Assembly: GCF_900188175.1 (NCBI RefSeq)
Contig: NZ_FZOQ01000020.1
Span: 1 to 64,000, forward strand
Length of the DNA: 64,000 bases
Direction of reading: 5' to 3'
Origin: Pontibacter ummariensis
GTDB taxonomy: Bacteria > Bacteroidota > Bacteroidia > Cytophagales > Hymenobacteraceae
In this document: piece by piece, positions 1 to 64,000 of the stretch
How the letters are laid out: each line of letters starts with the position of its first letter
How positions within the stretch are numbered: position 1 is the stretch's first letter
Made by a program: the position numbers and the translations under genes
The notes under the pieces: model-generated
What the model was told of the DNA's origin: nothing
Databases searched by the model: none
What the model saw: the letters and a program-made list of their open reading frames with translations, nothing else

Positions 1-37
1 CTGGTGTCACAGCCGGGAGAGTAGGTGGCCGCCAACC
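1..37 (+). rRNA. rrf: 3' end of 5S ribosomal RNA (partial)
   Basis: The first bases contain the GGGAGAGTAGGTGGCCGCC block that closes 5S rRNA in Bacteroidota. The rest of the gene lies to the left of the window. A strong terminator follows at once, as expected at the end of an rRNA operon. The exact 3' end is estimated. Confidence 0.8.
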
Positions 38-48
38 CCAACAACCAG

Positions 49-85
49 CACCCCCTCCGCCAATGCGGCAGGGGGTGTTTGCTTT
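49..85 (+). terminator. rRNA operon terminator
   Basis: GC-rich stem 49-60 pairs with 65-77 (one bulged base) around the loop CAAT and is followed by a T-rich run. It sits directly after the 5S end. Confidence 0.8.
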
Positions 86-215
86 TATAGCCACCCGGGA
101 AGGGCCTTTCTGGTGTTATCCAGGCGCGGCACTCCTCTTTTGTTATCCTGAAAGAATCAATCTTACGGGCGAGCGGTGACTGTTTTTAAGTAATGAATGG
201 TCCTGACCACAACAA

Positions 216-259
216 ACAAGTAGGCCCCGGTTCCAGGGAACCGGGGCCTACTTGTTTTT
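216..259. terminator. Bidirectional terminator
   Basis: A perfect 19-bp inverted repeat, 216-234 with 237-255, has T-runs on the right and A-rich sequence on the left. It can end the minus-strand DUF4168 gene and any readthrough from the rRNA operon. Confidence 0.8.
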
Positions 260-275
260 ATACTAATGAAACTGC

Positions 276-770
276 TTATTCAGCGTGTACAATTCTTCTG
301 ATTTGCACCTGCACTTCAGGGTCACTCTCGTAAGCCTGCATGATGGTGTCATACTTTTCTTTTGTTAAGCCACTATCCACTATGGCTTGCTGAATTTTGT
401 CTCTTGTTTCAGGCTGTAACTTTACCACGTTCTGAGCTGCATTGCTGAAAGCAGAGATTTCTTCTGGATTCTCTGCTACCTCTTCAAGCTTTTGTGCTCG
501 GTGTGCCTTGGCCAACTCGTTAAAACGATCTACAGTCAGCTTCTGTTCTTCTATCGCAGCCACTATCCCTTCCCTGCCTTCTTTCTGTATTTCTGTGACC
601 TTTGTATTCGCTTCCACAAACTTTTCCAGTTCCTCTTCAGAGAACTTCTGTGTTGTTTGCTGGGCTTCTGTTTGGTTGGATGGGGTGTCCTGGGCGTACG
701 CTGCATGTCCGAAGGACAGAGTTGCCGCTACCAGTGCGGCTGCAAGAGTCCCTTTCTTTATTAGTACCAT
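276..770 (-). CDS. DUF4168 domain-containing secreted protein
   Basis: This is a 164-aa protein with a signal peptide at residues 1-26 (hydrophobic core, then A-Y-A-Q cleavage site). The mature part is charged and helical and contains two copies of a roughly 50-residue helical unit ('FxEEELEKFVEA..K..EI' and 'ISAFSNAAQNVVKL'), each ending in a 'LT.e.ydtimqA'-like motif typical of DUF4168. The molecular function of DUF4168 is unknown; the family is exported. The gene stands alone between the rRNA operon and dcp and ends at a strong bidirectional hairpin. The ATG at 770 gives the only complete signal peptide. Confidence 0.75.
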   Translation of the reverse strand: MVLIKKGTLAAALVAATLSFGHAAYAQDTPSNQTEAQQTTQKFSEEELEKFVEANTKVTEIQKEGREGIVAAIEEQKLTVDRFNELAKAHRAQKLEEVAENPEEISAFSNAAQNVVKLQPETRDKIQQAIVDSGLTKEKYDTIMQAYESDPEVQVQIRRIVHAE

Positions 771-795
771 AGTTCGGTTTTTAGGATTGGGTTAA

Positions 796-1234
796 AAGAT
801 GAATTTCGAAAAAATAATGGGCCTCCAAGTTTCTATTTTCTACTATAAGAGCCATTAGAGTGCGTATAGGACCAAAAAAAGACACTATACAGATACCCAC
901 ATTGATTAAAAATAGCCAATTATAATGCCAAAGTCAAAAAATAGGCGAATTTTAACCCTTCCTTTTCCAAACGAATAGTACTCGAAATGGTTATTGCTGT
1001 TGTTGTAGAAGAGCTGGTACTGGTTTTTTAGCCCTTAAAAAAATGTCTTATCTATTTTGTTGCCAAGAGTGAGCAGATCAACCTAAAGGAGGTTGCTACG
1101 TCTGCTTTTGTAGAATAACTTACGATGACGTGTACATTGATACCCTAAGGTTACGAAAGGCAGTTATGCCAAGTTCAGAAAGAGGAAAAGGCGAGGTAGT
1201 AACAAAAACATAAGGAAGAGTATGTGTAAAAGCA
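796..1234. other. Intergenic, no gene seen
   Basis: About 440 bp of AT-rich sequence between the start of the DUF4168 gene and the terminator of dcp. No credible ORF or RNA motif was recognised. It must hold the DUF4168 promoter on the minus strand. Confidence 0.5.
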
Positions 1235-1268
1235 AAAAGCCATGCAGGTAAACCCACATGGCTTTTGT
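1235..1268 (-). terminator. Terminator of dcp
   Basis: Stem 1235-1244 pairs with 1257-1266 (AAAAGCCATG/CATGGCTTTT), with A/T tracts on both sides, just downstream of the dcp stop codon on the minus strand. Confidence 0.7.
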
Positions 1269-1299
1269 TCAATCAAATTACTGGTTTCTGTTAAGTATC

Positions 1300-3495
1300 T
1301 TACTTTTTAGAGGTCTGGGTCGGAACCGGGAAACCTCGGTCACGCATCAAGGCATCAATCTTGGCATCACGTCCACGGAACTTGCGGTAAGCTTCTGCCG
1401 GATCCATAGAGTTTCTTGGAGCAAACAGGTACTTCACTAATCTTGCTGCTACCTCTTTGTCATAGAAACCTCCTGGTGCTTCTTCAAAAGCTTCTGCTGC
1501 ATCCGAAGTTAGCACGTCAGCCCAGAGGTACCCATAGTAACCCGTGGCGTAGCCTTCTCCAGAGAACACGTGGCTAAAGTGTGGTGAACGGTGGCGCATC
1601 ACGATTTCACTCGGCATATTTAAAGCGGCGAGTGTTTCCCTTTCAAATTTATCCGGGTCTATGCCTTCCGGATCAACCGTATGGTACTTCATGTCCATCA
1701 GAGCAGAGGCCAGGTATTCCGTTGTGCCAAATCCCTGGTTGAAGGTAGAGGCATTTTTAATCTTTGCTACCAGACTGGCAGGGATCACTTCGCCTGTTTC
1801 GTGGTGCTTCAAGAATTGGTTTATCACCTTGTCAGTAGACAGCCAACGCTCCAATAACTGGGACTGGAACTCTGTATAATCTCTCACGCCACTGTTCAGG
1901 GTCGGGTACTTTACGTTAGAAGCAAAGAAGTGCAGCGCATGCCCGAACTCGTGGAAGAATGTGGTCGCATCGTCCCAGGATATCAGCACAGGCTCACCCG
2001 GAGCCGGCTTCACAAAGTTAGAGTTGTTGGAGGCCAGCACTGTTTCCTTCCCGTCGAAAGTGGTATGGCTGCGGTAAGTAGTGGCCCAGGCGCCGGAACG
2101 CTTACCAGGCCGGGCAAATGGATCCAGGTACCAAAGGCCGATGTGCTCTCCGGTGGTCTTGTCTGTTACCTCCCACACTTTCACGTCTTCGTGGAATACG
2201 GGTACTGAACCCTCAGGTACTGGTTTAAAGTCGTAGTTAAACAACTCGCCAGCCGTAAAGAACAGCGCCTGTGTCAGGTTATCCAACTGAAGGTATTGCT
2301 TCACTTCATCAGACTCCAGGTCATACTTTTGCTTGCGTACCTTCTCGGCGTAGTAGCGGTAGTCCCAGGGAGCTATTGTTATTTTGGCTCCTTCAGCATC
2401 AGCTACTGCCTGCATATCAGCTACCTCTTCTTTTACTCTTGCAAGGGCTGCCGGCCACACGGCGTTCATCAGTTCCATAGCGCGTTCCGGCGTTTTTGCC
2501 ATGCGGTTTTGTAAGCGCCACTCCGCAAAGTTGTCGTGCCCTAACAAGGCCACGCGCTCATCACGCAGCTTTAAAATATTAGCGATGTTCTTGTTGTTGT
2601 CGTACTGGTCGCCGTTATCGCCTCGTGAGTAGTAATTGTTCCACACCTTCTCTCTTAAGGCGCGTTCATCTGAGTAGGTCAGGAACTGGTCCATGGACGA
2701 ACGGGTATTGGTAACGGCGTATTTGCCTTCCTGGCCACGGTCAGCCGCAGCTTTAGCCGCTGCTTTGATAAACGATTCCGGCAAACCGCTTAGCTGGTCT
2801 TTAGTCAGGTAAACCACATAGTTCTCTTCATCTGCCAGCACATTGTTAGAGAAGTTAGTGTACAGCGATGACAGTTCTTTGTTGATGGCGGCATAGCGCT
2901 CTTTGGAGGCCTGGTCCAGGTCGGCGCCTTCCATGGCAAGGCCCTCATACACGAGCTCTACCACGCGTTGCTGGTCTGCCGGCAGCGGGTTTTCCTGGGC
3001 GTTCTCATATACTGTTTTAATACGCTGGAACAGCTTCTCGTTCTGAGAGATTTTAGAGGAGAACTCCGATATCTTTGGTGCCAGCTCCGCCTGTATCTGG
3101 CGGAATTCCGGAGAGGACATGTTGCTGCTCCAGATACCATAGTAGGTAAAGGCTCTGTTCAGTTCTTCGCCTGCTCTTTCCATGGCTTCAATCGTATTCT
3201 CGAAGGTAGGAGGGGCAGGGTTGTTGGCAATGGCCTCTATTTCTGCTAGTTGCAGGGCCATGCCTTTTTCTATAGCTGGCTTCAGATCAGCTAATTTCAT
3301 CTTATTAAAAGCAGGAACTCCACCATAAGGCCCAGTCCACTCGGCCAGTAAGGGGTTGCCTGTGTCTTTCTTTTGTTCCATTACTGCTTGTGTTTTTTGC
3401 GAAGCTTCCTGCGTCTGGGCAGAGGTACAGCCTACTAAAGCGAGCATCACCAGTAAGCTTGTCTTCTTACCTGCTGCTATAAATTGATTTCCCAT
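1300..3495 (-). CDS. dcp: M3 family metallopeptidase, peptidyl-dipeptidase Dcp-like lipoprotein
   Basis: This is a 731-aa zinc metallopeptidase of the M3 (thimet oligopeptidase/Dcp) family, which removes dipeptides from C-termini of oligopeptides. The zinc site HEFGH lies at about residues 515-519 within 'TTFFHEFGHALH', with the conserved downstream region 'FPSQLLERW'-like (here FQSQLLERWL). The length is normal for Dcp. The N-terminus is a lipoprotein signal (hydrophobic stretch followed by LVGC, lipobox Cys near residue 23), so it is probably anchored in an envelope membrane and acts on periplasmic peptides. It is monocistronic, with a TATCTTTG-type -7 box on the minus strand at 3555-3562 and a hairpin after the stop. 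Confidence 0.92.
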   Translation of the reverse strand: MGNQFIAAGKKTSLLVMLALVGCTSAQTQEASQKTQAVMEQKKDTGNPLLAEWTGPYGGVPAFNKMKLADLKPAIEKGMALQLAEIEAIANNPAPPTFENTIEAMERAGEELNRAFTYYGIWSSNMSSPEFRQIQAELAPKISEFSSKISQNEKLFQRIKTVYENAQENPLPADQQRVVELVYEGLAMEGADLDQASKERYAAINKELSSLYTNFSNNVLADEENYVVYLTKDQLSGLPESFIKAAAKAAADRGQEGKYAVTNTRSSMDQFLTYSDERALREKVWNNYYSRGDNGDQYDNNKNIANILKLRDERVALLGHDNFAEWRLQNRMAKTPERAMELMNAVWPAALARVKEEVADMQAVADAEGAKITIAPWDYRYYAEKVRKQKYDLESDEVKQYLQLDNLTQALFFTAGELFNYDFKPVPEGSVPVFHEDVKVWEVTDKTTGEHIGLWYLDPFARPGKRSGAWATTYRSHTTFDGKETVLASNNSNFVKPAPGEPVLISWDDATTFFHEFGHALHFFASNVKYPTLNSGVRDYTEFQSQLLERWLSTDKVINQFLKHHETGEVIPASLVAKIKNASTFNQGFGTTEYLASALMDMKYHTVDPEGIDPDKFERETLAALNMPSEIVMRHRSPHFSHVFSGEGYATGYYGYLWADVLTSDAAEAFEEAPGGFYDKEVAARLVKYLFAPRNSMDPAEAYRKFRGRDAKIDALMRDRGFPVPTQTSKK

Positions 3496-3554
3496 GCGTG
3501 TTTTTAATTGTAAGATGCAGAAGCGATGACTGCTCCTGTTATAAAACTTGTTAG

Positions 3555-3562
3555 CAAAGATA
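3555..3562 (-). promoter_or_regulatory. -7 box (TATCTTTG) for dcp
   Basis: The minus strand reads TATCTTTG, a match to the Bacteroidota TAnnTTTG element, 60 bp upstream of the dcp start. I see no good TTTG -33 box at the usual spacing. Confidence 0.45.
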
Positions 3563-3870
3563 CTAAAAAACCAGACAAGCCTTAGGACGATTGCACCGCA
3601 AGGGCTTTACCTATATGCTTGTATGTGAATGTAAAATGCCTTTGCTGCGTCAAAACACCTGTTTGCCCCCAGTAAAGCAAAAAGCTTTCCAAACCTTTAT
3701 GCCGCTGTGGTGCCTAAGTCTCACAAGGTGTGGAGAGCAGGGAAGAGGCCTTGAACAGGTATGGCCAAATTGGGGTGTTGGGTGAACCGGAGGCGTGGCG
3801 GTCTTTAAACAGGCTGGCTAAGTAAGAAGGATAGCAGCTTGAGAGTTGAGCAAGAAAGCCAGGCGCCTTC
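3563..3870. other. Intergenic, no gene seen
   Basis: About 300 bp between the dcp promoter and the small Rof-like gene. Short ORFs here lack any recognisable feature and I see no RNA motif. Confidence 0.4.
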
Positions 3871-4140
3871 TCAAATGTCACACTTAAAGTAGGCTTCATC
3901 ATAACCAGGAGCCGGGTTATCACCTACTCTGACCAGACGGTCTAAGCGTACTTCTTTGCCAGTTGCCAGCAGCAGGTATTCTGCTCCTTCCTTTTCAATC
4001 AGTTCTTTCGTAACAGTAGTTACATTGATGAGCTCGTGCAGGTCCGTATAGTACTGGACTCTAATATAGGCTTTCTTCGAAGTAAGGTCTTGTAACAGTT
4101 CATAAAAACTGTTTTCAACGGGTTTATAGGCTTGTGTCAT
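3871..4140 (-). CDS. Small Rof-like (Rho-binding antiterminator-like) protein
   Basis: This 89-aa protein has an N-terminal 'YKPVENSFYELLQDLTSKK' and a C-terminal 'EYLLLATGKEVRLDRLVRV'. Both resemble the Rof/YaeO fold, where a short beta-barrel protein binds Rho and reduces termination (family pattern 'Y.PI.C.FyD.LE.LA' and 'EYL.L..G..iRLDRL'). The Rof Cys/Asp signature near the N-terminus is not conserved here (Asn-Ser replaces Ser-Cys), so the match is to the fold rather than to a proven Rho-binding surface. It is a single gene. An alternative is a generic Sm-like barrel protein. The functional call is an inference. Confidence 0.5.
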   Translation of the reverse strand: MTQAYKPVENSFYELLQDLTSKKAYIRVQYYTDLHELINVTTVTKELIEKEGAEYLLLATGKEVRLDRLVRVGDNPAPGYDEAYFKCDI

Positions 4141-4342
4141 GTCTCAGCTTTAGAATATTCCTTCTTTTCATACGCACCGGCCTTAAAGATGGCGCTGTTG
4201 GCTGTGGTAGGCAAGTTTATAGGACAAAAGAACATGTGTTTTGTTTATGTAAGTGATTGTTCACTTCTTTTAAACATAACACAGCATACTAAAATGGACG
4301 AACATACGTAGTGAGGTATAGTAGTACTTGAGCAAGCGGATT

Positions 4343-4597
4343 ATGCATACAACGGTATTTAAGTTTGGAGAAGGAAGCCCTTACGTGAACAGCAGGCGCC
4401 CTATTGGAATCGAAATCCAGAACAGGCTTTTATGGCAGGCCATGCGACTGGCAAGAACCGGTAAACGAATCTTTAAAGAAGGTTTGGTTGTCTATACTCC
4501 CATCCCGGCCTACCTAAGCGGCCCAACCATACTCGAAGTGTACTGGGATTTCAAGAGCCCGGATGAGTATGACGTCTACTCAAAGACTGCTTCTTAA
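4343..4597 (+). CDS. Hypothetical small protein
   Basis: An 84-aa protein starting at ATG 4343 (a TTG five codons upstream is possible). It is basic in the middle ('MRLARTGKRIFKEGL') and ends in an acidic, aromatic tail ('VYWDFKSPDEYDVYSK'). I recognise no family, signal peptide or membrane segment. It has no close partner: the next gene is 200 bp away on the same strand. Codon use looks like the core genes around it. Confidence 0.45.
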   Translation: MHTTVFKFGEGSPYVNSRRPIGIEIQNRLLWQAMRLARTGKRIFKEGLVVYTPIPAYLSGPTILEVYWDFKSPDEYDVYSKTAS

Positions 4598-4812
4598 TCA
4601 ATTTAAAGGCTGGACAGAAACTCACCTCTTTTACCTCTTCAGCAGGAATTGTCTTACCGCTTGGACGTACCTTTTTGCCTAAGCCTATCGGTCAGTCACT
4701 GCTATGTATTTATGATTACTACTAAAAGTGTCATCTATCGTAATACCTTATTTCGCAGAAGCATGCCATTATCAGCTTTCATGCTCTGTAAATCATTTAA
4801 CCCCTATCTAGC

Positions 4813-6345
4813 ATGAAACGAAACAGTTGGATTACATGGCTGTGCTTTGCAGGCCTGTTCTTTACCTTCTGCCTGCCCTCTTTCTCTCAACAGAAAAGAC
4901 AGATCGGTGTATTCGAAGGCAGTACAGACATCGGAGATGTACTAAAGCCAGGGTCTGCTGTTTACAATCCGGAGACAGGGCAGTATAAAGTAGCTGGATC
5001 GGGGTATAACATTTGGTTCGACAAAGACGAGTTCCATTACCTGTGGAAGCGCATGAAGGGAGACTTTATCCTGTATACAAGGGCCGAGTTTGTGGGAGAG
5101 GGCGTAGACCCGCATCGTAAAGTAGGATGGATGGTGCGTTCAGACCTGGAGGGAAACGCACCACACGTGAATGCTGTCGTACACGGAGACGGGCTTACAG
5201 CACTGCAGTATCGGGAGACCAAAGGAGACAGTACCAAGGAAACACGCTCGGAACTGACAGATGCAGATGTTATTCAGTTGGAAAGAAAAGGCAACACCTA
5301 CACCATGCGGGTGGCCAGGTTCGGGGAGCCTTTTGTAACAGAGGAAGTAAAGAACATAGACCTGGGGGACGACGTGTATGTAGGGCTCTTTGTCGGCTCT
5401 CATAACAAAGATGTGCTGGAGGAGGGCATTTTTAAGGATGTGCGTATCTCCGTGCCCGCTCCGGATGACTTGGTGCAATACCGCGACTACCTGGGCAGTA
5501 ACTTAGAGATACTGGACGTGACCACAGGTGATCGGGAGATTGTTTACACTTCACCAAAGTCTTTACAAGCCCCAAACTGGACGCCGGACGGCAAAACCCT
5601 GATCTATAACAGCGATGGTCTGATGTATGCCTTCGATCTGGCGACACGTCAGCCAAAGCTATTGAACACGGGCAATGTAAAGAACAATAACAATGACCAC
5701 GTCCTGTCTTTTGATGGTAAGATGTTGGGCTTAAGCAGTGGTGTGGAGGAATTGGGCGGCTCCATTATTTATACGGTACCGGTAACAGGGGGAAAGCCCA
5801 AGCAGGTAACCCCACGTGGCCCCTCTTACCTGCATGGCTGGTCGCCCGACGGCAAGTATCTGGTCTTTACCGGAGAGCGTAATAAGGAGTTTGATATCTA
5901 CCGGGTACCGGCAAAAGGAGGAAAAGAAGTTCGCCTCACCACAACAACGGGTCTGGATGACGGCTCTGAATATTCGCCAGATGGCAAGTACATCTACTTC
6001 AACTCCAACCGAAACGGCACCATGCAGATCTGGCGCATGAAAGCGGATGGCAGTGAGCAGGTGCCGCTCACAAACAGTGATTTCCACGACTGGTTTCCGC
6101 ATGTGTCGCCTAACGGCAAATGGATTGTGTTTCTGTCTTTCTTAAAAGAGGAAGTGGAGCCAGGCGATCACCCTTTTTACAAGCACGTGTATCTGCGGAT
6201 GATGCCAGTTGGTGGAGGAGAGCCTAAGGTAATTGCTTACGTGTACGGGGGACAGGGTACTATTAATACGCCCTCCTGGTCGCCAGACAGTAAGAAAGTA
6301 GCCTTTATCAGCAACACCTTGATGGAGGATGAGCCGGTAGAGTAA
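4813..6345 (+). CDS. Secreted TolB-like WD40/PD40 beta-propeller protein
   Basis: This 510-aa protein has a signal peptide (residues 1-25, ending at FSQ). Residues about 30-215 form a concanavalin-like module of the DUF1349 kind ('DFILYTRAEFVGEGVDPHRKVGWMVR'). The rest is a run of PD40 repeats with 'W(S/T)PDGK' signatures ('NWTPDGKTLIYNS', 'GWSPDGKYLVFTG', 'EYSPDGKYIYFNS', 'SWSPDSKKVAFIS'), forming a propeller like the C-terminal part of TolB. Such proteins are periplasmic and often bind proteins or glycans; there is no evidence for a Tol-Pal role, since no tol or pal genes are nearby. It is monocistronic with a good terminator. Confidence 0.8.
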   Translation: MKRNSWITWLCFAGLFFTFCLPSFSQQKRQIGVFEGSTDIGDVLKPGSAVYNPETGQYKVAGSGYNIWFDKDEFHYLWKRMKGDFILYTRAEFVGEGVDPHRKVGWMVRSDLEGNAPHVNAVVHGDGLTALQYRETKGDSTKETRSELTDADVIQLERKGNTYTMRVARFGEPFVTEEVKNIDLGDDVYVGLFVGSHNKDVLEEGIFKDVRISVPAPDDLVQYRDYLGSNLEILDVTTGDREIVYTSPKSLQAPNWTPDGKTLIYNSDGLMYAFDLATRQPKLLNTGNVKNNNNDHVLSFDGKMLGLSSGVEELGGSIIYTVPVTGGKPKQVTPRGPSYLHGWSPDGKYLVFTGERNKEFDIYRVPAKGGKEVRLTTTTGLDDGSEYSPDGKYIYFNSNRNGTMQIWRMKADGSEQVPLTNSDFHDWFPHVSPNGKWIVFLSFLKEEVEPGDHPFYKHVYLRMMPVGGGEPKVIAYVYGGQGTINTPSWSPDSKKVAFISNTLMEDEPVE

Positions 6346-6387
6346 GGAAACCTGCTGCCTCATGCTGAATTTAAAAGACATTTCAAC

Positions 6388-6425
6388 AGCCCGGACGAAA
6401 CAAAAATAAGTCCGGGCTTTTTTGT
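6388..6425 (+). terminator. Terminator after the TolB-like gene
   Basis: Stem AGCCCGGA (6388-6395) pairs with TCCGGGCT (6411-6418), followed by a run of seven T. The rest of 6426-6708 is AT-rich, holds no gene, and must contain the promoter of the 6709 gene. Confidence 0.8.
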
Positions 6426-6708
6426 TTTGCCTGTTAACCCTGCATAACCAGTGTAGTTTCCTTTGTCCCTCAGGAATCATCATGCACTGGCAGGGCAGCA
6501 ATTTCCTCAAATCTTAGTTTCTTTCCTTAATGTTTAAACCTACTTTTCTACACCCAATCAGTTGCGGTGAGTTTAAAAACCTTCACTAACTCAAACAAAG
6601 CTTCTGCCCTTTGTACAAACCTATTTACTTGTATTGTTTTATTTAGTATTAATGTAAATTATTTTAGTTGTAAATTTCTAAGGTAGATAAGTTAAAGGTC
6701 TGAAAAGT

Positions 6709-7194
6709 ATGAAAACAAAAATGCACAAGGCAGGCGTAAGCCTCCTTATAATCCTGCTGACACAGGTATGGACGTTAAGTGCTTTTGCTCAGGACGGTAA
6801 TGCTGTCAAGCACCGGACAGCTGTAGAAGGGGATACGGTGTGGGTAGTAGTGAACCACGTGAAGCCGGAGAAGCGGGAGCAGTTCGAGCGTTTCGTTTAT
6901 GATATCTTTTGGCCGGCTGCCAAGAAACTGGACCCTAAAGCGCAACGTGCCTTTGATAACACACGCATACTCAACCCTGCGGTAGCTGAGGCGGACGGTA
7001 CTTTTACCTATGTGTTTCTGATGGATCCACTGATCAGTGGGGAGGACTACTGGATTGACAGTCTCCTTGGAAAGATGTTTCCGGAGAAGGAGGCAGAGGA
7101 GTACTACAGATTGTTCAGGGATGCGCTGGCCCGCGACGGAGAGCACTATGCCTTTGTGCAGTCGCGCTATTGGGGAGGCCCCTCTAAAAAGTAA
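6709..7194 (+). CDS. Secreted protein of unknown function, possible dimeric alpha/beta-barrel fold
   Basis: A 161-aa protein with a signal peptide (residues 1-28, cleavage after AFA). The mature part begins 'DTVWVVVNHVKPEKREQFERFVYDIFWPAA', which has the strand-helix pattern of dimeric alpha/beta-barrel (ABM-like) proteins, and ends 'YAFVQSRYW'. No catalytic motif was recognised. It lies 42 bp upstream of an NTF2-like gene on the same strand, so the two may be co-transcribed. Function unknown. Confidence 0.6.
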   Translation: MKTKMHKAGVSLLIILLTQVWTLSAFAQDGNAVKHRTAVEGDTVWVVVNHVKPEKREQFERFVYDIFWPAAKKLDPKAQRAFDNTRILNPAVAEADGTFTYVFLMDPLISGEDYWIDSLLGKMFPEKEAEEYYRLFRDALARDGEHYAFVQSRYWGGPSKK

Positions 7195-7236
7195 TACAGC
7201 GATGGTCCTGGATCTTTTAATCTTAAAAAATAAACT

Positions 7237-7629
7237 ATGGAAGCGGTAAGCATAGACATCAACGCAGAAATTATCAGCGCAAACAGCAAACTGGCAGCAG
7301 CCCTCGACAAGGCCGATGCCCAGGAAATGGCTAATCTTTACACGAAAGAGGGCATGTTACTCCCCACAGGTAGCGATATGATCAAAGGAAGGGAAGGCAT
7401 CCGGACCTTTTGGCAAGGCGCGATAGACATGGGCATGAAGCAGGTGAAACTGGAAACAGTGGAGGTGGAACCCCATGAGAACACAGCCATCGAACTGGGG
7501 AAATACACGCTGAAAGGCGAAAATAACCAGTTGATAGACCAGGGCAAGTACATGGTGATCTGGAAAAGAGAGGATAAGCAATGGAAACTCCATAAAGACA
7601 TGTGGAACAGTAGTTTACCGGTACAGTAA
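7237..7629 (+). CDS. NTF2-like / SnoaL-like (DUF4440-type) protein
   Basis: This 130-aa cytosolic protein has the NTF2-like pattern: an N-terminal helix pair with 'LAAALDKADAQEMANLYTKEGMLLPTGSDMIKG', then 'GREGIRTFWQGAI', then strands ending in 'GKYMVIWKREDKQWKLHKDMWNSS'. The family forms a cone-shaped pocket and includes ketosteroid isomerase-like enzymes and binding proteins; the substrate cannot be told. It follows the secreted 6709 gene by 42 bp and ends at a very strong hairpin. Confidence 0.75.
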   Translation: MEAVSIDINAEIISANSKLAAALDKADAQEMANLYTKEGMLLPTGSDMIKGREGIRTFWQGAIDMGMKQVKLETVEVEPHENTAIELGKYTLKGENNQLIDQGKYMVIWKREDKQWKLHKDMWNSSLPVQ

Positions 7630-7667
7630 CCGAGCTTTAAAAGAAACGAGACCTGCATCCACGTAAG

Positions 7668-7707
7668 AACCGCCCCGTGCGCTTAGCGCACGGGGCGGTT
7701 CTGTTTT
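7668..7707 (+). terminator. Strong terminator
   Basis: A perfect 15-bp GC-rich stem, 7668-7682 with 7686-7700, with a 3-nt loop (TTA) and the T-rich tail CTGTTTT. Confidence 0.85.
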
Positions 7708-7743
7708 ATCGTCTGTCTGGGCCCGCATGTCCGCGTACCATAC

Positions 7744-7751
7744 TATCTTTG
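7744..7751 (+). promoter_or_regulatory. -7 box (TATCTTTG), possibly giving a leaderless transcript
   Basis: TATCTTTG lies only five bases upstream of the ATG at 7757. With the usual TSS distance, the mRNA would begin at or next to the start codon. The -33 box is weak. Confidence 0.45.
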
Positions 7752-7756
7752 CCGCT

Positions 7757-8059
7757 ATGAACTCCATCAAGCTCAGTTCGTATTACCGCCTCTATGCCTT
7801 TTCGGACTACCAGAGTATGAAATCGGCTTTGCCTTACATGCGGCAGGTGGTGCTGGCAAAAAGGTTAACAGAGGTAGAGGAAGCAGAGGCCAGAAACTTC
7901 GTATGGCGAATTAAGGGGCAAGGATACAAGAACTACCTGGAACCGATCAGAAACCATGCGACGAGGAGCTCAGCCCTTCACTCTCTCATTACGGCCCTGC
8001 AGGAGCTCTATAAACGCAATGGCTACTCCGCCAAGTATATTGTTGTCGAGCGGGGGTAA
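7757..8059 (+). CDS. Hypothetical small protein
   Basis: A 100-aa basic helical protein ('MNSIKLSSYYRLYAFSDYQ...', 'YMRQVVLAKRLTEVEEAEARNFVWRIKGQGYKNYL', 'LHSLITALQELYKRNGYSAKYIVVERG'). I recognise no family. The ATG at 7757 is preferred to the one at 7727 because a TAnnTTTG box lies immediately before it, inside the longer reading frame. It stands alone in front of the large hybrid kinase. No signal peptide or membrane segment. Confidence 0.5.
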   Translation: MNSIKLSSYYRLYAFSDYQSMKSALPYMRQVVLAKRLTEVEEAEARNFVWRIKGQGYKNYLEPIRNHATRSSALHSLITALQELYKRNGYSAKYIVVERG

Positions 8060-8296
8060 CAGGACCGGTAAGCTAATTTGGCAAGTCCTCCCAAGACTGC
8101 CGACATAGCCCTTCCCTAGTCTTCTCACTAAAGTTTCAAAGCATCATAAACGCTTTTTGCTTTGTGCTGTACAGGCAACTTTTCGCTTAAAAACTGACAG
8201 GTACAGGCTGGTTAAACATCTTTAATCAGGAATCTTTCTGCGTGTTTTCATAATTTGCAGTTCTTACCTCCTTTAGTCAGAACTAAAGCTTATTAG

Positions 8297-11200
8297 ATGA
8301 ACATAATTAAGAACCTAAAAATCAGGGATAAATTACTACTGCTGTTGTTCCTGCTGCTGTTTCCGCTCATTTACTTTGTTGCTGTTACCGTTAAGCGGGA
8401 GTTGGACGAAAACAGTAGTTTGAAGCAAGAAACCGTGCAACTGACAGAATCAGAGAAGCTTTCGGAACTCTTACATGCTTTCCAGCGGGAGCGCGCGCTC
8501 ATCCTGGCAGCCTCTGGTGGTGAAAGTGGTTTCTTACTTGACGCCAAAGCACAAAGAGGCAAAACAGATGCAGCAGCAAGAGAGCTGACCGAATTCCTGG
8601 TTAGCGAGGGCCGTACATTTCCAGACCTGGCCTTGCTGAACGAGTTGGAACGGTACCGAAACGCCCTGGACAAGAACGAACTGGACGTGCCGGCGTTCCG
8701 GGAATACTCAACGGGTTTGATTTTTAATTTCCTGAACAAGGTCGATGCCAATGCGACAGGCATCAGTAACGTAGAAATAGGCAGGCAGTTAATAAGCTTC
8801 AGGAACCTGGCCGAGGCGAAAGTACAATTAGGGAGAATCAGAAGCCTGCTGATGATATTTCCGGAAGGGGCCCTTTCTACGGAAGACTATGCCCGGATAA
8901 GCTCTCATATTGATTTTTACAAGAGAGCGCTAAACGATTTCAGCAGGCATGCGAACGGGGAGGCAGTAGGACAAGTACAAGAAATAGTAGCTTCCGATGA
9001 CTACAAGGAGGTGGCCGCTATCCTCCAGGCAATTGAGCGTAGCCCTGATCTGAACTTGTCTGCTTTAGACCCGACCAAAACCTTTAATGCCTTTACCACC
9101 AATATCGAGGACTTCCGGGACGCGGAGAACCTGCTGATAGACGATATCCGGGAGGAGGTGTACACCGCGAGCAGCCAAAAACAGCAGTACGTTGCCTTTC
9201 TGATACTGGGCGTCGTTCTGTTGCTTGGCTTAGCCATTGTACTCTGCTTTTATATCATCAACTCAATTTCAAGGCCTCTTTCTACCCTAAAAAGAGCTGC
9301 TGACAGAATCAAACTAGGGGCTACCGACGTCGTTATCAACATCAACAGCCGGGATGAAATCGGCAGCGTGGCGGATTCTTTCAGGGGCGTAGTGGAGAAA
9401 AATATTTTACTCTCGCAGGTGGCCCAGGCAATCGGGCATGGTAGGTACGATGTAGAGGTAGCCGTGCAGAGCAAGGAGGATTTGCTCAGCTATGCCATCA
9501 AAGACATGAAGGACAACCTGCAGACCTTTACAGAGGAGAACGCAAACAGAAACTGGATCTTGACAGGCGTATCGGAGTTTAACAATGAGTTAAGCGGCGA
9601 AACAGGCTTAAATGGCATTGCTGATAAGGCAATTGCCTTCTTATGTGATTATACAAGCTCTGAGGCAGGCATCCTGTACCTGTACAACGACAGCGGAGAG
9701 CTAGAGCCCAGGGCCAGTTATGGGGTGCCGTACAGCAGAGAACAGCTTCCGTCTTTTGCGGTAGGTACAGGAAAGCTGGGACAAGCCGTAAGCGAAAGAA
9801 AGGTAAAAGTGCTGGAGGGAGTGGCCGACGAGTACCTGAAAATCACAACAGGCCTGTCTGACATAGCGCCAGCCTCCATCATTATTATTCCGCTTTACTT
9901 TTCCAACAATGTAGTGGGAGCCCTGGAGCTTTGCGCGCGCAAGCCATACAACGAGCTGCAACAGAAGTTCCTGGGTACTGTCTCAGAAAGGCTGTCCGTG
10001 ATCGTGCACACACAGAAGACCCACCTGCAAACACAGGAGCTCCTTTACGAAACACAGAACCAGGCAGAGGAACTGGAAACGCAGCAGGAAGAGCTTCGTC
10101 AGCTGAATGCGGAGCTGAAGGCCTCCGAGGAAGAACTGCGCGTAAGCCAGGAGGAACTGCAGGAAAAGAACGCAGAGCTGGAAGAAAAGGCACAGTTGCT
10201 GGAGGAGCAGTACGAAGCGCTGAACACCAAGAACAAAGCACTGGAAGGTGCCCGGGAGGCCATAGAACTGAAGATGCAGCAGGTGGAAACAGTGAGTAAG
10301 TACAAGAGCGACTTCCTGGCTAACATGTCTCATGAGCTGCGCACGCCGCTGAACAGTATCCTGATCCTGTCGAGGCTACTGGCCGACAACGTGGAAAACA
10401 CCCTGTCCACCAAACAGATCGACCATGCGCAGATCATTCACAAGTCAGGCAATGACCTCCTGAAGCTCATCAACGAGATACTGGACCTGTCTAAAATCGA
10501 GTCCGGCATGATCAAGGTCGAGGCCGAAGAGGTGAATTTAAAGGAGCTTTCGCTGGAGCCTATGTTCCGGGAGGTGGCCTCTAAAAAGCAGATCCATTAT
10601 AGAGAGACATTTACCCCAGGTAGTTTTGATACCATCGTGACCGATCGCTTCCGCCTTGAGCAGATCCTGAAGAACTTTATTGGCAACGCGATCAAGTTCA
10701 CGAACAAGGGGGGCGAGGTAGAGCTATCGGTTTACCCGGTGCAGGAGAAACCGGACTTCCGGTCGGAGCAGCTCCGGGAAGAGCAGGACATTGTCGCCTT
10801 TTCGGTAAGAGACACCGGAATCGGCATCCCGAAAGAGCAGCAGCAATTGGTATTCGAGGCGTTTCAGCAAGCTGATACCTCTACTACCCGCAAGTATGGC
10901 GGTACCGGGCTGGGACTTACGATCAGTAAAGAGTTGGCCACGCTGCTGGGCGGGGAGCTTATGCTGGAAAGTGAGCCCGGCAAGGGAAGTACTTTTACCC
11001 TGTACCTGCCGCGTGTGCCTCAGAGAGAGGAAACAAAACATACGGCGCCAGCCAAACAGGAGACGGCTGCCCCTCCGGTCAGCAAAGCAGAATCGGTGTT
11101 TCAGTCTTTCGAGAAGTTAGAGCCAAAGGATAAGAAAGAAATCTCGGTGCTGATCGTGGAAGACGACAAAGGCTTTAGCGACATTCTGGCTGACTTTGCC

Positions 11201-12310
11201 GCTGCCAAGAACTTTAAAATACACCAGGCCTACACCGGTGCAGAGGGGCTTCGCCTGGCACGGGAAGAAAAGCCTGACGCGATGCTGCTCGATATACACC
11301 TGCCGGATACCAATGGCTGGGATATCCTGAAGCAGATCAGGGAAGACAAAGAGTTGCGGCACACGAACGTGCATGTCATGTCCGCCTACGACAAAGAGGT
11401 GATCGGGGAGTTTGCCGACAACGAGGAGTACCTGCCCAAGCCGGTAACCCTGGAAATGCTGAACAGGGCCTTTACCACCATCTCCTCCTCTTCAGCCTCC
11501 TCTATCGAGAAGATCCTGATCGTGGAGGACAACGAGGTAGAGAACAAGGCCGTTGCTGAATTGTTGCTGGCACACGGGCTAAAATCCACGTCCGCCTTTT
11601 CTGCCGAAGAAGCAGAGCGCATCCTGGCCAAGCAGAAGGTAGACTGCATTATCCTCGACCTGAACCTGCCGGGTATGAAGGGCTATGAGTGGATGCGCAC
11701 AATCAAATCTCAGCATGGCCTGGCGGATATTCCGATCATTATTTACTCGGGCAAGGACCTGAGCGAAGAAGAGGAAACGGCGCTGAAAGAGTTTGCCAAC
11801 ACCATCATCATCAAAAACGAATACTCTTACCTGCGCCTGCTGGATGAGGTGCAGTTGTTCCTGCACAAAGTAAACCAAAAGCTGCCGACGGGTAACGAGT
11901 TTAAAATGAAGCTGCACGTGCCGGAGGAAGTGCTGCAAGCGAAGAAAGTGCTGGTGGTAGACGATGACGTGCGCAACATTTACTCTTTGAGCAGCCTGCT
12001 GGAATTGCACGGGATGAAGGTGGTTGCTGCTTACAACGGAAAAGAAGCCCTAGAGAAACTGGAGAAAGAGGCCGGTATAGACATGGTGCTGATGGATGTG
12101 ATGATGCCGGAAATGGACGGTATTGAGGCAACAAAACGAATCCGGGAGAACACTCGTTTTAAACAACTCCCAATAATTGCCCTTACAGCGAAAGCAATGA
12201 AAGAAGATAAAGAGAAGTGTTTAAGAGCAGGCGCCTCCGATTATATACCAAAACCTGTAGATACCGAAAAATTACTGACTTTAATGCGGGTTTGGTTATA
12301 TGAGGTTTGA
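8297..12310 (+). CDS. Hybrid sensor histidine kinase: NIT-like, HAMP, GAF, HisKA, HATPase and three receivers
   Basis: A 1337-aa membrane kinase. TM1 is at about residues 12-31 and TM2 at about 296-320. The periplasmic part begins 'ELLHAFQRERALILAASGG', like nitrate/nitrite-sensing (NIT) domains, though the ligand is unproven. HAMP follows at about 320-375, GAF at about 430-580, and a long Glu/Gln-rich coiled coil at about 580-670. The phospho-accepting His679 sits in 'ANMSHELRTPLN'. HATPase motifs are 'DTGIGIP' and 'GGTGLGLTISK'. Three receivers have Asp999, Asp1121 and Asp1267. The next gene, cheR, overlaps its end by 11 bp, so translation is probably coupled. The combination with CheR/CheB but no chemoreceptor suggests a methylation-adjusted phosphorelay (inference). 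Confidence 0.9.
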   Translation: MNIIKNLKIRDKLLLLLFLLLFPLIYFVAVTVKRELDENSSLKQETVQLTESEKLSELLHAFQRERALILAASGGESGFLLDAKAQRGKTDAAARELTEFLVSEGRTFPDLALLNELERYRNALDKNELDVPAFREYSTGLIFNFLNKVDANATGISNVEIGRQLISFRNLAEAKVQLGRIRSLLMIFPEGALSTEDYARISSHIDFYKRALNDFSRHANGEAVGQVQEIVASDDYKEVAAILQAIERSPDLNLSALDPTKTFNAFTTNIEDFRDAENLLIDDIREEVYTASSQKQQYVAFLILGVVLLLGLAIVLCFYIINSISRPLSTLKRAADRIKLGATDVVININSRDEIGSVADSFRGVVEKNILLSQVAQAIGHGRYDVEVAVQSKEDLLSYAIKDMKDNLQTFTEENANRNWILTGVSEFNNELSGETGLNGIADKAIAFLCDYTSSEAGILYLYNDSGELEPRASYGVPYSREQLPSFAVGTGKLGQAVSERKVKVLEGVADEYLKITTGLSDIAPASIIIIPLYFSNNVVGALELCARKPYNELQQKFLGTVSERLSVIVHTQKTHLQTQELLYETQNQAEELETQQEELRQLNAELKASEEELRVSQEELQEKNAELEEKAQLLEEQYEALNTKNKALEGAREAIELKMQQVETVSKYKSDFLANMSHELRTPLNSILILSRLLADNVENTLSTKQIDHAQIIHKSGNDLLKLINEILDLSKIESGMIKVEAEEVNLKELSLEPMFREVASKKQIHYRETFTPGSFDTIVTDRFRLEQILKNFIGNAIKFTNKGGEVELSVYPVQEKPDFRSEQLREEQDIVAFSVRDTGIGIPKEQQQLVFEAFQQADTSTTRKYGGTGLGLTISKELATLLGGELMLESEPGKGSTFTLYLPRVPQREETKHTAPAKQETAAPPVSKAESVFQSFEKLEPKDKKEISVLIVEDDKGFSDILADFAAAKNFKIHQAYTGAEGLRLAREEKPDAMLLDIHLPDTNGWDILKQIREDKELRHTNVHVMSAYDKEVIGEFADNEEYLPKPVTLEMLNRAFTTISSSSASSIEKILIVEDNEVENKAVAELLLAHGLKSTSAFSAEEAERILAKQKVDCIILDLNLPGMKGYEWMRTIKSQHGLADIPIIIYSGKDLSEEEETALKEFANTIIIKNEYSYLRLLDEVQLFLHKVNQKLPTGNEFKMKLHVPEEVLQAKKVLVVDDDVRNIYSLSSLLELHGMKVVAAYNGKEALEKLEKEAGIDMVLMDVMMPEMDGIEATKRIRENTRFKQLPIIALTAKAMKEDKEKCLRAGASDYIPKPVDTEKLLTLMRVWLYEV

Positions 12311-13130
12311 TGACGGTGCCCTTTTTGAGCAGGACGTCGAGGCATTGATACAGGAGATCCATACCCAGTACGGGTATGATTTTGGGGGGTATGCCCGTGC
12401 ATCGGTGTACAGGCGCGTGAAGCGGTTTTTGGCTAATAAGAGTATTAGCTCGATGGGGGAGTTGCGCAAGGCCCTTTTCAGTGACAGTTACTTTTTTGAG
12501 AATTTCCTGCAGGAGATCACAGTGAACGTCACGGAGATGTTCCGCGATCCTTCTTTCTTCCTGTCGCTGCGCACCAATGTGTTGCCCATCCTGTCTACCT
12601 ACCCTTACATTAAAATATGGGATGCCGGTTGCTCTACGGGAGAGGAGCTTTTCTCGCTCGCTATCCTGCTGAAGGAGGAGGGGCTGCTGGACCGGACAAA
12701 GATCTACGCGACAGACATTAACCAGAAAGTGCTGAAGCAGGCGAAGGAGGGGATTTTCTCGGCGTCCAGTATGCCGGCTTATACTTCCGGTTACTATGCG
12801 TCGGGGGGCAAGCAAGAGTTCTCGGGTTACTATAGCAGCAATTACGGCAGCGTTAAGTTCGATGCCTCGCTGATAAAAAATGTGGTGTTCTACCCGCACA
12901 ACCTTGCTTCGGACTCCTCTTTCAATGAGTTCCACCTGATCCTTTGCCGCAATGTGCTGATTTACTTTAACAGGGAGCTGCAGGAGCGGGTGTTCGGGTT
13001 GTTTGATGAGAGCTTGGTACGCCTGGGCTACCTGGCCCTGGGTAAGAAGGAGACACTGGCCATGTCGGAGATCAACAACAAGTACGGCCTGGTGGATAAG
13101 TCTAACCGGATTTACCGCAAAACAGGTTGA
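12300..13130 (+). CDS. cheR: CheR-type protein-glutamate O-methyltransferase
   Basis: A 276-aa SAM-dependent methyltransferase of the CheR family. It has the N-terminal helical CheR domain ('YGYDFGGYARASVYRRVKRFL'), the 'TEMFRDPSFF' motif, the SAM-binding loop 'IWDAGCSTGEELFSLAI', the 'YATDINQKVLKQAKEG' acidic motif and the 'LILCRNVLIYFNRELQ' motif. CheR methylates glutamates in helical signalling domains using SAM. The gene overlaps the hybrid kinase by 11 bp and runs into cheB with a TGATG junction. No MCP, CheA or CheW gene is seen in the window, so the substrate is probably not a classical receptor. Confidence 0.92.
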   Translation: MRFDDGALFEQDVEALIQEIHTQYGYDFGGYARASVYRRVKRFLANKSISSMGELRKALFSDSYFFENFLQEITVNVTEMFRDPSFFLSLRTNVLPILSTYPYIKIWDAGCSTGEELFSLAILLKEEGLLDRTKIYATDINQKVLKQAKEGIFSASSMPAYTSGYYASGGKQEFSGYYSSNYGSVKFDASLIKNVVFYPHNLASDSSFNEFHLILCRNVLIYFNRELQERVFGLFDESLVRLGYLALGKKETLAMSEINNKYGLVDKSNRIYRKTG

Positions 13131-13702
13131 TGGAAGCAGCGCCAAAGGTCATCGTGATGGGAGGCTCCTGGGGAGGAATTCAGGCATCGCTGTCTGTGCT
13201 GCAGAACTTGCCGGAGACTTATAGCATCCCGATTATACTGGTGCTGCACCGGCTCAGGAACCAGGAGGGGAGCCTGCAGGAAGTGTTTGACAAGAAACTG
13301 GCGCTAAAGGCCGTGGAGATAGAGGAAAAGGAAGCGCTACGCCCCGGCTATGTGTACCTGGCCCCGGCTAACTACCACGTGCTACTGGAGAAAGACCACA
13401 CGTTTTCTTTGGACGTGTCGGAACTGGAGAATTACTCCCGCCCGGCAATTGATGTGACTTTTACGAGCGCTGCCGATGTTTTCAGTGAAAATACCATCGG
13501 GATACTCCTAAGTGGGGCCAGCAAGGATGGAAGTTCCGGATTAAAGTATATCTTTGAGAAAAGAGGCATGGCTATTGTGCAGGAGCCCGAGGAGGCAGAA
13601 GTAGACACCATGCCTTTAGCAGCGATAGCCATGGTCCCTGGCTGTTTTATACTGGATACAGAGCGTATAAAAGCGTTTTTACTTTCGTTACATGATCGTT
13701 GA
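13130..13702 (+). CDS. cheB: CheB-type methylesterase, catalytic domain only
   Basis: A 190-aa stand-alone CheB C-terminal domain. The catalytic Ser lies in 'VMGGSWGG', the His in 'ILVLHRL' and the Asp in 'LLSGASKDGSSGL', the three positions of the CheB triad. The receiver domain of classical CheB (about 130 residues) is absent. CheB hydrolyses glutamyl methyl esters, reversing CheR. The ATG at 13130 overlaps the cheR stop codon; a TTG three bases upstream is in frame but less likely. It overlaps the following receiver-kinase gene by 11 bp, so all four genes from 8297 to 14894 form one coupled operon. Confidence 0.9.
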   Translation: MEAAPKVIVMGGSWGGIQASLSVLQNLPETYSIPIILVLHRLRNQEGSLQEVFDKKLALKAVEIEEKEALRPGYVYLAPANYHVLLEKDHTFSLDVSELENYSRPAIDVTFTSAADVFSENTIGILLSGASKDGSSGLKYIFEKRGMAIVQEPEEAEVDTMPLAAIAMVPGCFILDTERIKAFLLSLHDR

Positions 13703-14894
13703 CCGAAACACAAAACCTTCCGCTGTAGAGTCTGCCGTACATCCGGTAAAGATTCTTTTAGTAGATGACAAGGAGGAGAACCTTGTGAGTCTGGAGAGTT
13801 TGCTTTTGAAGGAAGATGAGAATATCACCTACCTTTTCGCTAATTCAGGAGAAGAGGCTTTAAAGGTTGCTTTGCAGGAAGAATTGGCCCTGATCCTGCT
13901 TGATGTGCAGATGCCCGGCATGAACGGCTACGAGGTGGCGGGCTACCTGCGGGACATTTCTAAAACAAGGGACATACCCATCATATTCGTTACGGCAATA
14001 GATGAGCACGACACCCATGTGATAGAGGGGTTTAAAGCCGGAGCGGTAGATTTTCTGTTCAAGCCCCTGCATCCTTTCATCACCAAGGCCAAAGTGGCCA
14101 CTTTTGTCAGGTTCTACTTACAAAAGAAAGAACTGGAGAAGCTAAACAAGCTTACCCTGGAGGCGAACCAGCAACTGGAGGAGCGGGTGGAAGAGCGTAC
14201 GAAGGAACTAACCAAGGTGAACAAGGACCTGGACAACTTTGTGTACACCGCCTCGCACGATCTGAAAGCGCCAATCCACAACATGGAGGGCCTGATGACG
14301 GCCTTGCACGAAACCCTGGAGGAGAAAAAGCTGCACCTGGAGGAGGTAAAGCCGATCATCGATATGATGCACAGTGCTATCAACCGTTTCAAGAATACGC
14401 TGACAGACCTGACGGAGGTGGCCAAAGTGCAGTATGAAGAAACAACCGGAAAGGATAAGGTAAGCTTTCAGGAAATCCTCGAAGATGTAAAGGTCAACAT
14501 CCGGGACATGATTGAGGAACACGACGCTGAAATAATAGCTGATTTCTCTGAAGTGCCTGAAATCTACTTTTCCCGAAAAAACCTCCGAAGTATCATTTAT
14601 AACCTGGTATCGAACTCTATTAAATACAGCTCTCCTCACAGGAAACCCAGCATCGCTATCAGCACCTCCAAAGAGGGCTCTTTCACCTTGCTCACCGTGC
14701 GGGACAATGGACTGGGCCTCCGAAAACAGGACGAAGAGAAGGTATTCGGTATGTTTAAGCGACTGCACTCGCACGTAGAGGGTACTGGTGTAGGGCTAGC
14801 GATTGTGAAAAGGATAGTTGAGAACTGCGAGGGCAAAATAGAGTTCGAAAGCGAGTTGGACAAAGGCTCCGTTTTCAAAGTCTACCTGAAGTAA
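13692..14894 (+). CDS. Receiver-histidine kinase fusion
   Basis: A 400-aa cytosolic protein. The N-terminal receiver has Asp71 in 'LILLDVQMPGMNGYE'. A short coiled coil ('LEERVEERTKELTKVNKDLDNF') leads to a His-containing dimerisation domain, His189 in 'TASHDLKAPIHN', and a HATPase domain with 'VRDNGLGL' and 'GTGVGLAIVKR'. It has no membrane segment, so its input is phosphorylation of the receiver, probably by the hybrid kinase encoded upstream (inference). It overlaps cheB by 11 bp and is the last gene of the four-gene operon. No obvious terminator hairpin follows. Confidence 0.9.
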   Translation: MIVDRNTKPSAVESAVHPVKILLVDDKEENLVSLESLLLKEDENITYLFANSGEEALKVALQEELALILLDVQMPGMNGYEVAGYLRDISKTRDIPIIFVTAIDEHDTHVIEGFKAGAVDFLFKPLHPFITKAKVATFVRFYLQKKELEKLNKLTLEANQQLEERVEERTKELTKVNKDLDNFVYTASHDLKAPIHNMEGLMTALHETLEEKKLHLEEVKPIIDMMHSAINRFKNTLTDLTEVAKVQYEETTGKDKVSFQEILEDVKVNIRDMIEEHDAEIIADFSEVPEIYFSRKNLRSIIYNLVSNSIKYSSPHRKPSIAISTSKEGSFTLLTVRDNGLGLRKQDEEKVFGMFKRLHSHVEGTGVGLAIVKRIVENCEGKIEFESELDKGSVFKVYLK

Positions 14895-15233
14895 GGATTG
14901 ATGAGTTAACAGGCTATAGCTCCGGCTTGTTGACTCCCTTTAAGCGTTTTTACTGGTTAGCTGGCATTTCGCCTCTTGTCCTAAGAGTAGATGCGATACC
15001 CCTTGGAAAGCCTTCTATTCAGCACACCGCCTTATATAAAACGGGGATAGGCAGCCAATCCTGAGGGAAACTTCTACAGACTGTAGAGAAAACTATCCAT
15101 TCCCCACTTTAATCCACACTTTTGTGATTCTATTGTTTTGTTGTTAACTGATTGTAGTACAATGTATTGCAGGGTGTTTGGCTGTTTGGCATGGTTCTGT
15201 CATAGTTGAATGCAGAACTTAAACAGTTATACT
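14895..15233. other. Intergenic, no gene seen
   Basis: About 340 bp between the signalling operon and the small secreted protein. I see no credible ORF or strong hairpin. It likely carries the promoter of the 15234 gene. Confidence 0.4.
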
Positions 15234-15578
15234 ATGAAAAGAGTAACATTTTTAGCCGCTGCAATCGCATTACTAGGCATAACTTCAGTAGACGCCAACG
15301 CACAGACCTCTGCACAGCAAGGACAAACGCAGACTGCGCAGCAGGGCCAGGAGAAAAGAGAAAAAGTGACGCAGGACCAGCTTCCTGAGCCGGTAAGGAC
15401 AGCCTTGGCAAGCGACACGTACAAAGACTGGACCGTAGGCGAAATATATAAAATAACACCAGCCGAAGGACAAGCGGAAGGCAAAGCCATTTATGAGGTG
15501 ATGATGACCAATGCACAGGGGCAGACTGGTTCCATCAGAATGGATGAGACCGGAGCCGACGCCTCTAAAAAAGAGTAA
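15234..15578 (+). CDS. Small secreted protein, PepSY-like
   Basis: A 114-aa protein starting at ATG 15234, where a typical signal peptide begins ('MKRVTFLAAAIALLGITSV', cleavage near ANA-Q). The mature protein has a Gln-rich linker, then 'EKVTQDQLPEPVRTALASDTYKDWTVGEIYKI', a pattern found in small PepSY-like/BLIP-like secreted proteins of Bacteroidota. The ATG eight codons upstream would spoil the signal peptide. Function unknown. It is monocistronic with its own terminator. Confidence 0.65.
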   Translation: MKRVTFLAAAIALLGITSVDANAQTSAQQGQTQTAQQGQEKREKVTQDQLPEPVRTALASDTYKDWTVGEIYKITPAEGQAEGKAIYEVMMTNAQGQTGSIRMDETGADASKKE

Positions 15579-15610
15579 CAAAAAACCTATACTTTTAGCC
15601 AAAGCATAGG

Positions 15611-15637
15611 AGCCTCCGGTAATCGGAGGCTTTTTTG
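15611..15637 (+). terminator. Terminator
   Basis: Stem AGCCTCCG (15611-15618) pairs with CGGAGGCT (15624-15631), followed by a T-run. Confidence 0.8.
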
Positions 15638-15771
15638 TTTTCATTCCGCAGTCAGGACATAGAAGAGGCTTCTGTTAGGGCAAAATTTTAGCAAAAGGTG
15701 CTCTGGCTACGGTTATAGGTGCAAGCCTACACATAGCTTTACAGCTAATGGTAAAACCAAAATCAACTGCG

Positions 15772-16179
15772 ATGGGATTTGAGATAAAATATGAATCAGG
15801 CTTTTATAGAATCGAGGTAGATGCGGGCTCAGGCTTGCTCAGTGCGAAGTGGCTCAGGCCTGTAAGTGCCGATGAAATAATCAGAGGAGGCACAAAGCTG
15901 TATGAGGTGCTCCAGGAGACGCAGGTAGAGCGGGTTGTCGCCAATGCACAGGCCTTGGGCGCACTTACCTCTGAGGCCAAGGAGTGGATGTCTACCCGGT
16001 TCTATGAATTACTCTCGGGTACGAGCCTCAAGAAAATGGCAAGAGTACTACCCGATACCGTTTTTCACAGAATCGCCCTGGAGTCGGTGGTTACCAGAGC
16101 CGAGGCCCTGGGCATCACCAAGTTTTTGGTCAAGAACTTTTCCCGGCAGCAGGAAGCCCTGCTATGGCTGGACTTTTAA
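15772..16179 (+). CDS. STAS/SpoIIAA-like protein (copy 1)
   Basis: A 135-aa soluble protein with an alternating beta-alpha pattern: 'FYRIEVDAGSGLLSAKWLRPVSADEIIRGGTKLYEVL', then 'VERVVANAQALGALTSEAKEWM'. It is homologous along its length to the protein at 18454. The two align without gaps from ATG 15772 and ATG 18454, which supports this start over the ATG at 15748. Proteins of this kind resemble STAS or SpoIIAA-like domains, used as partner-switch or membrane-associated regulators. The two copies flank a GAF-PAS kinase gene. Role inferred. Confidence 0.6.
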   Translation: MGFEIKYESGFYRIEVDAGSGLLSAKWLRPVSADEIIRGGTKLYEVLQETQVERVVANAQALGALTSEAKEWMSTRFYELLSGTSLKKMARVLPDTVFHRIALESVVTRAEALGITKFLVKNFSRQQEALLWLDF

Positions 16180-16628
16180 GCAGAAGTGAAGTACAGGACG
16201 TACTCCTGTATCTGTTTATTCCAGGCGCTCCTCGCCTCCTTTATAGTAGAACAACTTTTCTTTTATGTCCCCCGAATATATCTTACAACGCAATTGCCCC
16301 TGCGTTAAATAGCACTTTAAAGGTATCCCCAAGGATAACAAAGACCTGCGTGTTAATAAAGAGAAGGCTCCTGCTCTTAATTGAAGGTTAAAGCTTACCT
16401 TGTGGAATCACAAAGCGGGCTTGCATGCGTATGAGACATTGCGCCGCCGTCGGCTTATGAACTGCCATAAGCGTCATAAACAAAGTAAAAGATTGCCCAG
16501 CACGTGCCAGCGCGGGGCGGTAGTACTTTTGCTACCTTGCCAACATCAGAACCGAGAAGCTGGCAGAGTGAACGGCTGGTTGCCAGTTACGGGCGTTCCC
16601 GGGAATTCATATTTTTGAACAAAGCAGA
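16180..16628. other. Intergenic, no gene seen
   Basis: About 450 bp before the GAF-PAS kinase. It contains short unremarkable ORFs only, and no RNA motif was recognised. Confidence 0.4.
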
Positions 16629-18329
16629 ATGGAGCTTCAACACGAAGAGTCAGTGCAGCAGGACTTACTGCAGCAGCTAAAAGAGACACAGCGGAAGCTG
16701 GAGGAAAGGAACAGACAACTTGAACTGATCAACCAGGTAGGCAGTATGCTCACGTCGGAGTTGGAACTGGATAAAGTGGTGCAGAGCGTAACAGACATTG
16801 CCACCAAAATCAGCAGTGCTAAGTTCGGGGCCCTGTTCTATAAAAAGTTTAACGAGAAAGGGGAGGAGTTTACCCTTTATGCCCTTTCCGGTGCTAACCG
16901 CGAGGATTTTGCTCATCTGCCTGTCATCCGGCACACGCCCATCCTGGAGCCTACCCTCACTGGTGAGCGAATAATACGTTCCGACGACATCACCAAAGAC
17001 CCGCGTTACGGGCAAAACCGGCCCCACCATGGCATGCCCAAAGGCCATTTGCCCGTCCGAAGCTATATGGCCATACCCGTGGTAACGAAGAGCGGCAGCG
17101 TGATCGGGGGCTTGTTTTTCGGCCATCCGGAGCCAGGTGTTTTTTCAGAAAAAGAAGAGGAACTGGTAAGCAACATTGCGCGGCAGGCAGCTGTTGCGAT
17201 CGATAATGCCCGTTTGTTCGAGGCAAAGCAACAGGCAGAGCAAAGAGTCCGGCTGGTCATTGAGTCTATCCCCCAGATGGCCTGGACCTCCCTGCCCGAT
17301 GGGGCCTTGGACTTTTTCAATAAACGATGGCAGGAGTACACAGGACAGTCGGTGGAGGAGTCGAGAGGGCATGGCTGGCAAGAGGTAGTTCATCCGGATG
17401 ACTTACCCAAGACGCTTGAGGCCTGGCAGAACTCGCTTAACCAACAGGAGGTGTTTAAGACGGAGCACCGGATAAGGAGAGGGCATGATGGGGTTTACCA
17501 CTGGCACCTGAGCCGGGCTGTGCCTGTACAAGACGAGGAGGGGAAGCTGGCCTGGTGGGTAGGCACGAGTACCGATATAGATGATCAGATACAGGCGCAG
17601 AAAAGCCTGCTGGAGAAGAACAAGGAACTGGTGAAGATAAACGAGGACCTGGACAACTTCGTGTACATCGCCTCCCATGACCTGAAGGCTCCTGTTTTAA
17701 ACATAGCAGAGCTGGTAAAGGAGTTACACAGCTCTGCAGCCCTTGAAACAGGAGATGAGCAGATGCTTTTCAGCTACCTGAACAAGTCTATCTATAAACT
17801 GAACCGTACCATTCAGGATCTGTCTGACGTGGCAAGGTCACAGAAGGGCATAGAGGCTCCTGTTGAGCGCCTCACGCTACAGGAAATACTGGAAGAGGTG
17901 CAGTTTGGGCTTAAGAGCGTGATAGCTGAAACGGAGGCGGTTATTCTGACAAAGCTGGAGAAGGCGCCTGTCATTCCTTTTTCAAGAGTAAACCTGAAAA
18001 GTGTGTTGTTCAACCTGGTTAGTAACAGCTTGAAGTACCGCTTTCCCGGGCGTAGCCCAATCATCGAAGTAAGCAGCTCCGTAGAGCCAGACTATTTTGT
18101 GATTTCTGTATCGGATAATGGCCTGGGTATGGACCTTGAAGCCCAGCGCAGTAAGCTCTTCCAGATGTTCCGGCGCTTTCACGATCATGTGCCGGGCTCC
18201 GGCGTAGGCCTGTATATCGTGAACCGGATCATCAAAAACCAGGGCGGCTATATAGAGGTGAACAGCAAAGTGGGCGAAGGCACTACCTTTACGCTCTTTA
18301 TCAAAAGAGGTCCTGTTGCCTTGCCTTAG
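16629..18329 (+). CDS. GAF-PAS sensor histidine kinase
   Basis: A 566-aa cytosolic kinase. A short coiled coil (1-35) is followed by GAF at about 35-190 ('SAKFGALFYKKFNEKGEEFTLYALSG', ending 'ARQAAVAIDNARLFEAKQQAE'), PAS at about 205-325 ('IPQMAWTSLPDGALDFFNKRWQEYTG', PAC end 'VGTSTDIDDQ'), a dimerisation domain with His350 in 'IASHDLKAPVLN', and HATPase motifs 'VSDNGLGM' and 'GSGVGLYIVNRI'. The kinase core is close to that of the protein encoded at 13692 ('EDLDNFVYIASHDLKAP' against 'KDLDNFVYTASHDLKAP'), suggesting recent duplication. Neighbours on both sides are STAS-like proteins. Confidence 0.88.
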   Translation: MELQHEESVQQDLLQQLKETQRKLEERNRQLELINQVGSMLTSELELDKVVQSVTDIATKISSAKFGALFYKKFNEKGEEFTLYALSGANREDFAHLPVIRHTPILEPTLTGERIIRSDDITKDPRYGQNRPHHGMPKGHLPVRSYMAIPVVTKSGSVIGGLFFGHPEPGVFSEKEEELVSNIARQAAVAIDNARLFEAKQQAEQRVRLVIESIPQMAWTSLPDGALDFFNKRWQEYTGQSVEESRGHGWQEVVHPDDLPKTLEAWQNSLNQQEVFKTEHRIRRGHDGVYHWHLSRAVPVQDEEGKLAWWVGTSTDIDDQIQAQKSLLEKNKELVKINEDLDNFVYIASHDLKAPVLNIAELVKELHSSAALETGDEQMLFSYLNKSIYKLNRTIQDLSDVARSQKGIEAPVERLTLQEILEEVQFGLKSVIAETEAVILTKLEKAPVIPFSRVNLKSVLFNLVSNSLKYRFPGRSPIIEVSSSVEPDYFVISVSDNGLGMDLEAQRSKLFQMFRRFHDHVPGSGVGLYIVNRIIKNQGGYIEVNSKVGEGTTFTLFIKRGPVALP

Positions 18330-18453
18330 CAGGTAGGGGTTCGTCAAAAACTGCACCTCATCGGGAACCGGTACTTAACGTAAATAGGAATTATCCGTTA
18401 GGGAGAGAAGTGTTTAAGGCCGTATAAAGAGGGGAGTGTCCTGGAACGCAGGA

Positions 18454-18858
18454 ATGAAGTGTATGATTATTTACGAAAACAGCTTTATAAAATTAGACTA
18501 TAACCCGGCAACAGACGTCCTGCTGGTGGACATGCCAAGGATAGACACCATGATTATGCCCGAGGTGAGGAGCGCTCTGGCAATTATTGCAGAGCATGTG
18601 CGGAACTATGATGTGAAAAGGCTGTTAGTAGATGCCCGCCAGACAAAGGTAGAGGTAAACGAGGAAAGCTATACAGCACTGATCTCCGAGTTTAGCCAAA
18701 GCCTGATGACCACCCGCTTGCAAAAAGTGGCCCGCATTGTAAGCGCCAGTGAGGTCAGGGAAAAGGCGGTGAAGAAGGTGTACGAGCGGGATGGCCTCCC
18801 CCTGCAGTTTAAGAACTTCGAAGAGATGGCACCCGCGATAGAGTGGCTTACTGCGTAA
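18454..18858 (+). CDS. STAS/SpoIIAA-like protein (copy 2)
   Basis: A 134-aa homologue of the 15772 protein. Its order of elements is the same: 'MIIYENSFIKLDYNPATDVLLVDMPRI', then 'YDVKRLLVDARQTKVEVNEESYTALI', then 'LQKVARIVSASEVREKAVKKVYE', and a last helix ending 'EWLTA'. The ATG at 18454 follows a GGA-rich stretch and matches the start of copy 1; an alternative start at 18436 adds six residues. It lies 125 bp after the GAF-PAS kinase. A partner-switch or phospho-relay accessory role is inferred from position only. Confidence 0.6.
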   Translation: MKCMIIYENSFIKLDYNPATDVLLVDMPRIDTMIMPEVRSALAIIAEHVRNYDVKRLLVDARQTKVEVNEESYTALISEFSQSLMTTRLQKVARIVSASEVREKAVKKVYERDGLPLQFKNFEEMAPAIEWLTA

Positions 18859-19113
18859 GTTACCAGACTGAAGCTGCGCTACCTGGTGCTGTATATAAAA
18901 TGGGACCTCTCCCCGTTTTAGCTTGCCTAGCTTTTATTAGGCTGCATCAGGCAGGATGCCCTAAATGGAAGCCATGTGATCGGGTGAACAGCTGTGATGC
19001 TAGCGTGTCGTTCATGTACAGTTTGGTAGTCCCAAAGGCGCCACCATCACAGCATACCGAAGTACCATGTGGGCGACAGCGCGCGGAAGCTGAAAACAGC
19101 GTAGGCATGACTA

Positions 19114-20013
19114 TTACACATCAAAGTACGTAGCGTACTTCCTTGGCAGGTCCTTCAGCGGCTTTATCTTGATGTCTTTATAGTACACCTCCGCGGCTTC
19201 GCTCTGTAGCTGTATTTTCCCCCTCGTAAGAGGAACAGACCGGCCCTTGTCCATGTAGCGGGAGTTCTGCAGCACCATTACCACGTGCCCGTTTACGATG
19301 TGCAGGCTCTTGTCTTCAAAGCAAATCAGCTCTATTTCGGTCCAGTCCCCGGCCGGGCTTTCATGGTCTTCGCTACGCAGGCAGAAACCGTCTATGCTTG
19401 TTCCTGCACCAAGCGGCAGGAAAGGCTGTCTGGTGCTTGCCACCGTGTTCATGTCTCCTTCCGGTATAAAAGCACGCACGTCTATGGCTGAGGATGCTAT
19501 CGTCCAGTAGTCGCCCATGTGCCCCTCCATGATCTGGAACTCCTGCGAGAGCATCCAGGCCCGCCAATAGTCAACGCCGCTCTCGCCAATGGAATGGTAA
19601 AGTATACCTGAGTCTTTCAGTTTGTCCGTTCGGGGCACCCATTTCTTGTCGCCCCATTTTACTTGCAGCTTCAGGTGGTAGTTTTCGAACTCCTGCTTCG
19701 TAAAGATACTCCCGTAGATCTCCCCGCTTATTTTCAGGACCGGTTCGCCGTTTTTCGCTACCACCGAGAAGACGTTGTTAACATTCTTGTTGTACCCAAT
19801 GGGCGCTATCACCGTCCCGTCCGTCTCTGTGGGCACCTCCCCCTTGTACCCGTCCTGGTGCCGGTAACTCAGGTACATGTCCCAGTTAGAAAGCTCACTG
19901 TCGAGCAAGGGCACCCACTCTTCTTTCGCATGAAAGGAACTCACACCAAACAGGCAGACTGAGGCAAAGGCGCAGGCTGCCAGACTATTTTTAATGCTGA
20001 CCAGGCTTTTCAT
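19114..20013 (-). CDS. DUF1080 family secreted protein (3-keto-disaccharide hydrolase-like)
   Basis: A 299-aa protein with a signal peptide (about 1-29). The mature part has the DUF1080 concanavalin-like fold: start 'EWVPLLDSELSNWDMYL', core 'ENYHLKLQVKWGDKKWVPR', 'DSGILYHSIGE', 'EFQIMEGHMGDYW', and end 'GKIQLQSEAAEVYYKDIKIKPL'. Family members bind or hydrolyse glycans, including 3-keto-disaccharides. It is divergent from an AraC-type regulator 195 bp away, which may control it. Confidence 0.85.
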   Translation of the reverse strand: MKSLVSIKNSLAACAFASVCLFGVSSFHAKEEWVPLLDSELSNWDMYLSYRHQDGYKGEVPTETDGTVIAPIGYNKNVNNVFSVVAKNGEPVLKISGEIYGSIFTKQEFENYHLKLQVKWGDKKWVPRTDKLKDSGILYHSIGESGVDYWRAWMLSQEFQIMEGHMGDYWTIASSAIDVRAFIPEGDMNTVASTRQPFLPLGAGTSIDGFCLRSEDHESPAGDWTEIELICFEDKSLHIVNGHVVMVLQNSRYMDKGRSVPLTRGKIQLQSEAAEVYYKDIKIKPLKDLPRKYATYFDV

Positions 20014-20207
20014 AATTATTTAATTAAGTGTGTTTAATAGATTATGAGCGGCTTCCTTGTAAACTGACTGAATACGCCCGACTTGTTCTGCCGCCTTCAA
20101 AAAGAAGCAGTTCATCTTACTCAAAAGTAGATAAGGTGCCTTACTAATGTGTTGTAAAAATCCATTGTTTTATGGTAGATATGGCTATCTGTTTGTACTT
20201 TCATTGT

Positions 20208-21092
20208 ATGAAGCGCTACATCCAGTACGAACCCTTCAATATTTACCAGTTTGACACCAGCCACTGGCAGCACCCGGTTCACAAGCATAGTTACTTCGAG
20301 ATCATCTTTATCCGGAGCGGGCGTGGGCTGCATGTGATCAACGACAACACCGTGCTGTACACAGCGGGTGATGTGTTCTTACTTGGGCCGGAAGACTACC
20401 ATTACTTTGACATACAGGAGCACACGACTTTTTGCTATATCCGCTTTACAGCGGTGTACATAAAGGATCAGGTAACGGCCCCGGACTGGATGCGGACAAT
20501 TGATTTTATTCTGAACTCCCCCTATACCTGCAGTGGGACGATCGTGACAGATGCGAAAGAAAAAGAGCATCTGGATCATTTGCTGTCGGTACTGCTGCAT
20601 GAGTACAACAACCGGGGGGAGAGTGCTTACGAACTGATCATGCACAGCATCCTGAAAGCGATGCTCGCCATCCTGGCCAGGAATATGGTGCGGCAGAAGC
20701 TAGGCGAAAGGAAGAAAACAAAGAGTGCCAGGCTTATCGAAGATATGATGCTGTACATCAGCCAGCACATTTATGAGCCGGATGCCTTGCGGATAGAGCG
20801 ATTAGTGGAGAAATTTAATTTTTCGCCCAGCTACCTCAGCGTGTTCTTCAAAAAAGAAACAGGAGAGTCCTTACAGCAATACATTCTGCAGTATAAGCTG
20901 AAGATGATTGAGAGCCGCTTGCTGTTTAGCCAAATGAGTATCTCCCAGATAGGGTATGAGTTTGGCTTTGCGGATGGCAGCCATCTGAACAAGCTGTTTA
21001 AAAAACACTACGGCCTTGCCCCCGGTGAGTACAGGGCTGCAGCAATGGTTGACAAGGGAAAGTCAGGAGCCAATGGCACCTGGACAACCTAA
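20208..21092 (+). CDS. AraC family transcriptional regulator
   Basis: A 294-aa regulator with an N-terminal cupin-like sensing domain ('HWQHPVHKHSYFEIIFIRSGRGLHVIND', 'AGDVFLLGPEDYHYF') and a C-terminal double HTH ('LVEKFNFSPSYLSVFFKKETGESLQQYILQYKLK', 'ISQIGYEFGFADGSHLNKLFKKHYGLAPGEYR'). The ATG at 20208 starts right at the conserved region; upstream in-frame starts add a hydrophobic stub unlike the family. It is divergent from the DUF1080 gene and so probably controls it. The inducer is likely a carbohydrate. Confidence 0.88.
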   Translation: MKRYIQYEPFNIYQFDTSHWQHPVHKHSYFEIIFIRSGRGLHVINDNTVLYTAGDVFLLGPEDYHYFDIQEHTTFCYIRFTAVYIKDQVTAPDWMRTIDFILNSPYTCSGTIVTDAKEKEHLDHLLSVLLHEYNNRGESAYELIMHSILKAMLAILARNMVRQKLGERKKTKSARLIEDMMLYISQHIYEPDALRIERLVEKFNFSPSYLSVFFKKETGESLQQYILQYKLKMIESRLLFSQMSISQIGYEFGFADGSHLNKLFKKHYGLAPGEYRAAAMVDKGKSGANGTWTT

Positions 21093-21412
21093 TAGCACAA
21101 GGGGACGCTTGTGCTTCCGCTGCTTTGGCTGCGGAAGCCTGCTAACATGCTACTACTATAGAGTCTTTATTTTGCTTTTGGCAATGCAAGGCGCATGCAA
21201 ATGTTGCGCCATGAGGTTTACAGCAGGACTTACTTGAAATCAGTTCTGCTACTGATACTGTTTAGTAAACATTACACCTGACGGGTGGTTTAGAGGTAGC
21301 AGGTTTAAATCGGCAATCAAGTAGCCAAAGTACCGCACTATAACAAAGGTGGTGTAGCATTTTAAAGTAAATTTGAGCCATCTATAGGATGGCTTATCGC
21401 AATACAAATATT
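21093..21412. other. Intergenic, no gene seen
   Basis: About 320 bp between the AraC gene and the PLP enzyme, with no recognised feature beyond the presumed promoter of the PLP enzyme. Confidence 0.4.
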
Positions 21413-23257
21413 ATGGAAAAAGATAAAGTACTGAATTATATAAAAGATGTATTAGAAAACATGCCAGCTGACTGGTTGAGGCTAACAACTCATCGACTGG
21501 ATATTTACAATGAACAATTAGCCAAAACCCAATTCCTGGAGCAGTTTGAAGCCTTATTTGAGAAGAGAGATGCTGAGACGGCAGCACTCTGTGCTTTACC
21601 CACTGCTTTCGATTATATTCGATTAGGGCACCCCTTATCTTCGGTGCTGGAATGGGCAATTGCCCGCTTGCACCAGCTGAAACCGGAAAATGTCATAAGT
21701 TTCTCATCCAGGACGATGCCTGTTTTAGCAGTTCTACGGAAAAACTTGCTGGATCAGAAGAACACCCGCATCGTGTATACCGGTGCGTTACCGGACTTTT
21801 TTGACGCCGAAGTACTGAAGCACGTTTACGGGTATAAGTTTGACTTAGAACATGTCGGGAAGTTAGAAGACGTTACGGAGTTTAACGGAAGTACCATCTT
21901 CTTTTCACAGGAAGATGAAATTGGCCATGCCGACCTCCCCCCAGCTATTGACTTCTATGTAAGTGTTCATTCTCAGCTTGGCAGTATTATACTGGTAAAT
22001 GGTGAACAGAATAACGGGTACGTGTCAGAAATTCAGCATGTGAGAAGGAGAGAGAGCATCGCCATGACGCCAGCCAACTGTTTCGCTGCCTTACAGCAAC
22101 TGATAGGAAAATCTTCTTCCGATAAGGAGGAACGTAATGCCGCGGCAAACAATGCACAAGTTCAGGATCTGATCAAAGAGATTACAGGCACAAGTTCAGA
22201 TGCGCTGCTTGGTTCCTCCGGACTGTCGATGCAATATGCGATCATGATGGGGCTGGTTCACGATGCCCTGGAAAAGCACGCTGGAAAGGCCATCAAGTTT
22301 GTTGTTCCTCCAAACTGCTATGGTGGTACAAACGACCAGGCAAGACGAATAGCTGCTATTTTGGACAATGTGGAAGTGGTGGACTTACTGGTTGACAGAG
22401 ATCATAACATGGTCCAGAGTATTGACACGGTGCTGGAGAAAATTGCCAGCCAGGATGCTGTCCCTTACATTATCGCTGAAATCCCAACAAACCCAAGGGT
22501 CGAAGTTCCGGATCTTGTAAAATTAAGGGAGGTGCTGCGTAAAGCGCGTAAGACGGCTAGCGGAGAAGTAGCTGTTGATCCGGTGTTTATTCTGGATCAA
22601 ACTTTCTGCCCGAATGTGCAATTCGTAAGCAGAGACGGGATACTCTCAACGATCAGGACGATTTCATACGTTAGCGGATCGAAATTCCCGAGTGGCGGAA
22701 AGGTTACAGCCGGCTACTGTGTAGCCAACACAAAAGCGGAGGCCTTGCTTGAAAAAATAGAGAAGCATCTAAGACTTTGCGATAACGAGGCGACCGACCT
22801 GCAAGTTAAAATTCTGGCAGAACAGCTGCCTTCCATGAACCAAAGGATTGAGGCTGCCTACAGGAATACGCGTGAATTTGTAAACTTTATAAAGGAGACC
22901 TTACCGGAGGCGAAGATCAATTTCGTTTCAGAAGAACTGGCACAGGAAGGATTTACGCCATCCGTGTTCTCACTGGATCTTCCGACAAAGGGGAATACGC
23001 ATGAAGAAAGGGAAGCCTACAAGCGGTCCTTAAATAATAAGTTGATCAACATGATGATCACCGAAATCCCGCATGAAAGTAAGTACTGTGTGAGCTACGG
23101 GCAGTTAAAGGGAAGTTACTGGACGATACCTGCCACCTCCACGCAAGGCACGACCAAAGAAGCCGACAAAGATTACATTGCCCGGGTATCCCTGTCACCG
23201 GACATGGATCTGGAGCTTCATAAAAAAGTCTTTTCAGATTTTGTGGAGCAAATCTAG
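21413..23257 (+). CDS. PLP-dependent enzyme of the Cys/Met metabolism superfamily (fold type I), unusually long
   Basis: A 614-aa protein (an ATG at 21389 would add eight residues). The C-terminal two thirds has the fold-type-I pattern: 'GLSMQYAIMMGLVHDAL', 'VVPPNCYGGTNDQARRIAAIL', 'VPYIIAEIPTNPRVEVPDL', 'VFILDQTFCPNVQF', and the likely Schiff-base Lys in 'YVSGSKFPSGGKVTAGYCV'. These features recall cystathionine gamma-synthase relatives. About 230 N-terminal residues precede this core, giving a protein well above the usual length of roughly 400. The substrate is unknown. It is monocistronic with a terminator, and its end lies 186 bp from the left edge of the genomic island. Confidence 0.65.
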   Translation: MEKDKVLNYIKDVLENMPADWLRLTTHRLDIYNEQLAKTQFLEQFEALFEKRDAETAALCALPTAFDYIRLGHPLSSVLEWAIARLHQLKPENVISFSSRTMPVLAVLRKNLLDQKNTRIVYTGALPDFFDAEVLKHVYGYKFDLEHVGKLEDVTEFNGSTIFFSQEDEIGHADLPPAIDFYVSVHSQLGSIILVNGEQNNGYVSEIQHVRRRESIAMTPANCFAALQQLIGKSSSDKEERNAAANNAQVQDLIKEITGTSSDALLGSSGLSMQYAIMMGLVHDALEKHAGKAIKFVVPPNCYGGTNDQARRIAAILDNVEVVDLLVDRDHNMVQSIDTVLEKIASQDAVPYIIAEIPTNPRVEVPDLVKLREVLRKARKTASGEVAVDPVFILDQTFCPNVQFVSRDGILSTIRTISYVSGSKFPSGGKVTAGYCVANTKAEALLEKIEKHLRLCDNEATDLQVKILAEQLPSMNQRIEAAYRNTREFVNFIKETLPEAKINFVSEELAQEGFTPSVFSLDLPTKGNTHEEREAYKRSLNNKLINMMITEIPHESKYCVSYGQLKGSYWTIPATSTQGTTKEADKDYIARVSLSPDMDLELHKKVFSDFVEQI

Positions 23258-23392
23258 TATTCGTCGAGGAAGCCACCCACCTTACCGATATCTACTATCT
23301 GCACTTGCTTAGTATTGGCAGATACCAACTTAAAGAGGCAGACGCACATCACATTTTGTGATGAGCTGAGAGCTAAAACCGCACAACTGAAA

Positions 23393-23420
23393 GCCACAGC
23401 CGTAACGCTGTGGCTTTTTC
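23393..23420 (+). terminator. Terminator of the PLP enzyme gene
   Basis: Stem GCCACAGC (23393-23400) pairs with GCTGTGGC (23407-23414), then TTTTT. It is the last core-type element before the island. Confidence 0.8.
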
Positions 23421-23442
23421 ATTTGCAGCAGGTCAGCCCTAT

Positions 23443-23723
23443 AGTACGTCACAAAGAATAAAGCTGAATTTAAATGCCAGGTCTGGAACTGCTCTAAGTC
23501 TATCTCTGCGCTTTATACTGACTTCTATACGGACTACAGCTTCTTAGAGGAGCTACAGAGGCTTAAGAAGGATGAGATAAAAGAAGTGCCGCTTGAGTAC
23601 TGCACGCTTCACCTAGTGCCCTTAGACAAGACTACAATAAGGTTCTATGACAGACTAGAGAACAAGAATAGAAAAACATTAGAGAATTTAAATCAACAAG
23701 AAAATGCCAGTATCAAGAAATAG
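23443..23723 (+). pseudogene. 3' remnant of an HUH Rep gene
   Basis: This stretch matches bases 35473-35753, the end of the intact HUH Rep gene, at high identity and at a constant offset of 12,030 bases. It covers Rep residues from the second Tyr of motif III (Y198) to the C-terminus, remains in frame and keeps the stop codon, but has no start, motif I or HUH motif. Most differences are at third codon positions, as expected for divergence while both copies were functional. Confidence 0.85.
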
Positions 23724-23979
23724 GAAAAAGAAAAGTGATCAGAGTAATAACCATAGGCCTAAAGCTGCTAAGCACATGTGCATCCATGAATTGTTCAGGC
23801 TACAGACAAACCCCTGCAGGAAATGTGGAGGGGTAAGAGACGAATTTAGCTATAAGGAGCTGCCTGATGAGCAGCAGCCACATTGGAAAGAAACAGGAAT
23901 GTTAGATTCAATAGACTACTTCCTTTACTGTCCAAGCTGTGAGGAGTATTCAGCAATTTTAGCAGTAGATGAGTATTAA
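23704..23979 (+). CDS. Small Cys-rich, probable zinc-binding protein (copy 1)
   Basis: A 91-aa protein starting with a basic tail ('MPVSRNRKKKSDQSNNHR'), then 'MCIHELFRLQTNPCRKCGGVRDEFSYKEL' and 'DYFLYCPSCEEYSA'. Two CxxC pairs plus a Cys-x-His suggest a zinc ribbon. The start overlaps the Rep stop region by 20 bp, as in copy 2 at 35734, so it was translationally coupled to Rep. A role in replication or mobilisation of the element is an inference; no known family is recognised. Confidence 0.65.
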   Translation: MPVSRNRKKKSDQSNNHRPKAAKHMCIHELFRLQTNPCRKCGGVRDEFSYKELPDEQQPHWKETGMLDSIDYFLYCPSCEEYSAILAVDEY

Positions 23980-24081
23980 ATTAAAAATATTTATATAGTA
24001 AGGTTATATTACATTTGTAGCATCACTACGCTTGTTTAAACCTAAGCAAAAATAGCTTGTATGTTGTACTAAACTACTGAA

Positions 24082-25461
24082 ATGAACAGAATTCAAAATT
24101 TCTCAATAAAGAATCTTTTTGGATACCAGAATGTAAAACTGTCATTCAAAGACAATATCTTGATTCTTATGGGTGAAAACGGACTAGGAAAAACATCTAT
24201 CCTTAATTCCCTTTATTTTACTTTAACTCAAAAGTGGAAAAAGCTACACAAAATTAATTTTGAAGCAATAGAGGTGACCATAGATAATCAATCTTTTAGT
24301 TTTACTAAAGATCAATTGTCGTGGTTTATAGATAACCATAGTAATAAAAAGCTTAGCCGCTACAGAAACCTTAGAACAGAAATCATCAACTCCATAGACC
24401 ATGAGGACTTAATTAGCTTTATAAATGAGAGGTCCGATGAGAAGGTTGATAGGCATAGAATTATCTATGAATATGTCCGTAAGAGGAAAATTAACCGTGA
24501 AATGACTGCACCTACTGGCTTGATCATTGAGCTTATAGACCAAATTTTTCAGCAGCCAGATGTAACAGGATTTGAAAAATTAGTTGAATATTTAGATAAG
24601 GCTGAATCCATAAATATTTTATATTTTCCTACTTATAGAAGAGTTGAGGAGGAACTCCATAATTTAGGAAGATTGAAAGGAGTGAGTTCATACGATTTTC
24701 CTGTAGAATTGAGAGTTGAGGAGGATGAAACTGAAGAGTTAGAGGAGGAAACACTTATTCAGTTTGGTATGGAAGATGTTGTTCAACGAATAAAAAACAT
24801 AATAGCCAAAATCAATGACTCTTCTATAAAAGGATTTGCCAAAGTAACAGGTGAGATGCTTCATCAATTGCAGGAAGGATTTCCAAAGCTGTCCAATGAA
24901 GAAATATTAAGTATAAATGGTAATAACATTGAAATCATACTTAATAGAGTTAAAAATAACCTTTCTGAAGCTGATAGAAATAATATCCTTAACCTATTGA
25001 ACACGCAAGAGCTACTTCATAAGCAGGAGCTAGCGTATTTCCTTATAAAACTTGAAGCGATTTACCTCCAGCAACAGAGCTTAGATAATTCTATAAAACA
25101 TTTCGCAAATGTTTGTAATGAATATTTGGTTGATAAAAGGTTCTTTTTTGATGAGAGCTTAGTGACTCTCATTATTCTCAACAACAGGACAAACAAAAAA
25201 GTAGAACTTAATCAGCTTTCTTCAGGAGAAAAACAAATAGTGTCTCTCTTTTCGAAATTATATTTAGAGGATGAAAGAGATTTAATTGTATTCTTTGATG
25301 AGCCTGAACTGTCTTTATCTATAAAGTGGCAAAAGCAACTTCTTCCCCATGTTGTAGAGACTGATAAGTGTAACTTTCTTCTAGCTGTTACTCACTCTCC
25401 TTTCATTTTCAATAATGAGCTGGAGAAATATGCGGTCGGCATGAATGTGTTTATTGACTAA
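24082..25461 (+). CDS. ariA: PARIS system ATPase, AriA-like (AAA15/ABC-type)
   Basis: A 459-aa ATPase with Walker A GENGLGKTS at residues 31-39, signature 'LSSGEKQ' near 379-385, Walker B 'LIVFFDEPE' with Asp406/Glu407, and a switch His near residue 438 ('AVTHSP'). The middle part is helical. The organisation and size fit AriA of PARIS, which forms a sensor scaffold and releases the AriB toxin when a phage anti-restriction protein such as Ocr is detected (established for PARIS of Enterobacterales). The partner starts 11 bp downstream. The gene is AT-rich like its island neighbours. The main alternative is another OLD-like AAA15/DUF4435 pair. Confidence 0.8.
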   Translation: MNRIQNFSIKNLFGYQNVKLSFKDNILILMGENGLGKTSILNSLYFTLTQKWKKLHKINFEAIEVTIDNQSFSFTKDQLSWFIDNHSNKKLSRYRNLRTEIINSIDHEDLISFINERSDEKVDRHRIIYEYVRKRKINREMTAPTGLIIELIDQIFQQPDVTGFEKLVEYLDKAESINILYFPTYRRVEEELHNLGRLKGVSSYDFPVELRVEEDETEELEEETLIQFGMEDVVQRIKNIIAKINDSSIKGFAKVTGEMLHQLQEGFPKLSNEEILSINGNNIEIILNRVKNNLSEADRNNILNLLNTQELLHKQELAYFLIKLEAIYLQQQSLDNSIKHFANVCNEYLVDKRFFFDESLVTLIILNNRTNKKVELNQLSSGEKQIVSLFSKLYLEDERDLIVFFDEPELSLSIKWQKQLLPHVVETDKCNFLLAVTHSPFIFNNELEKYAVGMNVFID

Positions 25462-25472
25462 ATTTTTTTCTT

Positions 25473-26426
25473 GTGGATATTATTGAAGAAGCAAAAAGAG
25501 AGCTCAATTCAGGTTTAGTGGCTTATACAGAGTTTGTATTAGATTACAAAAAAAACTCAGATTCTATATATTGTTTCTATGAGGGTAAAGAAGACAGGAG
25601 CTACTACTCTTTCAGAGTAAAAATGATACACCCAGAGACTAAGTACTTTGATTATGTGTGCAATGGGAAGGAGAATACTTTCAAGTTATATTCATTAATA
25701 CAAAATCATAGTGAATATAGTAGCAGTAAGGTAGCATATTTTGTAGATCGTGATTTCGATCCAATAGCAAGTGAGCAGGATATATATACAACCCCATACT
25801 ATAGCGTGGAGAATTTCTATGTTGTAGATGAAGCTTTCAAAAGTATATTAACGAATGAGTTTAATATTTCAAGGCAGTGCTCCTGCTACCAAATGTGTAT
25901 TGACTTGTTCAAGAGTTGTAAGGAGCTGTTTCATGAGAAAATACTGTTACTAAATGCATGGCTAGCATGCCAGACTGATCTTAGATTAGAAGAGAAATTA
26001 AACACAAGGTTAAGTATCGACAAGACTCTAAAAAATGTCATAGATAGTGAGGAGTTTGACAAAGTTGTCATGCCTGATCTGAAAACCTTAGTGTTTCCTA
26101 ATCGCTTGACTAATGTATCAGAAATAGAATCTATTTTTCATGACGCTCCCAAAGTACCGTCAGAAAGACTGTCAGCAAAAGTGGCTGAATTATCTGGAAT
26201 GAAAGCTGATGAAGTGTTTAGGGGTAAGTTTGAATTAAGATTTTTAGTTTCATTTCTAAATAGACTGAAAGATGAATTAGGTAAAAGGAAAGATTCGATG
26301 TTCCCAAAGCGTTATTCTTGTAGTCTTAGGTTTGAGTATGCGACAAGTGTATCTCAGTTGACAAATAACGCCGTCACTCCTGCGTGCTTATTAGCATATG
26401 TAAGGAAGATAGGGTATGAAGAGTAA
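25473..26426 (+). CDS. ariB: PARIS system effector, AriB-like (DUF4435, toprim-type nuclease)
   Basis: A 317-aa DUF4435 protein starting at GTG 25473, 11 bp after ariA. Toprim-like acidic positions are visible: Glu37/Glu40/Asp41 in 'YEGKEDRSYY', then 'CNGKENTFKL' and Asp92/Asp94/Asp96 in 'YFVDRDFDP', followed by the DUF4435 hallmark 'YYSVENFYV'. In characterised PARIS, AriB is held by AriA and, once released, acts as a toxic nuclease that cuts host tRNA-Lys and stops phage growth. The stop codon touches the att-like repeat at 26426, so this pair fills the cargo slot exactly. Confidence 0.8.
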   Translation: MDIIEEAKRELNSGLVAYTEFVLDYKKNSDSIYCFYEGKEDRSYYSFRVKMIHPETKYFDYVCNGKENTFKLYSLIQNHSEYSSSKVAYFVDRDFDPIASEQDIYTTPYYSVENFYVVDEAFKSILTNEFNISRQCSCYQMCIDLFKSCKELFHEKILLLNAWLACQTDLRLEEKLNTRLSIDKTLKNVIDSEEFDKVVMPDLKTLVFPNRLTNVSEIESIFHDAPKVPSERLSAKVAELSGMKADEVFRGKFELRFLVSFLNRLKDELGKRKDSMFPKRYSCSLRFEYATSVSQLTNNAVTPACLLAYVRKIGYEE

Positions 26427-26450
26427 ATTCCGTCCCCTACACCGTCCCCT
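26426..26450. repeat. att-like direct repeat, copy 1
   Basis: AATTCCGTCCCCT followed by a second CCGTCCCCT in direct orientation. It is almost identical to 32001-32025 and similar to 38011-38034, and marks the right end of element 1. Confidence 0.65.
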
Positions 26451-26460
26451 AAAAGCAAAA

Positions 26461-26491
26461 AAGGCCTGTAAGATATTAGCTTACAGGCCTT
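26461..26491. terminator. Terminator copy matching the one beside tRNA-Leu
   Basis: Stem 26461-26471 pairs with 26481-26491. The hairpin and its flanks (about 26450-26510) are a close copy of the tRNA-Leu terminator at 38044-38076, so it travelled with a duplicated tRNA 3' region. Confidence 0.75.
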
Positions 26492-26502
26492 TATATTTGA
26501 TT

Positions 26503-26532
26503 AATGTACCCCTAAGCCTACCTGAATCGAAC
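26503..26532 (-). pseudogene. Degenerate tRNA-Leu 3'-end fragment
   Basis: AATGTACC...CGAACC aligns with the 3' end of tRNA-Leu(CAA) at 38088-38112 but with mismatches and inserted bases, so no T-stem can form. The upstream terminator copy supports common origin. It is not a functional tRNA. Confidence 0.4.
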
Positions 26533-26850
26533 CAAATTCTTGTTGATATATTAAATCTCAATTCGTTCATGAACTGGCTTAAATCGGAGCATACAAGACT
26601 TTACAAGCATATTATTAATGCACAGTCGGAGTTGAACGACATATAAGAATCTATAGTACCATCATCTACTGCTTTTTCATATTTACTGATAATGACAAGT
26701 TAAAAGAACTGGTGTAAGCCAGTTCTTTTTGCATACATACAGTAATAATCAGTAAAAAATATTGTCATTTCTTTATATTTAGCAAAATGTTTTCACAGCG
26801 AATTTATTAGTTCTTGCTACTGTGAGGTAGAAATATTGTAAGTATGAGCA
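26533..26850. other. Island intergenic region with hairpin and inverted repeat
   Basis: A hairpin AAAGAACTGG/CCAGTTCTTT (26703-26712 with 26719-26728) followed by T's resembles the terminator after the second Zn-protein gene (36004-36027). It lies inside a wider inverted repeat (TTACTGAT near 26682, ATCAGTAA near 26749). A short ORF end upstream (to 26646) may be a coding remnant. The promoter of the nuclease gene is presumably 26740-26845. Confidence 0.45.
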
Positions 26851-27945
26851 ATGGCAAACGTTTCTAAAAGTTTAAATGCAGGGGTTCACAATGCTACAGG
26901 TATTGAGTTTCAGAAGCATTGTGTACTGTTTCTTCTGTTGGATAACTATGAAAAACTAAAAGAAAGGAAGTATTTCATCTGTTTAGAACATCATGATGAT
27001 TTTCTGTTCTGCTTCCAAAATGGAAATGGTGAGCTAACTTCTATTGATGCTTATCAGGCCAAAAAATCCTCTGGTAAGTGGGGTGTTTCAGATGAACTAT
27101 GCGATATCTTAAGAAAATTGGTAGAAGTTGGAGTAGCTCTAAAAGAAGATTCAATACAAAAGAATGAATGCTACTCACATGCACTACATTTTGTTACTAA
27201 TGATGCAATAACATTAAGAGCAGGAAGTAAGCCTAAAGTAGTAACTACTACAATCAATGAATCAAATAATTGGGTAGAGTTTGTTAAGTTAGACAAGAAG
27301 ATTAGAGACTGTCTTGAAGAAAAAGTTAAGAAAAAGCTAAAATCCAACATTACAGCACTTAATGAAGTTGGAAATATAAAGTTTTGTTTCATCGACTTCG
27401 GTAAAACTCGACAGGGTCATATTGAGCGGTTAATAGGCAAATTTATTTTGACTTTCAGTAACAAAGTTAAAGACCCCAATGCAGCCATTCTTACTCTTTT
27501 GGAGCTATTTAGAGAGATTGAAACTGCTTTCAATCAAGGATACAAGGCTAAACTGTTAGATAAGAAAAAAAGGGTAGAAAGCGATGTTATAAATGAAGCT
27601 TTAAACATCATTACTTCTCAGCAAATGGCTTTTGAAACATGGCGAAATCACAGGAAAGATTTTGCTAAGTCTTTGGGACTAAATCTTATACAGCAAAGAG
27701 AATTCGAATTGCACTTCAATAACAGTTTTGATTTATTTAAAGATTACCATCAGGCTGAACATATCAAAATACTATCTTTTGTAAGAAATAATAGTCAATT
27801 GCTTGAAAGTTGTACAGATGAAGTGATGCTTGTAGAAGAAATGTTTAAGAAATTTAAGTCTGAGAACAACTCTCAACTGGATGAAGTTGAGTTAAAAGCT
27901 GCGGTTTTTGCAGCATGTATAGAGTTAATTAATCCTCATGAATAA
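26851..27945 (+). CDS. DUF4297 (Cap4-like) dsDNA nuclease, probable LmuA-like effector
   Basis: A 364-aa protein whose N-terminal 110 residues match the DUF4297/Cap4 PD-(D/E)xK nuclease pattern: 'HNATGIEFQKHCVLFLLLDNY' (Glu19), Glu46 and Asp49-Asp50 in 'LEHHDDFLF', then Asp66 and 'QAKK' (Gln69, Lys71). The remaining part is helical and lacks a recognisable SAVED domain, so it is unlikely to be a CBASS Cap4. It overlaps the following SMC-like gene by 8 bp (ATGAATAA). A nuclease plus SMC ATPase is the arrangement of Lamassu/DdmABC systems, in which the nuclease kills or degrades DNA after the SMC partner senses foreign DNA. No lmuC-like third gene is present. Confidence 0.7.
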   Translation: MANVSKSLNAGVHNATGIEFQKHCVLFLLLDNYEKLKERKYFICLEHHDDFLFCFQNGNGELTSIDAYQAKKSSGKWGVSDELCDILRKLVEVGVALKEDSIQKNECYSHALHFVTNDAITLRAGSKPKVVTTTINESNNWVEFVKLDKKIRDCLEEKVKKKLKSNITALNEVGNIKFCFIDFGKTRQGHIERLIGKFILTFSNKVKDPNAAILTLLELFREIETAFNQGYKAKLLDKKKRVESDVINEALNIITSQQMAFETWRNHRKDFAKSLGLNLIQQREFELHFNNSFDLFKDYHQAEHIKILSFVRNNSQLLESCTDEVMLVEEMFKKFKSENNSQLDEVELKAAVFAACIELINPHE

Positions 27946-29671
27946 GAAATTAGAGTTCAATAGACTTTTTGCCTATTCAGAAAAGCTGAATAAATGTTTC
28001 AATGCTGAGTTTGGCAAAGGTGTTAACATTATACATGGACGTAATACATCAGGGAAAAGTACGCTATTACTATCTCTACTTTATGTTTTTGGTATAAATG
28101 ATGTTAAACTTCAATTGCATGAGATTCTCCAATATGGGGGATTAATTTTTCGTCTGGACTGTACTTTATTTGGCAGCCAAACTGTAGAAAACCTTACAAT
28201 TATAAGAGAAGATGAAAGTCTGATTGTTAAGAGAGCTAATCAACCTGTTTTAAGGTTCAATGGGATTGGTAGTGATAATTCAGTTGAGCATATAAAGCTT
28301 AAACATTTCTTTCATGAGCTATTAGGTTTCTCATTGTATTTGGAAAGTAAAAACGAATACAAAGAAGCACCTATCGAAACAATTTTTTTACCTTATTATA
28401 TTTCTCAGGCTGTTGGTTGGGTATATCTCCGAAAATCCTTTAGCAACTTAGACTACTACAGAAACTTCAAAGATGATTATCTTGATTACTATTTAGGGAT
28501 TGATAACTTTTTTGATAGGCTTGCTAAGCAGCAGTTAGAGGATAGACTGAAGGTTTTAAATAAGGAAAAAAGCTTCTTCACTAAGTTTGAAAGTAATAAT
28601 ATAGACATACAGGTAGCAAGAATAAATGATGAAAAATTTACTAAAGAGTCGTTAAATTATCTCGAAACGTTTAGGACTAAAAAGAAGGAGTTAGCTAATA
28701 CAGAAAAAGATTACACCTTGAAGTGTAATGAACTCAGCTTGTTTTTACAGAGAAAATCTGTTCTTTCTAAAGTAGCTAATCATCATAAAACACAACGTCC
28801 AGTTGATGGAAGTTGCCCTGTATGTTTACAAAGTTTACCGTTGAACCTTGCTGCAACATATAAATTTCATCAGGAATCGAATGATACTGAATTAGAAATA
28901 AATAAGTACAAGGATAAAATTAAAAAGACTCAATCTGAGGTCAACTCACTTCACAGTAAAATTTCAAAGCTTAAGAAAAATATACATAAAGAATATAAAA
29001 TACTTAGCACTTACTTTGAAGAGGGTATAACATTTGAAGACTGGTTAAGGAGTAAAGCAAATATTAGACTTAGTGAGAACATCACTATGAATCTTGGAGA
29101 GATAGTTAGAGAAGAAGAACGAATCAAAAAGGATTTAGAAAGCTTCAAGACTGAAGAAGAAGTAGTAATAGAGAGGAATAATAGAATAAAATCTTTTGCT
29201 ACATTATTCAAAAACTACTTAAATCAGTTGCAGGTGAAAGCACTTGTAGAGGATAGGTATACGAGCGTTTATAAAATTTCTGCATTTCCTTATCAGGGAG
29301 TAGAATTACATAAAACAGTTATGGCTTATCACTTTGCGTTTAATAGATTGATAAAGCAAAATAACAATATTCACAGGCTTCCTTTTATTTTAGATGCTAT
29401 CTTCAAAGAAGATATAGACCAACCCAATAAAGATTTGATAATTAAGTTTATCAGTAATAATAGACCAAAGGATACACAAACCTTTTGCTCTATTGCAGAG
29501 ATTAATGATTCAGAAAGCGAAGTTAAAAGGTTTAATAAACAATACTTTGGTAATGAAGCCCACCTGATTTGTATAGGTAATGGAATAGATGAACGAGCTT
29601 TCCTTTCTGAATATGATGATAATCTTTCTGAATATTTATTAGAAACATTAGAATTAATAAATAGCCTTTAG
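27938..29671 (+). CDS. Rad50/SMC-like ATPase with zinc-hook-type motif, probable LmuB-like
   Basis: A 577-aa protein. Walker A 'GRNTSGKS' is at residues 34-41. Two coiled-coil arms surround a 'CPVC' hook (Cys293, Cys296) in 'DGSCPVCLQSLP'. The C-terminal ATPase half is non-canonical: no LSGGE signature is seen (the corresponding region reads 'FPYQGVELHKTVMAYHFAFN'), and Walker B reads 'LPFILDAIFKEDID' (Asp486, Glu491). This suggests a derived or regulated ATPase. It follows the DUF4297 nuclease with an 8-bp overlap, hence a two-gene operon. It is best regarded as a divergent Lamassu-type SMC; an undescribed nuclease-SMC defence family is an alternative. Confidence 0.65.
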   Translation: MNKKLEFNRLFAYSEKLNKCFNAEFGKGVNIIHGRNTSGKSTLLLSLLYVFGINDVKLQLHEILQYGGLIFRLDCTLFGSQTVENLTIIREDESLIVKRANQPVLRFNGIGSDNSVEHIKLKHFFHELLGFSLYLESKNEYKEAPIETIFLPYYISQAVGWVYLRKSFSNLDYYRNFKDDYLDYYLGIDNFFDRLAKQQLEDRLKVLNKEKSFFTKFESNNIDIQVARINDEKFTKESLNYLETFRTKKKELANTEKDYTLKCNELSLFLQRKSVLSKVANHHKTQRPVDGSCPVCLQSLPLNLAATYKFHQESNDTELEINKYKDKIKKTQSEVNSLHSKISKLKKNIHKEYKILSTYFEEGITFEDWLRSKANIRLSENITMNLGEIVREEERIKKDLESFKTEEEVVIERNNRIKSFATLFKNYLNQLQVKALVEDRYTSVYKISAFPYQGVELHKTVMAYHFAFNRLIKQNNNIHRLPFILDAIFKEDIDQPNKDLIIKFISNNRPKDTQTFCSIAEINDSESEVKRFNKQYFGNEAHLICIGNGIDERAFLSEYDDNLSEYLLETLELINSL

Positions 29672-29712
29672 TCAAAGGTTTTGATAAGGCTTCTCTTTTA
29701 TAGTTGGCATTT

Positions 29713-29748
29713 AAGCCTTATAAGTTAGATACTTATGAGGCTTTTTTT
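29713..29748 (+). terminator. Terminator of the nuclease-SMC operon
   Basis: Stem 29713-29724 pairs with 29732-29743 (AAGCCT...AGGCTT core), followed by T's. An ORF called across it (29704-29934) is therefore unlikely to be a gene. Confidence 0.7.
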
Positions 29749-29760
29749 ATATGTTCCATA

Positions 29761-29932
29761 ACCCCATTTTATCACTCCTATATGTATCTAAAATGGGGTA
29801 CATACTCCATTAAATTACCTTTTATTAAATTGATAATTGTATATTTTGTAGTTTTTAACAGCAAAAAAGGCATATATCCTCCCCTCCTCCTGTCGCTTCC
29901 TGCAAACAATGTCATGTACCGACCCCATTTAT
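29761..29932. repeat. ACCCCATTTTA half-site repeats upstream of the recombinase
   Basis: A perfect 11-bp inverted repeat, ACCCCATTTTA (29761-29771) with TAAAATGGGGT (29789-29799), plus a third partial copy ACCCCATTTA near 29922. They lie in the gene-free 29750-30107 stretch, which is very AT-rich and also holds a TAGATATATATCTA palindrome near 30074. They may be recombinase or regulator binding sites (inference). Confidence 0.5.
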
Positions 29933-30107
29933 AAATTTTTTATAAAAAATCCAGTTTTTAAAGCAGTATTTAATGCTGCTTATTTTATTGTAAATTATTT
30001 TAATCGACTATAAGTCAATGCTTTGAAGGCTATTTAAAAGTTTTTCGTTAGATAGCGAGGTTTTACGGGTTATATAGATATATATCTATTAAAAAATTCC
30101 CTAAAAC

Positions 30108-30293
30108 ATGGCAAATCATTCAATATATTCTGATATTCAGAAGAATCGGTTATCTATTGTCAAGACTGAAGAAATACTAAAATGTAAAGGTTATGAAAAC
30201 TTAAATAGTGAACAGGCAATGATTGTTGCAGAATCTTTAAGGCTATTCTGTGAGATAATTGCAGATATGTACTTTTTAACTGGTAGGATTTAA
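30108..30293 (+). CDS. Small hypothetical protein preceding the recombinase
   Basis: A 61-aa soluble helical protein ('YSDIQKNRLSIVKTEEILKCKGYENLNSEQAMIVAESLRLFCEIIADMY'). It ends 18 bp before the serine recombinase and is probably in its operon. It lies behind a palindrome near 30074 that could act as an operator. No family recognised; a recombination directionality factor or small regulator is possible by position only. Confidence 0.45.
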   Translation: MANHSIYSDIQKNRLSIVKTEEILKCKGYENLNSEQAMIVAESLRLFCEIIADMYFLTGRI

Positions 30294-30311
30294 ATTATAA
30301 AAGTGTAAGTC

Positions 30312-31913
30312 ATGAAGGAAAAAGACCTTTTTACAAACAAAAGACAAAAGAAAAACTCTCAAAAGAAAGAGACTAACAACGTGGTGATATACACTCGTGT
30401 AAGTACAAAAGAGCAGTATGAAACTAATGCCAGCTTAGGCACTCAAAAGAAAGTATGTGAGGAATTTGCTAAGAAGAATGGCTACAATGTAGTAAAGTCT
30501 TTTGGTGATACTTATGAAAGTGCAAAAACTGATAAAGGTCGTAAGCATTTTCAAGCAATGTTAGACTACATTAAAAAGCATAAAAAGGATATACGTGGTG
30601 TGATTGTGTATGACTATTCAAGGTTCTCAAGGTCAGAAGAGAATGTTGTACTTGTTTATGAGTTGAAGCGTTTAGGTGTTGAAGTTCTTTCCGCAACGCA
30701 ACATATAGATACAAAATCATCAACAGGTAAGTTCGCACAAGCTTTACAATTGATACTGGCAAACCTTGATAATGAACAGAAGAGCGAAAGAACAAAAGCA
30801 GGTATTATTGAAAAGTTAAAACAAGGAATATGGCCTACCAAACTACCAGTAGGGTACGCTAAGAACCAAGAAACTAAGTCTGTAGAAATTACCAAAGAAG
30901 GTGAATTGATAAAAGAGGCATTTATATTGATTGCCTCAGGCGATACTATTACCTCAATCAAGAAAAAGATGGATAGGAAAGGCTTCAGACGTGATATTAG
31001 AAGGTGGGGTGATATTTTAGATAATCCTTTCTACTGTGGACTAATCGTTCATAGATTGTTAGATTATCAACCTATAAAGGGTGTTCACCCCCCACTAATT
31101 TCTGTAGAACAATGGGAGAAGATTAAGCGAGCAAGAGCAGGCAAGGAGATTGTTCAATCATATATTAATGCTGCCCCATTTTATCCATTAAAAGGCTTTA
31201 TTAGCTGTGCCTGTGGTAGGAAGTTTACAGGGTATCAGGCTAAGAAGAAAGCTAAACCAAATGGAAACTTCTTTTACTATAAATGTAATAATTCAAGCTG
31301 CTACACCAACGTATCTACTAAAGTTGCAGAACAAGAATTTGCTACGTTCTTATCTAAACTATCACTAAACAAGAATTTGCAAGGAGTATTTAAAAAGCAA
31401 CTCAAGGCTACCTACTTAAACTATAAAAATGAATCAAGGCTTAAGAAGAAGAAGCTTGAAGCAGATATCAAAGACTATGAAAACAAGAGTAGATTACTAA
31501 CAGATAAATGGCTTTACGAAGGGCTGGATAAAGAGATTTATCAGGAACATAAGCTAATGTTAGAAGAAGGGAAAGCAGCGGCTGTTCAAGAACACAATCT
31601 ACTTGAACTTGAGCTATCGAACCCTGATGAATTCATCAATTTTGCAGTTTATATTTCTGCAAACCTTCATAGATTGTGGGAAAAGGCAGAGGTTGGCGTT
31701 AAGAAAAGGCTTCAAGAATTAGTTTTCCCTCAGGGTGTTTCATTTGTAAAAGAAACTAAGAGTTATCGAACTCCTGAAATAAACATAATATTTAAGTTAA
31801 ATGGCTCAAAACCAGAGAATAGAGGGCATAAAAAAAGCGGGGAAATCAGCAATTCTGCCAATTCCCCCGCTTCAGTACCTTGGGCCGTAGTACTTTTATA
31901 TTCTGCATCCTAA
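30312..31913 (+). CDS. Large serine recombinase
   Basis: A 533-aa site-specific recombinase. The catalytic domain begins with Ser31 in 'VIYTRVSTKEQ' and includes 'YDYSRFSRSEENVV' and 'TGKFAQALQLILANLDNEQKSERTKAGI'. A recombinase domain follows, then a zinc ribbon ('ISCACGRKFTGYQ' and 'YYKCNNSSCY') and a coiled coil. Such enzymes integrate and excise elements through a 2-bp core. The last 25 or so codons run through a GC-rich hairpin and a 12-bp match to the 3' end of tRNA-Leu, so the stop codon may lie in DNA joined by integration. The true C-terminus in the circular form would then differ. Confidence 0.9.
   Translation: MKEKDLFTNKRQKKNSQKKETNNVVIYTRVSTKEQYETNASLGTQKKVCEEFAKKNGYNVVKSFGDTYESAKTDKGRKHFQAMLDYIKKHKKDIRGVIVYDYSRFSRSEENVVLVYELKRLGVEVLSATQHIDTKSSTGKFAQALQLILANLDNEQKSERTKAGIIEKLKQGIWPTKLPVGYAKNQETKSVEITKEGELIKEAFILIASGDTITSIKKKMDRKGFRRDIRRWGDILDNPFYCGLIVHRLLDYQPIKGVHPPLISVEQWEKIKRARAGKEIVQSYINAAPFYPLKGFISCACGRKFTGYQAKKKAKPNGNFFYYKCNNSSCYTNVSTKVAEQEFATFLSKLSLNKNLQGVFKKQLKATYLNYKNESRLKKKKLEADIKDYENKSRLLTDKWLYEGLDKEIYQEHKLMLEEGKAAAVQEHNLLELELSNPDEFINFAVYISANLHRLWEKAEVGVKKRLQELVFPQGVSFVKETKSYRTPEINIIFKLNGSKPENRGHKKSGEISNSANSPASVPWAVVLLYSAS
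31833..31892. other. Candidate attachment site: hairpin plus tRNA-Leu 3'-end match
   Basis: A stem AGCGGGG...CCCCGCT around 31837-31871 is followed by GTACCTTGGGCC, identical to the tRNA-Leu(CAA) 3' end at 38090-38101. It lies inside the 3' end of the recombinase ORF and is the likely right attachment site of the serine-recombinase unit. Confidence 0.5.
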
Positions 31914-32000
31914 TTGATGTTTACTAAAAATGTGCTTAAATAGGCTGTAATGGCTGTTTTGTGATTAAGATCAGTTAAGACTGATTAAGCCAAATTAACA

Positions 32001-32025
32001 AATTCCGTCCCCTAATCCGTCCCCT
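32001..32025. repeat. att-like direct repeat, copy 2 (left end of element 3)
   Basis: AATTCCGTCCCCT plus a second CCGTCCCCT, differing from copy 1 at two bases. It lies 36 bp upstream of the tyrosine recombinase gene, the usual place for an attL site. Confidence 0.7.
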
Positions 32026-32061
32026 GCATTAGATTAATTCCTATATTGTAGTCATAGATAT

Positions 32062-33291
32062 TTGACTATGGCTAGCACTACTTTTGTTCTCAAAGAACCT
32101 ACCTCAAAAGATGAGACTCTTGTTTATATGCTGTTCCGCTTTAATAACAAGAGGCTTAAGTTTTCTACTGGTGAAAAGATTCTTCCTAAGTTCTGGAATC
32201 CAGAGAAGCAACGCGCTAAAGAGACTAAGCAGTTTCCGGATTATCTAGAGTTTAATACAAGATTGGATAACTGCGAGTCTGCTATCAAGACGGTGCATAG
32301 GAGGCTAGTTAATGATAAGATTTTGCCTACTGTGGCTAATCTGAAAGAGGAGCTTTTGAAAGAGCTGCTTGATGAGGAGGAGCAGGAAGGAATGACGCTG
32401 TTCAAGTTCATAGAAGAGCTTATAAAGACTACCTCTAAGAGACCTAATACTATCAAGAACTATAAGCAAGCTCAAGCCAGACTTACAGAGTATAGAACAG
32501 CTAGGAAGAGAAAGCTAGATTTTGAAGATATTAATCTTGATTTCTACTATGACTTCACCAAATACCTGCAGGATAAGAAGTACTCAGTAAACAGTATAGC
32601 GGGCTTCATAAGGAACATTAAGGTTTTTATGAATGAAGCTACTGATAGAGGGATCAACAAGAATCTGGAGTATCTGAACAAGCGATTTAAGGTAGTAGAA
32701 GAGCATGCTGATGCTGTCTACCTGACTCAAGATGAGCTTAAGAAAATATATGAGCTTGATCTTTCTAATAATGAGAGGTTGGATAGGGTTAGAGACTTAT
32801 TTATAGTTGGGTGCTATACTGGTCTTAGGTTCTCCGACTTAGAATATGTTACTCAGGAAAACTTTATTAAAGACAACACCCAGATAAGATTAAAAACCCA
32901 GAAAACAGGAGGTGTTGTAGTTATACCCGTTCATAAGTTTGTAAAGCAGATATATGATAAGTATTTCGGAGTGCTGCCTACTTCTATCAGCAATCAAAAA
33001 ATGAATGACTATATTAAAGAGGTGGCAGAGCTTGCTAAGATTGAAGATAAGGTGCTGATCAGCATTACAAAAGGAGGGAAGAGAGAACAAAGTTCTCATT
33101 TAAAGCATGAGCTTATTTCTACCCATACTGCAAGAAGAAGTTTTGCTACTAATCTTTACTTAGCTGATGTGCCTGCTATTACTATAATGAAGATCACTGG
33201 CCATAAGACGGAGAAAGCATTTATGAAGTACATTCGTTTATCTCAGGAAGAAAACGCAGACAAACTTATCAATCACCCATTCTTTAACTAA
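32062..33291 (+). CDS. Tyrosine recombinase (phage integrase SAM-like, Bacteroidota type)
   Basis: A 409-aa integrase. The N-terminal arm-binding region is followed by a SAM-like core-binding domain ('LFKFIEELIKTTSKRPNTIKNYKQA') and a catalytic domain with Arg256 ('CYTGLRFSDLE'), His355-x-x-Arg358 ('STHTARRSFATN'), His381 ('ITGHKTEKAF') and nucleophile Tyr390. All catalytic residues are present. It is the first gene inside the left att-like repeat, with the next gene overlapping its stop codon (TAATG). It is expected to integrate the element at the tRNA-Leu-flanking site. Confidence 0.92.
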   Translation: MTMASTTFVLKEPTSKDETLVYMLFRFNNKRLKFSTGEKILPKFWNPEKQRAKETKQFPDYLEFNTRLDNCESAIKTVHRRLVNDKILPTVANLKEELLKELLDEEEQEGMTLFKFIEELIKTTSKRPNTIKNYKQAQARLTEYRTARKRKLDFEDINLDFYYDFTKYLQDKKYSVNSIAGFIRNIKVFMNEATDRGINKNLEYLNKRFKVVEEHADAVYLTQDELKKIYELDLSNNERLDRVRDLFIVGCYTGLRFSDLEYVTQENFIKDNTQIRLKTQKTGGVVVIPVHKFVKQIYDKYFGVLPTSISNQKMNDYIKEVAELAKIEDKVLISITKGGKREQSSHLKHELISTHTARRSFATNLYLADVPAITIMKITGHKTEKAFMKYIRLSQEENADKLINHPFFN

Positions 33292-34208
33292 TGCCTTTTA
33301 AAAACATTACAGACGAGGAGCTTGCACTGCTCAAGCAGGAGTTTAACCAACTTAAAACGATAGAGGAGAAGTTTAAATTCTGGCGTGTTAAGTTGAGGCA
33401 TAACTACATGTGGGTTGGAGTTACAATTCCTTTAGCAGAAAGAGGGATAAATGATTTTCTTATTAAACCAAATAATGAAGCGGAAACAGAAGAGTTTAAT
33501 CTGCATTTATTAGAAGAGGTAAGTTTTACCGATTCTTTACGTGCAGGAGGAAAAGTAATGGTTGACTCAGAAACTCTAGTTCTAAGGCTCTCGGAGAAGC
33601 TAAAAGATGTGGTGAACCCTAAGCCACTTTTAGAGAGTGAGATTAGTTGGATAGATTCTGAAGTAGAAAAGTATCAGAGGTTGCCAAGAACGGCAAATGA
33701 CAGTAACCATTTTTTTAAAATGTCTCTTAGTGCTTGCTGGCTTAAGGCTTATGAAGAGTACTATCTGAAGAGGCGAGAAGTTAGTATGAAACATACTAGT
33801 TATAGCTATGCAACTCTAATGGGAGGTTATGCTGGATGTGAGTTAGCTAAATATAGAGTGTACGTTGAGCGGAAACTAGAGGAAGTAAAAAATAATCAAA
33901 CACCCTTGGCGCAGGAAGATACTCCTCTTAAAAGGCAACTGCTTATTATGCTTTATACTGGTATGCTTGACAAGCTAGATCATGTTAAAAACAAAGACAG
34001 AAATAAGCTTCTCTCTGTACTGCTAAATAGAAGTGAACAAAGTATAAAAACGGAGCTCACTAACATTCATAAAAGGAGTAGGGTCTATAAAATCAGGACT
34101 GAAGAAAACTATTCTTTCTTGCTTGATCTATTTGAACAGGTGCAGTTAAATGAGCAAGTTGAAGAGGTTAAGAATGAGTTAGATAAGTTAAATGGAGTAA
34201 AAAAGTAA
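33291..34208 (+). CDS. Mobile-element protein of unknown function
   Basis: A 305-aa soluble, mostly helical protein. The start codon overlaps the integrase stop by one base. The C-terminal third ('LLIMLYTGMLDKLDHVKNKDRNKLLSVLLNRSEQSIKTELTNIHKRSR') resembles the C-terminal helical region seen in RteC-like and related Bacteroidota mobile-element proteins, but the match is weak. It could be a regulator of integration or replication. No catalytic motif or membrane segment. Confidence 0.5.
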   Translation: MPFKNITDEELALLKQEFNQLKTIEEKFKFWRVKLRHNYMWVGVTIPLAERGINDFLIKPNNEAETEEFNLHLLEEVSFTDSLRAGGKVMVDSETLVLRLSEKLKDVVNPKPLLESEISWIDSEVEKYQRLPRTANDSNHFFKMSLSACWLKAYEEYYLKRREVSMKHTSYSYATLMGGYAGCELAKYRVYVERKLEEVKNNQTPLAQEDTPLKRQLLIMLYTGMLDKLDHVKNKDRNKLLSVLLNRSEQSIKTELTNIHKRSRVYKIRTEENYSFLLDLFEQVQLNEQVEEVKNELDKLNGVKK

Positions 34209-34274
34209 CCCCTCCCCACCCCCTATACTCGGGGCTTCTTAGGATTCTTTTGTGGCATAACAAAACAAAAAGTT

Positions 34275-34598
34275 ATGTCACAAATCATCCTAAATGGACT
34301 TACAACTGAGCAACTCAAGGAGCTGCTAGTTGAGGTAATTGCTGAACACCTAAGTTCGGCTTCTAGTGTGTTAAGTGCTGCCCACTCTTCCCAAGATCAG
34401 CCAACATACTTAACTAGAGCTGAGGCTGCCAAGCTTCTGCAAATCTCTCTGCCTACTCTTAACGACTACACCAAGAGAGGCGTCATTTCATCTTACCGGA
34501 TTGGTGCTAATGTGCGCTACAAGTTCTCAGACATAGAGAGCGCACTGCAAGAAAGAAACTTCACCACGAAGCGGAAAGGAGGTCGTCATGGCGCATAA
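34275..34598 (+). CDS. Helix-turn-helix (excisionase/MerR-like) protein
   Basis: A 107-aa protein with a C-terminal winged HTH of the excisionase/HTH_17 kind: 'YLTRAEAAKLLQISLPTLNDYTKRGVISSYRIGANVRYKFSDIESAL'. The N-terminal helix 'LTTEQLKELLVEVIAEHL' may dimerise. Such proteins act as excisionases or as regulators in Bacteroidota integrative elements. The next gene overlaps its end by 11 bp. Confidence 0.8.
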   Translation: MSQIILNGLTTEQLKELLVEVIAEHLSSASSVLSAAHSSQDQPTYLTRAEAAKLLQISLPTLNDYTKRGVISSYRIGANVRYKFSDIESALQERNFTTKRKGGRHGA

Positions 34599-34890
34599 GA
34601 ATGACTACTCCGTCATAGCCTTCTTTTCTGATGACACAAAGCCTAAGCGCTGGACTTATGTGCATAAGCTCTACGGCTTCTCCTTATTCCTGAACAGGAA
34701 ACATCCGGCTTGGAGGTACATGAATGTGTACGACCGTCGCAGCGGGAATTTTATCAGACGGTTCTACAGGGGACAGAGTATCCCTAACTTCCTCACGGTT
34801 TTGTTTTTTTTAACCTTCAGTATTTCAAACCTTCATTACATCCCCCTATATGGTTTTAATAATACTGCAACGATTCAGATTCCGTGTTAG
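34588..34890 (+). CDS. Small basic protein preceding Rep, function unknown
   Basis: A 100-aa protein: 'YSVIAFFSDDTKPKRWTYVHKLYGFSLFLNR' then 'MNVYDRRSGNFIRRFYRGQSIPNFL', ending in a hydrophobic and less protein-like stretch after residue 75 that is encoded by a T-rich run (TTTTGTTTTTTTTAA). The tail suggests a possible frameshift or degraded C-terminus. It overlaps the HTH gene by 11 bp and the Rep GTG by 7 bp, so the genes are coupled. No family recognised. Confidence 0.5.
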   Translation: MAHKNDYSVIAFFSDDTKPKRWTYVHKLYGFSLFLNRKHPAWRYMNVYDRRSGNFIRRFYRGQSIPNFLTVLFFLTFSISNLHYIPLYGFNNTATIQIPC

Positions 34891-35753
34891 TCAAAAACAC
34901 GTACGGTTGCAGCGCTGTGCTAGGCACAACTTTAACCAAAAGGCTATACTATACGAAGTACTCCGGTTCATCTCTGGACAGAAAAAAGCAAGTAAAAACT
35001 AAGCCTAAAAAGAAGGAAGCTGCTGAGGAGGAACAGGAGAAAGATACTACTGAGAAAGTTCGTGTTATGTCTGGTCGGACTAAGACTAAAATCAGAAAGA
35101 AACTCTTTGCTTTCTCTCGGCTTCATAAGCGCCTCACATTCGTTACGCTCACTTTTGTAAATGAGGTAACTGATGAGCAGGCTATCAAGGTACTCAGGAA
35201 GTTTATTGACAACACGAAGAAGAGGGGCAAGAACTTCCAATATCTGTGGGTTGCTGAGAGGCAGACAGAGAATAAAATCTTTCCGGATAACATTCACTTC
35301 CACATGATCACTAATAAGTACTGGGATATCCAAAAGACCTGGAACTACTGGTTAGATCTCCAAAGAAGGAATGGCATTGTTCCAAGGGATGAGAGCTTTA
35401 AAGCTTCTTCTGCTTTTGATGTAAAGAAAGTAGACACGAAGAACCCCAAGCAGGTAGGGACTTACCTCACGAAGTACGTCACGAAGAATAAAGCTGAATT
35501 TAAATGTCAGGTCTGGAACTGCTCCAAGTCTATCTCTGCACTCTATACCGACTTCTACACGGATTACAGCTTCTTAGAAGAGCTACAGAGGCTTAAGAAG
35601 GATGAGATAAAGGAAGTGCCGCTTGAGTTCTGTACGCTTCACCTAGTGCCCTTGGATAAGACTACCATAAGGTTCTATGACAGACTAGAGAACAAGAATA
35701 GAAAAACATTAGAAAACTTAAATCAACAAGAAAATGCCAGTATCAAGAAATAG
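34884..35753 (+). CDS. rep: HUH-type rolling-circle replication initiator (Rep)
   Basis: A 289-aa protein with the three HUH-endonuclease motifs: motif I 'LTFVTLTF' (84-91), motif II 'IHFHM' (His138, His140) and motif III 'YLTKYVTK' with Tyr194 and Tyr198. HUH Reps nick one strand at an origin, stay bound through Tyr, and start rolling-circle replication. The first about 80 residues are basic and low complexity; the start is a GTG at 34884, and an internal ATG at about 35067 would still include motif I. It is followed, with a 20-bp overlap, by the Zn-binding protein. A second, truncated copy of its 3' end lies at 23443. Confidence 0.82.
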   Translation: MLVKNTYGCSAVLGTTLTKRLYYTKYSGSSLDRKKQVKTKPKKKEAAEEEQEKDTTEKVRVMSGRTKTKIRKKLFAFSRLHKRLTFVTLTFVNEVTDEQAIKVLRKFIDNTKKRGKNFQYLWVAERQTENKIFPDNIHFHMITNKYWDIQKTWNYWLDLQRRNGIVPRDESFKASSAFDVKKVDTKNPKQVGTYLTKYVTKNKAEFKCQVWNCSKSISALYTDFYTDYSFLEELQRLKKDEIKEVPLEFCTLHLVPLDKTTIRFYDRLENKNRKTLENLNQQENASIKK

Positions 35754-36000
35754 AAAGAAGAAGAACAACAGCTCTAGAGTTAAAGCTGCCCCGCCTATGT
35801 GTATACATGAACTATTTAAGCTGCAGACAAACCCCTGCAGGAAATGCGGAAGAGTAAGGGACGAATTTAGTTATAAGGAGCTTCCTGATAAGGAGCAGCC
35901 ACACTGGAAAGAAACAGGAGTGTTAGATTCTATAGACTACTTCCTGTACTGCCCAAGCTGTGAGGAGTACTCTGCTTTGTTTATGACAGAAGAGTTTTAA
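35734..36000 (+). CDS. Small Cys-rich, probable zinc-binding protein (copy 2)
   Basis: An 88-aa paralogue of the 23704 protein: basic N-terminus, 'MCIHELFKLQTNPCRKCGRVRDEFSYKEL' and 'DYFLYCPSCEEYSA'. The CxxC pairs and the Cys-x-His are conserved between copies while the N-terminal tail and last residues differ, suggesting selection on the zinc site. It is coupled to rep and closed by a terminator, so it ends the backbone operon; the defence cargo begins after it. Confidence 0.65.
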   Translation: MPVSRNRKKKNNSSRVKAAPPMCIHELFKLQTNPCRKCGRVRDEFSYKELPDKEQPHWKETGVLDSIDYFLYCPSCEEYSALFMTEEF

Positions 36001-36003
36001 CAG

Positions 36004-36031
36004 AAGAACCGGTTAACACCGGTTCTTTTTA
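36004..36031 (+). terminator. Terminator ending the element backbone operon
   Basis: Stem 36004-36013 pairs with 36018-36027 (AAGAACCGGT/ACCGGTTCTT), then T's. It separates rep and the Zn gene from the cargo, which therefore has its own promoter in the AT-rich 36032-36133 region. Confidence 0.75.
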
Positions 36032-36133
36032 TTTCTAATGGAACTTAAGGTTTTATATATTATAATTACATTATATACTTCAATGAACGTCTGAACACTA
36101 TGATTATACGTGTTGTGCAAAATATAAAACACT

Positions 36134-37909
36134 ATGAGTACAAGTTCATCAACAAACTTTAGCGAAATAATAAAGAAAGCACGTGTAGGTAAATATAAGT
36201 TACCTGCTTTTCAAAGAAAATGGAAATGGTCTCAAAAGCAGGTAATGTCTTTGTTTGAGAGTTTACGGCAAGGCTACCCTATAGGCTCTTTTTTAGTAAT
36301 GACTTCTGAAGAGGCTTTAAGGCTAAACCCTCGTGCATTTTATGGTACTGGAGCTACTGCTGAAAGTGAAAACAGTATGGACGGTTTAGTTTTGGATGGG
36401 CAACAACGGATTACAGCTGGTCTTGCTATTTATTATGGAGTGGAAAATCCTAGTGGAATAGACTATTATATTAATGTTAAGAAAATCAAAGAGCTTATTG
36501 AAGAAAGGAAAGTAGATTTAGATAGTGATAAAAGTATAGAAGTTTTTGCAAAGTCTCTTGATGTAGAGGATGGATATATAACTACAAAACCTCAAAGAAA
36601 GAACAGAGACCATAATTTTTATGAGCATTGGTTACTGTGGACTGGATTCCTTACAAAAGATAAGGCAGACGAGCTTGATAATATTGTAGATAAACTTGAT
36701 GAGAGAGATAAAGCTATTTTAAGAAGAGTAGTAAGGCGGCATTTTAGTCCCGCAATGGAGATACCTGTTCCTGTAATAACATTGGGGAAGGAATTTGACT
36801 TAGGAGCCATAAGTAAGATATTTACAACTATTAATACTACAGGTAAACTTCTTACTCCTTTTGAATTAGTTGTTGCGATACTGTTTCCAGAGAATGTTTT
36901 TCTCGAAGAAGAGATAAATGAGTTCAAAACTAAGTATCAGTACTACTCCAATATGGATAAGAATGGAGAAATTTTATTGCAAACAATTGCTCTTCTTGAT
37001 AGTAAGCCTCCTAAGAAGTCTGATTTGCCAAAAAATATGAATGCTGTTATTTATAACAGACATCGGGATAATGCAGTAAATAGCCTAGATAATTTAGGTA
37101 AATGGCTTACAGACTCAATTGGGTTAGGTTTAGATAGTTCTAATAAACTTGTACCTTATGATGCTATTTTTGCTCCTATGGCAGTTGTTTTTGGGTATAT
37201 AGAGGATAAGTATAAAAATACTAATAAAGTAAAAGCAAGATATAAGCTCAAAAAATGGTTTGTAGGAAGTGTCTTGTCACAACGTTATCAAGAAGGAGTT
37301 CATAATAAACAACAGAACGATGTTGATGAATTCAAAGCTTGGATAGACGATGAAAAGTTAATGCCAAAGTGGTTAGATGACGTTGTTATTAGCCCATCAA
37401 TAAAAAGAGCAAGCTCGTCTGGTGCAATTGGTAAATTAATTAAGTGCATGATAAACATGAGACATCCCAAAGACCCTGCTTCAGATGAGCCGATAGGATT
37501 TAAAGATGGCTTAATTCAAACAGAAATACACCATATTTTTCCTACAAAATGGGTGAAAAAGGGTTTAGTTGATTTTGAGGATGAGAAAATTAATATTAAT
37601 GTTGCTTTGAACACTATGTTCCTGTCTAAGCAAACTAATGGAGATTGGTTAAATTTTGATCCAAAAACTCAAGTGGAGCAAGCTAGAAAAGCTAGTAGTA
37701 ATGAAATGATGTACGCTAATTTTGAAACTCAATTCATTAGTCAATCTGCTATCGAAATTTTAAGTAAAAGCACTAAGAAAATGTCTGATTATGAAAGCTT
37801 TCTAAATGCTCGATTTAAGTCATTTGCTGATGAGTTGAGTCAGTATAACTTTAAAAAGGTAGAAAATGAGGAAGAAGGCTTTCAAGAATTAGATGAGTCT
37901 GAAGAATAA
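36134..37909 (+). CDS. DUF262/HNH protein, GmrSD-like type IV restriction enzyme
   Basis: A 591-aa protein. The N-terminal DUF262 domain (ParB/Srx-like) has 'LPAFQRKWKW' and the signature 'LVLDGQQRITAG' (Asp88-Gly-Gln-Gln-Arg92), which binds and hydrolyses NTP in GmrS. The C-terminal part carries an HNH-type motif of the DUF1524/GmrD kind ('QTEIHHIFPTKWV', His466/His467, with a following Asn-rich 'NVALNTMFLSKQTN'). Single-chain GmrSD enzymes cut phage DNA carrying modified (for example glucosylated) cytosines. It is the only cargo gene of element 3, between the backbone terminator and the right att-like repeat. Related BrxU- or SspE-type specificity cannot be excluded. Confidence 0.82.
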   Translation: MSTSSSTNFSEIIKKARVGKYKLPAFQRKWKWSQKQVMSLFESLRQGYPIGSFLVMTSEEALRLNPRAFYGTGATAESENSMDGLVLDGQQRITAGLAIYYGVENPSGIDYYINVKKIKELIEERKVDLDSDKSIEVFAKSLDVEDGYITTKPQRKNRDHNFYEHWLLWTGFLTKDKADELDNIVDKLDERDKAILRRVVRRHFSPAMEIPVPVITLGKEFDLGAISKIFTTINTTGKLLTPFELVVAILFPENVFLEEEINEFKTKYQYYSNMDKNGEILLQTIALLDSKPPKKSDLPKNMNAVIYNRHRDNAVNSLDNLGKWLTDSIGLGLDSSNKLVPYDAIFAPMAVVFGYIEDKYKNTNKVKARYKLKKWFVGSVLSQRYQEGVHNKQQNDVDEFKAWIDDEKLMPKWLDDVVISPSIKRASSSGAIGKLIKCMINMRHPKDPASDEPIGFKDGLIQTEIHHIFPTKWVKKGLVDFEDEKININVALNTMFLSKQTNGDWLNFDPKTQVEQARKASSNEMMYANFETQFISQSAIEILSKSTKKMSDYESFLNARFKSFADELSQYNFKKVENEEEGFQELDESEE

Positions 37910-37923
37910 TTCTCATAGTAATG

Positions 37924-37964
37924 AAAACCCAGTAGTTATTTCTGTTTACTACTGGGTTTTTATA
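37924..37964 (+). terminator. Terminator of the GmrSD-like gene
   Basis: Stem AAAACCCAGTAG (37924-37935) pairs with CTACTGGGTTTT (37949-37960), followed by T-rich sequence. Confidence 0.75.
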
Positions 37965-38010
37965 TTTAAAGCTAACTATTTCAAACACAAGCTTAAGCTT
38001 TAGGACATGC

Positions 38011-38034
38011 ATTCCGTCCCCTGTAACGTCCCCC
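38011..38034. repeat. att-like direct repeat, copy 3 (right end of element 3)
   Basis: ATTCCGTCCCCT followed by CGTCCCC, matching copies 1 and 2 with a few differences. It is 57 bp from the tRNA-Leu 3' end. Confidence 0.65.
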
Positions 38035-38043
38035 GAAAATAAA

Positions 38044-38076
38044 AAAAGCCTGTAAGTTATTAGCTTACAGGCTTTT
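38044..38076. terminator. Terminator downstream of tRNA-Leu(CAA)
   Basis: Perfect stem 38044-38055 with 38065-38076 (AAAAGCCTGTAA/TTACAGGCTTTT). It can stop minus-strand transcription from hscB/tRNA-Leu and plus-strand transcription from the island. Confidence 0.8.
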
Positions 38077-38090
38077 ATATTTAATCAATG

Positions 38091-38174
38091 TACCTTGGGC
38101 CGGAGTCGAACCGGCACGAGTGTTACCTCATTGGTGTTTGAGACCAACGCGTCTACCAATTCCGCCACCAAGGC
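38091..38174 (-). tRNA. tRNA-Leu (anticodon CAA)
   Basis: An 84-nt gene on the minus strand with acceptor GCCTTGG/CCAAGGT, D-arm GGAATTGGTAGA, anticodon loop CTCAAAC (anticodon CAA, codon UUG), a variable arm, T-arm GGTTCGACTCC, and no encoded CCA. It lies 11 bp downstream of hscB. Its 3' side is the integration hotspot of the island. Confidence 0.93.
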
Positions 38175-38185
38175 TTGTTCCCCTT

Positions 38186-38722
38186 TCAGGAACGCGATGC
38201 AAACTTAGATAATGTTTCCTGAATTCGCAACAGGTATTTTTTCTTCAGGTAATAGGTTTTTACCTCCCGCAGGGCCTCTTCTTTCGTAACTCCATGAAGC
38301 TCAGGGTATCGCTGTAGCACAGGTAAAATATCATTGTCGAGTTGGGCTACTAAACCGCTGGTTTTTTCTCCTACCTCGTGCAGTTTATCTGCGTCAAAGT
38401 CAAACTCCAGCTCCATCAGCACCTCGTTCAGCTCCATCATGTCCATCAAAAACTCCGAAGGCAACTCGTTCTTGCCGCCTTCTTCCAGCAGGCCATGCTC
38501 CTTCAGAATGTACTGCATGCGCTGGTCCGGGTCGGAGAGGGTACGGTAGGCATTCGTGTTCTGCGTAGACAGCTGCAGGATCTCCTGCTGCTTTTCCTGC
38601 GACTCATTGGCGTGGAAGTCCGGGTGGTACTCCCGGCTCAGCTTGTAATAGGTATTCTTCAGGGCCTTCTCGTCCAGCAGAAAGCTTTCCGGTATGTTAT
38701 AGAATTCGAAGTAATTGCTCAT
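38186..38722 (-). CDS. hscB: Fe-S cluster assembly co-chaperone HscB
   Basis: A 178-aa J-domain protein. The J domain covers residues 1-75, with HPD in 'LSREYHPDFHANES', followed by the HscB C-terminal helical domain ('YILKEHGLLEEGGKNELPSEFLMDMMELNEVLMEL') that binds the IscU scaffold. HscB stimulates HscA ATPase during Fe-S cluster transfer. The length is typical (about 170-180). It is transcribed towards tRNA-Leu. A TACCTTTG -7 box lies on the minus strand at 38778-38785. Confidence 0.9.
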   Translation of the reverse strand: MSNYFEFYNIPESFLLDEKALKNTYYKLSREYHPDFHANESQEKQQEILQLSTQNTNAYRTLSDPDQRMQYILKEHGLLEEGGKNELPSEFLMDMMELNEVLMELEFDFDADKLHEVGEKTSGLVAQLDNDILPVLQRYPELHGVTKEEALREVKTYYLKKKYLLRIQETLSKFASRS

Positions 38723-38777
38723 AGTTTCTGGTGTTTCGTGGTCATCACAAGCAGCTGTATCAGCTACTCATGTTCTA

Positions 38778-38785
38778 CAAAGGTA
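38778..38785 (-). promoter_or_regulatory. -7 box (TACCTTTG) for hscB
   Basis: The minus strand reads TACCTTTG about 55 bp upstream of the hscB start. No clear -33 box. Confidence 0.45.
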
Positions 38786-39212
38786 CAGTATCTGGGGCTG
38801 TTATGTTAATAATTACGTTCACTTGCTTCATTTCTGAGGCAGATCGACAAAACTACTGCCAAGTAGGGTACAGGAGCCTGTGCCTTCTTGCCTTCGAAGC
38901 GGTGACTAACTCAAGCCTACCCGAACAAAGCAGCTGATAAGGGAAGCGATGCTTTCTGTGGCTTATTGTCTGACTCCCGAAAGGTGCAAATGGAGCCAGG
39001 CAATAGAGGATAGAGGATAACTGGGGGGAGTAATATAGACACTACATGCCCCAAATGTTTCTGTTAAGCCGAAGCAGAAGGGGGAATGGTGATGGAGATC
39101 CTCTTTAAATAGTTTAAGGATAAATAAAATAAATAAATATATAAAACTTAATATATTTGAATTTAGTATAAGTCACGCTGCCGTACCTTTTGTTTTATTT
39201 AACCCTATAAGC
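38786..39212. other. Intergenic, no further gene seen
   Basis: About 430 bp between the hscB promoter and the small lipoprotein gene. The right end is AT-rich and carries a TACCTTTTG box near 39184, the probable promoter of the small lipoprotein. Confidence 0.4.
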
Positions 39213-39383
39213 ATGAAAAGATCACCCTTCCTTACCTTGCTGGTTGTGTTCCTGTTAGGCATGTGCCTGCAGAGTTGCCAGGGCTACAGAGCAGCCCGGA
39301 AGGCAGAAGACTGCCCGGTATACAGCTTCGTCAAACATAAAAAGCAGAAGCCTGGTCGGTTTTTTACAAAACTTTTTAAGTAA
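39213..39383 (+). CDS. Small lipoprotein, 56 aa
   Basis: ATG at 39213 encodes 'MKRSPFLTLLVVFLLGMCLQ', then SCQGYRAARKAEDC and a very basic tail (FVKHKKQKPGRFF), with stop TAA at 39381-39383. The hydrophobic core followed by L-Q-S-C is a lipobox (Cys22). A TAnnTTTG-like promoter element lies 25 bp upstream. Small lipoproteins of this size are common in the family but the function is unknown. Confidence 0.6.
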   Translation: MKRSPFLTLLVVFLLGMCLQSCQGYRAARKAEDCPVYSFVKHKKQKPGRFFTKLFK

Positions 39384-39507
39384 GACCGCCTATCGGTTTC
39401 GGGTGTTTTGTTATAAAGCAACTATTAGACAGATAGTTAGGCGTTTCCTTGTTATTGGTTTTTCGATCCAACACTACCGGGTACTTGTGCGTGGATTAAT
39501 ATTGAGT

Positions 39508-39567
39508 AAATAAAGCCGTAGAGGAGCAATTGTACACTTCGTACTGCGCCCTCTACGGCTTTATTTA
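39508..39567. terminator. Terminator for the ankyrin/hemA operon
   Basis: A perfect 16-bp stem, 39508-39523 with 39551-39566 (AAATAAAGCCGTAGAG and complement), with a 27-nt loop, at the 3' end of the minus-strand ankyrin gene. Confidence 0.7.
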
Positions 39568-39587
39568 TTTGCTTACTGGAGTCCTGC

Positions 39588-40106
39588 TTACTGCAGCAGT
39601 GTAATCCCCTCCTGGTTCTGCTGTCCCTTTGCCAGGTCAAGGGCAGTAAGGCCTCTTTGGTCTCTCAGTGATTTGTCTGCGCCCTTGTTTAGCAAGACTT
39701 TGATTACCTCATTACGGCCAAACATGGAGGCGAGCATCAGGGCAGTACCGCCGTTCGCGTTTACGGCATTTACGTTCGCTCCTTTGCTGAGCAGTAATTC
39801 GGCCAGAGCAGGATAGCCTTTAAACGCTGTTCCCATCAGCGCGGTGTTACCCGTCACATCCTGGTGATTTACATCGGCACCAGCTTCAATCAAAAATTTG
39901 GCCGCTTCCACATGGCCATTATAGGTAGCGATAATCAGCGGGGTAAATCCTTTCTGATCCTGCGCATTCACGTCTGCTTTGTTTTGCAACAGTTGCTTGA
40001 TAGTTGCCACATCGCCAGTTCGGGCTGCTGCTGTTAGATCAGGAGCCTGGGCGAAGAGGACTGCCGGTATTAAAAGGAAAAGAAGGTTGAAGAAAATTGA
40101 TTTCAT
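39588..40106 (-). CDS. Periplasmic ankyrin-repeat protein
   Basis: A 172-aa protein with a signal peptide (1-20, ending FAQ) and about four ankyrin repeats ('DLTAAARTGDVATIKQLLQNKADVN', 'GFTPLIIATYNGHVEAAKFLIEAGADVN', 'GNTALMGTAFKGYPALAELLLSKGANVN', 'GGTALMLASMFGRNEVIKVLLNKGAD'). Ankyrin proteins of this size are found beside periplasmic catalases in several bacteria (for example ankB with katB in Pseudomonas), where they support catalase activity. Here a secreted catalase lies 1.45 kb away on the same strand, with hemA between them. Confidence 0.85.
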   Translation of the reverse strand: MKSIFFNLLFLLIPAVLFAQAPDLTAAARTGDVATIKQLLQNKADVNAQDQKGFTPLIIATYNGHVEAAKFLIEAGADVNHQDVTGNTALMGTAFKGYPALAELLLSKGANVNAVNANGGTALMLASMFGRNEVIKVLLNKGADKSLRDQRGLTALDLAKGQQNQEGITLLQ

Positions 40107-40131
40107 GGGTAGAATATGTAAAGAGTAAAAT

Positions 40132-41370
40132 TTAAGCTATTTGAAAAAGTTGGTTAAGTGAGTCCATGAGTACCTGGCGTGGGGCTCCTTCTGTTGTCCG
40201 GAGTGTGCCGGCAGGGCGGCGGATCAGGCGGTCCAGGGTAGCTTTGGCCAGTTTCTTTACTGTGTCGCCATCCTGCAGGTTCGTGTGTTTCTGTAGTTCG
40301 CTTTCCAGCACAGCCGCGAAAAAGGATTTTAGATTCCCAATGGTTTTGGCTACAGGCAAATCTTCGAGCCAGTTGGTGAAGCCCTTGGTTTCCTCCTCCA
40401 CAATGCACTGCACATCCGTAATGGATTCTTCGCGGGCTTTTTTAACAGCCTCTGTTTTGCTGCTGATGTGATCTATGTTGACCAGTGTGGTGTATGGTAA
40501 AGCACCGGTATCAGGGCTTATGCTTAATGGTACAGAAAGGTCTAGCAATACCCGCCTGTTTTCCTGCATCGGCACACCTAGTTGTTCGGCTGTCAGTTGA
40601 GCTCCGGCGCTTACGCAGGAGACGATGATATCATACGTATGAATAGTGGCTAAATAGTCAGCAAAGGGGATAGCCTGTAAGCCTAACTTACTGGCTAAAG
40701 CTTGTGCCTTTTCATCAGTACGGTTGGTGAGTGTTATATCCTTAAAGCCGAAAGAGGTAGCATATTTGGCTATGTCCGTGCCCATTTGTCCGGTGCCAAT
40801 TATCAACATGCGTTTGTGCACAAACTCTTTTCGTGGAACAAAATCGCTGATCCGTTCTAAGGCAGCATACCCTACAGAAGAGGCACCGGAGCGGAAGCTT
40901 GTTTCGTTATGCACGCGCTTGTGTGTGCGGAACAGCGTTTGAAGCGCCTGGTGTAAGAGCGTTCCACCCAGTTCCAGGTCTTTTGTACGTTGGTAACTTT
41001 CTTTAAACTGGCCAATGATCTGCCTGTCGCCCATGACCTGCGACCGGAGGCCCAGCCCTACTTCCAGCAGGTAACGCAGCGTGGCTTCAGTTTGAGTGTA
41101 GGATACAAACAAGGCAGTGTAAGTCGCTTTGTTTGCTATGTTCCTGAACTGTAGCAGTGCATCCTGAATAACAGTAGTAGGCGTGCCAGCCGACTCATAG
41201 TATACTTCAGTTCTGTTGCAGGTCGTAACCAGCATCACTCCGTCCACCAAACCCTCCTGCTTTAAAGAAACCATAAATGCAGCGGCCTCCTCTTTGCTTA
41301 ATTGCAGGGCCTGGCGCCACTCTAATGCTGCCGTCTGGTGCGAAAGCGAAACTGCCTGGAGAACATTCAT
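40132..41370 (-). CDS. hemA: Glutamyl-tRNA reductase
   Basis: A 412-aa enzyme catalysing the NADPH-dependent reduction of Glu-tRNA to glutamate-1-semialdehyde, the first step of C5 heme synthesis. The catalytic Cys lies in 'LVTTCNRTEVYY', followed by 'YLLEVGLGLRSQVMGDRQIIGQFKESY', the NADPH fold 'MLIIGTGQMGTDIAKYA', and the C-terminal dimerisation helices. The length is typical. It is followed by the ankyrin gene after 25 bp and preceded by catalase after 188 bp, giving a heme supply, catalase and ankyrin group. Confidence 0.93.
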   Translation of the reverse strand: MNVLQAVSLSHQTAALEWRQALQLSKEEAAAFMVSLKQEGLVDGVMLVTTCNRTEVYYESAGTPTTVIQDALLQFRNIANKATYTALFVSYTQTEATLRYLLEVGLGLRSQVMGDRQIIGQFKESYQRTKDLELGGTLLHQALQTLFRTHKRVHNETSFRSGASSVGYAALERISDFVPRKEFVHKRMLIIGTGQMGTDIAKYATSFGFKDITLTNRTDEKAQALASKLGLQAIPFADYLATIHTYDIIVSCVSAGAQLTAEQLGVPMQENRRVLLDLSVPLSISPDTGALPYTTLVNIDHISSKTEAVKKAREESITDVQCIVEEETKGFTNWLEDLPVAKTIGNLKSFFAAVLESELQKHTNLQDGDTVKKLAKATLDRLIRRPAGTLRTTEGAPRQVLMDSLNQLFQIA

Positions 41371-41558
41371 TTGCTGTTAGAATTGGTTAGGATAGTACTG
41401 GTTTGATAGAAGTGCCTTACTGTAAGACCTGTGGTCTTTGTTTGTACACCGCAACCTGCTCTCCTCATGGAGCGCATTGGTTTGACTTCTTCTAGGGAGA
41501 GCAGGGGAGGGTGTGTTTTTTAAAGGTGAGCAAGGTGACTTGTCCTGCTTACCCCAGG

Positions 41559-43085
41559 TTATTTAGCCGATGCCAGCGTTGTAATGTCTGCCTTGTTCAG
41601 CTTCAGGGCTTTGATCAGGCGGTTGCCATAGTCCGCATCTGCCTGGTAGAAATAGCTTACCATTTTATTCACTACTTCTTTGTTTTTTACCTGGCCTAAG
41701 TCACCAGCCAGGTTGCTGATCAGGTGCTCTTTCTCAACTTTTGATAGGGAGCGGTACAAGTCACCGGCTTGCTTAAAGTTGTTTTGCTTGCTGATCACCC
41801 GTTGCATGGTCTCCTCGCTGATTTTGCGGGTTGAGTAGTTGTATTGGTTGTCATCCACGAAGGTAGACTGTGTGGCACTTGGCTGGTAGTTCACATCTGA
41901 CTTAGCCGCCCGGTTGCTCATGGTCCCGTTCTGGTTAAAGTTGTTTACATCAACCAAAGGGGCGTTCACGGCTATGCGCTGGAAGTTGCCACCCAGGCGG
42001 TAACGCTGGGTATCCATATAAGAGAAAACGCGGCCTTGCAGCAACTTATCTTCAGATGGCTCGATGCCTGGTACCAGTGTAGCCGGGGCAAAAGCAGCCT
42101 GCTCTACTGTTTCGAAGAAGTTATCCGGTACCCGGTTTAAGGTCATTTTGCCAATGGCCATGCTTGGGGCAACTTCCTCTGGCCAGATCTTGGTTGGGTC
42201 CAGTGGGTTAAAGTCGAATTTATCCAGATCCTCTGGCTTCAGCATTTGCACCGATAACTCCCAGGACGGATAGTTGCCTTTCTCAATCTGCTCGTACAGG
42301 TCCTGCGTCGCGTGTGAGTGGTTCTTCGCCTGCATCTGGGCTGCTTCTTCCGCCGTGAAGTTCTTTACGCCCTGCTGCGATGTCCACTTATACTTGACAT
42401 AGGTTACTTCCCCTTTCGCATTTACCCACTTAAAGGCATGTACCCCAAATCCATCCAGCTGCCTTACGTTAGCTGGTGTACCTAAGTCCTGATACAGGTA
42501 GGTAAACATGTTGGTAGCTTCTGGTACGTTGGCAAAGAAATCGAACACGCGGTTCGGGTCCTGTCTGTTGTAGATAGGAGATGGCTTAAAGGCGTGTACC
42601 ATGTCCGGAAATTTAATCGCATCGCGGATAAAGAACACTGGCAGGTTATTACCCACTAAGTCATAGTTCCCCTGGTCGGTGTAAAACTTAACGGCAAAGC
42701 CACGCGGGTCGCGCAGTGTTTCAGGGGAGCCCTGCTCGTGCACTACCGTGGAGATACGAACAAATACAGGCGTCTTTTTCCCTTTCTCTTTGAATAAAGA
42801 CGCTTTGGTGTACTGGGAGTAGTCGCCGTAGCTCACAAATTCGCCGTGGGCACCCACCCCACGGGCATGCACTACGCGCTCCGGAATGCGCTCCCGGTCA
42901 AAAGTGGCTAGTTTTTCAATCAGATGGACATCCTCGAGCAAAACAGGGCCGCTTTCTCCGGCTGTTTTAGAGCTTTGATTGTTACCTACAGGTGCACCTG
43001 TGTTCGTGGTCAGCGGCTTTTGTTGTGCAAACGTCAGCTGGCTACACGCAAAGATGCTTAATAGGAGTAGAGTTTTTCTTAGCAT
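41559..43085 (-). CDS. Secreted heme catalase (clade with signal peptide)
   Basis: A 508-aa monofunctional catalase (2 H2O2 to 2 H2O + O2). The catalytic His lies in 'RIPERVVHARGVGAHGEF', followed by 'FVRISTVVHEQGSPETLRDPRGFAVKFYTDQGNYDLVGNNLPVFFIRDAIKFPD' and the proximal heme-ligand Tyr in 'RVFSYMDTQRYRLG'. Residues 1-20 are a signal peptide (ending FAQ), so it acts in the periplasm. Upstream of the start is a 660-bp non-coding stretch that must include its promoter. Confidence 0.95.
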   Translation of the reverse strand: MLRKTLLLLSIFACSQLTFAQQKPLTTNTGAPVGNNQSSKTAGESGPVLLEDVHLIEKLATFDRERIPERVVHARGVGAHGEFVSYGDYSQYTKASLFKEKGKKTPVFVRISTVVHEQGSPETLRDPRGFAVKFYTDQGNYDLVGNNLPVFFIRDAIKFPDMVHAFKPSPIYNRQDPNRVFDFFANVPEATNMFTYLYQDLGTPANVRQLDGFGVHAFKWVNAKGEVTYVKYKWTSQQGVKNFTAEEAAQMQAKNHSHATQDLYEQIEKGNYPSWELSVQMLKPEDLDKFDFNPLDPTKIWPEEVAPSMAIGKMTLNRVPDNFFETVEQAAFAPATLVPGIEPSEDKLLQGRVFSYMDTQRYRLGGNFQRIAVNAPLVDVNNFNQNGTMSNRAAKSDVNYQPSATQSTFVDDNQYNYSTRKISEETMQRVISKQNNFKQAGDLYRSLSKVEKEHLISNLAGDLGQVKNKEVVNKMVSYFYQADADYGNRLIKALKLNKADITTLASAK

Positions 43086-43746
43086 GTGTTTTTATAGATT
43101 TATTTAACTGTACAAAAGTGCAGCAACGAGTTTTATAGAACCAATCAATAGTTTTGATGTGCTTATAGGGTAGCTCTATTATTAGGTGCAACCTTATGAG
43201 TCTAAGCGCTATGGAGAGCCAGTATTGGGCGGGAAAAAATAATAGAGAAGACTTGATATTGATTAGGGAGAGGCCAAAAGCCCTGGCGGGATGAGGAGTT
43301 GAATAATACCAGCCTGGCTTAGCGAAGCCTTGTACTTACTCCTATCCCCTCGGAGGAGGGGAATTAAATATTAGAGAAAGTCTAAACCGAGGATAGGATA
43401 AAGCCCTTCACTTAAGAACGCAGCGTCTTATTTGCACTCTTTTAATGTACTCATGGTATCCCGACCCATGGGAGAGATCTGTCTGGAATTCTGTTTAGAT
43501 CTTTCACGAAGTTAGAGATGATACAGGGGATAGTGATAACAGTAAAGAGTTGCTGATTGAAGGAAAGATTTTACCCGGCTTTTCCAAGCGGCGGCGGGAG
43601 TGGCAACTAAAGATAAAGTTAGATTACATGCCGCTCCACTGTGGTATAAACAAGCATACTATATCACGACAAACTGTCTCGTTGGGTCATCTCAAAGGAG
43701 TGTTAAGCTTCACCTGATATCATTCGTGATGGGTAGGGGAAGAGCT
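43086..43746. other. Long intergenic region, no gene recognised
   Basis: About 660 bp between the catalase start and the ABM gene. It contains a short hairpin TCCCCTC/GAGGGGA near 43346-43363 and no ORF with recognisable features. It may hold catalase regulatory sites or decayed sequence. Confidence 0.4.
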
Positions 43747-44037
43747 TTATACCTCCACCTGTTGCATTGACCAAGCCTGGGGCTTGTCGGCAAACAAAGC
43801 TTTTGTGGCTTTCCACACCTTGCCAAAAAGTGCTGAGTGGCGGTAGCTGTTCAAGTGGGCTTCCGAATCCCAAAGGCTGTAGGTGCTATACACATGAGGC
43901 TGGTTCACGTCCTGCAGGAGTTCTACGTGGTTACAGCCTTCAAAAGCCCTGATCTTGTCTTTCGACTCACGGAATATTTCCAGAAACTCCTCTGTCTTTT
44001 CCTCCTGAAAGGTCATCCTGACGATGCGTACAATCAT
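43747..44037 (-). CDS. Antibiotic biosynthesis monooxygenase (ABM) domain protein
   Basis: A 96-aa single ABM domain: 'MIVRIVRMTFQEEKTEEFLEIFRESKDKIRAFEGCNHVELLQD', then 'YSTYSLWDSEAHLNSYRHSALFGKVW'. ABM proteins are dimeric ferredoxin-like enzymes that oxidise quinols or related compounds or degrade heme. A heme-related role would fit the nearby catalase/hemA group but is not shown by the sequence. Confidence 0.85.
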   Translation of the reverse strand: MIVRIVRMTFQEEKTEEFLEIFRESKDKIRAFEGCNHVELLQDVNQPHVYSTYSLWDSEAHLNSYRHSALFGKVWKATKALFADKPQAWSMQQVEV

Positions 44038-44039
44038 TG

Positions 44040-44187
44040 TTTTAATGTGCTAATGGTGTAATCTGCTAATGTGCTGATTGTTTAATTAAAAGTCGGTGCA
44101 ATTTACTCAAATGTGAACCAGACCTGTTTACCCGTCTTCAAGTGAAAATTAACACACCAGCACATTAAAAAAATTAGCACATTAAAG
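44040..44187. repeat. Imperfect TTAGCACATTA repeats in both orientations
   Basis: The spacer between the ABM gene and the SAM-hydrolase gene holds several copies of TAATGTGCTAAT-like sequence (near 44044 and 44069) and their complements (near 44155-44185), able to fold into a long imperfect hairpin. It probably acts as a terminator-like repeat. Confidence 0.5.
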
Positions 44188-44961
44188 TTAACTGCCCGGG
44201 TAAAAGCGTACGTCTACCTGCGAGTCGAAACCCAGGCCAAGGAGTTCCGCCGCATGGCCTTTGTTAATGCCGATGCACAGGAGATTTTGGCTGTTGTAAA
44301 TGCAGCAGCAGTCGCCGGGGTCTACCTGGTTGTAGTTCTGGTAAACACGGCCCATCGTTTCACGGGCAAAATGGATTGTAAAGGTTCTACCATGGGCAAT
44401 GGTGTCAATGCTGTCGCGGGTTATGTCAGTGATGAGGTTGCCGTAGCGGTCTACGTGAATCACGTGGCCGGTGATAGAGTGGTCGTTCAGGCGCAACTGC
44501 CGGTTCAGGAGTTGCCTGTACTCGGTCGTTCGCTCCCCCAGCACGTCTATGTCGCCTCCCTTGGCTAAAAACACAGCGGCAGGGGCGAGGAGGTCTTTGG
44601 AGGGGAAAGGCATTTCCGGGTTTTCTGTCTTCAGCTCCACCACAAGCTCTGGCTGCCCCTCCGTGATGAGCGAGAGCAAACCGTTATCGGCCATTAAAAA
44701 ATACTGGCCTTTGCATTTTGCTGCATGATATTTGCCATGTTTACCATGCGTATCCACACCTACCAGGTGCACGGTACCTTCGGGGAAGTCGTTAAGAACG
44801 GCTCCCAGCACGAACTCCGCATGTGCGATGTTGTAGGGCTCGATCGCATGAGAAATATCTACAATGGTTGCCTGTGGGTCTTGCGAAAGGATTTTGGCTT
44901 TTACAGCGGCCACATAGTGGTCGGTGTAGCCAAAATCAGACATAAACGTAATTACAGCCAT
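44188..44961 (-). CDS. SAM hydroxide adenosyltransferase (DUF62 family)
   Basis: A 257-aa protein of the DUF62/fluorinase superfamily: 'ITFMSDFGYTDHYVAAVKAKI', 'VDISHAIEPYNIAHAEFVLGAVLNDFPEGTVHLVGVD', 'FLMADNGLLSLI' and the C-terminal 'VIHVDRYGNLITDI'. Characterised members hydrolyse SAM to adenosine and methionine with a water-derived nucleophile. No chlorinase-specific loop can be assigned by eye. It is divergent from phoH. Confidence 0.9.
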   Translation of the reverse strand: MAVITFMSDFGYTDHYVAAVKAKILSQDPQATIVDISHAIEPYNIAHAEFVLGAVLNDFPEGTVHLVGVDTHGKHGKYHAAKCKGQYFLMADNGLLSLITEGQPELVVELKTENPEMPFPSKDLLAPAAVFLAKGGDIDVLGERTTEYRQLLNRQLRLNDHSITGHVIHVDRYGNLITDITRDSIDTIAHGRTFTIHFARETMGRVYQNYNQVDPGDCCCIYNSQNLLCIGINKGHAAELLGLGFDSQVDVRFYPGS

Positions 44962-45060
44962 ATAACGAACTATAATTTGTGTGGATTTGTAATTAGTTAT
45001 ATTGATTTTTCCTTAAATTAAGGAAAATATTACTTAAGAACTATATACGAGGATAAACAT

Positions 45061-46107
45061 TTGGTAGAGAAAGTAATAACACTGGAGAACATCTCTCTGA
45101 TTGACTTTCTGGGGACAGAGAATCAAAATATAAAGCAACTGGCTGCTGCTTTTCCAAGCAGTAAAATCATTTCCAGAGGTAACGAGATCAAGATTCAGGG
45201 CCAGACCCCGGAGATCACCAAAATTCACGAAATTCTTTCTTCACTGATCGACCATTACCATAAGTTCGGAAAGATTACGCATAACAGCGTAAATAGATAT
45301 CTTTCTTCGGATTCTTTTGTAGACGAGGATGTAATTGTTACTTCTCCGGATGTAATTGTGTATGGTAGCAAGGGGGGCGTGATCAAAGCGAAGACGCCAA
45401 ACCAGCAACGATTGGTAGATACGGTAGAGAAGAACGATCTGACTTTTGCGCTGGGACCAGCCGGTACAGGTAAAACATATGTGTCTGTAGCCCTGGCGGT
45501 ACGCGCCCTGAAGAACAAGGAAGTAAGGAAGATCATCATCTCCAGACCCGTGGTAGAAGCAGGCGAAAGCCTGGGCTTTTTGCCCGGCGACATGAAAGAG
45601 AAGGTGGACCCTTACCTGCGCCCGATCTACGATGCCTTGGAAGACATGATCCCGGTAGAGAAACTGAAGTATTACCAGGAAAACAAGATCATTGAAATTG
45701 CGCCATTGGCTTACATGCGTGGCCGTACGCTGAACAATGCCTTTGTGCTGTTGGATGAGGCCCAGAACACTACCCCGGCACAGATGAAGATGTTCCTGAC
45801 CCGTATGGGCCCGAACGCCAAAGTGATGGTGAATGGCGATTGGTCGCAGGTAGACTTGCCGCGCAACCAGCGCTCTGGTCTGATGGAGGCTCTGAAGATC
45901 CTCCGCGGCGTGAAAGGCATCGGCTTTGTGGAAATGAGCGGCGAGGACGTGGTACGCCACAGACTGGTACGGGACATTGTGAATGCCTACACCAAGCTGG
46001 AGGAAGAGCGCCGCGCTGCCAAAGAGGAAGCAGAGGCAGCTGGAGAGGGCAGGAAAGAGCCGTCTTACGACCGACGCCGAAAAGTGAAGGTTGAAAATGC
46101 TGAATAA
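45061..46107 (+). CDS. phoH: PhoH family ATPase
   Basis: A 348-aa PhoH-like protein. An N-terminal KH-like region ('FLGTENQNIKQLAAAFPSSKIISRGNEIKIQG') precedes the ATPase domain with Walker A 'GPAGTGKTYVS', 'SRPVVEAGESLGFLPGDMKEKVDPYLRPIYDAL', Walker B 'FVLLDEAQNTT' and 'LTRMGPNAKVMVNGD'. PhoH proteins are RNA-related ATPases, in some bacteria next to ybeY. The start appears to be a TTG at 45061; no in-frame ATG precedes the conserved region. The C-terminus is highly charged. Confidence 0.92.
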   Translation: MVEKVITLENISLIDFLGTENQNIKQLAAAFPSSKIISRGNEIKIQGQTPEITKIHEILSSLIDHYHKFGKITHNSVNRYLSSDSFVDEDVIVTSPDVIVYGSKGGVIKAKTPNQQRLVDTVEKNDLTFALGPAGTGKTYVSVALAVRALKNKEVRKIIISRPVVEAGESLGFLPGDMKEKVDPYLRPIYDALEDMIPVEKLKYYQENKIIEIAPLAYMRGRTLNNAFVLLDEAQNTTPAQMKMFLTRMGPNAKVMVNGDWSQVDLPRNQRSGLMEALKILRGVKGIGFVEMSGEDVVRHRLVRDIVNAYTKLEEERRAAKEEAEAAGEGRKEPSYDRRRKVKVENAE

Positions 46108-46131
46108 GCTTAAATAATTATAGCATTATGT

Positions 46132-46163
46132 AAAGGCGCAGTAACTTGCGCCTTTATCTTTTT
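46132..46163 (+). terminator. Terminator of phoH
   Basis: Stem AAAGGCGCA (46132-46140) pairs with TGCGCCTTT (46147-46155), then a T-rich run reaching the GNAT start. Confidence 0.75.
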
Positions 46164-46166
46164 ATT

Positions 46167-46595
46167 ATGATTGAGCTAAAACGAATAGAGCAGGAGCAGG
46201 ACTTGCAGGCTGCTTATAAAGTAAGAGAGCAGGTATTTGTAGAGGAGCAGCAGGTTCCGCGCGACGCTGAGTATGACCAGTACGAACCCGTGGCAACCCA
46301 CTATCTGGCAACGTTCAACGGTGTTCCCTGTGGGGCGGCTCGCTGGCGAACCACGGAGAAAGGCGTAAAACTGGAGCGCTTCGCCGTACTGGCCGCGTAC
46401 CGCAACAAGAACGTAGGTGGGCAGGTGTTGCAGGCCGTTTTGCAGGATGTAAAGGCTGCTCACCCTGAGAAGGAAGTGTACCTGCATGCCCAACTGCCGG
46501 CCGTTAACTTTTACAAGCGCCACGGCTTTGAGACAGAAGGCGAGAAGTTCAGTGAGTGCGACATAGAGCACTATAAAATGGTGTACAGAGGCTGA
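46167..46595 (+). CDS. GNAT family N-acetyltransferase
   Basis: A 142-aa acetyltransferase of the YjcF/ElaA-like kind: 'AYKVREQVFVEEQQVPRDAEYDQYEPVATHYLA', the acetyl-CoA loop region 'LERFAVLAAYRNKNVGGQVLQAVL' (a variant of the usual Q/RxxGxG/A), and 'LHAQLPAVNFYKRHGFETEGEKFSECDIEHYKM'. The ATG at 46167 is preferred, since the upstream ATG at 46146 lies inside the phoH terminator. It overlaps comEC by one base (TGATG). Confidence 0.88.
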   Translation: MIELKRIEQEQDLQAAYKVREQVFVEEQQVPRDAEYDQYEPVATHYLATFNGVPCGAARWRTTEKGVKLERFAVLAAYRNKNVGGQVLQAVLQDVKAAHPEKEVYLHAQLPAVNFYKRHGFETEGEKFSECDIEHYKMVYRG

Positions 46596-48718
46596 TGCTG
46601 TCCTGGGCGCCATACCCCTTTGTGCGTGTTGCGCTTAGTTTTATAGCGGGCATTCTGCTTTATCTTTTTGCGGGCAAGGATTTCCAGTACAGTACGGAAG
46701 TCCTTGCCTTTTTTGTGTTGCTTTACCTGGTAGGCTTTCTCCTCTCTAAAAGGCGGAAACAGCGTTTTATCACGGACGTAGCAGGAGTCCTGGGTTTGCT
46801 TTCTTTTGTTGCGCTAGGCCTCTGGACGACACACCTGCATACCGAAAAGCACCAGCCGCAGCATTTATTGCATCTTTCGGGGCAGCCAAACTACTACCAG
46901 GGGGTGGTAGACGATTATGTGCTGCAGAAGCCGGGTTATCAAAGTACTGTGTTAAAAGTGGAGCAGGTGCTTGTAAGCGGGGCCTGGCAGAAGGTCTCTG
47001 GCAAGGTGCAGCTTTCGGTGCCACATGATTCTGAAAGGCCTTACGAGTTAAACTATGGTGATGTATTACTGATAAAAGGAGCACCGCAGAAAGTAAGCCC
47101 GCCGCTCAACCCGGCCCAGTTCGATTATCAGCAGTACCTGGCAAACAAGAGCATTTATCACCGTCATTACCTGCAGGCTTACCAGTATGAGAAAGTCGCC
47201 TCTGAGCCTGCTAACCCGCTTTTGTACGCCAGCATACAGCTGCGCCGTAACCTAGATGCCCTGTTAAGAGCGCACGTAGGAGAGAAGCGGGAGTACAGCA
47301 TCTCCTCTGCATTACTCTTAGGCGTAAAGGATGAACTGGACAATGCCATCCGGGAGACTTATGCCAGCACCGGTACCATGCACGTGCTGGCTGTGTCCGG
47401 TTTGCATGTAGGCCTGATCTACCTTTTGCTGATGCTGGTCCTTCGCCGCTTCGGCAGCAGCAAGGCACAGCGCCTGTTAGGAGCGGGCATCGTACTGGCA
47501 GCGCTTTGGTTGTATGCCTTTGTCACTGGGCTTACACCTTCTGTGCTGCGGGCCGTCGTGATGTTTAGCCTGGTTACGGTAGGGCTTGCCATTCAAAGGC
47601 GGACGAACATCTACAACACAGTGGCAATTGCTGCCGTTGCCCTGCTTTTGCTAAATCCTTACAATTTGTTGGAGGTGGGCTTTCAGCTCTCGTTTCTGGC
47701 CGTGCTGGGTATTGTGTACCTGCAGCCCCGTTTTTATAACCTGCTGGAGGTGGATAACTGGTTGCTGGACAAGGTCTGGGCATACTTTACAGTGGCCGTT
47801 GCCGCACAGATAGCAACGCTACCCTTGGGCTTGTTTTATTTTCATCAGTTCCCTGCCTACTTCTGGCTGGCAAACCTGGTGGTTGTGCCGCTGGCCACCT
47901 TCGTGCTCTGGTCTGGCATCGCAGCCCTGGCTTTTGTCTGGGTCCCGATGCTAGGCGCGTTGCTGTTCCAGGTTCATTACTGGCTACTGTGGGGCATGAA
48001 CGAGTTTAACTTTTGGGTACAGCAATTGTCTGCCTCCCTGCTGCAGGGGATTGACATCACCCTGTTACAAACCATCCTGCTCTACCTGCTGCTGTTTGCC
48101 CTGGTCTTCTTCCTGGCACTGAAAAAGCTTCGCTTCCTAAGCCTTGCCGTGGTTATCGTTGCGATTTTATCCGTCCAGGAAATCAAAGAGACAGTACAGC
48201 AAAAGAACCAGGAACTACTTGCCCTCTACCAGGTGCGGGGCAGTACAGGCATGGCCCTGGTACAGGGGCAACAAGCTACCGTGCTGTCTGACAGCATCCT
48301 GCTGTTGGACAGGGATAATTATACCTTTAACATACAACCGCACCTCTGGCAACTAGGTGTCCATGAACCTAAGCAGGTCAGCTTGCCGGGGAATGCTGCG
48401 AATGCTGTAAGCGAAGCTGCTCTTACTGTATTACCGGACAGCAACCAGGTACTGGTGTGGCAAGGCATACGCCTGCTTCTGCTTTCCCGTCCACCGCAGC
48501 TAAAAGCCAGGCAGTCCCTGAACTTAGACTATGTGCTTTTGCGCCAAAATGTACGCCTGAAGCCTGAGGACCTACAGGGTTATACTACCGCCACTGTGCT
48601 GCTGGATGCTTCCAGCGCCCCCTGGTACCGCAGGCGTTTGCATCAGGCCTTGGATACCCTCGGGCTTGCTTATTATGATGTAGCTGACTCAGGTGCTTTT
48701 GTGTTGAAGGTGAGGTAA
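46595..48718 (+). CDS. comEC: ComEC/Rec2-type DNA uptake channel protein
   Basis: A 707-aa polytopic membrane protein. Hydrophobic segments at the N-terminus are followed by the OB-like periplasmic DUF4131 domain ('GVVDDYVLQKPGYQSTVLKVEQVL') and the competence domain ('SSALLLGVKDELDNAIRETYASTGTMHVLAVSGLHVGLIYLLLMLV', 'FVTGLTPSVLRAVVMFSLV'). The C-terminal region after the last membrane segment (about 540-707) corresponds to the metallo-beta-lactamase part but lacks the HxHxDH motif. ComEC transports single-stranded DNA into the cytosol during natural transformation. Confidence 0.9.
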   Translation: MLSWAPYPFVRVALSFIAGILLYLFAGKDFQYSTEVLAFFVLLYLVGFLLSKRRKQRFITDVAGVLGLLSFVALGLWTTHLHTEKHQPQHLLHLSGQPNYYQGVVDDYVLQKPGYQSTVLKVEQVLVSGAWQKVSGKVQLSVPHDSERPYELNYGDVLLIKGAPQKVSPPLNPAQFDYQQYLANKSIYHRHYLQAYQYEKVASEPANPLLYASIQLRRNLDALLRAHVGEKREYSISSALLLGVKDELDNAIRETYASTGTMHVLAVSGLHVGLIYLLLMLVLRRFGSSKAQRLLGAGIVLAALWLYAFVTGLTPSVLRAVVMFSLVTVGLAIQRRTNIYNTVAIAAVALLLLNPYNLLEVGFQLSFLAVLGIVYLQPRFYNLLEVDNWLLDKVWAYFTVAVAAQIATLPLGLFYFHQFPAYFWLANLVVVPLATFVLWSGIAALAFVWVPMLGALLFQVHYWLLWGMNEFNFWVQQLSASLLQGIDITLLQTILLYLLLFALVFFLALKKLRFLSLAVVIVAILSVQEIKETVQQKNQELLALYQVRGSTGMALVQGQQATVLSDSILLLDRDNYTFNIQPHLWQLGVHEPKQVSLPGNAANAVSEAALTVLPDSNQVLVWQGIRLLLLSRPPQLKARQSLNLDYVLLRQNVRLKPEDLQGYTTATVLLDASSAPWYRRRLHQALDTLGLAYYDVADSGAFVLKVR

Positions 48719-48805
48719 GCTTTAGTGGGGCATCATCAACTGCCTCGTTCCCTTCCGTCTTTATACGACCAAATCCTCCCAATTACTTCTTCCCTCCCTT
48801 TTTCG

Positions 48806-48813
48806 TATCTTTA
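48806..48813 (+). promoter_or_regulatory. -7 box (TATCTTTA) for thiL
   Basis: TATCTTTA lies 22 bp upstream of the thiL ATG, a one-mismatch match to TAnnTTTG. Confidence 0.45.
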
Positions 48814-48834
48814 CACACCTTAAAAGAGAAAAAT

Positions 48835-49860
48835 ATGAGCGAATTTACCCCCCTTAGCGAACTAGGCGAGTTTGGCCTGATCAAGCTAATAAAAGATAAG
48901 ATAGAGCTGCGCCACCCGTCTACAGTAAAAGGAATTGGTGATGATGCTGCTGTACTAGAGCCACAGGAAAAGCAAATTGTAGTGTCCAGTGATATGCTGC
49001 TGGAAGGCGTGCATTTCGACCTGACCTTCTGCCCGCTAAAGCACCTCGGGTATAAGGCCGTGGCGGTAAATGTGTCGGATATTGCCGCTATGAACGCCAA
49101 GCCGACGCAGATTACCGTGAACATTGCCCTGGGCGCACGCTTTACAGTGGAGGCGGTAGACGAACTGTACGAGGGAATCCGGTTGGCCTGTGAGAACTAC
49201 AACGTAGATCTAATTGGTGGTGACACGACTTCTTCCCGCGCGGGTCTGGTGATCAGCGTCACAGCGATAGGAGAGGTGGCCAAAGGCGAGGCCGTACTAC
49301 GTAGCGGTGCCAAGGAGAACAACCTGATCTGCGTAACCGGAGACCTGGGGGCTGCCTATGTGGGCCTCCAGATACTCGAACGCGAGAAGCAGGCCTTTAT
49401 AGCGAACCCGGAGATGCAGCCAGAGTTGGAGGGTAAAGAGTACGTAGTAGGCCGCCAGCTACGGCCAGAGGCGCGGATGGACGTGATTCACGAGCTGAAA
49501 GAGCGTGGCATCAAGCCAACAGCCATGATTGATGTGTCGGATGGTCTTGCCTCAGAATTGCTGCACATCTGCAGTCAATCCAAAGTGGGCGCTACCATTT
49601 ACAAAGATAACCTGCCGGCTGACGAGCAAATGCTGGAGACAGCCATGGAGTTTAACCTGGACCCGATTACCTGTATTATGAATGGGGGAGAGGACTATGA
49701 ACTGCTCTTTACCGTACCTCTGGAAGACTACGACAAAGTGAAAAACCACCCGGACATCAGCATTATCGGCAAGATTACCGATGCCAGCGAGGGCGTGAAC
49801 CTGGCCAACAAGCAGGGACAGGCTTTTCCGCTACAGGCACAGGGCTGGGTACACTTTTAA
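48835..49860 (+). CDS. thiL: Thiamine-monophosphate kinase
   Basis: A 341-aa enzyme that phosphorylates thiamine monophosphate to thiamine diphosphate with ATP. Motifs: 'LGEFGLIKLI', 'VKGIGDDAAVLE', 'VVSSDMLLEGVHFDLTFCPLKHLGYKAVAVNVSDIAAMNAKP', 'LIGGDTTSS', 'AMIDVSDGLASELLHIC' and 'MNGGEDYELLFT'. The length is typical. It is monocistronic with a -7 box and a perfect hairpin terminator downstream. No TPP riboswitch is seen upstream. Confidence 0.95.
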   Translation: MSEFTPLSELGEFGLIKLIKDKIELRHPSTVKGIGDDAAVLEPQEKQIVVSSDMLLEGVHFDLTFCPLKHLGYKAVAVNVSDIAAMNAKPTQITVNIALGARFTVEAVDELYEGIRLACENYNVDLIGGDTTSSRAGLVISVTAIGEVAKGEAVLRSGAKENNLICVTGDLGAAYVGLQILEREKQAFIANPEMQPELEGKEYVVGRQLRPEARMDVIHELKERGIKPTAMIDVSDGLASELLHICSQSKVGATIYKDNLPADEQMLETAMEFNLDPITCIMNGGEDYELLFTVPLEDYDKVKNHPDISIIGKITDASEGVNLANKQGQAFPLQAQGWVHF

Positions 49861-49978
49861 GTTCTTTCCTGGAGAAAGGCCTGTTTGCTGAAGGACAATG
49901 ACCTTACCAGGTACAGGTTTTCAGGTGAGACAGGAAACGTTAAATCTCTTTCAGCTTGATAGTTTGGGTTATTAACAG

Positions 49979-50019
49979 AACAAGAAAGGCAGCCTGTCGG
50001 GGCTGCCTTTCTTGTTTAA
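49979..50019. terminator. Terminator between thiL and the 50087 gene
   Basis: Perfect 16-bp stem, 49979-49994 with 50001-50016 (AACAAGAAAGGCAGCC and complement). The same stem sequence recurs at 53045-53080. Confidence 0.8.
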
Positions 50020-50086
50020 ACAGTGTCACGTCTTTTGTCTAAAAGTCCTTAGTCTGTTGTCCACTAGTCCTTTGCCCAAGAGGATC

Positions 50087-50455
50087 TCAGTCCTCCGGAA
50101 ACGGGATGAACACAAAGTTCTGGAAGTCTCCGTCTACTACGAACAGGCAACAGTACTCGTCAGGGTCTTTGTAGGCGGCCTTAAAGTCATCTACCTTATC
50201 CTTTACCACCAGTTGCCGGTTCACAAAGTCCTCCAGGTAAGAGGCGTTAATATGCCAGTCCAAGGCTACCTCTTCCTTGGCAAGAAACACAGAGCCCACC
50301 GGTACCTGTGTTCTGCTGAACACGAAAATAGGGTACTCTGAAATTTTGCGCTTGCGCACCTGATAAGAGGCCTCTTTCAGCGTTTCGGCCACCACCACAA
50401 AATCTTTTGAGATAGTGCCCAGGTATTTACCATTCAGTTCCGGATCGTTTTCCAT
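50087..50455 (-). CDS. Hypothetical protein
   Basis: A 122-aa acidic protein ('MENDPELNGKYLGTISKDFVVVAETLKEASYQVRKRKISEYPIFVFSR', then 'YLEDFVNRQLVVKDKVDDFKAAYKDPDEYCCLFVVDGDFQNFVFIPFPED'). The ATG at 50455 is chosen because it lies seven codons downstream of an alternative at 50476 and begins the charged region. No known family, membrane segment or signal peptide. It follows rlmD on the same strand by about 80 bp and may be co-transcribed. Confidence 0.6.
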   Translation of the reverse strand: MENDPELNGKYLGTISKDFVVVAETLKEASYQVRKRKISEYPIFVFSRTQVPVGSVFLAKEEVALDWHINASYLEDFVNRQLVVKDKVDDFKAAYKDPDEYCCLFVVDGDFQNFVFIPFPED

Positions 50456-50535
50456 GGTGTTATGTACGACAAACACAGTACAGAAATTAATGAACAGAGC
50501 TTTGACTGTTTTTTTCTGATGCTGGGCTTGTGTCT

Positions 50536-51942
50536 TTATTTAGCGGTTAACAAAACAATATTTTCTACGTGGTGCGTCTGCGGGAACATGTCCACTGGTT
50601 GCACGCGTGTTACCTCATATTTCTCCGACAGCAACTCCAGGTCCCGGGCCTGTGTAGCAGGGTTACAGCTGACGTACACAATGCGGTCGGCGTGTACCTG
50701 CAGGAGCTTTTCTACCACATCCTGGTGCATGCCTGCACGTGGCGGGTCTGTGATCACCACGTCTGGTCGTCCGTGCCGGGCAATCAGCTCATCTGAAAGG
50801 ATGTCTTTCATGTCGCCCGCATAGAAGGTGGTGTTGGTGATGTCGTTGATCTGCGAGTTGATTTTGGCATCTTCGATGGCACTCGGCACATACTCGATGC
50901 CAATCACCTCCCGGCTTTGCCTAGCTACAAAGTTAGCGATAGTGCCCGCGCCTGTATACAGATCGTATACTAACTCATTGCCGGTTAAGGCGGCCAGTTC
51001 CCGGGTCTTCTTGTACAACTCGTAGGCCTGGTCGGCGTTGGTTTGGTAAAAAGACTTCGGCCCTACGCGGAACTTAATCCCCTCCATCTCCTCATGAATG
51101 TACGGGAGCCCTTTGTAGCAAACTACGTCCAGGTCGTGGTACGTTTCATTGCCTTTCGGATTCACCACGTACTGGAGCGAGGTAATCTCCGGGAAGGTCT
51201 CCTCCAAGTGCTTCATGATGCCCAAGATGGCCTCCTGGTCGTCGTACTTCACCTGCAGGATCACCATCACCTCACCGGTATTAGCGGTGCGGATGATGAG
51301 GTTCCGAAGAAAGCCTTCCTGCTTTACCGCGTTGTAAAAATCCAGCCCATGCTTCCGGGCATAATCGCGCACCTCCAGCCGCACAGCATTAGACGGGGCA
51401 GGCTGCAGGTAGCAATGCTCGATGTCCAGAATCTTATCAAAGCGGCCGGGGATGTGGAAGCCCAGGGCATTCCGGTCAAACTCCTCTCCCGATTTTATCT
51501 GCTCATCTGTCAGCCAGCCATTGCCTGAGAAGGTGTACTCCAGCTTGTTGCGGTAGTACTTCGTTTTCTCGGAGCCCAGGATAGGATCAAATTCCGGTAG
51601 CGTGACTTTACCTATTCGCTCCAGGTTATCCTTTACCTGCTTCTGCTTGTAGTGTAGCTGGGTTTCGTAGCTGATGTGCTGCCACTTGCAGCCCCCGCAC
51701 ACCCCAAAGTGCTGACAGAATGGCTCTACCCGCAGCTCGGAGTACTCCCGGAAGGCAACTGGTACGGCCTCCATAAAGCTCTTCTTCTTGCGGGTAACGC
51801 GTAGGTCCACCACGTCGCCTGGGGCAACACCGCCCACAAAGATGACCATGTTGTTATGGCGTGCCAGGCACTTGCCCTCGGCCACCATCTCTTCGATCTT
51901 TATATTCTCGAGTATCTCGAACTTGTTCTTCTTCTTTCTCAC
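50536..51942 (-). CDS. rlmD: 23S rRNA (uracil-5-)-methyltransferase, RlmD-type
   Basis: A 468-aa SAM-dependent RNA m5U methyltransferase. The N-terminal TRAM domain ('GKCLARHNNMVIFVGGVAPGDVVDLRVTRKK') is followed by the Fe-S Cys cluster 'CQHFGVCGGCKWQ' (the fourth Cys is expected downstream), then the SAM fold with 'DLYTGAGTIANFVA', 'DVVITDPPRAGMHQDV' and the catalytic 'YVSCNPATQARDL'. It methylates uridine in 23S rRNA; the exact position (U1939 or U747-type) cannot be told from sequence alone. Confidence 0.9.
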   Translation of the reverse strand: MRKKKNKFEILENIKIEEMVAEGKCLARHNNMVIFVGGVAPGDVVDLRVTRKKKSFMEAVPVAFREYSELRVEPFCQHFGVCGGCKWQHISYETQLHYKQKQVKDNLERIGKVTLPEFDPILGSEKTKYYRNKLEYTFSGNGWLTDEQIKSGEEFDRNALGFHIPGRFDKILDIEHCYLQPAPSNAVRLEVRDYARKHGLDFYNAVKQEGFLRNLIIRTANTGEVMVILQVKYDDQEAILGIMKHLEETFPEITSLQYVVNPKGNETYHDLDVVCYKGLPYIHEEMEGIKFRVGPKSFYQTNADQAYELYKKTRELAALTGNELVYDLYTGAGTIANFVARQSREVIGIEYVPSAIEDAKINSQINDITNTTFYAGDMKDILSDELIARHGRPDVVITDPPRAGMHQDVVEKLLQVHADRIVYVSCNPATQARDLELLSEKYEVTRVQPVDMFPQTHHVENIVLLTAK

Positions 51943-52156
51943 AATGCTGCAAAATTACGAAATATTAAGCAGAATAGGGACAAGAGCGGAAGATAGCACA
52001 CGAAGGCAAGGATTAACAAGTGAAGCCGTGAGGCTAAGGTAAAAACCAAAAAGTGTTTTAGATAAGGTTTGGTACCTTCTATGAAGCACTTGCATCTAGC
52101 AGGTCTAAGCGGCTTTTTAGAAAAGCTGCCTGTCCGTGGCAATTCGCAATTAAACT

Positions 52157-52164
52157 TATCTTTG
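52157..52164 (+). promoter_or_regulatory. -7 box (TATCTTTG) for the SDR gene
   Basis: TATCTTTG, exact TAnnTTTG match, 33 bp upstream of the SDR start codon. Confidence 0.5.
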
Positions 52165-52196
52165 CAGCTACGATCCTAATCGGGACAGATCAAACC

Positions 52197-53012
52197 ATGA
52201 AAGATAAAGTAGTTTTAATTACGGGTGGTACATCAGGCATTGGCAAGGCGCTCGCTTTTGCCTTTGGAGGGGCAGGCGCAAAGATCGCCTTCTCTGGCCG
52301 GAATCCTCTGAACCTGGAGCAAACATCAAAGGACCTAACAGCAGCAGGCATTGATAACCTGGCCTTGCAGGCGGATGTAAGCGTAGAAGAACAGTGCCAG
52401 CGCATGGTGCAACAGACTGTGGAGACGTATGGCAGGCTGGACGTGCTGATCAATAATGCAGGAATCTCGATGCGCGCGCTGTTCGAGGACCTGGACTTGA
52501 ATGTGCTCCGTCAGGTAATGGACATTAATTTTTGGGGTACCGTGTATAGTACCAAATATGCCTTGCCTTACATTAAAGCTGCAAAAGGTTCTGTGATTGG
52601 TATTTCTTCCGTGGCTGGTTACCGGGGTTTGCCGGCGCGTACAGGCTACTCTGCCTCCAAGTTTGCGATGCACGGCTTTCTGGAGACCTTGCGTACCGAA
52701 TTGCTTTACAGCGGTGTGCACGTGCTGCTGGCCTGTCCGGGCTTTACAGCCTCCAATATCCGGAACACGGCCCTGTCTGCAAACGGACAGCAGCAAGGCG
52801 AGACACCACGTGCAGAGGAGAAAATGATGAGTGCCGAGGAAGTGGCAGAACGCATCCTGAAAGCCACTGTCAAGCGCAAGCGTGACCTGGTGATGACCAC
52901 ACAAGGCAAAATGGCGGTGTGGGTAAACAAGCTCTTCCCGAGCCTGGCCGACAAGCTGGTGTTTAACGTGATGGCCAAGGAAAAAGACTCCCCGCTGAAG
53001 AAGCCTCGTTAG
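52197..53012 (+). CDS. Short-chain dehydrogenase/reductase (SDR)
   Basis: A 271-aa classical SDR: NAD(P)-binding 'VLITGGTSGIGKALAFAFGGAGAKIAFSGRN', 'LINNAGIS', catalytic Ser in 'VIGISSVAGYRGLPARTGYSASKFAMHG' with Tyr-x-x-x-Lys (YSASK), and a C-terminal substrate region ('GKMAVWVNKLFPSLADKLVFNVM'). It oxidises or reduces an alcohol/ketone of unknown identity; the C-terminal extension resembles SDRs acting on lipids or steroids. Confidence 0.9.
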   Translation: MKDKVVLITGGTSGIGKALAFAFGGAGAKIAFSGRNPLNLEQTSKDLTAAGIDNLALQADVSVEEQCQRMVQQTVETYGRLDVLINNAGISMRALFEDLDLNVLRQVMDINFWGTVYSTKYALPYIKAAKGSVIGISSVAGYRGLPARTGYSASKFAMHGFLETLRTELLYSGVHVLLACPGFTASNIRNTALSANGQQQGETPRAEEKMMSAEEVAERILKATVKRKRDLVMTTQGKMAVWVNKLFPSLADKLVFNVMAKEKDSPLKKPR

Positions 53013-53040
53013 ACAAGGGACTGTTGGATAAAGGACCAAT

Positions 53041-53084
53041 AAAACAAGAAAGGCAGCCCCACGAGGGGCTGCCTTTCTTGTTTT
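53041..53084. terminator. Terminator of the SDR gene
   Basis: A perfect 20-bp stem, 53041-53060 with 53065-53084, with loop ACGA. The core AACAAGAAAGGCAGCC is identical to the terminator after thiL. Confidence 0.85.
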
Positions 53085-53178
53085 AAGACTATAGCAGACC
53101 GTTTCATGCTCTGCTGTTAAGTTCTGACAGTGCACATAAGCCCTTTTTCTTTCTTCGTAAGCCTTTCGTCCATTATCC

Positions 53179-53916
53179 TTAGGGTAGTTCCAGCAGGTTG
53201 TTTTTCCGGATAAAAGCTTTCTCTCCTTTCCACTTGATCTCGTACCAGATGTCCCGCTCGCCTGTAATAGGTACTTTATGCCCTTGGGTAGCCGTAGCGA
53301 GCCAGGTTGCGCCCGCCGAGGGGGCCGACATAATGGCCACATAATCATTTTTGATGATGCCGGCATTCCCCAGGTTCAGGAAGTTGATGTAATACAAGAT
53401 AAAGAGCAGGTAAAGGGTAAAGCCTATCTTAAAGGGCTGTGAGAACTTGTGCCCCTTTCGCCAGCTAATGAACATAATGGTAACGGTTACCACGGCAACA
53501 AGCAGCATCAGCTCCAGCAAGAGCATGTAGTGCTTGCTGAACTGTGTTTTAAAGAACTGCAGGTCGTTATACTCGTATCCCTGTAAACGGTGTGCCTGTG
53601 CCAGCTCTTCCATCTTTTTTAGGGTAGAGCGGCTGGGTTCTTTTGTATAGAAGAGGTGCAGGTAGTACATCGCCCCGGTATAATCGCGCATGCCTTCTTT
53701 CACGTAGGCCATCTTGAGGAGCATCTGCGGGGAGTACTGCTGCTGTTCCTCCAAGATTTGCTCATACAGGCCAAAGGCCTCCGTGTAGTACTGTCTTTGG
53801 AACAGAGAATCGGCTTTAGCGAGTGTTTTTTTATCTTGCTGGCAATAAGCGGGTTCTGTGAAAAATGGCAAAATAAGCACTAAAAAGGCAGATATTTTGA
53901 ACCAAAGTCTTTGCAT
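53179..53916 (-). CDS. Membrane protein with TPR-like and SH3 domains
   Basis: A 245-aa protein: signal peptide (1-25, ending CQQ), a TPR-like helical region ('LAKADSLFQRQYYTEAFGLYEQILEEQQQYSPQMLLKMAYVKEGMRDYTGAMYYLHLFY'), two transmembrane helices (about 131-150 and 162-180) and a C-terminal bacterial SH3-like domain ('NDYVAIMSAPSAGATWLATATQGHKVPITGERDIWYEIKWKGEKAFIRKNNLLEL'). The architecture resembles BatE-like proteins of the Bacteroides aerotolerance operon, but no bat genes are adjacent. It is divergent from the tRNA-Lys pair. Confidence 0.7.
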   Translation of the reverse strand: MQRLWFKISAFLVLILPFFTEPAYCQQDKKTLAKADSLFQRQYYTEAFGLYEQILEEQQQYSPQMLLKMAYVKEGMRDYTGAMYYLHLFYTKEPSRSTLKKMEELAQAHRLQGYEYNDLQFFKTQFSKHYMLLLELMLLVAVVTVTIMFISWRKGHKFSQPFKIGFTLYLLFILYYINFLNLGNAGIIKNDYVAIMSAPSAGATWLATATQGHKVPITGERDIWYEIKWKGEKAFIRKNNLLELP

Positions 53917-53940
53917 TTTAAAACTTAGCTGTTACTTTTG
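53910..53940 (+). promoter_or_regulatory. Promoter of tRNA-Lys copy 1
   Basis: -33 box TTTG (53910-53913), 19-bp spacer, -7 box TACTTTTG (53933-53940): a full match to the TTTG-N19-TAnnTTTG consensus of Bacteroidota, about 50 bp before the tRNA. Confidence 0.7.
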
Positions 53941-53989
53941 CATCGCAATTCAGGGAGACGCCTTGAGAACGCAAGTTAAGAAATAAACT

Positions 53990-54062
53990 GATTCTGTAGC
54001 TCAGCTGGTAGAGCAATACACTTTTAATGTATGGGTCCTGGGTTCGAATCCCAGCGGGATCA
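53990..54062 (+). tRNA. tRNA-Lys (anticodon UUU), copy 1
   Basis: 73 nt: acceptor GATTCTG/CGGGATC, D-arm GCTCAGCTGGTAGAGC, anticodon loop CTTTTAA (UUU), T-arm CTGGGTTCGAATCCCAG, no encoded CCA. Identical to copy 2. Confidence 0.95.
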
Positions 54063-54144
54063 CTAGCAGAAAGCAGCGCCTTTTCAACTCGGAAAGGCTG
54101 GCTCTGTCTGCACTTCTAACGAAGGTAAAAAGCTTGCAATTATC

Positions 54145-54175
54145 TTTGCAGTTTAAAACAAAGTTTTTACCTTTG
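54145..54175 (+). promoter_or_regulatory. Promoter of tRNA-Lys copy 2
   Basis: TTTG (54145-54148), 19-bp spacer, TACCTTTG (54168-54175), consensus spacing. It lies between the two tRNA copies, so each copy has its own promoter. Confidence 0.7.
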
Positions 54176-54201
54176 CCCTCCCAAACAAGGGAACATTTAC
54201 T

Positions 54202-54274
54202 GATTCTGTAGCTCAGCTGGTAGAGCAATACACTTTTAATGTATGGGTCCTGGGTTCGAATCCCAGCGGGATCA
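54202..54274 (+). tRNA. tRNA-Lys (anticodon UUU), copy 2
   Basis: Sequence identical to copy 1 over the 73 nt. It is followed by a terminator stem at 54281. Confidence 0.95.
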
Positions 54275-54280
54275 CTTCTT

Positions 54281-54315
54281 AAGCCTCAAACGCAAGTTTG
54301 AGGCTTTTTTTTTCT
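54281..54315 (+). terminator. Terminator after tRNA-Lys copy 2
   Basis: Stem AAGCCTCAAAC (54281-54291) pairs with GTTTGAGGCTT (54296-54306), followed by a long T-run. Confidence 0.85.
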
Positions 54316-54400
54316 ACTTTCGGTAAAGTTGACGGTTGTGGGGGAGGAGCCAGGAGAAAGCGGATTTCTTTAATTGACACAGCACCATCTGCCTATACTA

Positions 54401-55015
54401 ATGGAAAATGCAATTAAAATTCATGTGCCCATCACCGTTTCATATCCAGCGCTGGAAGGTGTACTGCAGAAGCAAATGGTTGGGGAGTATATCCCCAGAC
54501 CAGAACAAGGTGTAAATGAACTCCCTTACGCCCAAGTCCTGGATGTGGGGATTACTGGAAGTAGCACAGGTGCTTATGATGTCATCCTCAGGATCAAAAT
54601 AAGAGTTCTCCGTACTGTGCTCAAGCGGGATCAGGTCGATTTATATGTCCGGGCAACTTTAGGGTATGAAAATACAACACAGCAGTTGTTTGTCCGCAAG
54701 TTCAAGGCCGAATCCAGAACTTCCAGTAGTTTCTATAATACCGCTTTAGAGGTGCTGGCAAATAAGGTAGCCTATACGCAAATCTTAAGAAAGACCAGGT
54801 TTAACCTGAGCGACATCATATCGAAAGAGATGGTGAAGGCCAATGGTTTGTTAGAAAAAGGGCTTGCACTGAAAGGGCTTGTATTGACGGGAGCAGTTAC
54901 GGAGGTACGCGTACAGGACATTGTTCCACAGCAGGAGCAGGTGTCTCTCTCCCTAGAGTTGCTCGGTGATGTGGAGGTGGACATACATGATTTGCTTGGC
55001 CTCATGCCCGGCTGA
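54401..55015 (+). CDS. DUF4403-like cytosolic protein
   Basis: A 204-aa protein: 'IKIHVPITVSYPALEGVLQKQMVGEYIPR', 'ILRIKIRVLRTVLKRDQVDLYVRATLGYE', 'LSDIISKEMVKANGLLEKGLALKGLVLTGAVTEVRVQDIVPQQEQVSLSLELLGDVEVDIHDL'. The beta-strand and helix arrangement is like DUF4403 (tubular lipid-binding-like) proteins, but here there is no signal peptide. The ATG at 54401 starts the family-like region; a TTG at 54374 is less likely. Function unknown. Confidence 0.6.
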   Translation: MENAIKIHVPITVSYPALEGVLQKQMVGEYIPRPEQGVNELPYAQVLDVGITGSSTGAYDVILRIKIRVLRTVLKRDQVDLYVRATLGYENTTQQLFVRKFKAESRTSSSFYNTALEVLANKVAYTQILRKTRFNLSDIISKEMVKANGLLEKGLALKGLVLTGAVTEVRVQDIVPQQEQVSLSLELLGDVEVDIHDLLGLMPG

Positions 55016-55034
55016 GAAGCTTCGAGTAAAAGTA

Positions 55035-55070
55035 AAGACAGAGGGGTAGCCCATGCTACCCCTCTGTCTT
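55035..55070. terminator. Bidirectional terminator
   Basis: A perfect 16-bp stem, 55035-55050 with 55055-55070 (AAGACAGAGGGGTAGC and complement), loop CCAT. It overlaps the last codons of the minus-strand membrane protein and follows the DUF4403-like gene. Confidence 0.75.
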
Positions 55071-56417
55071 GTAAAGCGTTTGGAACAGCTTGTACTTGTA
55101 CCTCGGGTACTCTTTCAAAACAGCTGCTAAAGCGAAGAAAGTACCGCCAATCAGCAGCGGGTAAAGCAGGTACAGCACCGGGTGGAGCAGGGGCAGAAAG
55201 AGCATGGCAAACAAGGCAATCGCCAGAAAGTTGTAGAGGTAGGATACCTTGGCACTAAAGCTGAAAATACCCCCTTTCACAGCCTTGGGACTTACAAAAG
55301 AGGCAATGAGACCAAAGGGTATTAGCAGTAGGATGCTGCCGGTATACATCAACACAATGAACAGGGCATGTTGGTGGTTAAACAGGGCAACGTACAGGAA
55401 GGTAAGCACAGCGTCCAGCAACAGGGGTACGCGTAGGGGAAGCAGGCTTGCTTTAATAAAGTCTTTGTAGTTGCCGCTGCTGCGTTCAATCGTCAGCCAC
55501 AGGTTACGGTAAAAGCCCCAGATGTTGTTAAAGACATAGGAGAAGATCACCAGAGGGCCTACGAACAGCCAGAGCGTTACAATTTCGTCCAGGATATGCT
55601 TCCCCTCTTTGGAGTAGGACAGGGCGTCAGCGCCCAGGATAAGGGCTTTAAAGACCATGCCGAAGATGAGCATTTGCCGGGCCAGCTTATGGTTCTTGAA
55701 CAGCCGCCAGCTCAGGCTGCGTCGCGTGCTGCTGCTATGGCTCACCACTTTTCGGCGCGGTTCTGTGGCGGACGCCTCTAAAAAGTAGTTCGAGGCGGTT
55801 AAAAAGCCCAGTGCCGCCATGTGCACGATAATTTTTAACCAGCTATAGGCAGGAGTAAAGGTAGGCTCCTGTACCTGAATGGCTACAAAGGCTGCTGCCA
55901 TCACAGCAGCGGCAAAAAACATATGGTGCCGCCAGCGTATCTTTCGCTCCACCAGTACCTGCAGCGCCCGTAAAGTGATGTGTGCTGTTAAAAGGACCAT
56001 CACACTTTGCAGGAGGTGTAAGGCGGTATAGGCGGGAGACATCAGGAACAGAAGGATCAGGAAGTTGAGCAGTATAAAGTAAAACGGCGACACCAGTTCT
56101 ACGATTAGCTCCGTCCGGAACCGTTCAATGGCCGAAACAGGGTAGATGCGCGGAATGATTTCTGTTTTCGGAACGTAGGCCGGGAAGAAGCCCTTCAGGA
56201 TAATTAGAGCCAGCAAGAGCAGGTTCGCGTATTCCAGCACTTTATTTACAGAAAGGGACGTAGCCCCTGCTTGGGCTTGCTCTAGCAGCGACGAGAAAAG
56301 CCAGCTGTAAATGGCGGCCCCTACAATGCCCAGCGCTAAGAGTAGGATGCGCTGCAGCCGCCTGTGGCGAAAAAAGCTTGCCACGCGGGCACGGCAGCAG
56401 AAGGAAACGAGGTTCAT
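55056..56417 (-). CDS. Multi-pass membrane protein, ABC-2 type permease partner
   Basis: A 453-aa protein starting at ATG on 56417 ('MNLVSFCCRARVASFFRHRRLQRILLLALGI'), with about ten hydrophobic segments. A TTG at 56483, eight bases inside the ATPase gene, would add 22 residues. It follows an ABC ATPase gene on the same strand and is probably its permease. It resembles DUF5687-type Bacteroidota permeases in overall pattern, though this assignment is by eye. Substrate unknown. Confidence 0.72.
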   Translation of the reverse strand: MNLVSFCCRARVASFFRHRRLQRILLLALGIVGAAIYSWLFSSLLEQAQAGATSLSVNKVLEYANLLLLALIILKGFFPAYVPKTEIIPRIYPVSAIERFRTELIVELVSPFYFILLNFLILLFLMSPAYTALHLLQSVMVLLTAHITLRALQVLVERKIRWRHHMFFAAAVMAAAFVAIQVQEPTFTPAYSWLKIIVHMAALGFLTASNYFLEASATEPRRKVVSHSSSTRRSLSWRLFKNHKLARQMLIFGMVFKALILGADALSYSKEGKHILDEIVTLWLFVGPLVIFSYVFNNIWGFYRNLWLTIERSSGNYKDFIKASLLPLRVPLLLDAVLTFLYVALFNHQHALFIVLMYTGSILLLIPFGLIASFVSPKAVKGGIFSFSAKVSYLYNFLAIALFAMLFLPLLHPVLYLLYPLLIGGTFFALAAVLKEYPRYKYKLFQTLYKTEG

Positions 56418-56475
56418 GGGTTTACGAATAATGCAGTGAGAAGCGGAGGTGAACGAGAGCTGTGGGAGCAGGTTT

Positions 56476-57234
56476 TTAACCAAGTACCCAATCCAGGTTC
56501 GTGTCTGTGTTATGGTGTGGCAGCAGTAACTGGAACAAGGCCTGGTCGATCAGGTTCTCCCCATTCATGGTAAACTCCTGCACGGAGCCGTTGTACATCA
56601 ACTGTCCGTCGTTCAGCACTCCAATGTGCGTAGCTACCTTTTCCACGTAGTTCAGGTCATGCGAAGAGATCAGGACAGCACGGTTCTGTGTACTATAACT
56701 CCGGATCAGTTTAACCAGCAACTGGGCGGCAATTGGGTCCAGGCCGGTGAAAGGCTCATCCAGGATCAGGATCTGTGGCTTGTGCAGGATAGCGGCCGCA
56801 ATGCCTACTTTCTTTTTCATCCCGGTAGAGTAGCCTGCGATATTTTTCTGCAGGGATTCGGGGTCAGAGAAAAAGTAATTCGTAAGACTGCTGATGCGTT
56901 CCTCGCTCTCGGCAGGGGACAGGCGGTGCAGCTTTGAAACAAAGGTGAGGTACTCCAGCCCCGTAAACTCCTCTATCAGGGGGTTGTCTTCGCACAAAGC
57001 GCCCAGGTTTTGCTTTATATCAAGAGGCTGGGCTTTATAGTCCTTGCCGAGTAAGGTAATGGTGCCGGCATCAGGCTGCATCAGGTCCAGGATGCAGTTA
57101 AGAAAGGTGCTTTTTCCCACCCCGTTTTTACCAAGCAGGCAATAACACTGCCCTGTTTCTATGGTTAAGTCTAACTCCTGTAACACCTGTTTCTTCCCAA
57201 ACGATTTCGAAAGTCCCCTTATCTCAATGCTCAT
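56476..57234 (-). CDS. ABC transporter ATP-binding protein
   Basis: A 252-aa ATPase: Walker A 'GKNGVGKSTFLN', Q-loop region, signature 'IAGYSTGMKKKVGIA' (YSTGM, a variant common in ABC-2 exporters), Walker B 'ILILDEPFTGLDP', H-loop 'LISSHDLNYVE'. The C-terminal tail is typical of ABC-2 exporters. The ATG at 57234 is chosen over a TTG at 57240. The membrane protein follows downstream on the same strand. Confidence 0.93.
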   Translation of the reverse strand: MSIEIRGLSKSFGKKQVLQELDLTIETGQCYCLLGKNGVGKSTFLNCILDLMQPDAGTITLLGKDYKAQPLDIKQNLGALCEDNPLIEEFTGLEYLTFVSKLHRLSPAESEERISSLTNYFFSDPESLQKNIAGYSTGMKKKVGIAAAILHKPQILILDEPFTGLDPIAAQLLVKLIRSYSTQNRAVLISSHDLNYVEKVATHIGVLNDGQLMYNGSVQEFTMNGENLIDQALFQLLLPHHNTDTNLDWVLG

Positions 57235-57505
57235 ATCCAATAATTATAATCCGGGTAATAGGTGCTAAGCGCTAACAACTTGTTGCACAGGTATAAAATT
57301 AGGTATAAACCTTTGCTTGTCCTACACATTAGGCCGCTTGTGTTTGCATTTTACACACCTTTGTGTAACAAGAAGTCCTGTAAAATAATCAACAGCCCAA
57401 GGTGCCCGAAGGTTTCTGATGCCATAGGTTTAAAATACAGGCCACGATCGTATGAAAACAAAGAGTTTTTGTGAAGGCAGCATTGCATATGTCAAATCGG
57501 CTATT
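57235..57505. other. Intergenic, no gene seen
   Basis: About 270 bp holding the ABC-operon promoter (minus strand) and, at the right end, the promoter of tRNA-Leu(GAG). An ORF at 57262-57474 has no protein-like features. Confidence 0.4.
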
Positions 57506-57513
57506 TACTTTTG
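57482..57513 (+). promoter_or_regulatory. Promoter of tRNA-Leu(GAG)
   Basis: ATTG (57482-57485), about 20-bp spacer, TACTTTTG (57506-57513), close to consensus; the tRNA begins 17 bp later. Confidence 0.6.
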
Positions 57514-57529
57514 CAACCACATTTTACCT

Positions 57530-57611
57530 GCGCACGTGGTGAAATCGGTAGACACGCCATCTTGAGGGGGTGGTGCCTTCGGGTGTGGGAGTTCGAATCT
57601 CCCCGTGCGCA
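57530..57611 (+). tRNA. tRNA-Leu (anticodon GAG)
   Basis: 82 nt: acceptor GCGCACG/CGTGCGC, D-arm with GGTAGAC, anticodon stem CCATC/GGTGG around TTGAGGG (anticodon GAG), variable arm TGCCTTCGGGTG, T-arm GGGAGTTCGAATCTCCC, no encoded CCA. Confidence 0.94.
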
Positions 57612-57916
57612 CTTTTCCTTTCTTGCTTCTCGTAAGAGGCAATATTTCGCTGAAGCCCTCTTTTCTCAGTAAACCGGCTTTCGTCTAGCTTTTAATTTCC
57701 TATCCAAGAATTTTGAATTTGTATCTGTGCTTGTGGAATAGCTAGCCTATAGCATCTGTGTAGGCTACCGTAGAAGTATCAAGCTTCTATTTCAGGTGCT
57801 GTATTTACGGGCTGTCCCACTCGTGTAAGGCATCCTCTTGAAGGGAAGATCAAGTCTAATTTACAGCACCAGCAGAGCAGTATCTCCACAGCCTTACTTA
57901 CCGGTGTGTATGCTTG
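57612..57916. other. Intergenic, no gene seen
   Basis: About 300 bp between tRNA-Leu(GAG) and the end of the minus-strand operon. No recognised RNA or strong hairpin. Confidence 0.4.
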
Positions 57917-59488
57917 TTAAGGTTGGGTGGCGAAAGGATTCTCCGGCTTTACCAGCAATACGTTCTCCCGCTCTACCACCACGGCGCCCGGGGCTGACCC
58001 TTTGGGCTTGCGCACCCATTTTTTAGGGGTGTGGATAACAGGACAGAGGGAGTCATTCTTACGCTTGCTGTAGTACGCTGCGAGCTGGGCTGCTTTTTCC
58101 AGTACAGTAGCAGGTATTGTTTTGCCGGCCTGGTGCTTGATCACCACATGAGAGCCGGATACATCTTTTGCATGCAGCCAGATGTCTTCTTTGTAGGTAT
58201 GGCGCTGGGTGAGCTCGTCGTTGTTTTTAGCGCTTTTCCCGACCAGTATCTTGTATCCCTCGCTTTCAAACACCCGGAAGGGGGCCTCTTGTTGGGCCTG
58301 CTGTTTGGTGGTAAGCAAAGAAGCGTATTCCCGCAGAAAAAGCTTTAAGCCCTTATAGTCCTGCACCTCTGCCAGGGCCTGCAAAGCATCCTCCAGCATG
58401 ATCACCTCTTCCAGCTTCCGTTCTACTTTCTCTTCGAGCTGCCTTACCTCTACGTGCTGGTTCTTTGCCTTGCGGTAAAGGCGCTCAGCCTGCTTCTGGG
58501 GCGTTTCGTTTTGCTTCAGCTTGTACACCCGGTCCTGGTCGGTGTAAAAGTCGTACAGCGTTACTTCTGTGGCGCGGGGAGGGATGTTGGAGAGGTTGGC
58601 CATGAGCACATCAGCTGTCTGGGAGTAAGAACGGTCGTGGCGTAGCTCCTGCAGCTTTTGCTCGCTTTGGTCCAGCACGGTTTGTGTAACATGGCGCTTT
58701 CGCTCCAGCTGTTGCTTTGCCTGCTCATACTGCCGCTCGAAACCTGTCTCTGAGAGATACAAGCGGGTGTAACTGTTGAGGGCTTCCAACGGGTCGGTAT
58801 AGGTATGCAGGACTTCGCCTAAGGGGAGGAGGGAGAGGCGAAGCTTTCCGTGCAGACGCAGGATGTAATAAGCGGGTGGAGCCAACAGTATGTCCAGCAT
58901 GTCCTGTACCAACTCCCACCTCTCCTCCAGTGACGCCTGCCCGTAGTTCCGCTCCTGCAGGTAAAGGGCAGGAATATCGCCAAAGGTAGGGTACACCTTG
59001 CGCAGGTTTCCGTTTGCCGCCGCAAAGGCTTCGAAGTTCTGCATCAGCGGCCGGTCCATGTGCAGCGGATCTAGTTCTGCATCGCTGCGAAACTTATTCT
59101 GGAAGAGCTCCAAGGCTTCGTTTCCCTGGTACAGAATGATGTTGGACCGATTGCCAAATAACTTAAACAGCAGCAGAAAGCCCTCTGAAAGCCGGAGGTA
59201 AAAGCTTCGTTCGTTCTGGTGCTGTACCACGTCTTGCACTTCCTGCCCCTGCAGGGCTTGCATCAAGTCTACGCTGTTGGCGCGGGCCCGGTGGAAGTCG
59301 GCAGGAAAAGACAGGGAAGCGAATTGCGAGGTGAGCAAAGCCCTGATGTACAACTCCTGTTCCGGACTGGCAAAGCCCAGGATTAGCTCATCTTTATTCT
59401 GGCTAAAAGCCGTGGCTACCTGCATGCCTGTTAGCTTTGGGCGCAGGGACTGGGTTAGTTGCCGTAAAAAGTAGTAGTTCTGATGCAC
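57917..59488 (-). CDS. NFACT family (RqcH/NEMF-like) protein
   Basis: A 523-aa protein. The NFACT-N domain ('MHQNYYFLRQLTQSLRPKLTGMQVATAFSQNKDELILGFA', 'ERSFYLRLSEGFLLLFKLFGNRSNIILYQ') is followed by coiled coil (about 250-385) and the C-terminal NFACT-R domain ('FRVFESEGYKILVGKSAKNNDELTQRHTYKEDIWLHAKDVSGSHVVIK', 'AAQLAAYYSKRKNDSLCPVIHTPKKWVRKPKGSAPGAV'). RqcH marks stalled nascent chains on large ribosomal subunits by Ala-tailing. The signature HA-x-D-x-SGSHV is present. It is the last gene of a five-gene minus-strand operon, directly abutting the MBL gene. Confidence 0.85.
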   Translation of the reverse strand: MHQNYYFLRQLTQSLRPKLTGMQVATAFSQNKDELILGFASPEQELYIRALLTSQFASLSFPADFHRARANSVDLMQALQGQEVQDVVQHQNERSFYLRLSEGFLLLFKLFGNRSNIILYQGNEALELFQNKFRSDAELDPLHMDRPLMQNFEAFAAANGNLRKVYPTFGDIPALYLQERNYGQASLEERWELVQDMLDILLAPPAYYILRLHGKLRLSLLPLGEVLHTYTDPLEALNSYTRLYLSETGFERQYEQAKQQLERKRHVTQTVLDQSEQKLQELRHDRSYSQTADVLMANLSNIPPRATEVTLYDFYTDQDRVYKLKQNETPQKQAERLYRKAKNQHVEVRQLEEKVERKLEEVIMLEDALQALAEVQDYKGLKLFLREYASLLTTKQQAQQEAPFRVFESEGYKILVGKSAKNNDELTQRHTYKEDIWLHAKDVSGSHVVIKHQAGKTIPATVLEKAAQLAAYYSKRKNDSLCPVIHTPKKWVRKPKGSAPGAVVVERENVLLVKPENPFATQP

Positions 59489-60253
59489 TTATACTTCTAT
59501 CTGTAGGCCATCATAGCCTAGTCGGATAAATTCGGGCAGTTCTGCCTCTACTTCACGGTGCAGGCCCATGAGGTGGCTGATATGGGTGAGATAGGCCTGC
59601 TCCGGTTGCAGTTCCTCCAGCAGCGCCACTGCTTCCTCCAACGAGAAATGCGAGATGTGAGGTTCATGCCGGAGGGCATCCAGCACAATCACTTTAGAGC
59701 CTTTTACTTTTTCCTTTTCCTCCTCCGAAATGAAATTGGCATCCGTGATATAGGAAAAATCGCCTACCCGGTAGCCAAGTACCGGCAACCTGTAGTGCAT
59801 GACCCGGATTGGCGTGAACAGGACACCTTCTACCTCAAACGGCCCGAGGCCATCAATTGTGTGCAGGCGCACCTGGGGGATACCCGGATATTTGAAATCG
59901 GCAAAGATGTAGGAGAACTCCTGCTTTAGCTGTTTTAATACGCGCTCTTCGGCATACAGGGGCATGTCTTTGCGCTGAGAGAAATTGTAGGCACGGATGT
60001 CATCAAGGCCGGCGGTGTGGTCCTTGTGCTCATGGGTAAACACCAGGGCGTCCAGTGTTTTAATGCGCTCGCGCAGCACCTGCTGCCTAAAGTCCGGGCC
60101 GGAGTCAATGATAATGCTCTTACCCGCTACCTCCAGGTGCACCGACACACGCAAGCGCTGGTCACGATAGTCTACAGAACGGCAAACCTCGCAGGAGCAC
60201 CCGATAACCGGTACGCCCTGCGAGGTGCCTGTGCCTAGCAATGTTACTTTCAA
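59489..60253 (-). CDS. MBL-fold metal-dependent hydrolase (PhnP-like)
   Basis: A 254-aa metallo-beta-lactamase-fold enzyme: 'LLGTGTSQGVPVIGCSCEVCRSVDYRDQRLR' (start with a Cys pair, as in PhnP), 'IIIDSGPDFRQQVLRERI', the metal motif 'VFTHEHKDHTAGLDDIRAYN', 'VMHYRLPVLGYRVGDFSYITDANFI', and 'AYLTHISHLMGLHREV'. PhnP-like enzymes cleave cyclic phosphodiesters; the exact substrate is unknown. It overlaps the 91-aa gene by four bases (ATGA) and abuts the NFACT gene. Confidence 0.9.
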   Translation of the reverse strand: MKVTLLGTGTSQGVPVIGCSCEVCRSVDYRDQRLRVSVHLEVAGKSIIIDSGPDFRQQVLRERIKTLDALVFTHEHKDHTAGLDDIRAYNFSQRKDMPLYAEERVLKQLKQEFSYIFADFKYPGIPQVRLHTIDGLGPFEVEGVLFTPIRVMHYRLPVLGYRVGDFSYITDANFISEEEKEKVKGSKVIVLDALRHEPHISHFSLEEAVALLEELQPEQAYLTHISHLMGLHREVEAELPEFIRLGYDGLQIEV

Positions 60254-60525
60254 TTAACTTTTTCCTGGTTACAGATTTGCTGGTAAAGCTGGCGGCTTTT
60301 CTCGCTTAGCTGTTCCTCGTTTACTGCTATGCTGCGCAGGATATCGTACAGGCAGTTGATCTTGCCCTCCAGGCTGTAGTACTTGTTTACCACAGCTACG
60401 CGCATATCCTTGAGCACACAGTACCCGGCTTTAAAATTGCCTTTTTCGTAGCGCAGCACAAAATCCGACTCTGCAAAAATATCCTCCAGCTTATTTAAGA
60501 ATGGCCGCGTGTACTTAAGCTCCAT
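60250..60525 (-). CDS. Small conserved hypothetical protein
   Basis: A 91-aa protein: 'MELKYTRPFLNKLEDIFAESDFVLRYEKGNFKAGYCVLKDMRVAVVNKYYSLEGKINCLYDILRSI'. The pattern recalls a small Bacteroidota family encoded near MBL hydrolases. It has no signal or membrane segment. It begins one base after the response-regulator stop and overlaps the MBL gene by four bases, so it belongs to the operon. Confidence 0.7.
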   Translation of the reverse strand: MELKYTRPFLNKLEDIFAESDFVLRYEKGNFKAGYCVLKDMRVAVVNKYYSLEGKINCLYDILRSIAVNEEQLSEKSRQLYQQICNQEKVN

Positions 60526-60906
60526 TTACTTTCCTGTATACTTTTTTACTGTCTCTACAAGCAGGTCAAAATCCAGCGGCTTGGGCAGGTAATCGTTCAC
60601 ACCGGCTTCTTTAAAGTCCTCCATGCTGTAGTTGTTCGCGTTGCCGGTCACAGCAATGATCGGGATATTGGCAATGTCCTTGTCCTTGTGCGCGCGAATC
60701 TCACGGGTACAGTCCATCCCGTTCTTTACGGGTATGTTCAGGTCCATTAAAATCGCATCGATCTTGTTACTCTCAACCTGCTTTATCACTTCGCCGCCGT
60801 TTTTGGCAACCAAGATTTTATAGTTTTGGAGCTCTAGGATCTTCTTTGTCAGGTTAAGGATAACAGAGCTATCCTCAGCGATCAAAATAGTTTTGCTTTC
60901 GGCCAT
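60526..60906 (-). CDS. CheY-like response regulator
   Basis: A 126-aa single receiver domain: 'ILIAEDSSVILNLTKKILELQNYKILVAKNGGEVI', phospho-Asp in 'AILMDLNIPVKNGMD', 'IIAVTGNANN', 'GVNDYLPKPLDFDLLVE'. No output domain. It starts three bases after the stop of the large hybrid kinase, so it is likely its phospho-acceptor or a shuttle in a multi-step relay. Confidence 0.92.
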   Translation of the reverse strand: MAESKTILIAEDSSVILNLTKKILELQNYKILVAKNGGEVIKQVESNKIDAILMDLNIPVKNGMDCTREIRAHKDKDIANIPIIAVTGNANNYSMEDFKEAGVNDYLPKPLDFDLLVETVKKYTGK

Positions 60907-60909
60907 GTG

Positions 60910-63900
60910 CTAACTGAATATAATGTCCTTGTAAGATTTTCGATAGTTTTCGTAATGTGTCTGCAATTTGGAGAAATTTTCGTCTATATGCTCCAAGTGG
61001 TCCTGCTTAATGTCCTGCTCTAATTGCTTGGCAAGTTCGGCGAGAGGGTTTATACCTAGGGTGAAACCCGTACCTTTAAGCTGATGCAATGTACTTAAAA
61101 TACCTTTGTAATGTTGTGCTTGAAGCTCTTTTTTGGCCTCCTCCAACAGCTCACCGGCCTCCTCTTCAAATTCAGCATATAATTGCTTGGCAAAATCCTC
61201 CCCGCCTATTTGCTTGAGTTGCGCTACTACCTGCAGGTCAACGATGGGCGTCGCAGCTGCCTCTTCTGTCGGGGCTTGTTCAGAACCTGCCGCTTGTTCT
61301 GCAGGCTGCGTCATTTGCTCCCATTTCGTGATCATGGCATGCAAGTCGGCACTTTTAACCGGTTTGGAGATGTAATCGTCCATGCCCTGGCTCATAAACT
61401 TCTCGGCGTCATCCTTCATGGAGTAAGCCGTCATAGCCACTACCGGAGGGCAACTGCTTCCCAGTTTCTCCTTGATTTGCAGGGTAGCCGTTACACCATC
61501 CATCTCGGGCATCTGAATGTCCATGAAAATGACCTGGTACTTGTTGGCGACTGCTAGCTCTATGGCCTCATATCCGTTGGAAGCCACATCGATGCGGCAC
61601 CCCAACCGCTCCAATAGCTTTTGCGCTACTTTCTGGTTGATCTGGTTATCGTCTACCAGCAGTACGTAGGGGTTGTTATCCAACGCTTTGGGCTCTGCCT
61701 TCTGGTGCTGCTGGCGCTGTTGCTGCTCCTCCACTTCAGTAGCGTTGGCGAGGCGCACCTTTATGTTAAACCAAAACGTGCTGCCGTCCCCGTCCCGGGA
61801 CTCTACGCCAATGTCTCCGCCCAGCAGGTGGGAGAGCTGCCTGGAGATGGCCAGGCCAAGCCCCGTGCCCCCGAAAGTCTTTGTAGACGAATTGTCCAGC
61901 TGGGTAAAATCGTTGAAGAGCAGCTGCTGGTCTTCCGGTGAGATGCCGATACCTGTGTCCTTCACACGCACGTGCAGCCTGTAGTACTGCTTGGCGAGTG
62001 GCTCGGCATGCACAGATACCTTGATTTCCCCGGCATTCGTGAACTTAATGGCATTAGAGGTAAGGTTGGAGAGGATCTGCAGCAGGCGCGTCTCGTCGGT
62101 TATGATATGGCGGGGCGTACCCGGCGCGATGCTATAGCTAAGGGCTAAGTCTTTCTGTTGTGCCCGGTTCACGAACAGGGAGTAAATCTTATCGAGCGTC
62201 TCGTGCAGGTCTACACCGCTTTCGTGCAGTACCAGCTTGCCAGCCTGCATCTTGCTCAGGTCCAGGATGTCGTTCAGGATGGCCAGCAGGGCATCCGAGG
62301 ACTTGCGGAGGGTATCGATATAGTCTCGTTGCTCCGGATCCACGTTCACCTGGCTCAGGAGGTCTATCATGCCGATGATGCCGTTCATTGGGGTGCGCAG
62401 CTCGTGGCTCATGTTGGCCAGGAACTGGTCCTTCACTTTCAGCAGGTTCTCGGCCTCCTCTTTTGACTTTAGCAAGGCCATCTGCGTACGCTTCAGCTCT
62501 GATACGTCGCGCACCACGCCTTCCATGGCGATAGGCTTACCCAGCTCGTTAAACACCAATTTAGAGTCCAGCAGTACGGTTCGGGTCGAGCCATCCTTGC
62601 TGATCATTTCCACTTCCATGTCACGAAGACTGTATTCTTTCAGTAAGCGCTCGCGGACGTCCATCTGCACCTCGGGGCTGGAATAAAACTGTGCGGCTTT
62701 CAGGCCCAGTACCTCCCCTTCGGTGTAGCCGAAAAGCTGGTAGATGGAAGGGCTGACCAGCTCAATCGTACCGTCCATGGCACAGCGGTAGTACACATCC
62801 TGGAAAGACTCGAAAATGTGGCGGAACTTCTCTTCGTTCTCCGCCAGGGCCAGCTGCGACTTCTTCTTATCGGTGATGTCCAGGGCTATGCCCGAGATCT
62901 CCTCAAAGCTACCGTCGTTCAGGTAAATCGGGTTGAGGTACACTTCCCGCCAGGTATCCTTGCTTTGCAGGTATATTTCGAAGTGCTGTGGCTTACCGCT
63001 AAAGGCCAGCTTGTACTTATCCTCCCAAAAGGTATAGGAGTTCTCGTGCACAGCTACAATGGCGGTATCGTCCAAAGGCATGTGTAACTGCAGCGGGTGG
63101 CCGCTACGTGCCTCAAAAGACGAGGCAAAGTTGCGGTTAAATGAGGTAAGCTCGTAGTTGCGGTTCAAGGACCACATATGGTGCGTACCACTCTCGAAGA
63201 TAGCGTTTAAGCGTGCGTTCTGGGTGTTGATCTGCTCTTCGTTGCGCTTGCGCTCGATGGCCAACGCCACCTGGTTCGAGATAAAGTGCAGAATCTCAAT
63301 GTCTGTGTGCACATAGGCATCCGCATTCTGATAATCCTGCAGGGTGATTACCCCGATGATGCGGTCCCCGATAGCCAGCGGCGAGCACAGGATAACCTCC
63401 GGGAGGGCGCCAAACACGGTAAATCCCTCTTTCTCCGAGAGCGTTTGCAGCTCCTGTTTCTGCATGTACAGCGGCTTGCCCGTCTCAATAATGTACTCCG
63501 AAAGCCCCACGGAAAAAGGACGCTGTATCTGTGCCTTGGAGGACTTGTCGATAAACTGGTCTACCAGGTACACAAAGTTGAGGTACCTGTGCTCGTTATC
63601 GCAGAGGGCAATGTAAATGTTGCGTGTTTCGATGATCTTGCTCAGCTCGCGGTGAATGGCGGAGTAAAGCGAGTTCAGGTCCTTGCTGCTTATGGCCAGG
63701 TTTGCAATACTGTAGTATACCTTCTGCAGTCGCTCCGCCTTGATGCGGTCTGTGATGTCGTGCAGGATGGCACGGGTGGCGACAGGCTTGCTGTCCTGCC
63801 AGCTGCAGGTAATACTGCCGATCAGGTGCACCGGCTTACCGGCCTTGGTCAGAAACACCGTTTCGATCTTGTTCACGTTTTCCCCCTTATACAAGTTCCG

Positions 63901-64000
63901 GAGCTGGTATATGAGCTTCGCCTTGTAGTAAGGGTGTACGATGTCGTTCAGGGTCAGGGCCTCGATGTCCTGGTCGGTATAGCCCAGTCGGTCTTTCCAG
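60910..64000 (-). CDS. Multi-PAS/GAF hybrid histidine kinase with receiver and HPt (partial, runs off the right edge)
   Basis: At least 1029 residues; the reading frame stays open to base 64000, so the N-terminus lies outside. From the left of the protein: a PAS segment ('GYTDQDIEALTLNDIVHPYYKAKLI'), a GAF domain ('DLNSLYSAIHRELSKIIETRNIYIALCD'), two more PAS domains with PAC ends, a dimerisation domain ('FLANMSHELRTPMNGIIGMIDLL'), HATPase ('VKDTGIGIS', 'GGTGLGLAIS'), a receiver ('IFMDIQMPEMDGVT') and a C-terminal HPt with 'LHQLKGTGFTLG'. It signals through its own receiver-HPt relay, probably to the adjacent CheY-like protein. It is the first gene seen of the five-gene operon. Confidence 0.92.
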   Translation of the reverse strand, partial: WKDRLGYTDQDIEALTLNDIVHPYYKAKLIYQLRNLYKGENVNKIETVFLTKAGKPVHLIGSITCSWQDSKPVATRAILHDITDRIKAERLQKVYYSIANLAISSKDLNSLYSAIHRELSKIIETRNIYIALCDNEHRYLNFVYLVDQFIDKSSKAQIQRPFSVGLSEYIIETGKPLYMQKQELQTLSEKEGFTVFGALPEVILCSPLAIGDRIIGVITLQDYQNADAYVHTDIEILHFISNQVALAIERKRNEEQINTQNARLNAIFESGTHHMWSLNRNYELTSFNRNFASSFEARSGHPLQLHMPLDDTAIVAVHENSYTFWEDKYKLAFSGKPQHFEIYLQSKDTWREVYLNPIYLNDGSFEEISGIALDITDKKKSQLALAENEEKFRHIFESFQDVYYRCAMDGTIELVSPSIYQLFGYTEGEVLGLKAAQFYSSPEVQMDVRERLLKEYSLRDMEVEMISKDGSTRTVLLDSKLVFNELGKPIAMEGVVRDVSELKRTQMALLKSKEEAENLLKVKDQFLANMSHELRTPMNGIIGMIDLLSQVNVDPEQRDYIDTLRKSSDALLAILNDILDLSKMQAGKLVLHESGVDLHETLDKIYSLFVNRAQQKDLALSYSIAPGTPRHIITDETRLLQILSNLTSNAIKFTNAGEIKVSVHAEPLAKQYYRLHVRVKDTGIGISPEDQQLLFNDFTQLDNSSTKTFGGTGLGLAISRQLSHLLGGDIGVESRDGDGSTFWFNIKVRLANATEVEEQQQRQQHQKAEPKALDNNPYVLLVDDNQINQKVAQKLLERLGCRIDVASNGYEAIELAVANKYQVIFMDIQMPEMDGVTATLQIKEKLGSSCPPVVAMTAYSMKDDAEKFMSQGMDDYISKPVKSADLHAMITKWEQMTQPAEQAAGSEQAPTEEAAATPIVDLQVVAQLKQIGGEDFAKQLYAEFEEEAGELLEEAKKELQAQHYKGILSTLHQLKGTGFTLGINPLAELAKQLEQDIKQDHLEHIDENFSKLQTHYENYRKSYKDIIFS

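What the first reader, a model, noticed from the sequence alone, without database searches (positions are those of the whole stretch)
32001..38034. A small integrative rolling-circle element with a dedicated defence cargo slot
Gene order is tyrosine recombinase, 305-aa protein, HTH, 100-aa protein, HUH Rep, Zn-binding protein, terminator, defence gene, att repeat. Backbone genes overlap, while the cargo has its own promoter and touches the right repeat. A truncated relative at 23443-26450 has the same Rep end, Zn gene and att repeat but a PARIS pair in the slot. An integrase plus HUH Rep plus swappable defence cargo, with no conjugation or phage structural genes, looks like an undescribed element family or phage/plasmid satellite.
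Basis: partly seen in the sequence, partly recalled or inferred. Interest (0 to 1): 0.9.

Follow-up and report, generated by a model that had tools for sequence, protein, structure and literature searches.

The report
Tiny tRNA-inserting carrier of defence genes
A 6-kilobase mobile DNA element, found with the same basic design in several groups of the phylum Bacteroidota, slots into the end of a tRNA gene, carries its own predicted rolling-circle replication gene, and has one bay near its far end that holds a different gene cargo in almost every copy, often an anti-phage system.

Summary
The gene order is confirmed; one boundary claim is corrected. The element (C) spans 31875-38089 (6,215 bp). 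Its att core is a 13-bp copy of the 3' end of tRNA-Leu(CAA); the "att repeats" at 32002 and 38011 lie inside it and look like integrase arm sites. Seventeen elements with both ends located (5.8-7.8 kb), from Cytophagales, Sphingobacteriales, Flavobacteriales and unnamed Bacteroidota genomes, share Int, often a variable gene, HTH, a ~70-aa protein, HUH Rep, cargo, then (in 16) a tRNA or tmRNA 3' end. End spacings are near constant. Int and Rep identities covary (r = 0.90) while cargo matches in 3 of 120 element pairs. A conserved iteron-like block precedes rep, a candidate origin. One relative shows the empty site. At the Pontibacter tRNA-Leu locus 24 of 49 genomes keep the right end, mostly with cargo, but only this one shows Int. 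Best reading: an integrative rolling-circle cargo element, a new variant among IMEs, satellites and I55-like islands. Of 16 cargos, eight look like restriction or defence, one does not, seven are unassigned. Excision, replication and transfer were not observed. Ten library searches listed no description.

The parts
31875..31887 (+). left att core of element C (attL): 13-bp copy of the tRNA-Leu(CAA) 3' end
   Evidence: exact match to 38090-38102; same layout in 17 elements
32002..32025 (+). left arm-type repeats (CGTCCCCT twice, 12-nt period)
   Evidence: the same double motif precedes a related integrase in a viral contig
32062..33291 (+). tyrosine recombinase Int
   Evidence: Pfam Arm-DNA-bind_5, Phage_int_SAM_5, Phage_integrase; five relatives aligned
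33291..34208 (+). 305-aa protein, alignable mainly in its C-terminal part, unknown
34275..34598 (+). HTH_17 / excisionase-type protein (possible directionality factor)
34588..34890 (+). small Rep-linked protein; conserved and confidently modelled over about residues 1-70 only
34800..34879 (+). candidate double-strand origin: T-tract, ACCTTYA iteron-like repeats, ATGGTTTTAATAATACTGCAACGATTCAGA-type block
   Evidence: alignment upstream of rep in 22 loci; repeat count 2 in 170 nt here, 0-5 in the others
34884..35753 (+). HUH replication initiator Rep (HFH and YxxxY invariant)
   Evidence: fold matches viral replication initiators
35734..36000 (+). zinc-ribbon-like small protein
   Evidence: CxxC pairs by eye; sub-threshold Pfam hits; homologues in 22 of 204 host-family genomes
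36002..36029 (+). intrinsic terminator between backbone and cargo
36134..37909 (+). cargo: GmrSD/DUF262-type predicted restriction protein
   Evidence: PF03235 E 4e-27; PADLOC PDC-M55C E 2e-19, HEC-05 E 7e-19
38011..38034 (+). right arm-type repeats
38044..38076 (+). terminator hairpin inside the element, next to the tRNA gene
38090..38102 (+). right att core = 3' end of the tRNA-Leu(CAA) gene (tRNA 38090-38174, minus strand)
23443..23720 (+). older element A: truncated Rep C-terminus
   Evidence: 98-99% identical to Rep residues 197-289
23704..23979 (+). element A: Zn protein, intact
24082..26426 (+). element A cargo: PARIS AriA (24082-25461) and AriB (25473-26426)
26427..26510 (+). element A right end: arm repeats, terminator, remnant of the tRNA 3' end (GTACC, 26506-26510)
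26506..31874 (+). neighbouring element B: Lamassu LmuA/LmuB and a serine recombinase, using the same tRNA 3' end

Best explanation
Element C is a mobile integrative element of a family spread through Bacteroidota. Int, with the small excisionase-like HTH protein, recombines the element's attP with the 3' end of a tRNA or tmRNA gene and rebuilds that gene, with a terminator carried by the element. Int is inferred to bind the CGTCCCCT repeats near both ends. When excised, the circle is inferred to be copied by rolling-circle replication: Rep nicks at an origin just before its own gene, perhaps helped by the ~70-aa protein. The stretch between rep and the right end is an exchangeable cargo bay, often filled with restriction or other anti-phage genes, so the element pays for its stay. 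New arrivals insert next to the tRNA and push older ones outward; older copies lose the Int-to-Rep half and keep right end and cargo, leaving a defence island. Shown: architecture, ends, geometry, target genes, an empty site, cargo variation, decay pattern. Inferred: excision, nicking, replication, transfer. Transfer probably needs a helper phage or conjugative element, since no transfer or packaging gene was recognised in the window element.
For: Seventeen elements, the window's included, have both ends located (16; L124). Cores are exact repeats of 13-19 bp in 16 of 17 (L084 imperfect). Right arm to core is 74-80 nt in 16 of 17 (L128 has no right motif; in L085, L132 and L133 the first right repeat is inexact and was placed 12 nt before the exact second one); core to left arm is 127-136 nt in 16 of 17 (148 in L133). 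A tRNA or tmRNA end is called at the right end in 16 of 17: tRNA-Met(CAT), tRNA-Leu(CAA, TAA), tRNA-Ser(GGA), tRNA-Glu(TTC), tmRNA. In 16 elements Int-Rep identity correlation is 0.90 and Rep-P100 0.88 (0 of 2000 permutations each); 45 cargo ORFs gave matches in only 3 of 120 element pairs. HFH and YxxxY are invariant in 21 Reps. A conserved block precedes rep. Empty site in L073, where the flanking chromosomal gene ends about 60 nt from the tRNA. In the genus of G1075 the same left flank meets tRNA-Met with only the 6.4-kb element between in G1075 and about 0.5 kb in G1166. Decay: right end in 24 of 49 loci, Int in 1 of 49.
Against: No circular form, nicking or transfer was observed. The family's Rep (two queries) found no relative in 50,697 phage records and, in 72,556 plasmids, only a 24%-identity hit to a 2.3-kb plasmid; the pattern-based IMG/VR scans found none, so a free replicating form has not been caught. 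A distant Rep with a P100-like ORF lies in a phage-like provirus, so the replication pair is not exclusive to this family. One complete backbone (L123) lacks the arm motif and another (L122) lacks it at its left end. The L082 cargo is not defence; 7 of 16 cargos are unassigned. The ORF nearest the tRNA in two decayed loci (L059, L062) is not plausible cargo.
Confidence: 0.8

Rival explanations
1. It is an integrative mobilizable element whose HUH protein is a relaxase that nicks an oriT for transfer through a resident conjugative machine, not a replication initiator.
For: IMEs in Bacteroidetes use similar targets (NBU1 in tRNA-Leu, NBU2 in tRNA-Ser) and MobT relaxases are related to rolling-circle Reps (PMC5704250, passages). 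A weak Relaxase hit (PF03432, E 0.014, below cut-off) overlaps Rep.
Against: Best family is REP_ORF2-G2P and PHROG rolling-circle initiation; the named fold matches among the best 50 are viral replication proteins; no coupling protein or Mob accessory was recognised in the window element.
Confidence: 0.25
2. It is a phage satellite that replicates on infection and is packaged by a helper phage.
For: Integrase, excisionase-like regulator, Rep, anti-phage cargo, no structural genes; Pseudomonas I55-like islands with an inovirus Gp2-like gene include one, I55, moved by a jumbo phage (PMC12595487).
Against: No capsid-size or packaging-interference gene recognised in the window's backbone; no close relative in the phage collections.
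Confidence: 0.3
3. It is the remnant of an ssDNA or tailless temperate phage that lost its virion genes, with defence genes left behind.
For: Rep is of phage type; a distant Rep plus a P100-like ORF lies in a provirus with a virion structural protein and an endolysin (L096).
Against: The same reduced architecture and near-fixed end spacings recur in 17 elements whose Ints are often only about 50% identical, so this is a successful unit rather than independent wrecks. It may still be the distant origin.
Confidence: 0.12
4. An ordinary defence island beside a tRNA, with unrelated genes brought together by chance.
For: The locus holds three defence systems and two unrelated recombinases.
Against: Constant gene order, covarying Int/Rep/P100 and end geometry across three named orders.
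Confidence: 0.03

Closest known systems
I55-like genomic islands of Pseudomonas (PMC12595487)
   Same: Tyrosine integrase at tmRNA, HTH proteins, inovirus Gp2-like protein, varied anti-phage systems, no recognised transfer genes.
   Different: Those range from under 20 kb to over 70 kb and often have AlpA, RadC and YqaJ; here 5.8-7.8 kb, another phylum, a fixed gene order, mostly tRNA targets, a single cargo bay. Homology between the two was not tested directly.
Integrative and mobilizable elements, e.g. NBU1 and NBU2 (PMC5704250)
   Same: Tyrosine integrase, tRNA 3'-end targets in Bacteroidota, no recognised conjugation machine of its own.
   Different: No relaxase above cut-off in the window element; a phage-type HUH Rep instead.
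Phage satellites (P4-like, PICI; recalled)
   Same: Integrase, regulator, own replication gene, cargo spot with defence genes.
   Different: No capsid-remodelling or packaging gene recognised; phage induction untested.
Inoviruses (filamentous phages)
   Same: Rep belongs to the Pfam ORF2/G2P group.
   Different: No coat or Zot-like morphogenesis gene recognised in the window element.
Actinomycete ICEs such as pSAM2 (recalled)
   Same: Integrase, excisionase and rolling-circle Rep on a tRNA-inserted element.
   Different: No TraB-type translocase recognised; only a sub-threshold RepSA hit.

Membership tests
HUH endonuclease Rep (ORF2/G2P group) | HxH motif and catalytic tyrosines | tested here: met
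   HFH and YxxxY invariant in 21 sequences; PF23343 above cut-off
HUH endonuclease Rep (ORF2/G2P group) | nicking at an origin | not testable with these tools
   candidate origin only
Integrative and mobilizable element | site-specific integrase with att repeats | tested here: met
Integrative and mobilizable element | recognisable relaxase | tested here: not met
   none above cut-off; MobT-like use of Rep not excluded
Integrative and mobilizable element | oriT and mobilization by a helper | not tested
   oriT was not searched for; mobilization needs an experiment
Phage satellite (PICI, P4-like) | packaging or capsid-hijacking genes | tested here: not met
   none in the window's backbone; a PHROG small-terminase match to the HTH protein (E 4e-4) covers its helix-turn-helix region only
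Phage satellite (PICI, P4-like) | induction and transfer by a helper phage | not testable with these tools
   needs infection experiments
Inovirus | Zot-like ATPase and coat genes | tested here: not met
   none among the window element's genes
I55-like islands | IntY at tmRNA plus AlpA, RadC, YqaJ, Gp2-like protein | tested here: not met
   tmRNA target in one relative (L084) and a G2P-type Rep, but no AlpA, RadC or YqaJ hit in the window element
PARIS (element A cargo) | AriA ATPase plus AriB DUF4435 | tested here: met
GmrSD-type IV restriction (element C cargo) | GmrSD_N (DUF262) plus HNH-type C-terminal domain | tested here: inconclusive
   GmrSD_N met; an HNH-like IHHIFPTKW stretch is seen by eye, without a Pfam hit

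The most novel reading that the evidence does not exclude
A phylum-wide family of minimal integrating rolling-circle carriers works as a dedicated delivery system for immunity genes in Bacteroidota: the backbone is held constant while one bay is refitted, the bay is a ready source of undescribed defence systems (7 of 16 cargos unassigned), and hosts build tRNA-side defence islands by keeping cargo and shedding the vehicle.
Probability: 0.5. Interest if true: 0.88.

Novelty: new variant of a known kind. Interest (0 to 1): 0.76.

Why it matters
It gives a compact, exactly bounded vehicle for the spread of anti-phage systems in Bacteroidota, and a simple rule (read the genes between Rep and the tRNA-side CGTCCCCT repeats) for finding candidate new defence systems. 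It suggests how some defence islands form: repeated insertion at one tRNA, loss of the mobility half, retention of cargo. It also makes testable whether a phage-type HUH Rep serves replication or transfer in an integrative element.

Tried and rejected
Rejected: CGTCCCCT repeats as the crossover core, because a tRNA-end core lies outside them at near-constant distance, and the double repeat also precedes a related Int in a viral contig stretch without a Rep hit. Rejected: Rep/Zn pair as signature. Rejected: purely defensive cargo (L082/L026 EamA plus GNAT).

Led nowhere: Rep or P100 in IMG/VR, phage and plasmid collections (a query with the distant L096 Rep gave 3 Inoviridae records at 23% identity); 22 of 23 IMG/VR stretches with the arm pattern had no backbone hit, and several look like repetitive sequence by eye; P100 fold search, no PDB match at E 0.001; Rep against PDB sequences, none at E 1; PDB fold search of Rep, model pLDDT 69: the best hit is the AAV Rep origin-binding domain (E 0.013) and several other HUH domains are listed, but unrelated folds are mixed among them and none is below E 0.001; HTH as a search handle, 80 of 204 genomes but only the window genome and G138 strong. 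Ten paper searches listed no description of this element; most preprints and subscription papers are not held.

Rows dropped: the 50th genus genome (G154) was not fetched. Of 24 loci laid side by side, three have no Int hit (L121, L126, L137) and four more were left out of the 17 (L120, L122 and L134, where the contig ends; L123, no arm motif). L124 was found and is not in the 16-element statistics. The cargo of L124 and L094 and several small cargo ORFs were not scanned against family libraries; family scans of backbones were made for the window element only. The counts in the families of G584 and G305 come from families chosen because a hit was already known.
Full report
WHAT IS THERE. A minus-strand tRNA-Leu(CAA) at 38090-38174 and hscB (named by me from the sequence, not by a call) follow.

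ENDS. The best repeat between the two ends is a 13-bp exact copy of the tRNA-Leu 3' end, at 31875 and 38090. Element C is therefore 31875-38089, 6,215 bp. In a 44-kb viral contig the same double repeat stands just before an integrase 32% identical to this Int, with no hit to Rep or the other backbone queries in the 14 kb held, so the repeat seems to travel with Int. I read it as an arm-type binding site; this is inference.

TANDEM ARRAY. Three elements are stacked at this tRNA. Element A (23443-26506) is a left-truncated relative with the PARIS pair; B (26506-31874) carries Lamassu LmuAB and a serine recombinase; C is nearest the tRNA. G172 (L032) has the same A-B pattern with other cargo in A: a decayed relative of C, then the Lamassu element directly against the tRNA. 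L125 shows what looks like another stack: a lone CGTCCCCT end with a hairpin-like stretch behind it, and a TIR-like ORF (by eye), just outside a complete element.

RELATIVES. Rep relatives: 18 of 204 genomes of the host family; 4 of 395 in a phylum sample, of which one is the window's genome and one (G462) has only a distant Rep in a phage-like provirus; 8 of 294 and 14 of 299 in two families chosen because each already had a hit (G607 in the first is a distant Rep without other backbone hits). Named hosts of Rep relatives are Pontibacter silvestris, Rufibacter roseus and R. sediminis, Daejeonella (two) and Polaribacter glomeratus, which span Cytophagales, Sphingobacteriales and Flavobacteriales. 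Of 21 loci with both Int and Rep, 17 have both ends located; three others run into a contig end (L120, L122, L134) and L123 lacks the arm motif. Sizes are 5.8-7.8 kb. Right arm to core is 74-80 nt in the 16 with a right arm (in L085, L132 and L133 the first right repeat is inexact and was placed 12 nt before the exact second one); core to left arm is 127-136 nt in 16 of 17 (148 in L133). Targets: tRNA-Met(CAT) in nine, tRNA-Leu in four (CAA in three, TAA in one), tRNA-Ser, tRNA-Glu and tmRNA in one each, and in Polaribacter a 17-bp core without a called tRNA.

EMPTY SITE. In G177 (L073) the chromosomal gene that flanks the array in the window ends about 60 nt from the tRNA-Leu 3' end, with a terminator-like hairpin between. 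hscB is found in 50 of 50 genus genomes; tRNA-Leu(CAA) was called in all 49 of these loci that I examined. For tRNA-Met, in the genus of G1075: G1075 has only its element between the conserved flank and the tRNA, G1166 has a gap of about 0.5 kb, and G1161, G1162, G1163 and G1165 have 11-32 kb. So only G177 is a clean empty site.

BACKBONE AGAINST CARGO. In 16 elements, pairwise identities of Int and Rep correlate at 0.90, Rep and P100 at 0.88, Int and P100 at 0.83 (0 of 2000 permutations each). Forty-five cargo ORFs of 100 aa or more gave matches in 3 of 120 element pairs. Cargo of those 16: seven with family-library support as restriction or defence (GmrSD in the window; McrBC, L086; type ISP, L125; EcoRI-type plus C5 methylases, L129; OLD-type, L131; DNA methylase with a PD-Lambda-5_A-like gene, L135; DpnII system, L136); one that looks like type II restriction by eye only (L094); one not defence (L082, EamA transporter plus GNAT); seven unassigned (L084, L085, L127, L128, L130, L132, L133). 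A Pfam or PADLOC blank is not proof of non-defence, and not every cargo ORF was scanned. The background rate of such genes was not measured.

DECAYED COPIES. At the Pontibacter tRNA-Leu locus, 24 of 49 genomes, the window included, carry the right-end motif (2 mismatches or fewer to either of two forms), against a mean of 0.17 and at most 1 at 64 control positions. L030 and L066 were added for their Rep or Zn remnants. Int is detected in 1 of 49, within at most 13 kb of the tRNA (the L049 and L077 stretches are under 6 kb). Scanned slots hold NACHT (L079), TIR (L035), KAP NTPase (L038; L044 and L072 look alike by eye), Septu PtuAB (L054), an OLD/AriA-like ATPase (L055), PIN_8 (L069) and a DUF262 protein (L050). 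Further Rep-remnant loci of the host family hold SIR2 (L034), HD-CE/HATPase (L033) and DUF4062-TPR (L040) genes. Because loci had to show the right end to be counted, cargo nearby is favoured; the contrast with Int suggests selection and does not prove it.

CANDIDATE ORIGIN. Alignment upstream of rep in 22 loci shows a T-tract, ACCTTYA repeats and an ATGGTTTTAATAATACTGCAACGATTCAGA-type block, conserved in nearly all; L137, whose Rep start is truncated, does not fit. The repeats number 0-5 in the 170 nt before rep (2 in the window; 0 in L124 and L137), against under 0.07 per 170 nt over the rest of each locus. In 4 of 18 loci (window, L082, L094, L120) the small protein's reading frame runs on through this block; in the other 14 it stops before it, and the model is unreliable there (pLDDT under 50 from residue 72). 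I propose a rolling-circle origin; nothing here shows nicking.

REP. HFH and YxxxY are invariant in 21 aligned sequences. The model (pLDDT 69) matches proteins in BFVD (E down to 1e-7; most of the 50 listed are unnamed, the named ones are viral replication proteins) and, weakly and mixed with unrelated folds, AAV Rep, geminivirus Rep and a REP-associated transposase in the PDB. A distant Rep with a P100-like ORF (E 2e-5) lies in a phage-like provirus with a virion structural protein and an endolysin (L096), which hints where the replication pair came from.

LITERATURE. PMC12595487 (abstract, one section and passages read) describes Pseudomonas islands with integrase, AlpA, RadC, YqaJ, an inovirus Gp2-like gene and defence systems, one of which is moved by a jumbo phage. 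PMC5704250 (passages) reviews IMEs, including NBU1 at tRNA-Leu and MobT relaxases related to rolling-circle Reps. PMC11389934 (passages) and PMC12324425 (abstract and outline) do not describe it in what I read. Ten searches listed no description of this family; listings were read, not every paper in them.

VERDICT. It is a new family and, I judge, a new variant of integrative, helper-dependent elements rather than a new category; its compactness, near-fixed end geometry and exchangeable cargo bay are the notable points. Excision, replication and transfer remain to be shown.

Noticed in passing
window 26506-31874: A second, unrelated defence element (Lamassu LmuA/LmuB plus serine recombinase) uses the same tRNA-Leu(CAA) end; close relatives abut the tRNA in L032 (84-91% identical) and L064 (64-75%), and a 36% recombinase relative does so in L077.
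   Followed up: partly
L053, L058, L060, L075, L078 beside tRNA-Leu: Several Pontibacter loci share a different right-end sequence next to the tRNA, suggesting a further element family at this hotspot.
   Followed up: no
L096 4594-10863 (minus strand): Phage-like provirus with distant Rep, a P100-like ORF, a virion structural protein and an endolysin.
   Followed up: partly
L038, L044, L072: Three tRNA-Leu slots hold what look like KAP NTPase genes of one family (PDC-S20 by scan in L038 only; the other two by eye).
   Followed up: partly
L114 1748-2960: A viral contig with the same double CGTCCCCT repeat directly before a related tyrosine integrase, with early-phage-like genes downstream (by eye).
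   Followed up: partly
L094 10286-10531 and L125 7663-7848 (both in Rep-strand orientation): Small cysteine-pair (zinc-ribbon-like) ORFs follow Rep here too, without a detected match to the window's Zn protein.
   Followed up: no
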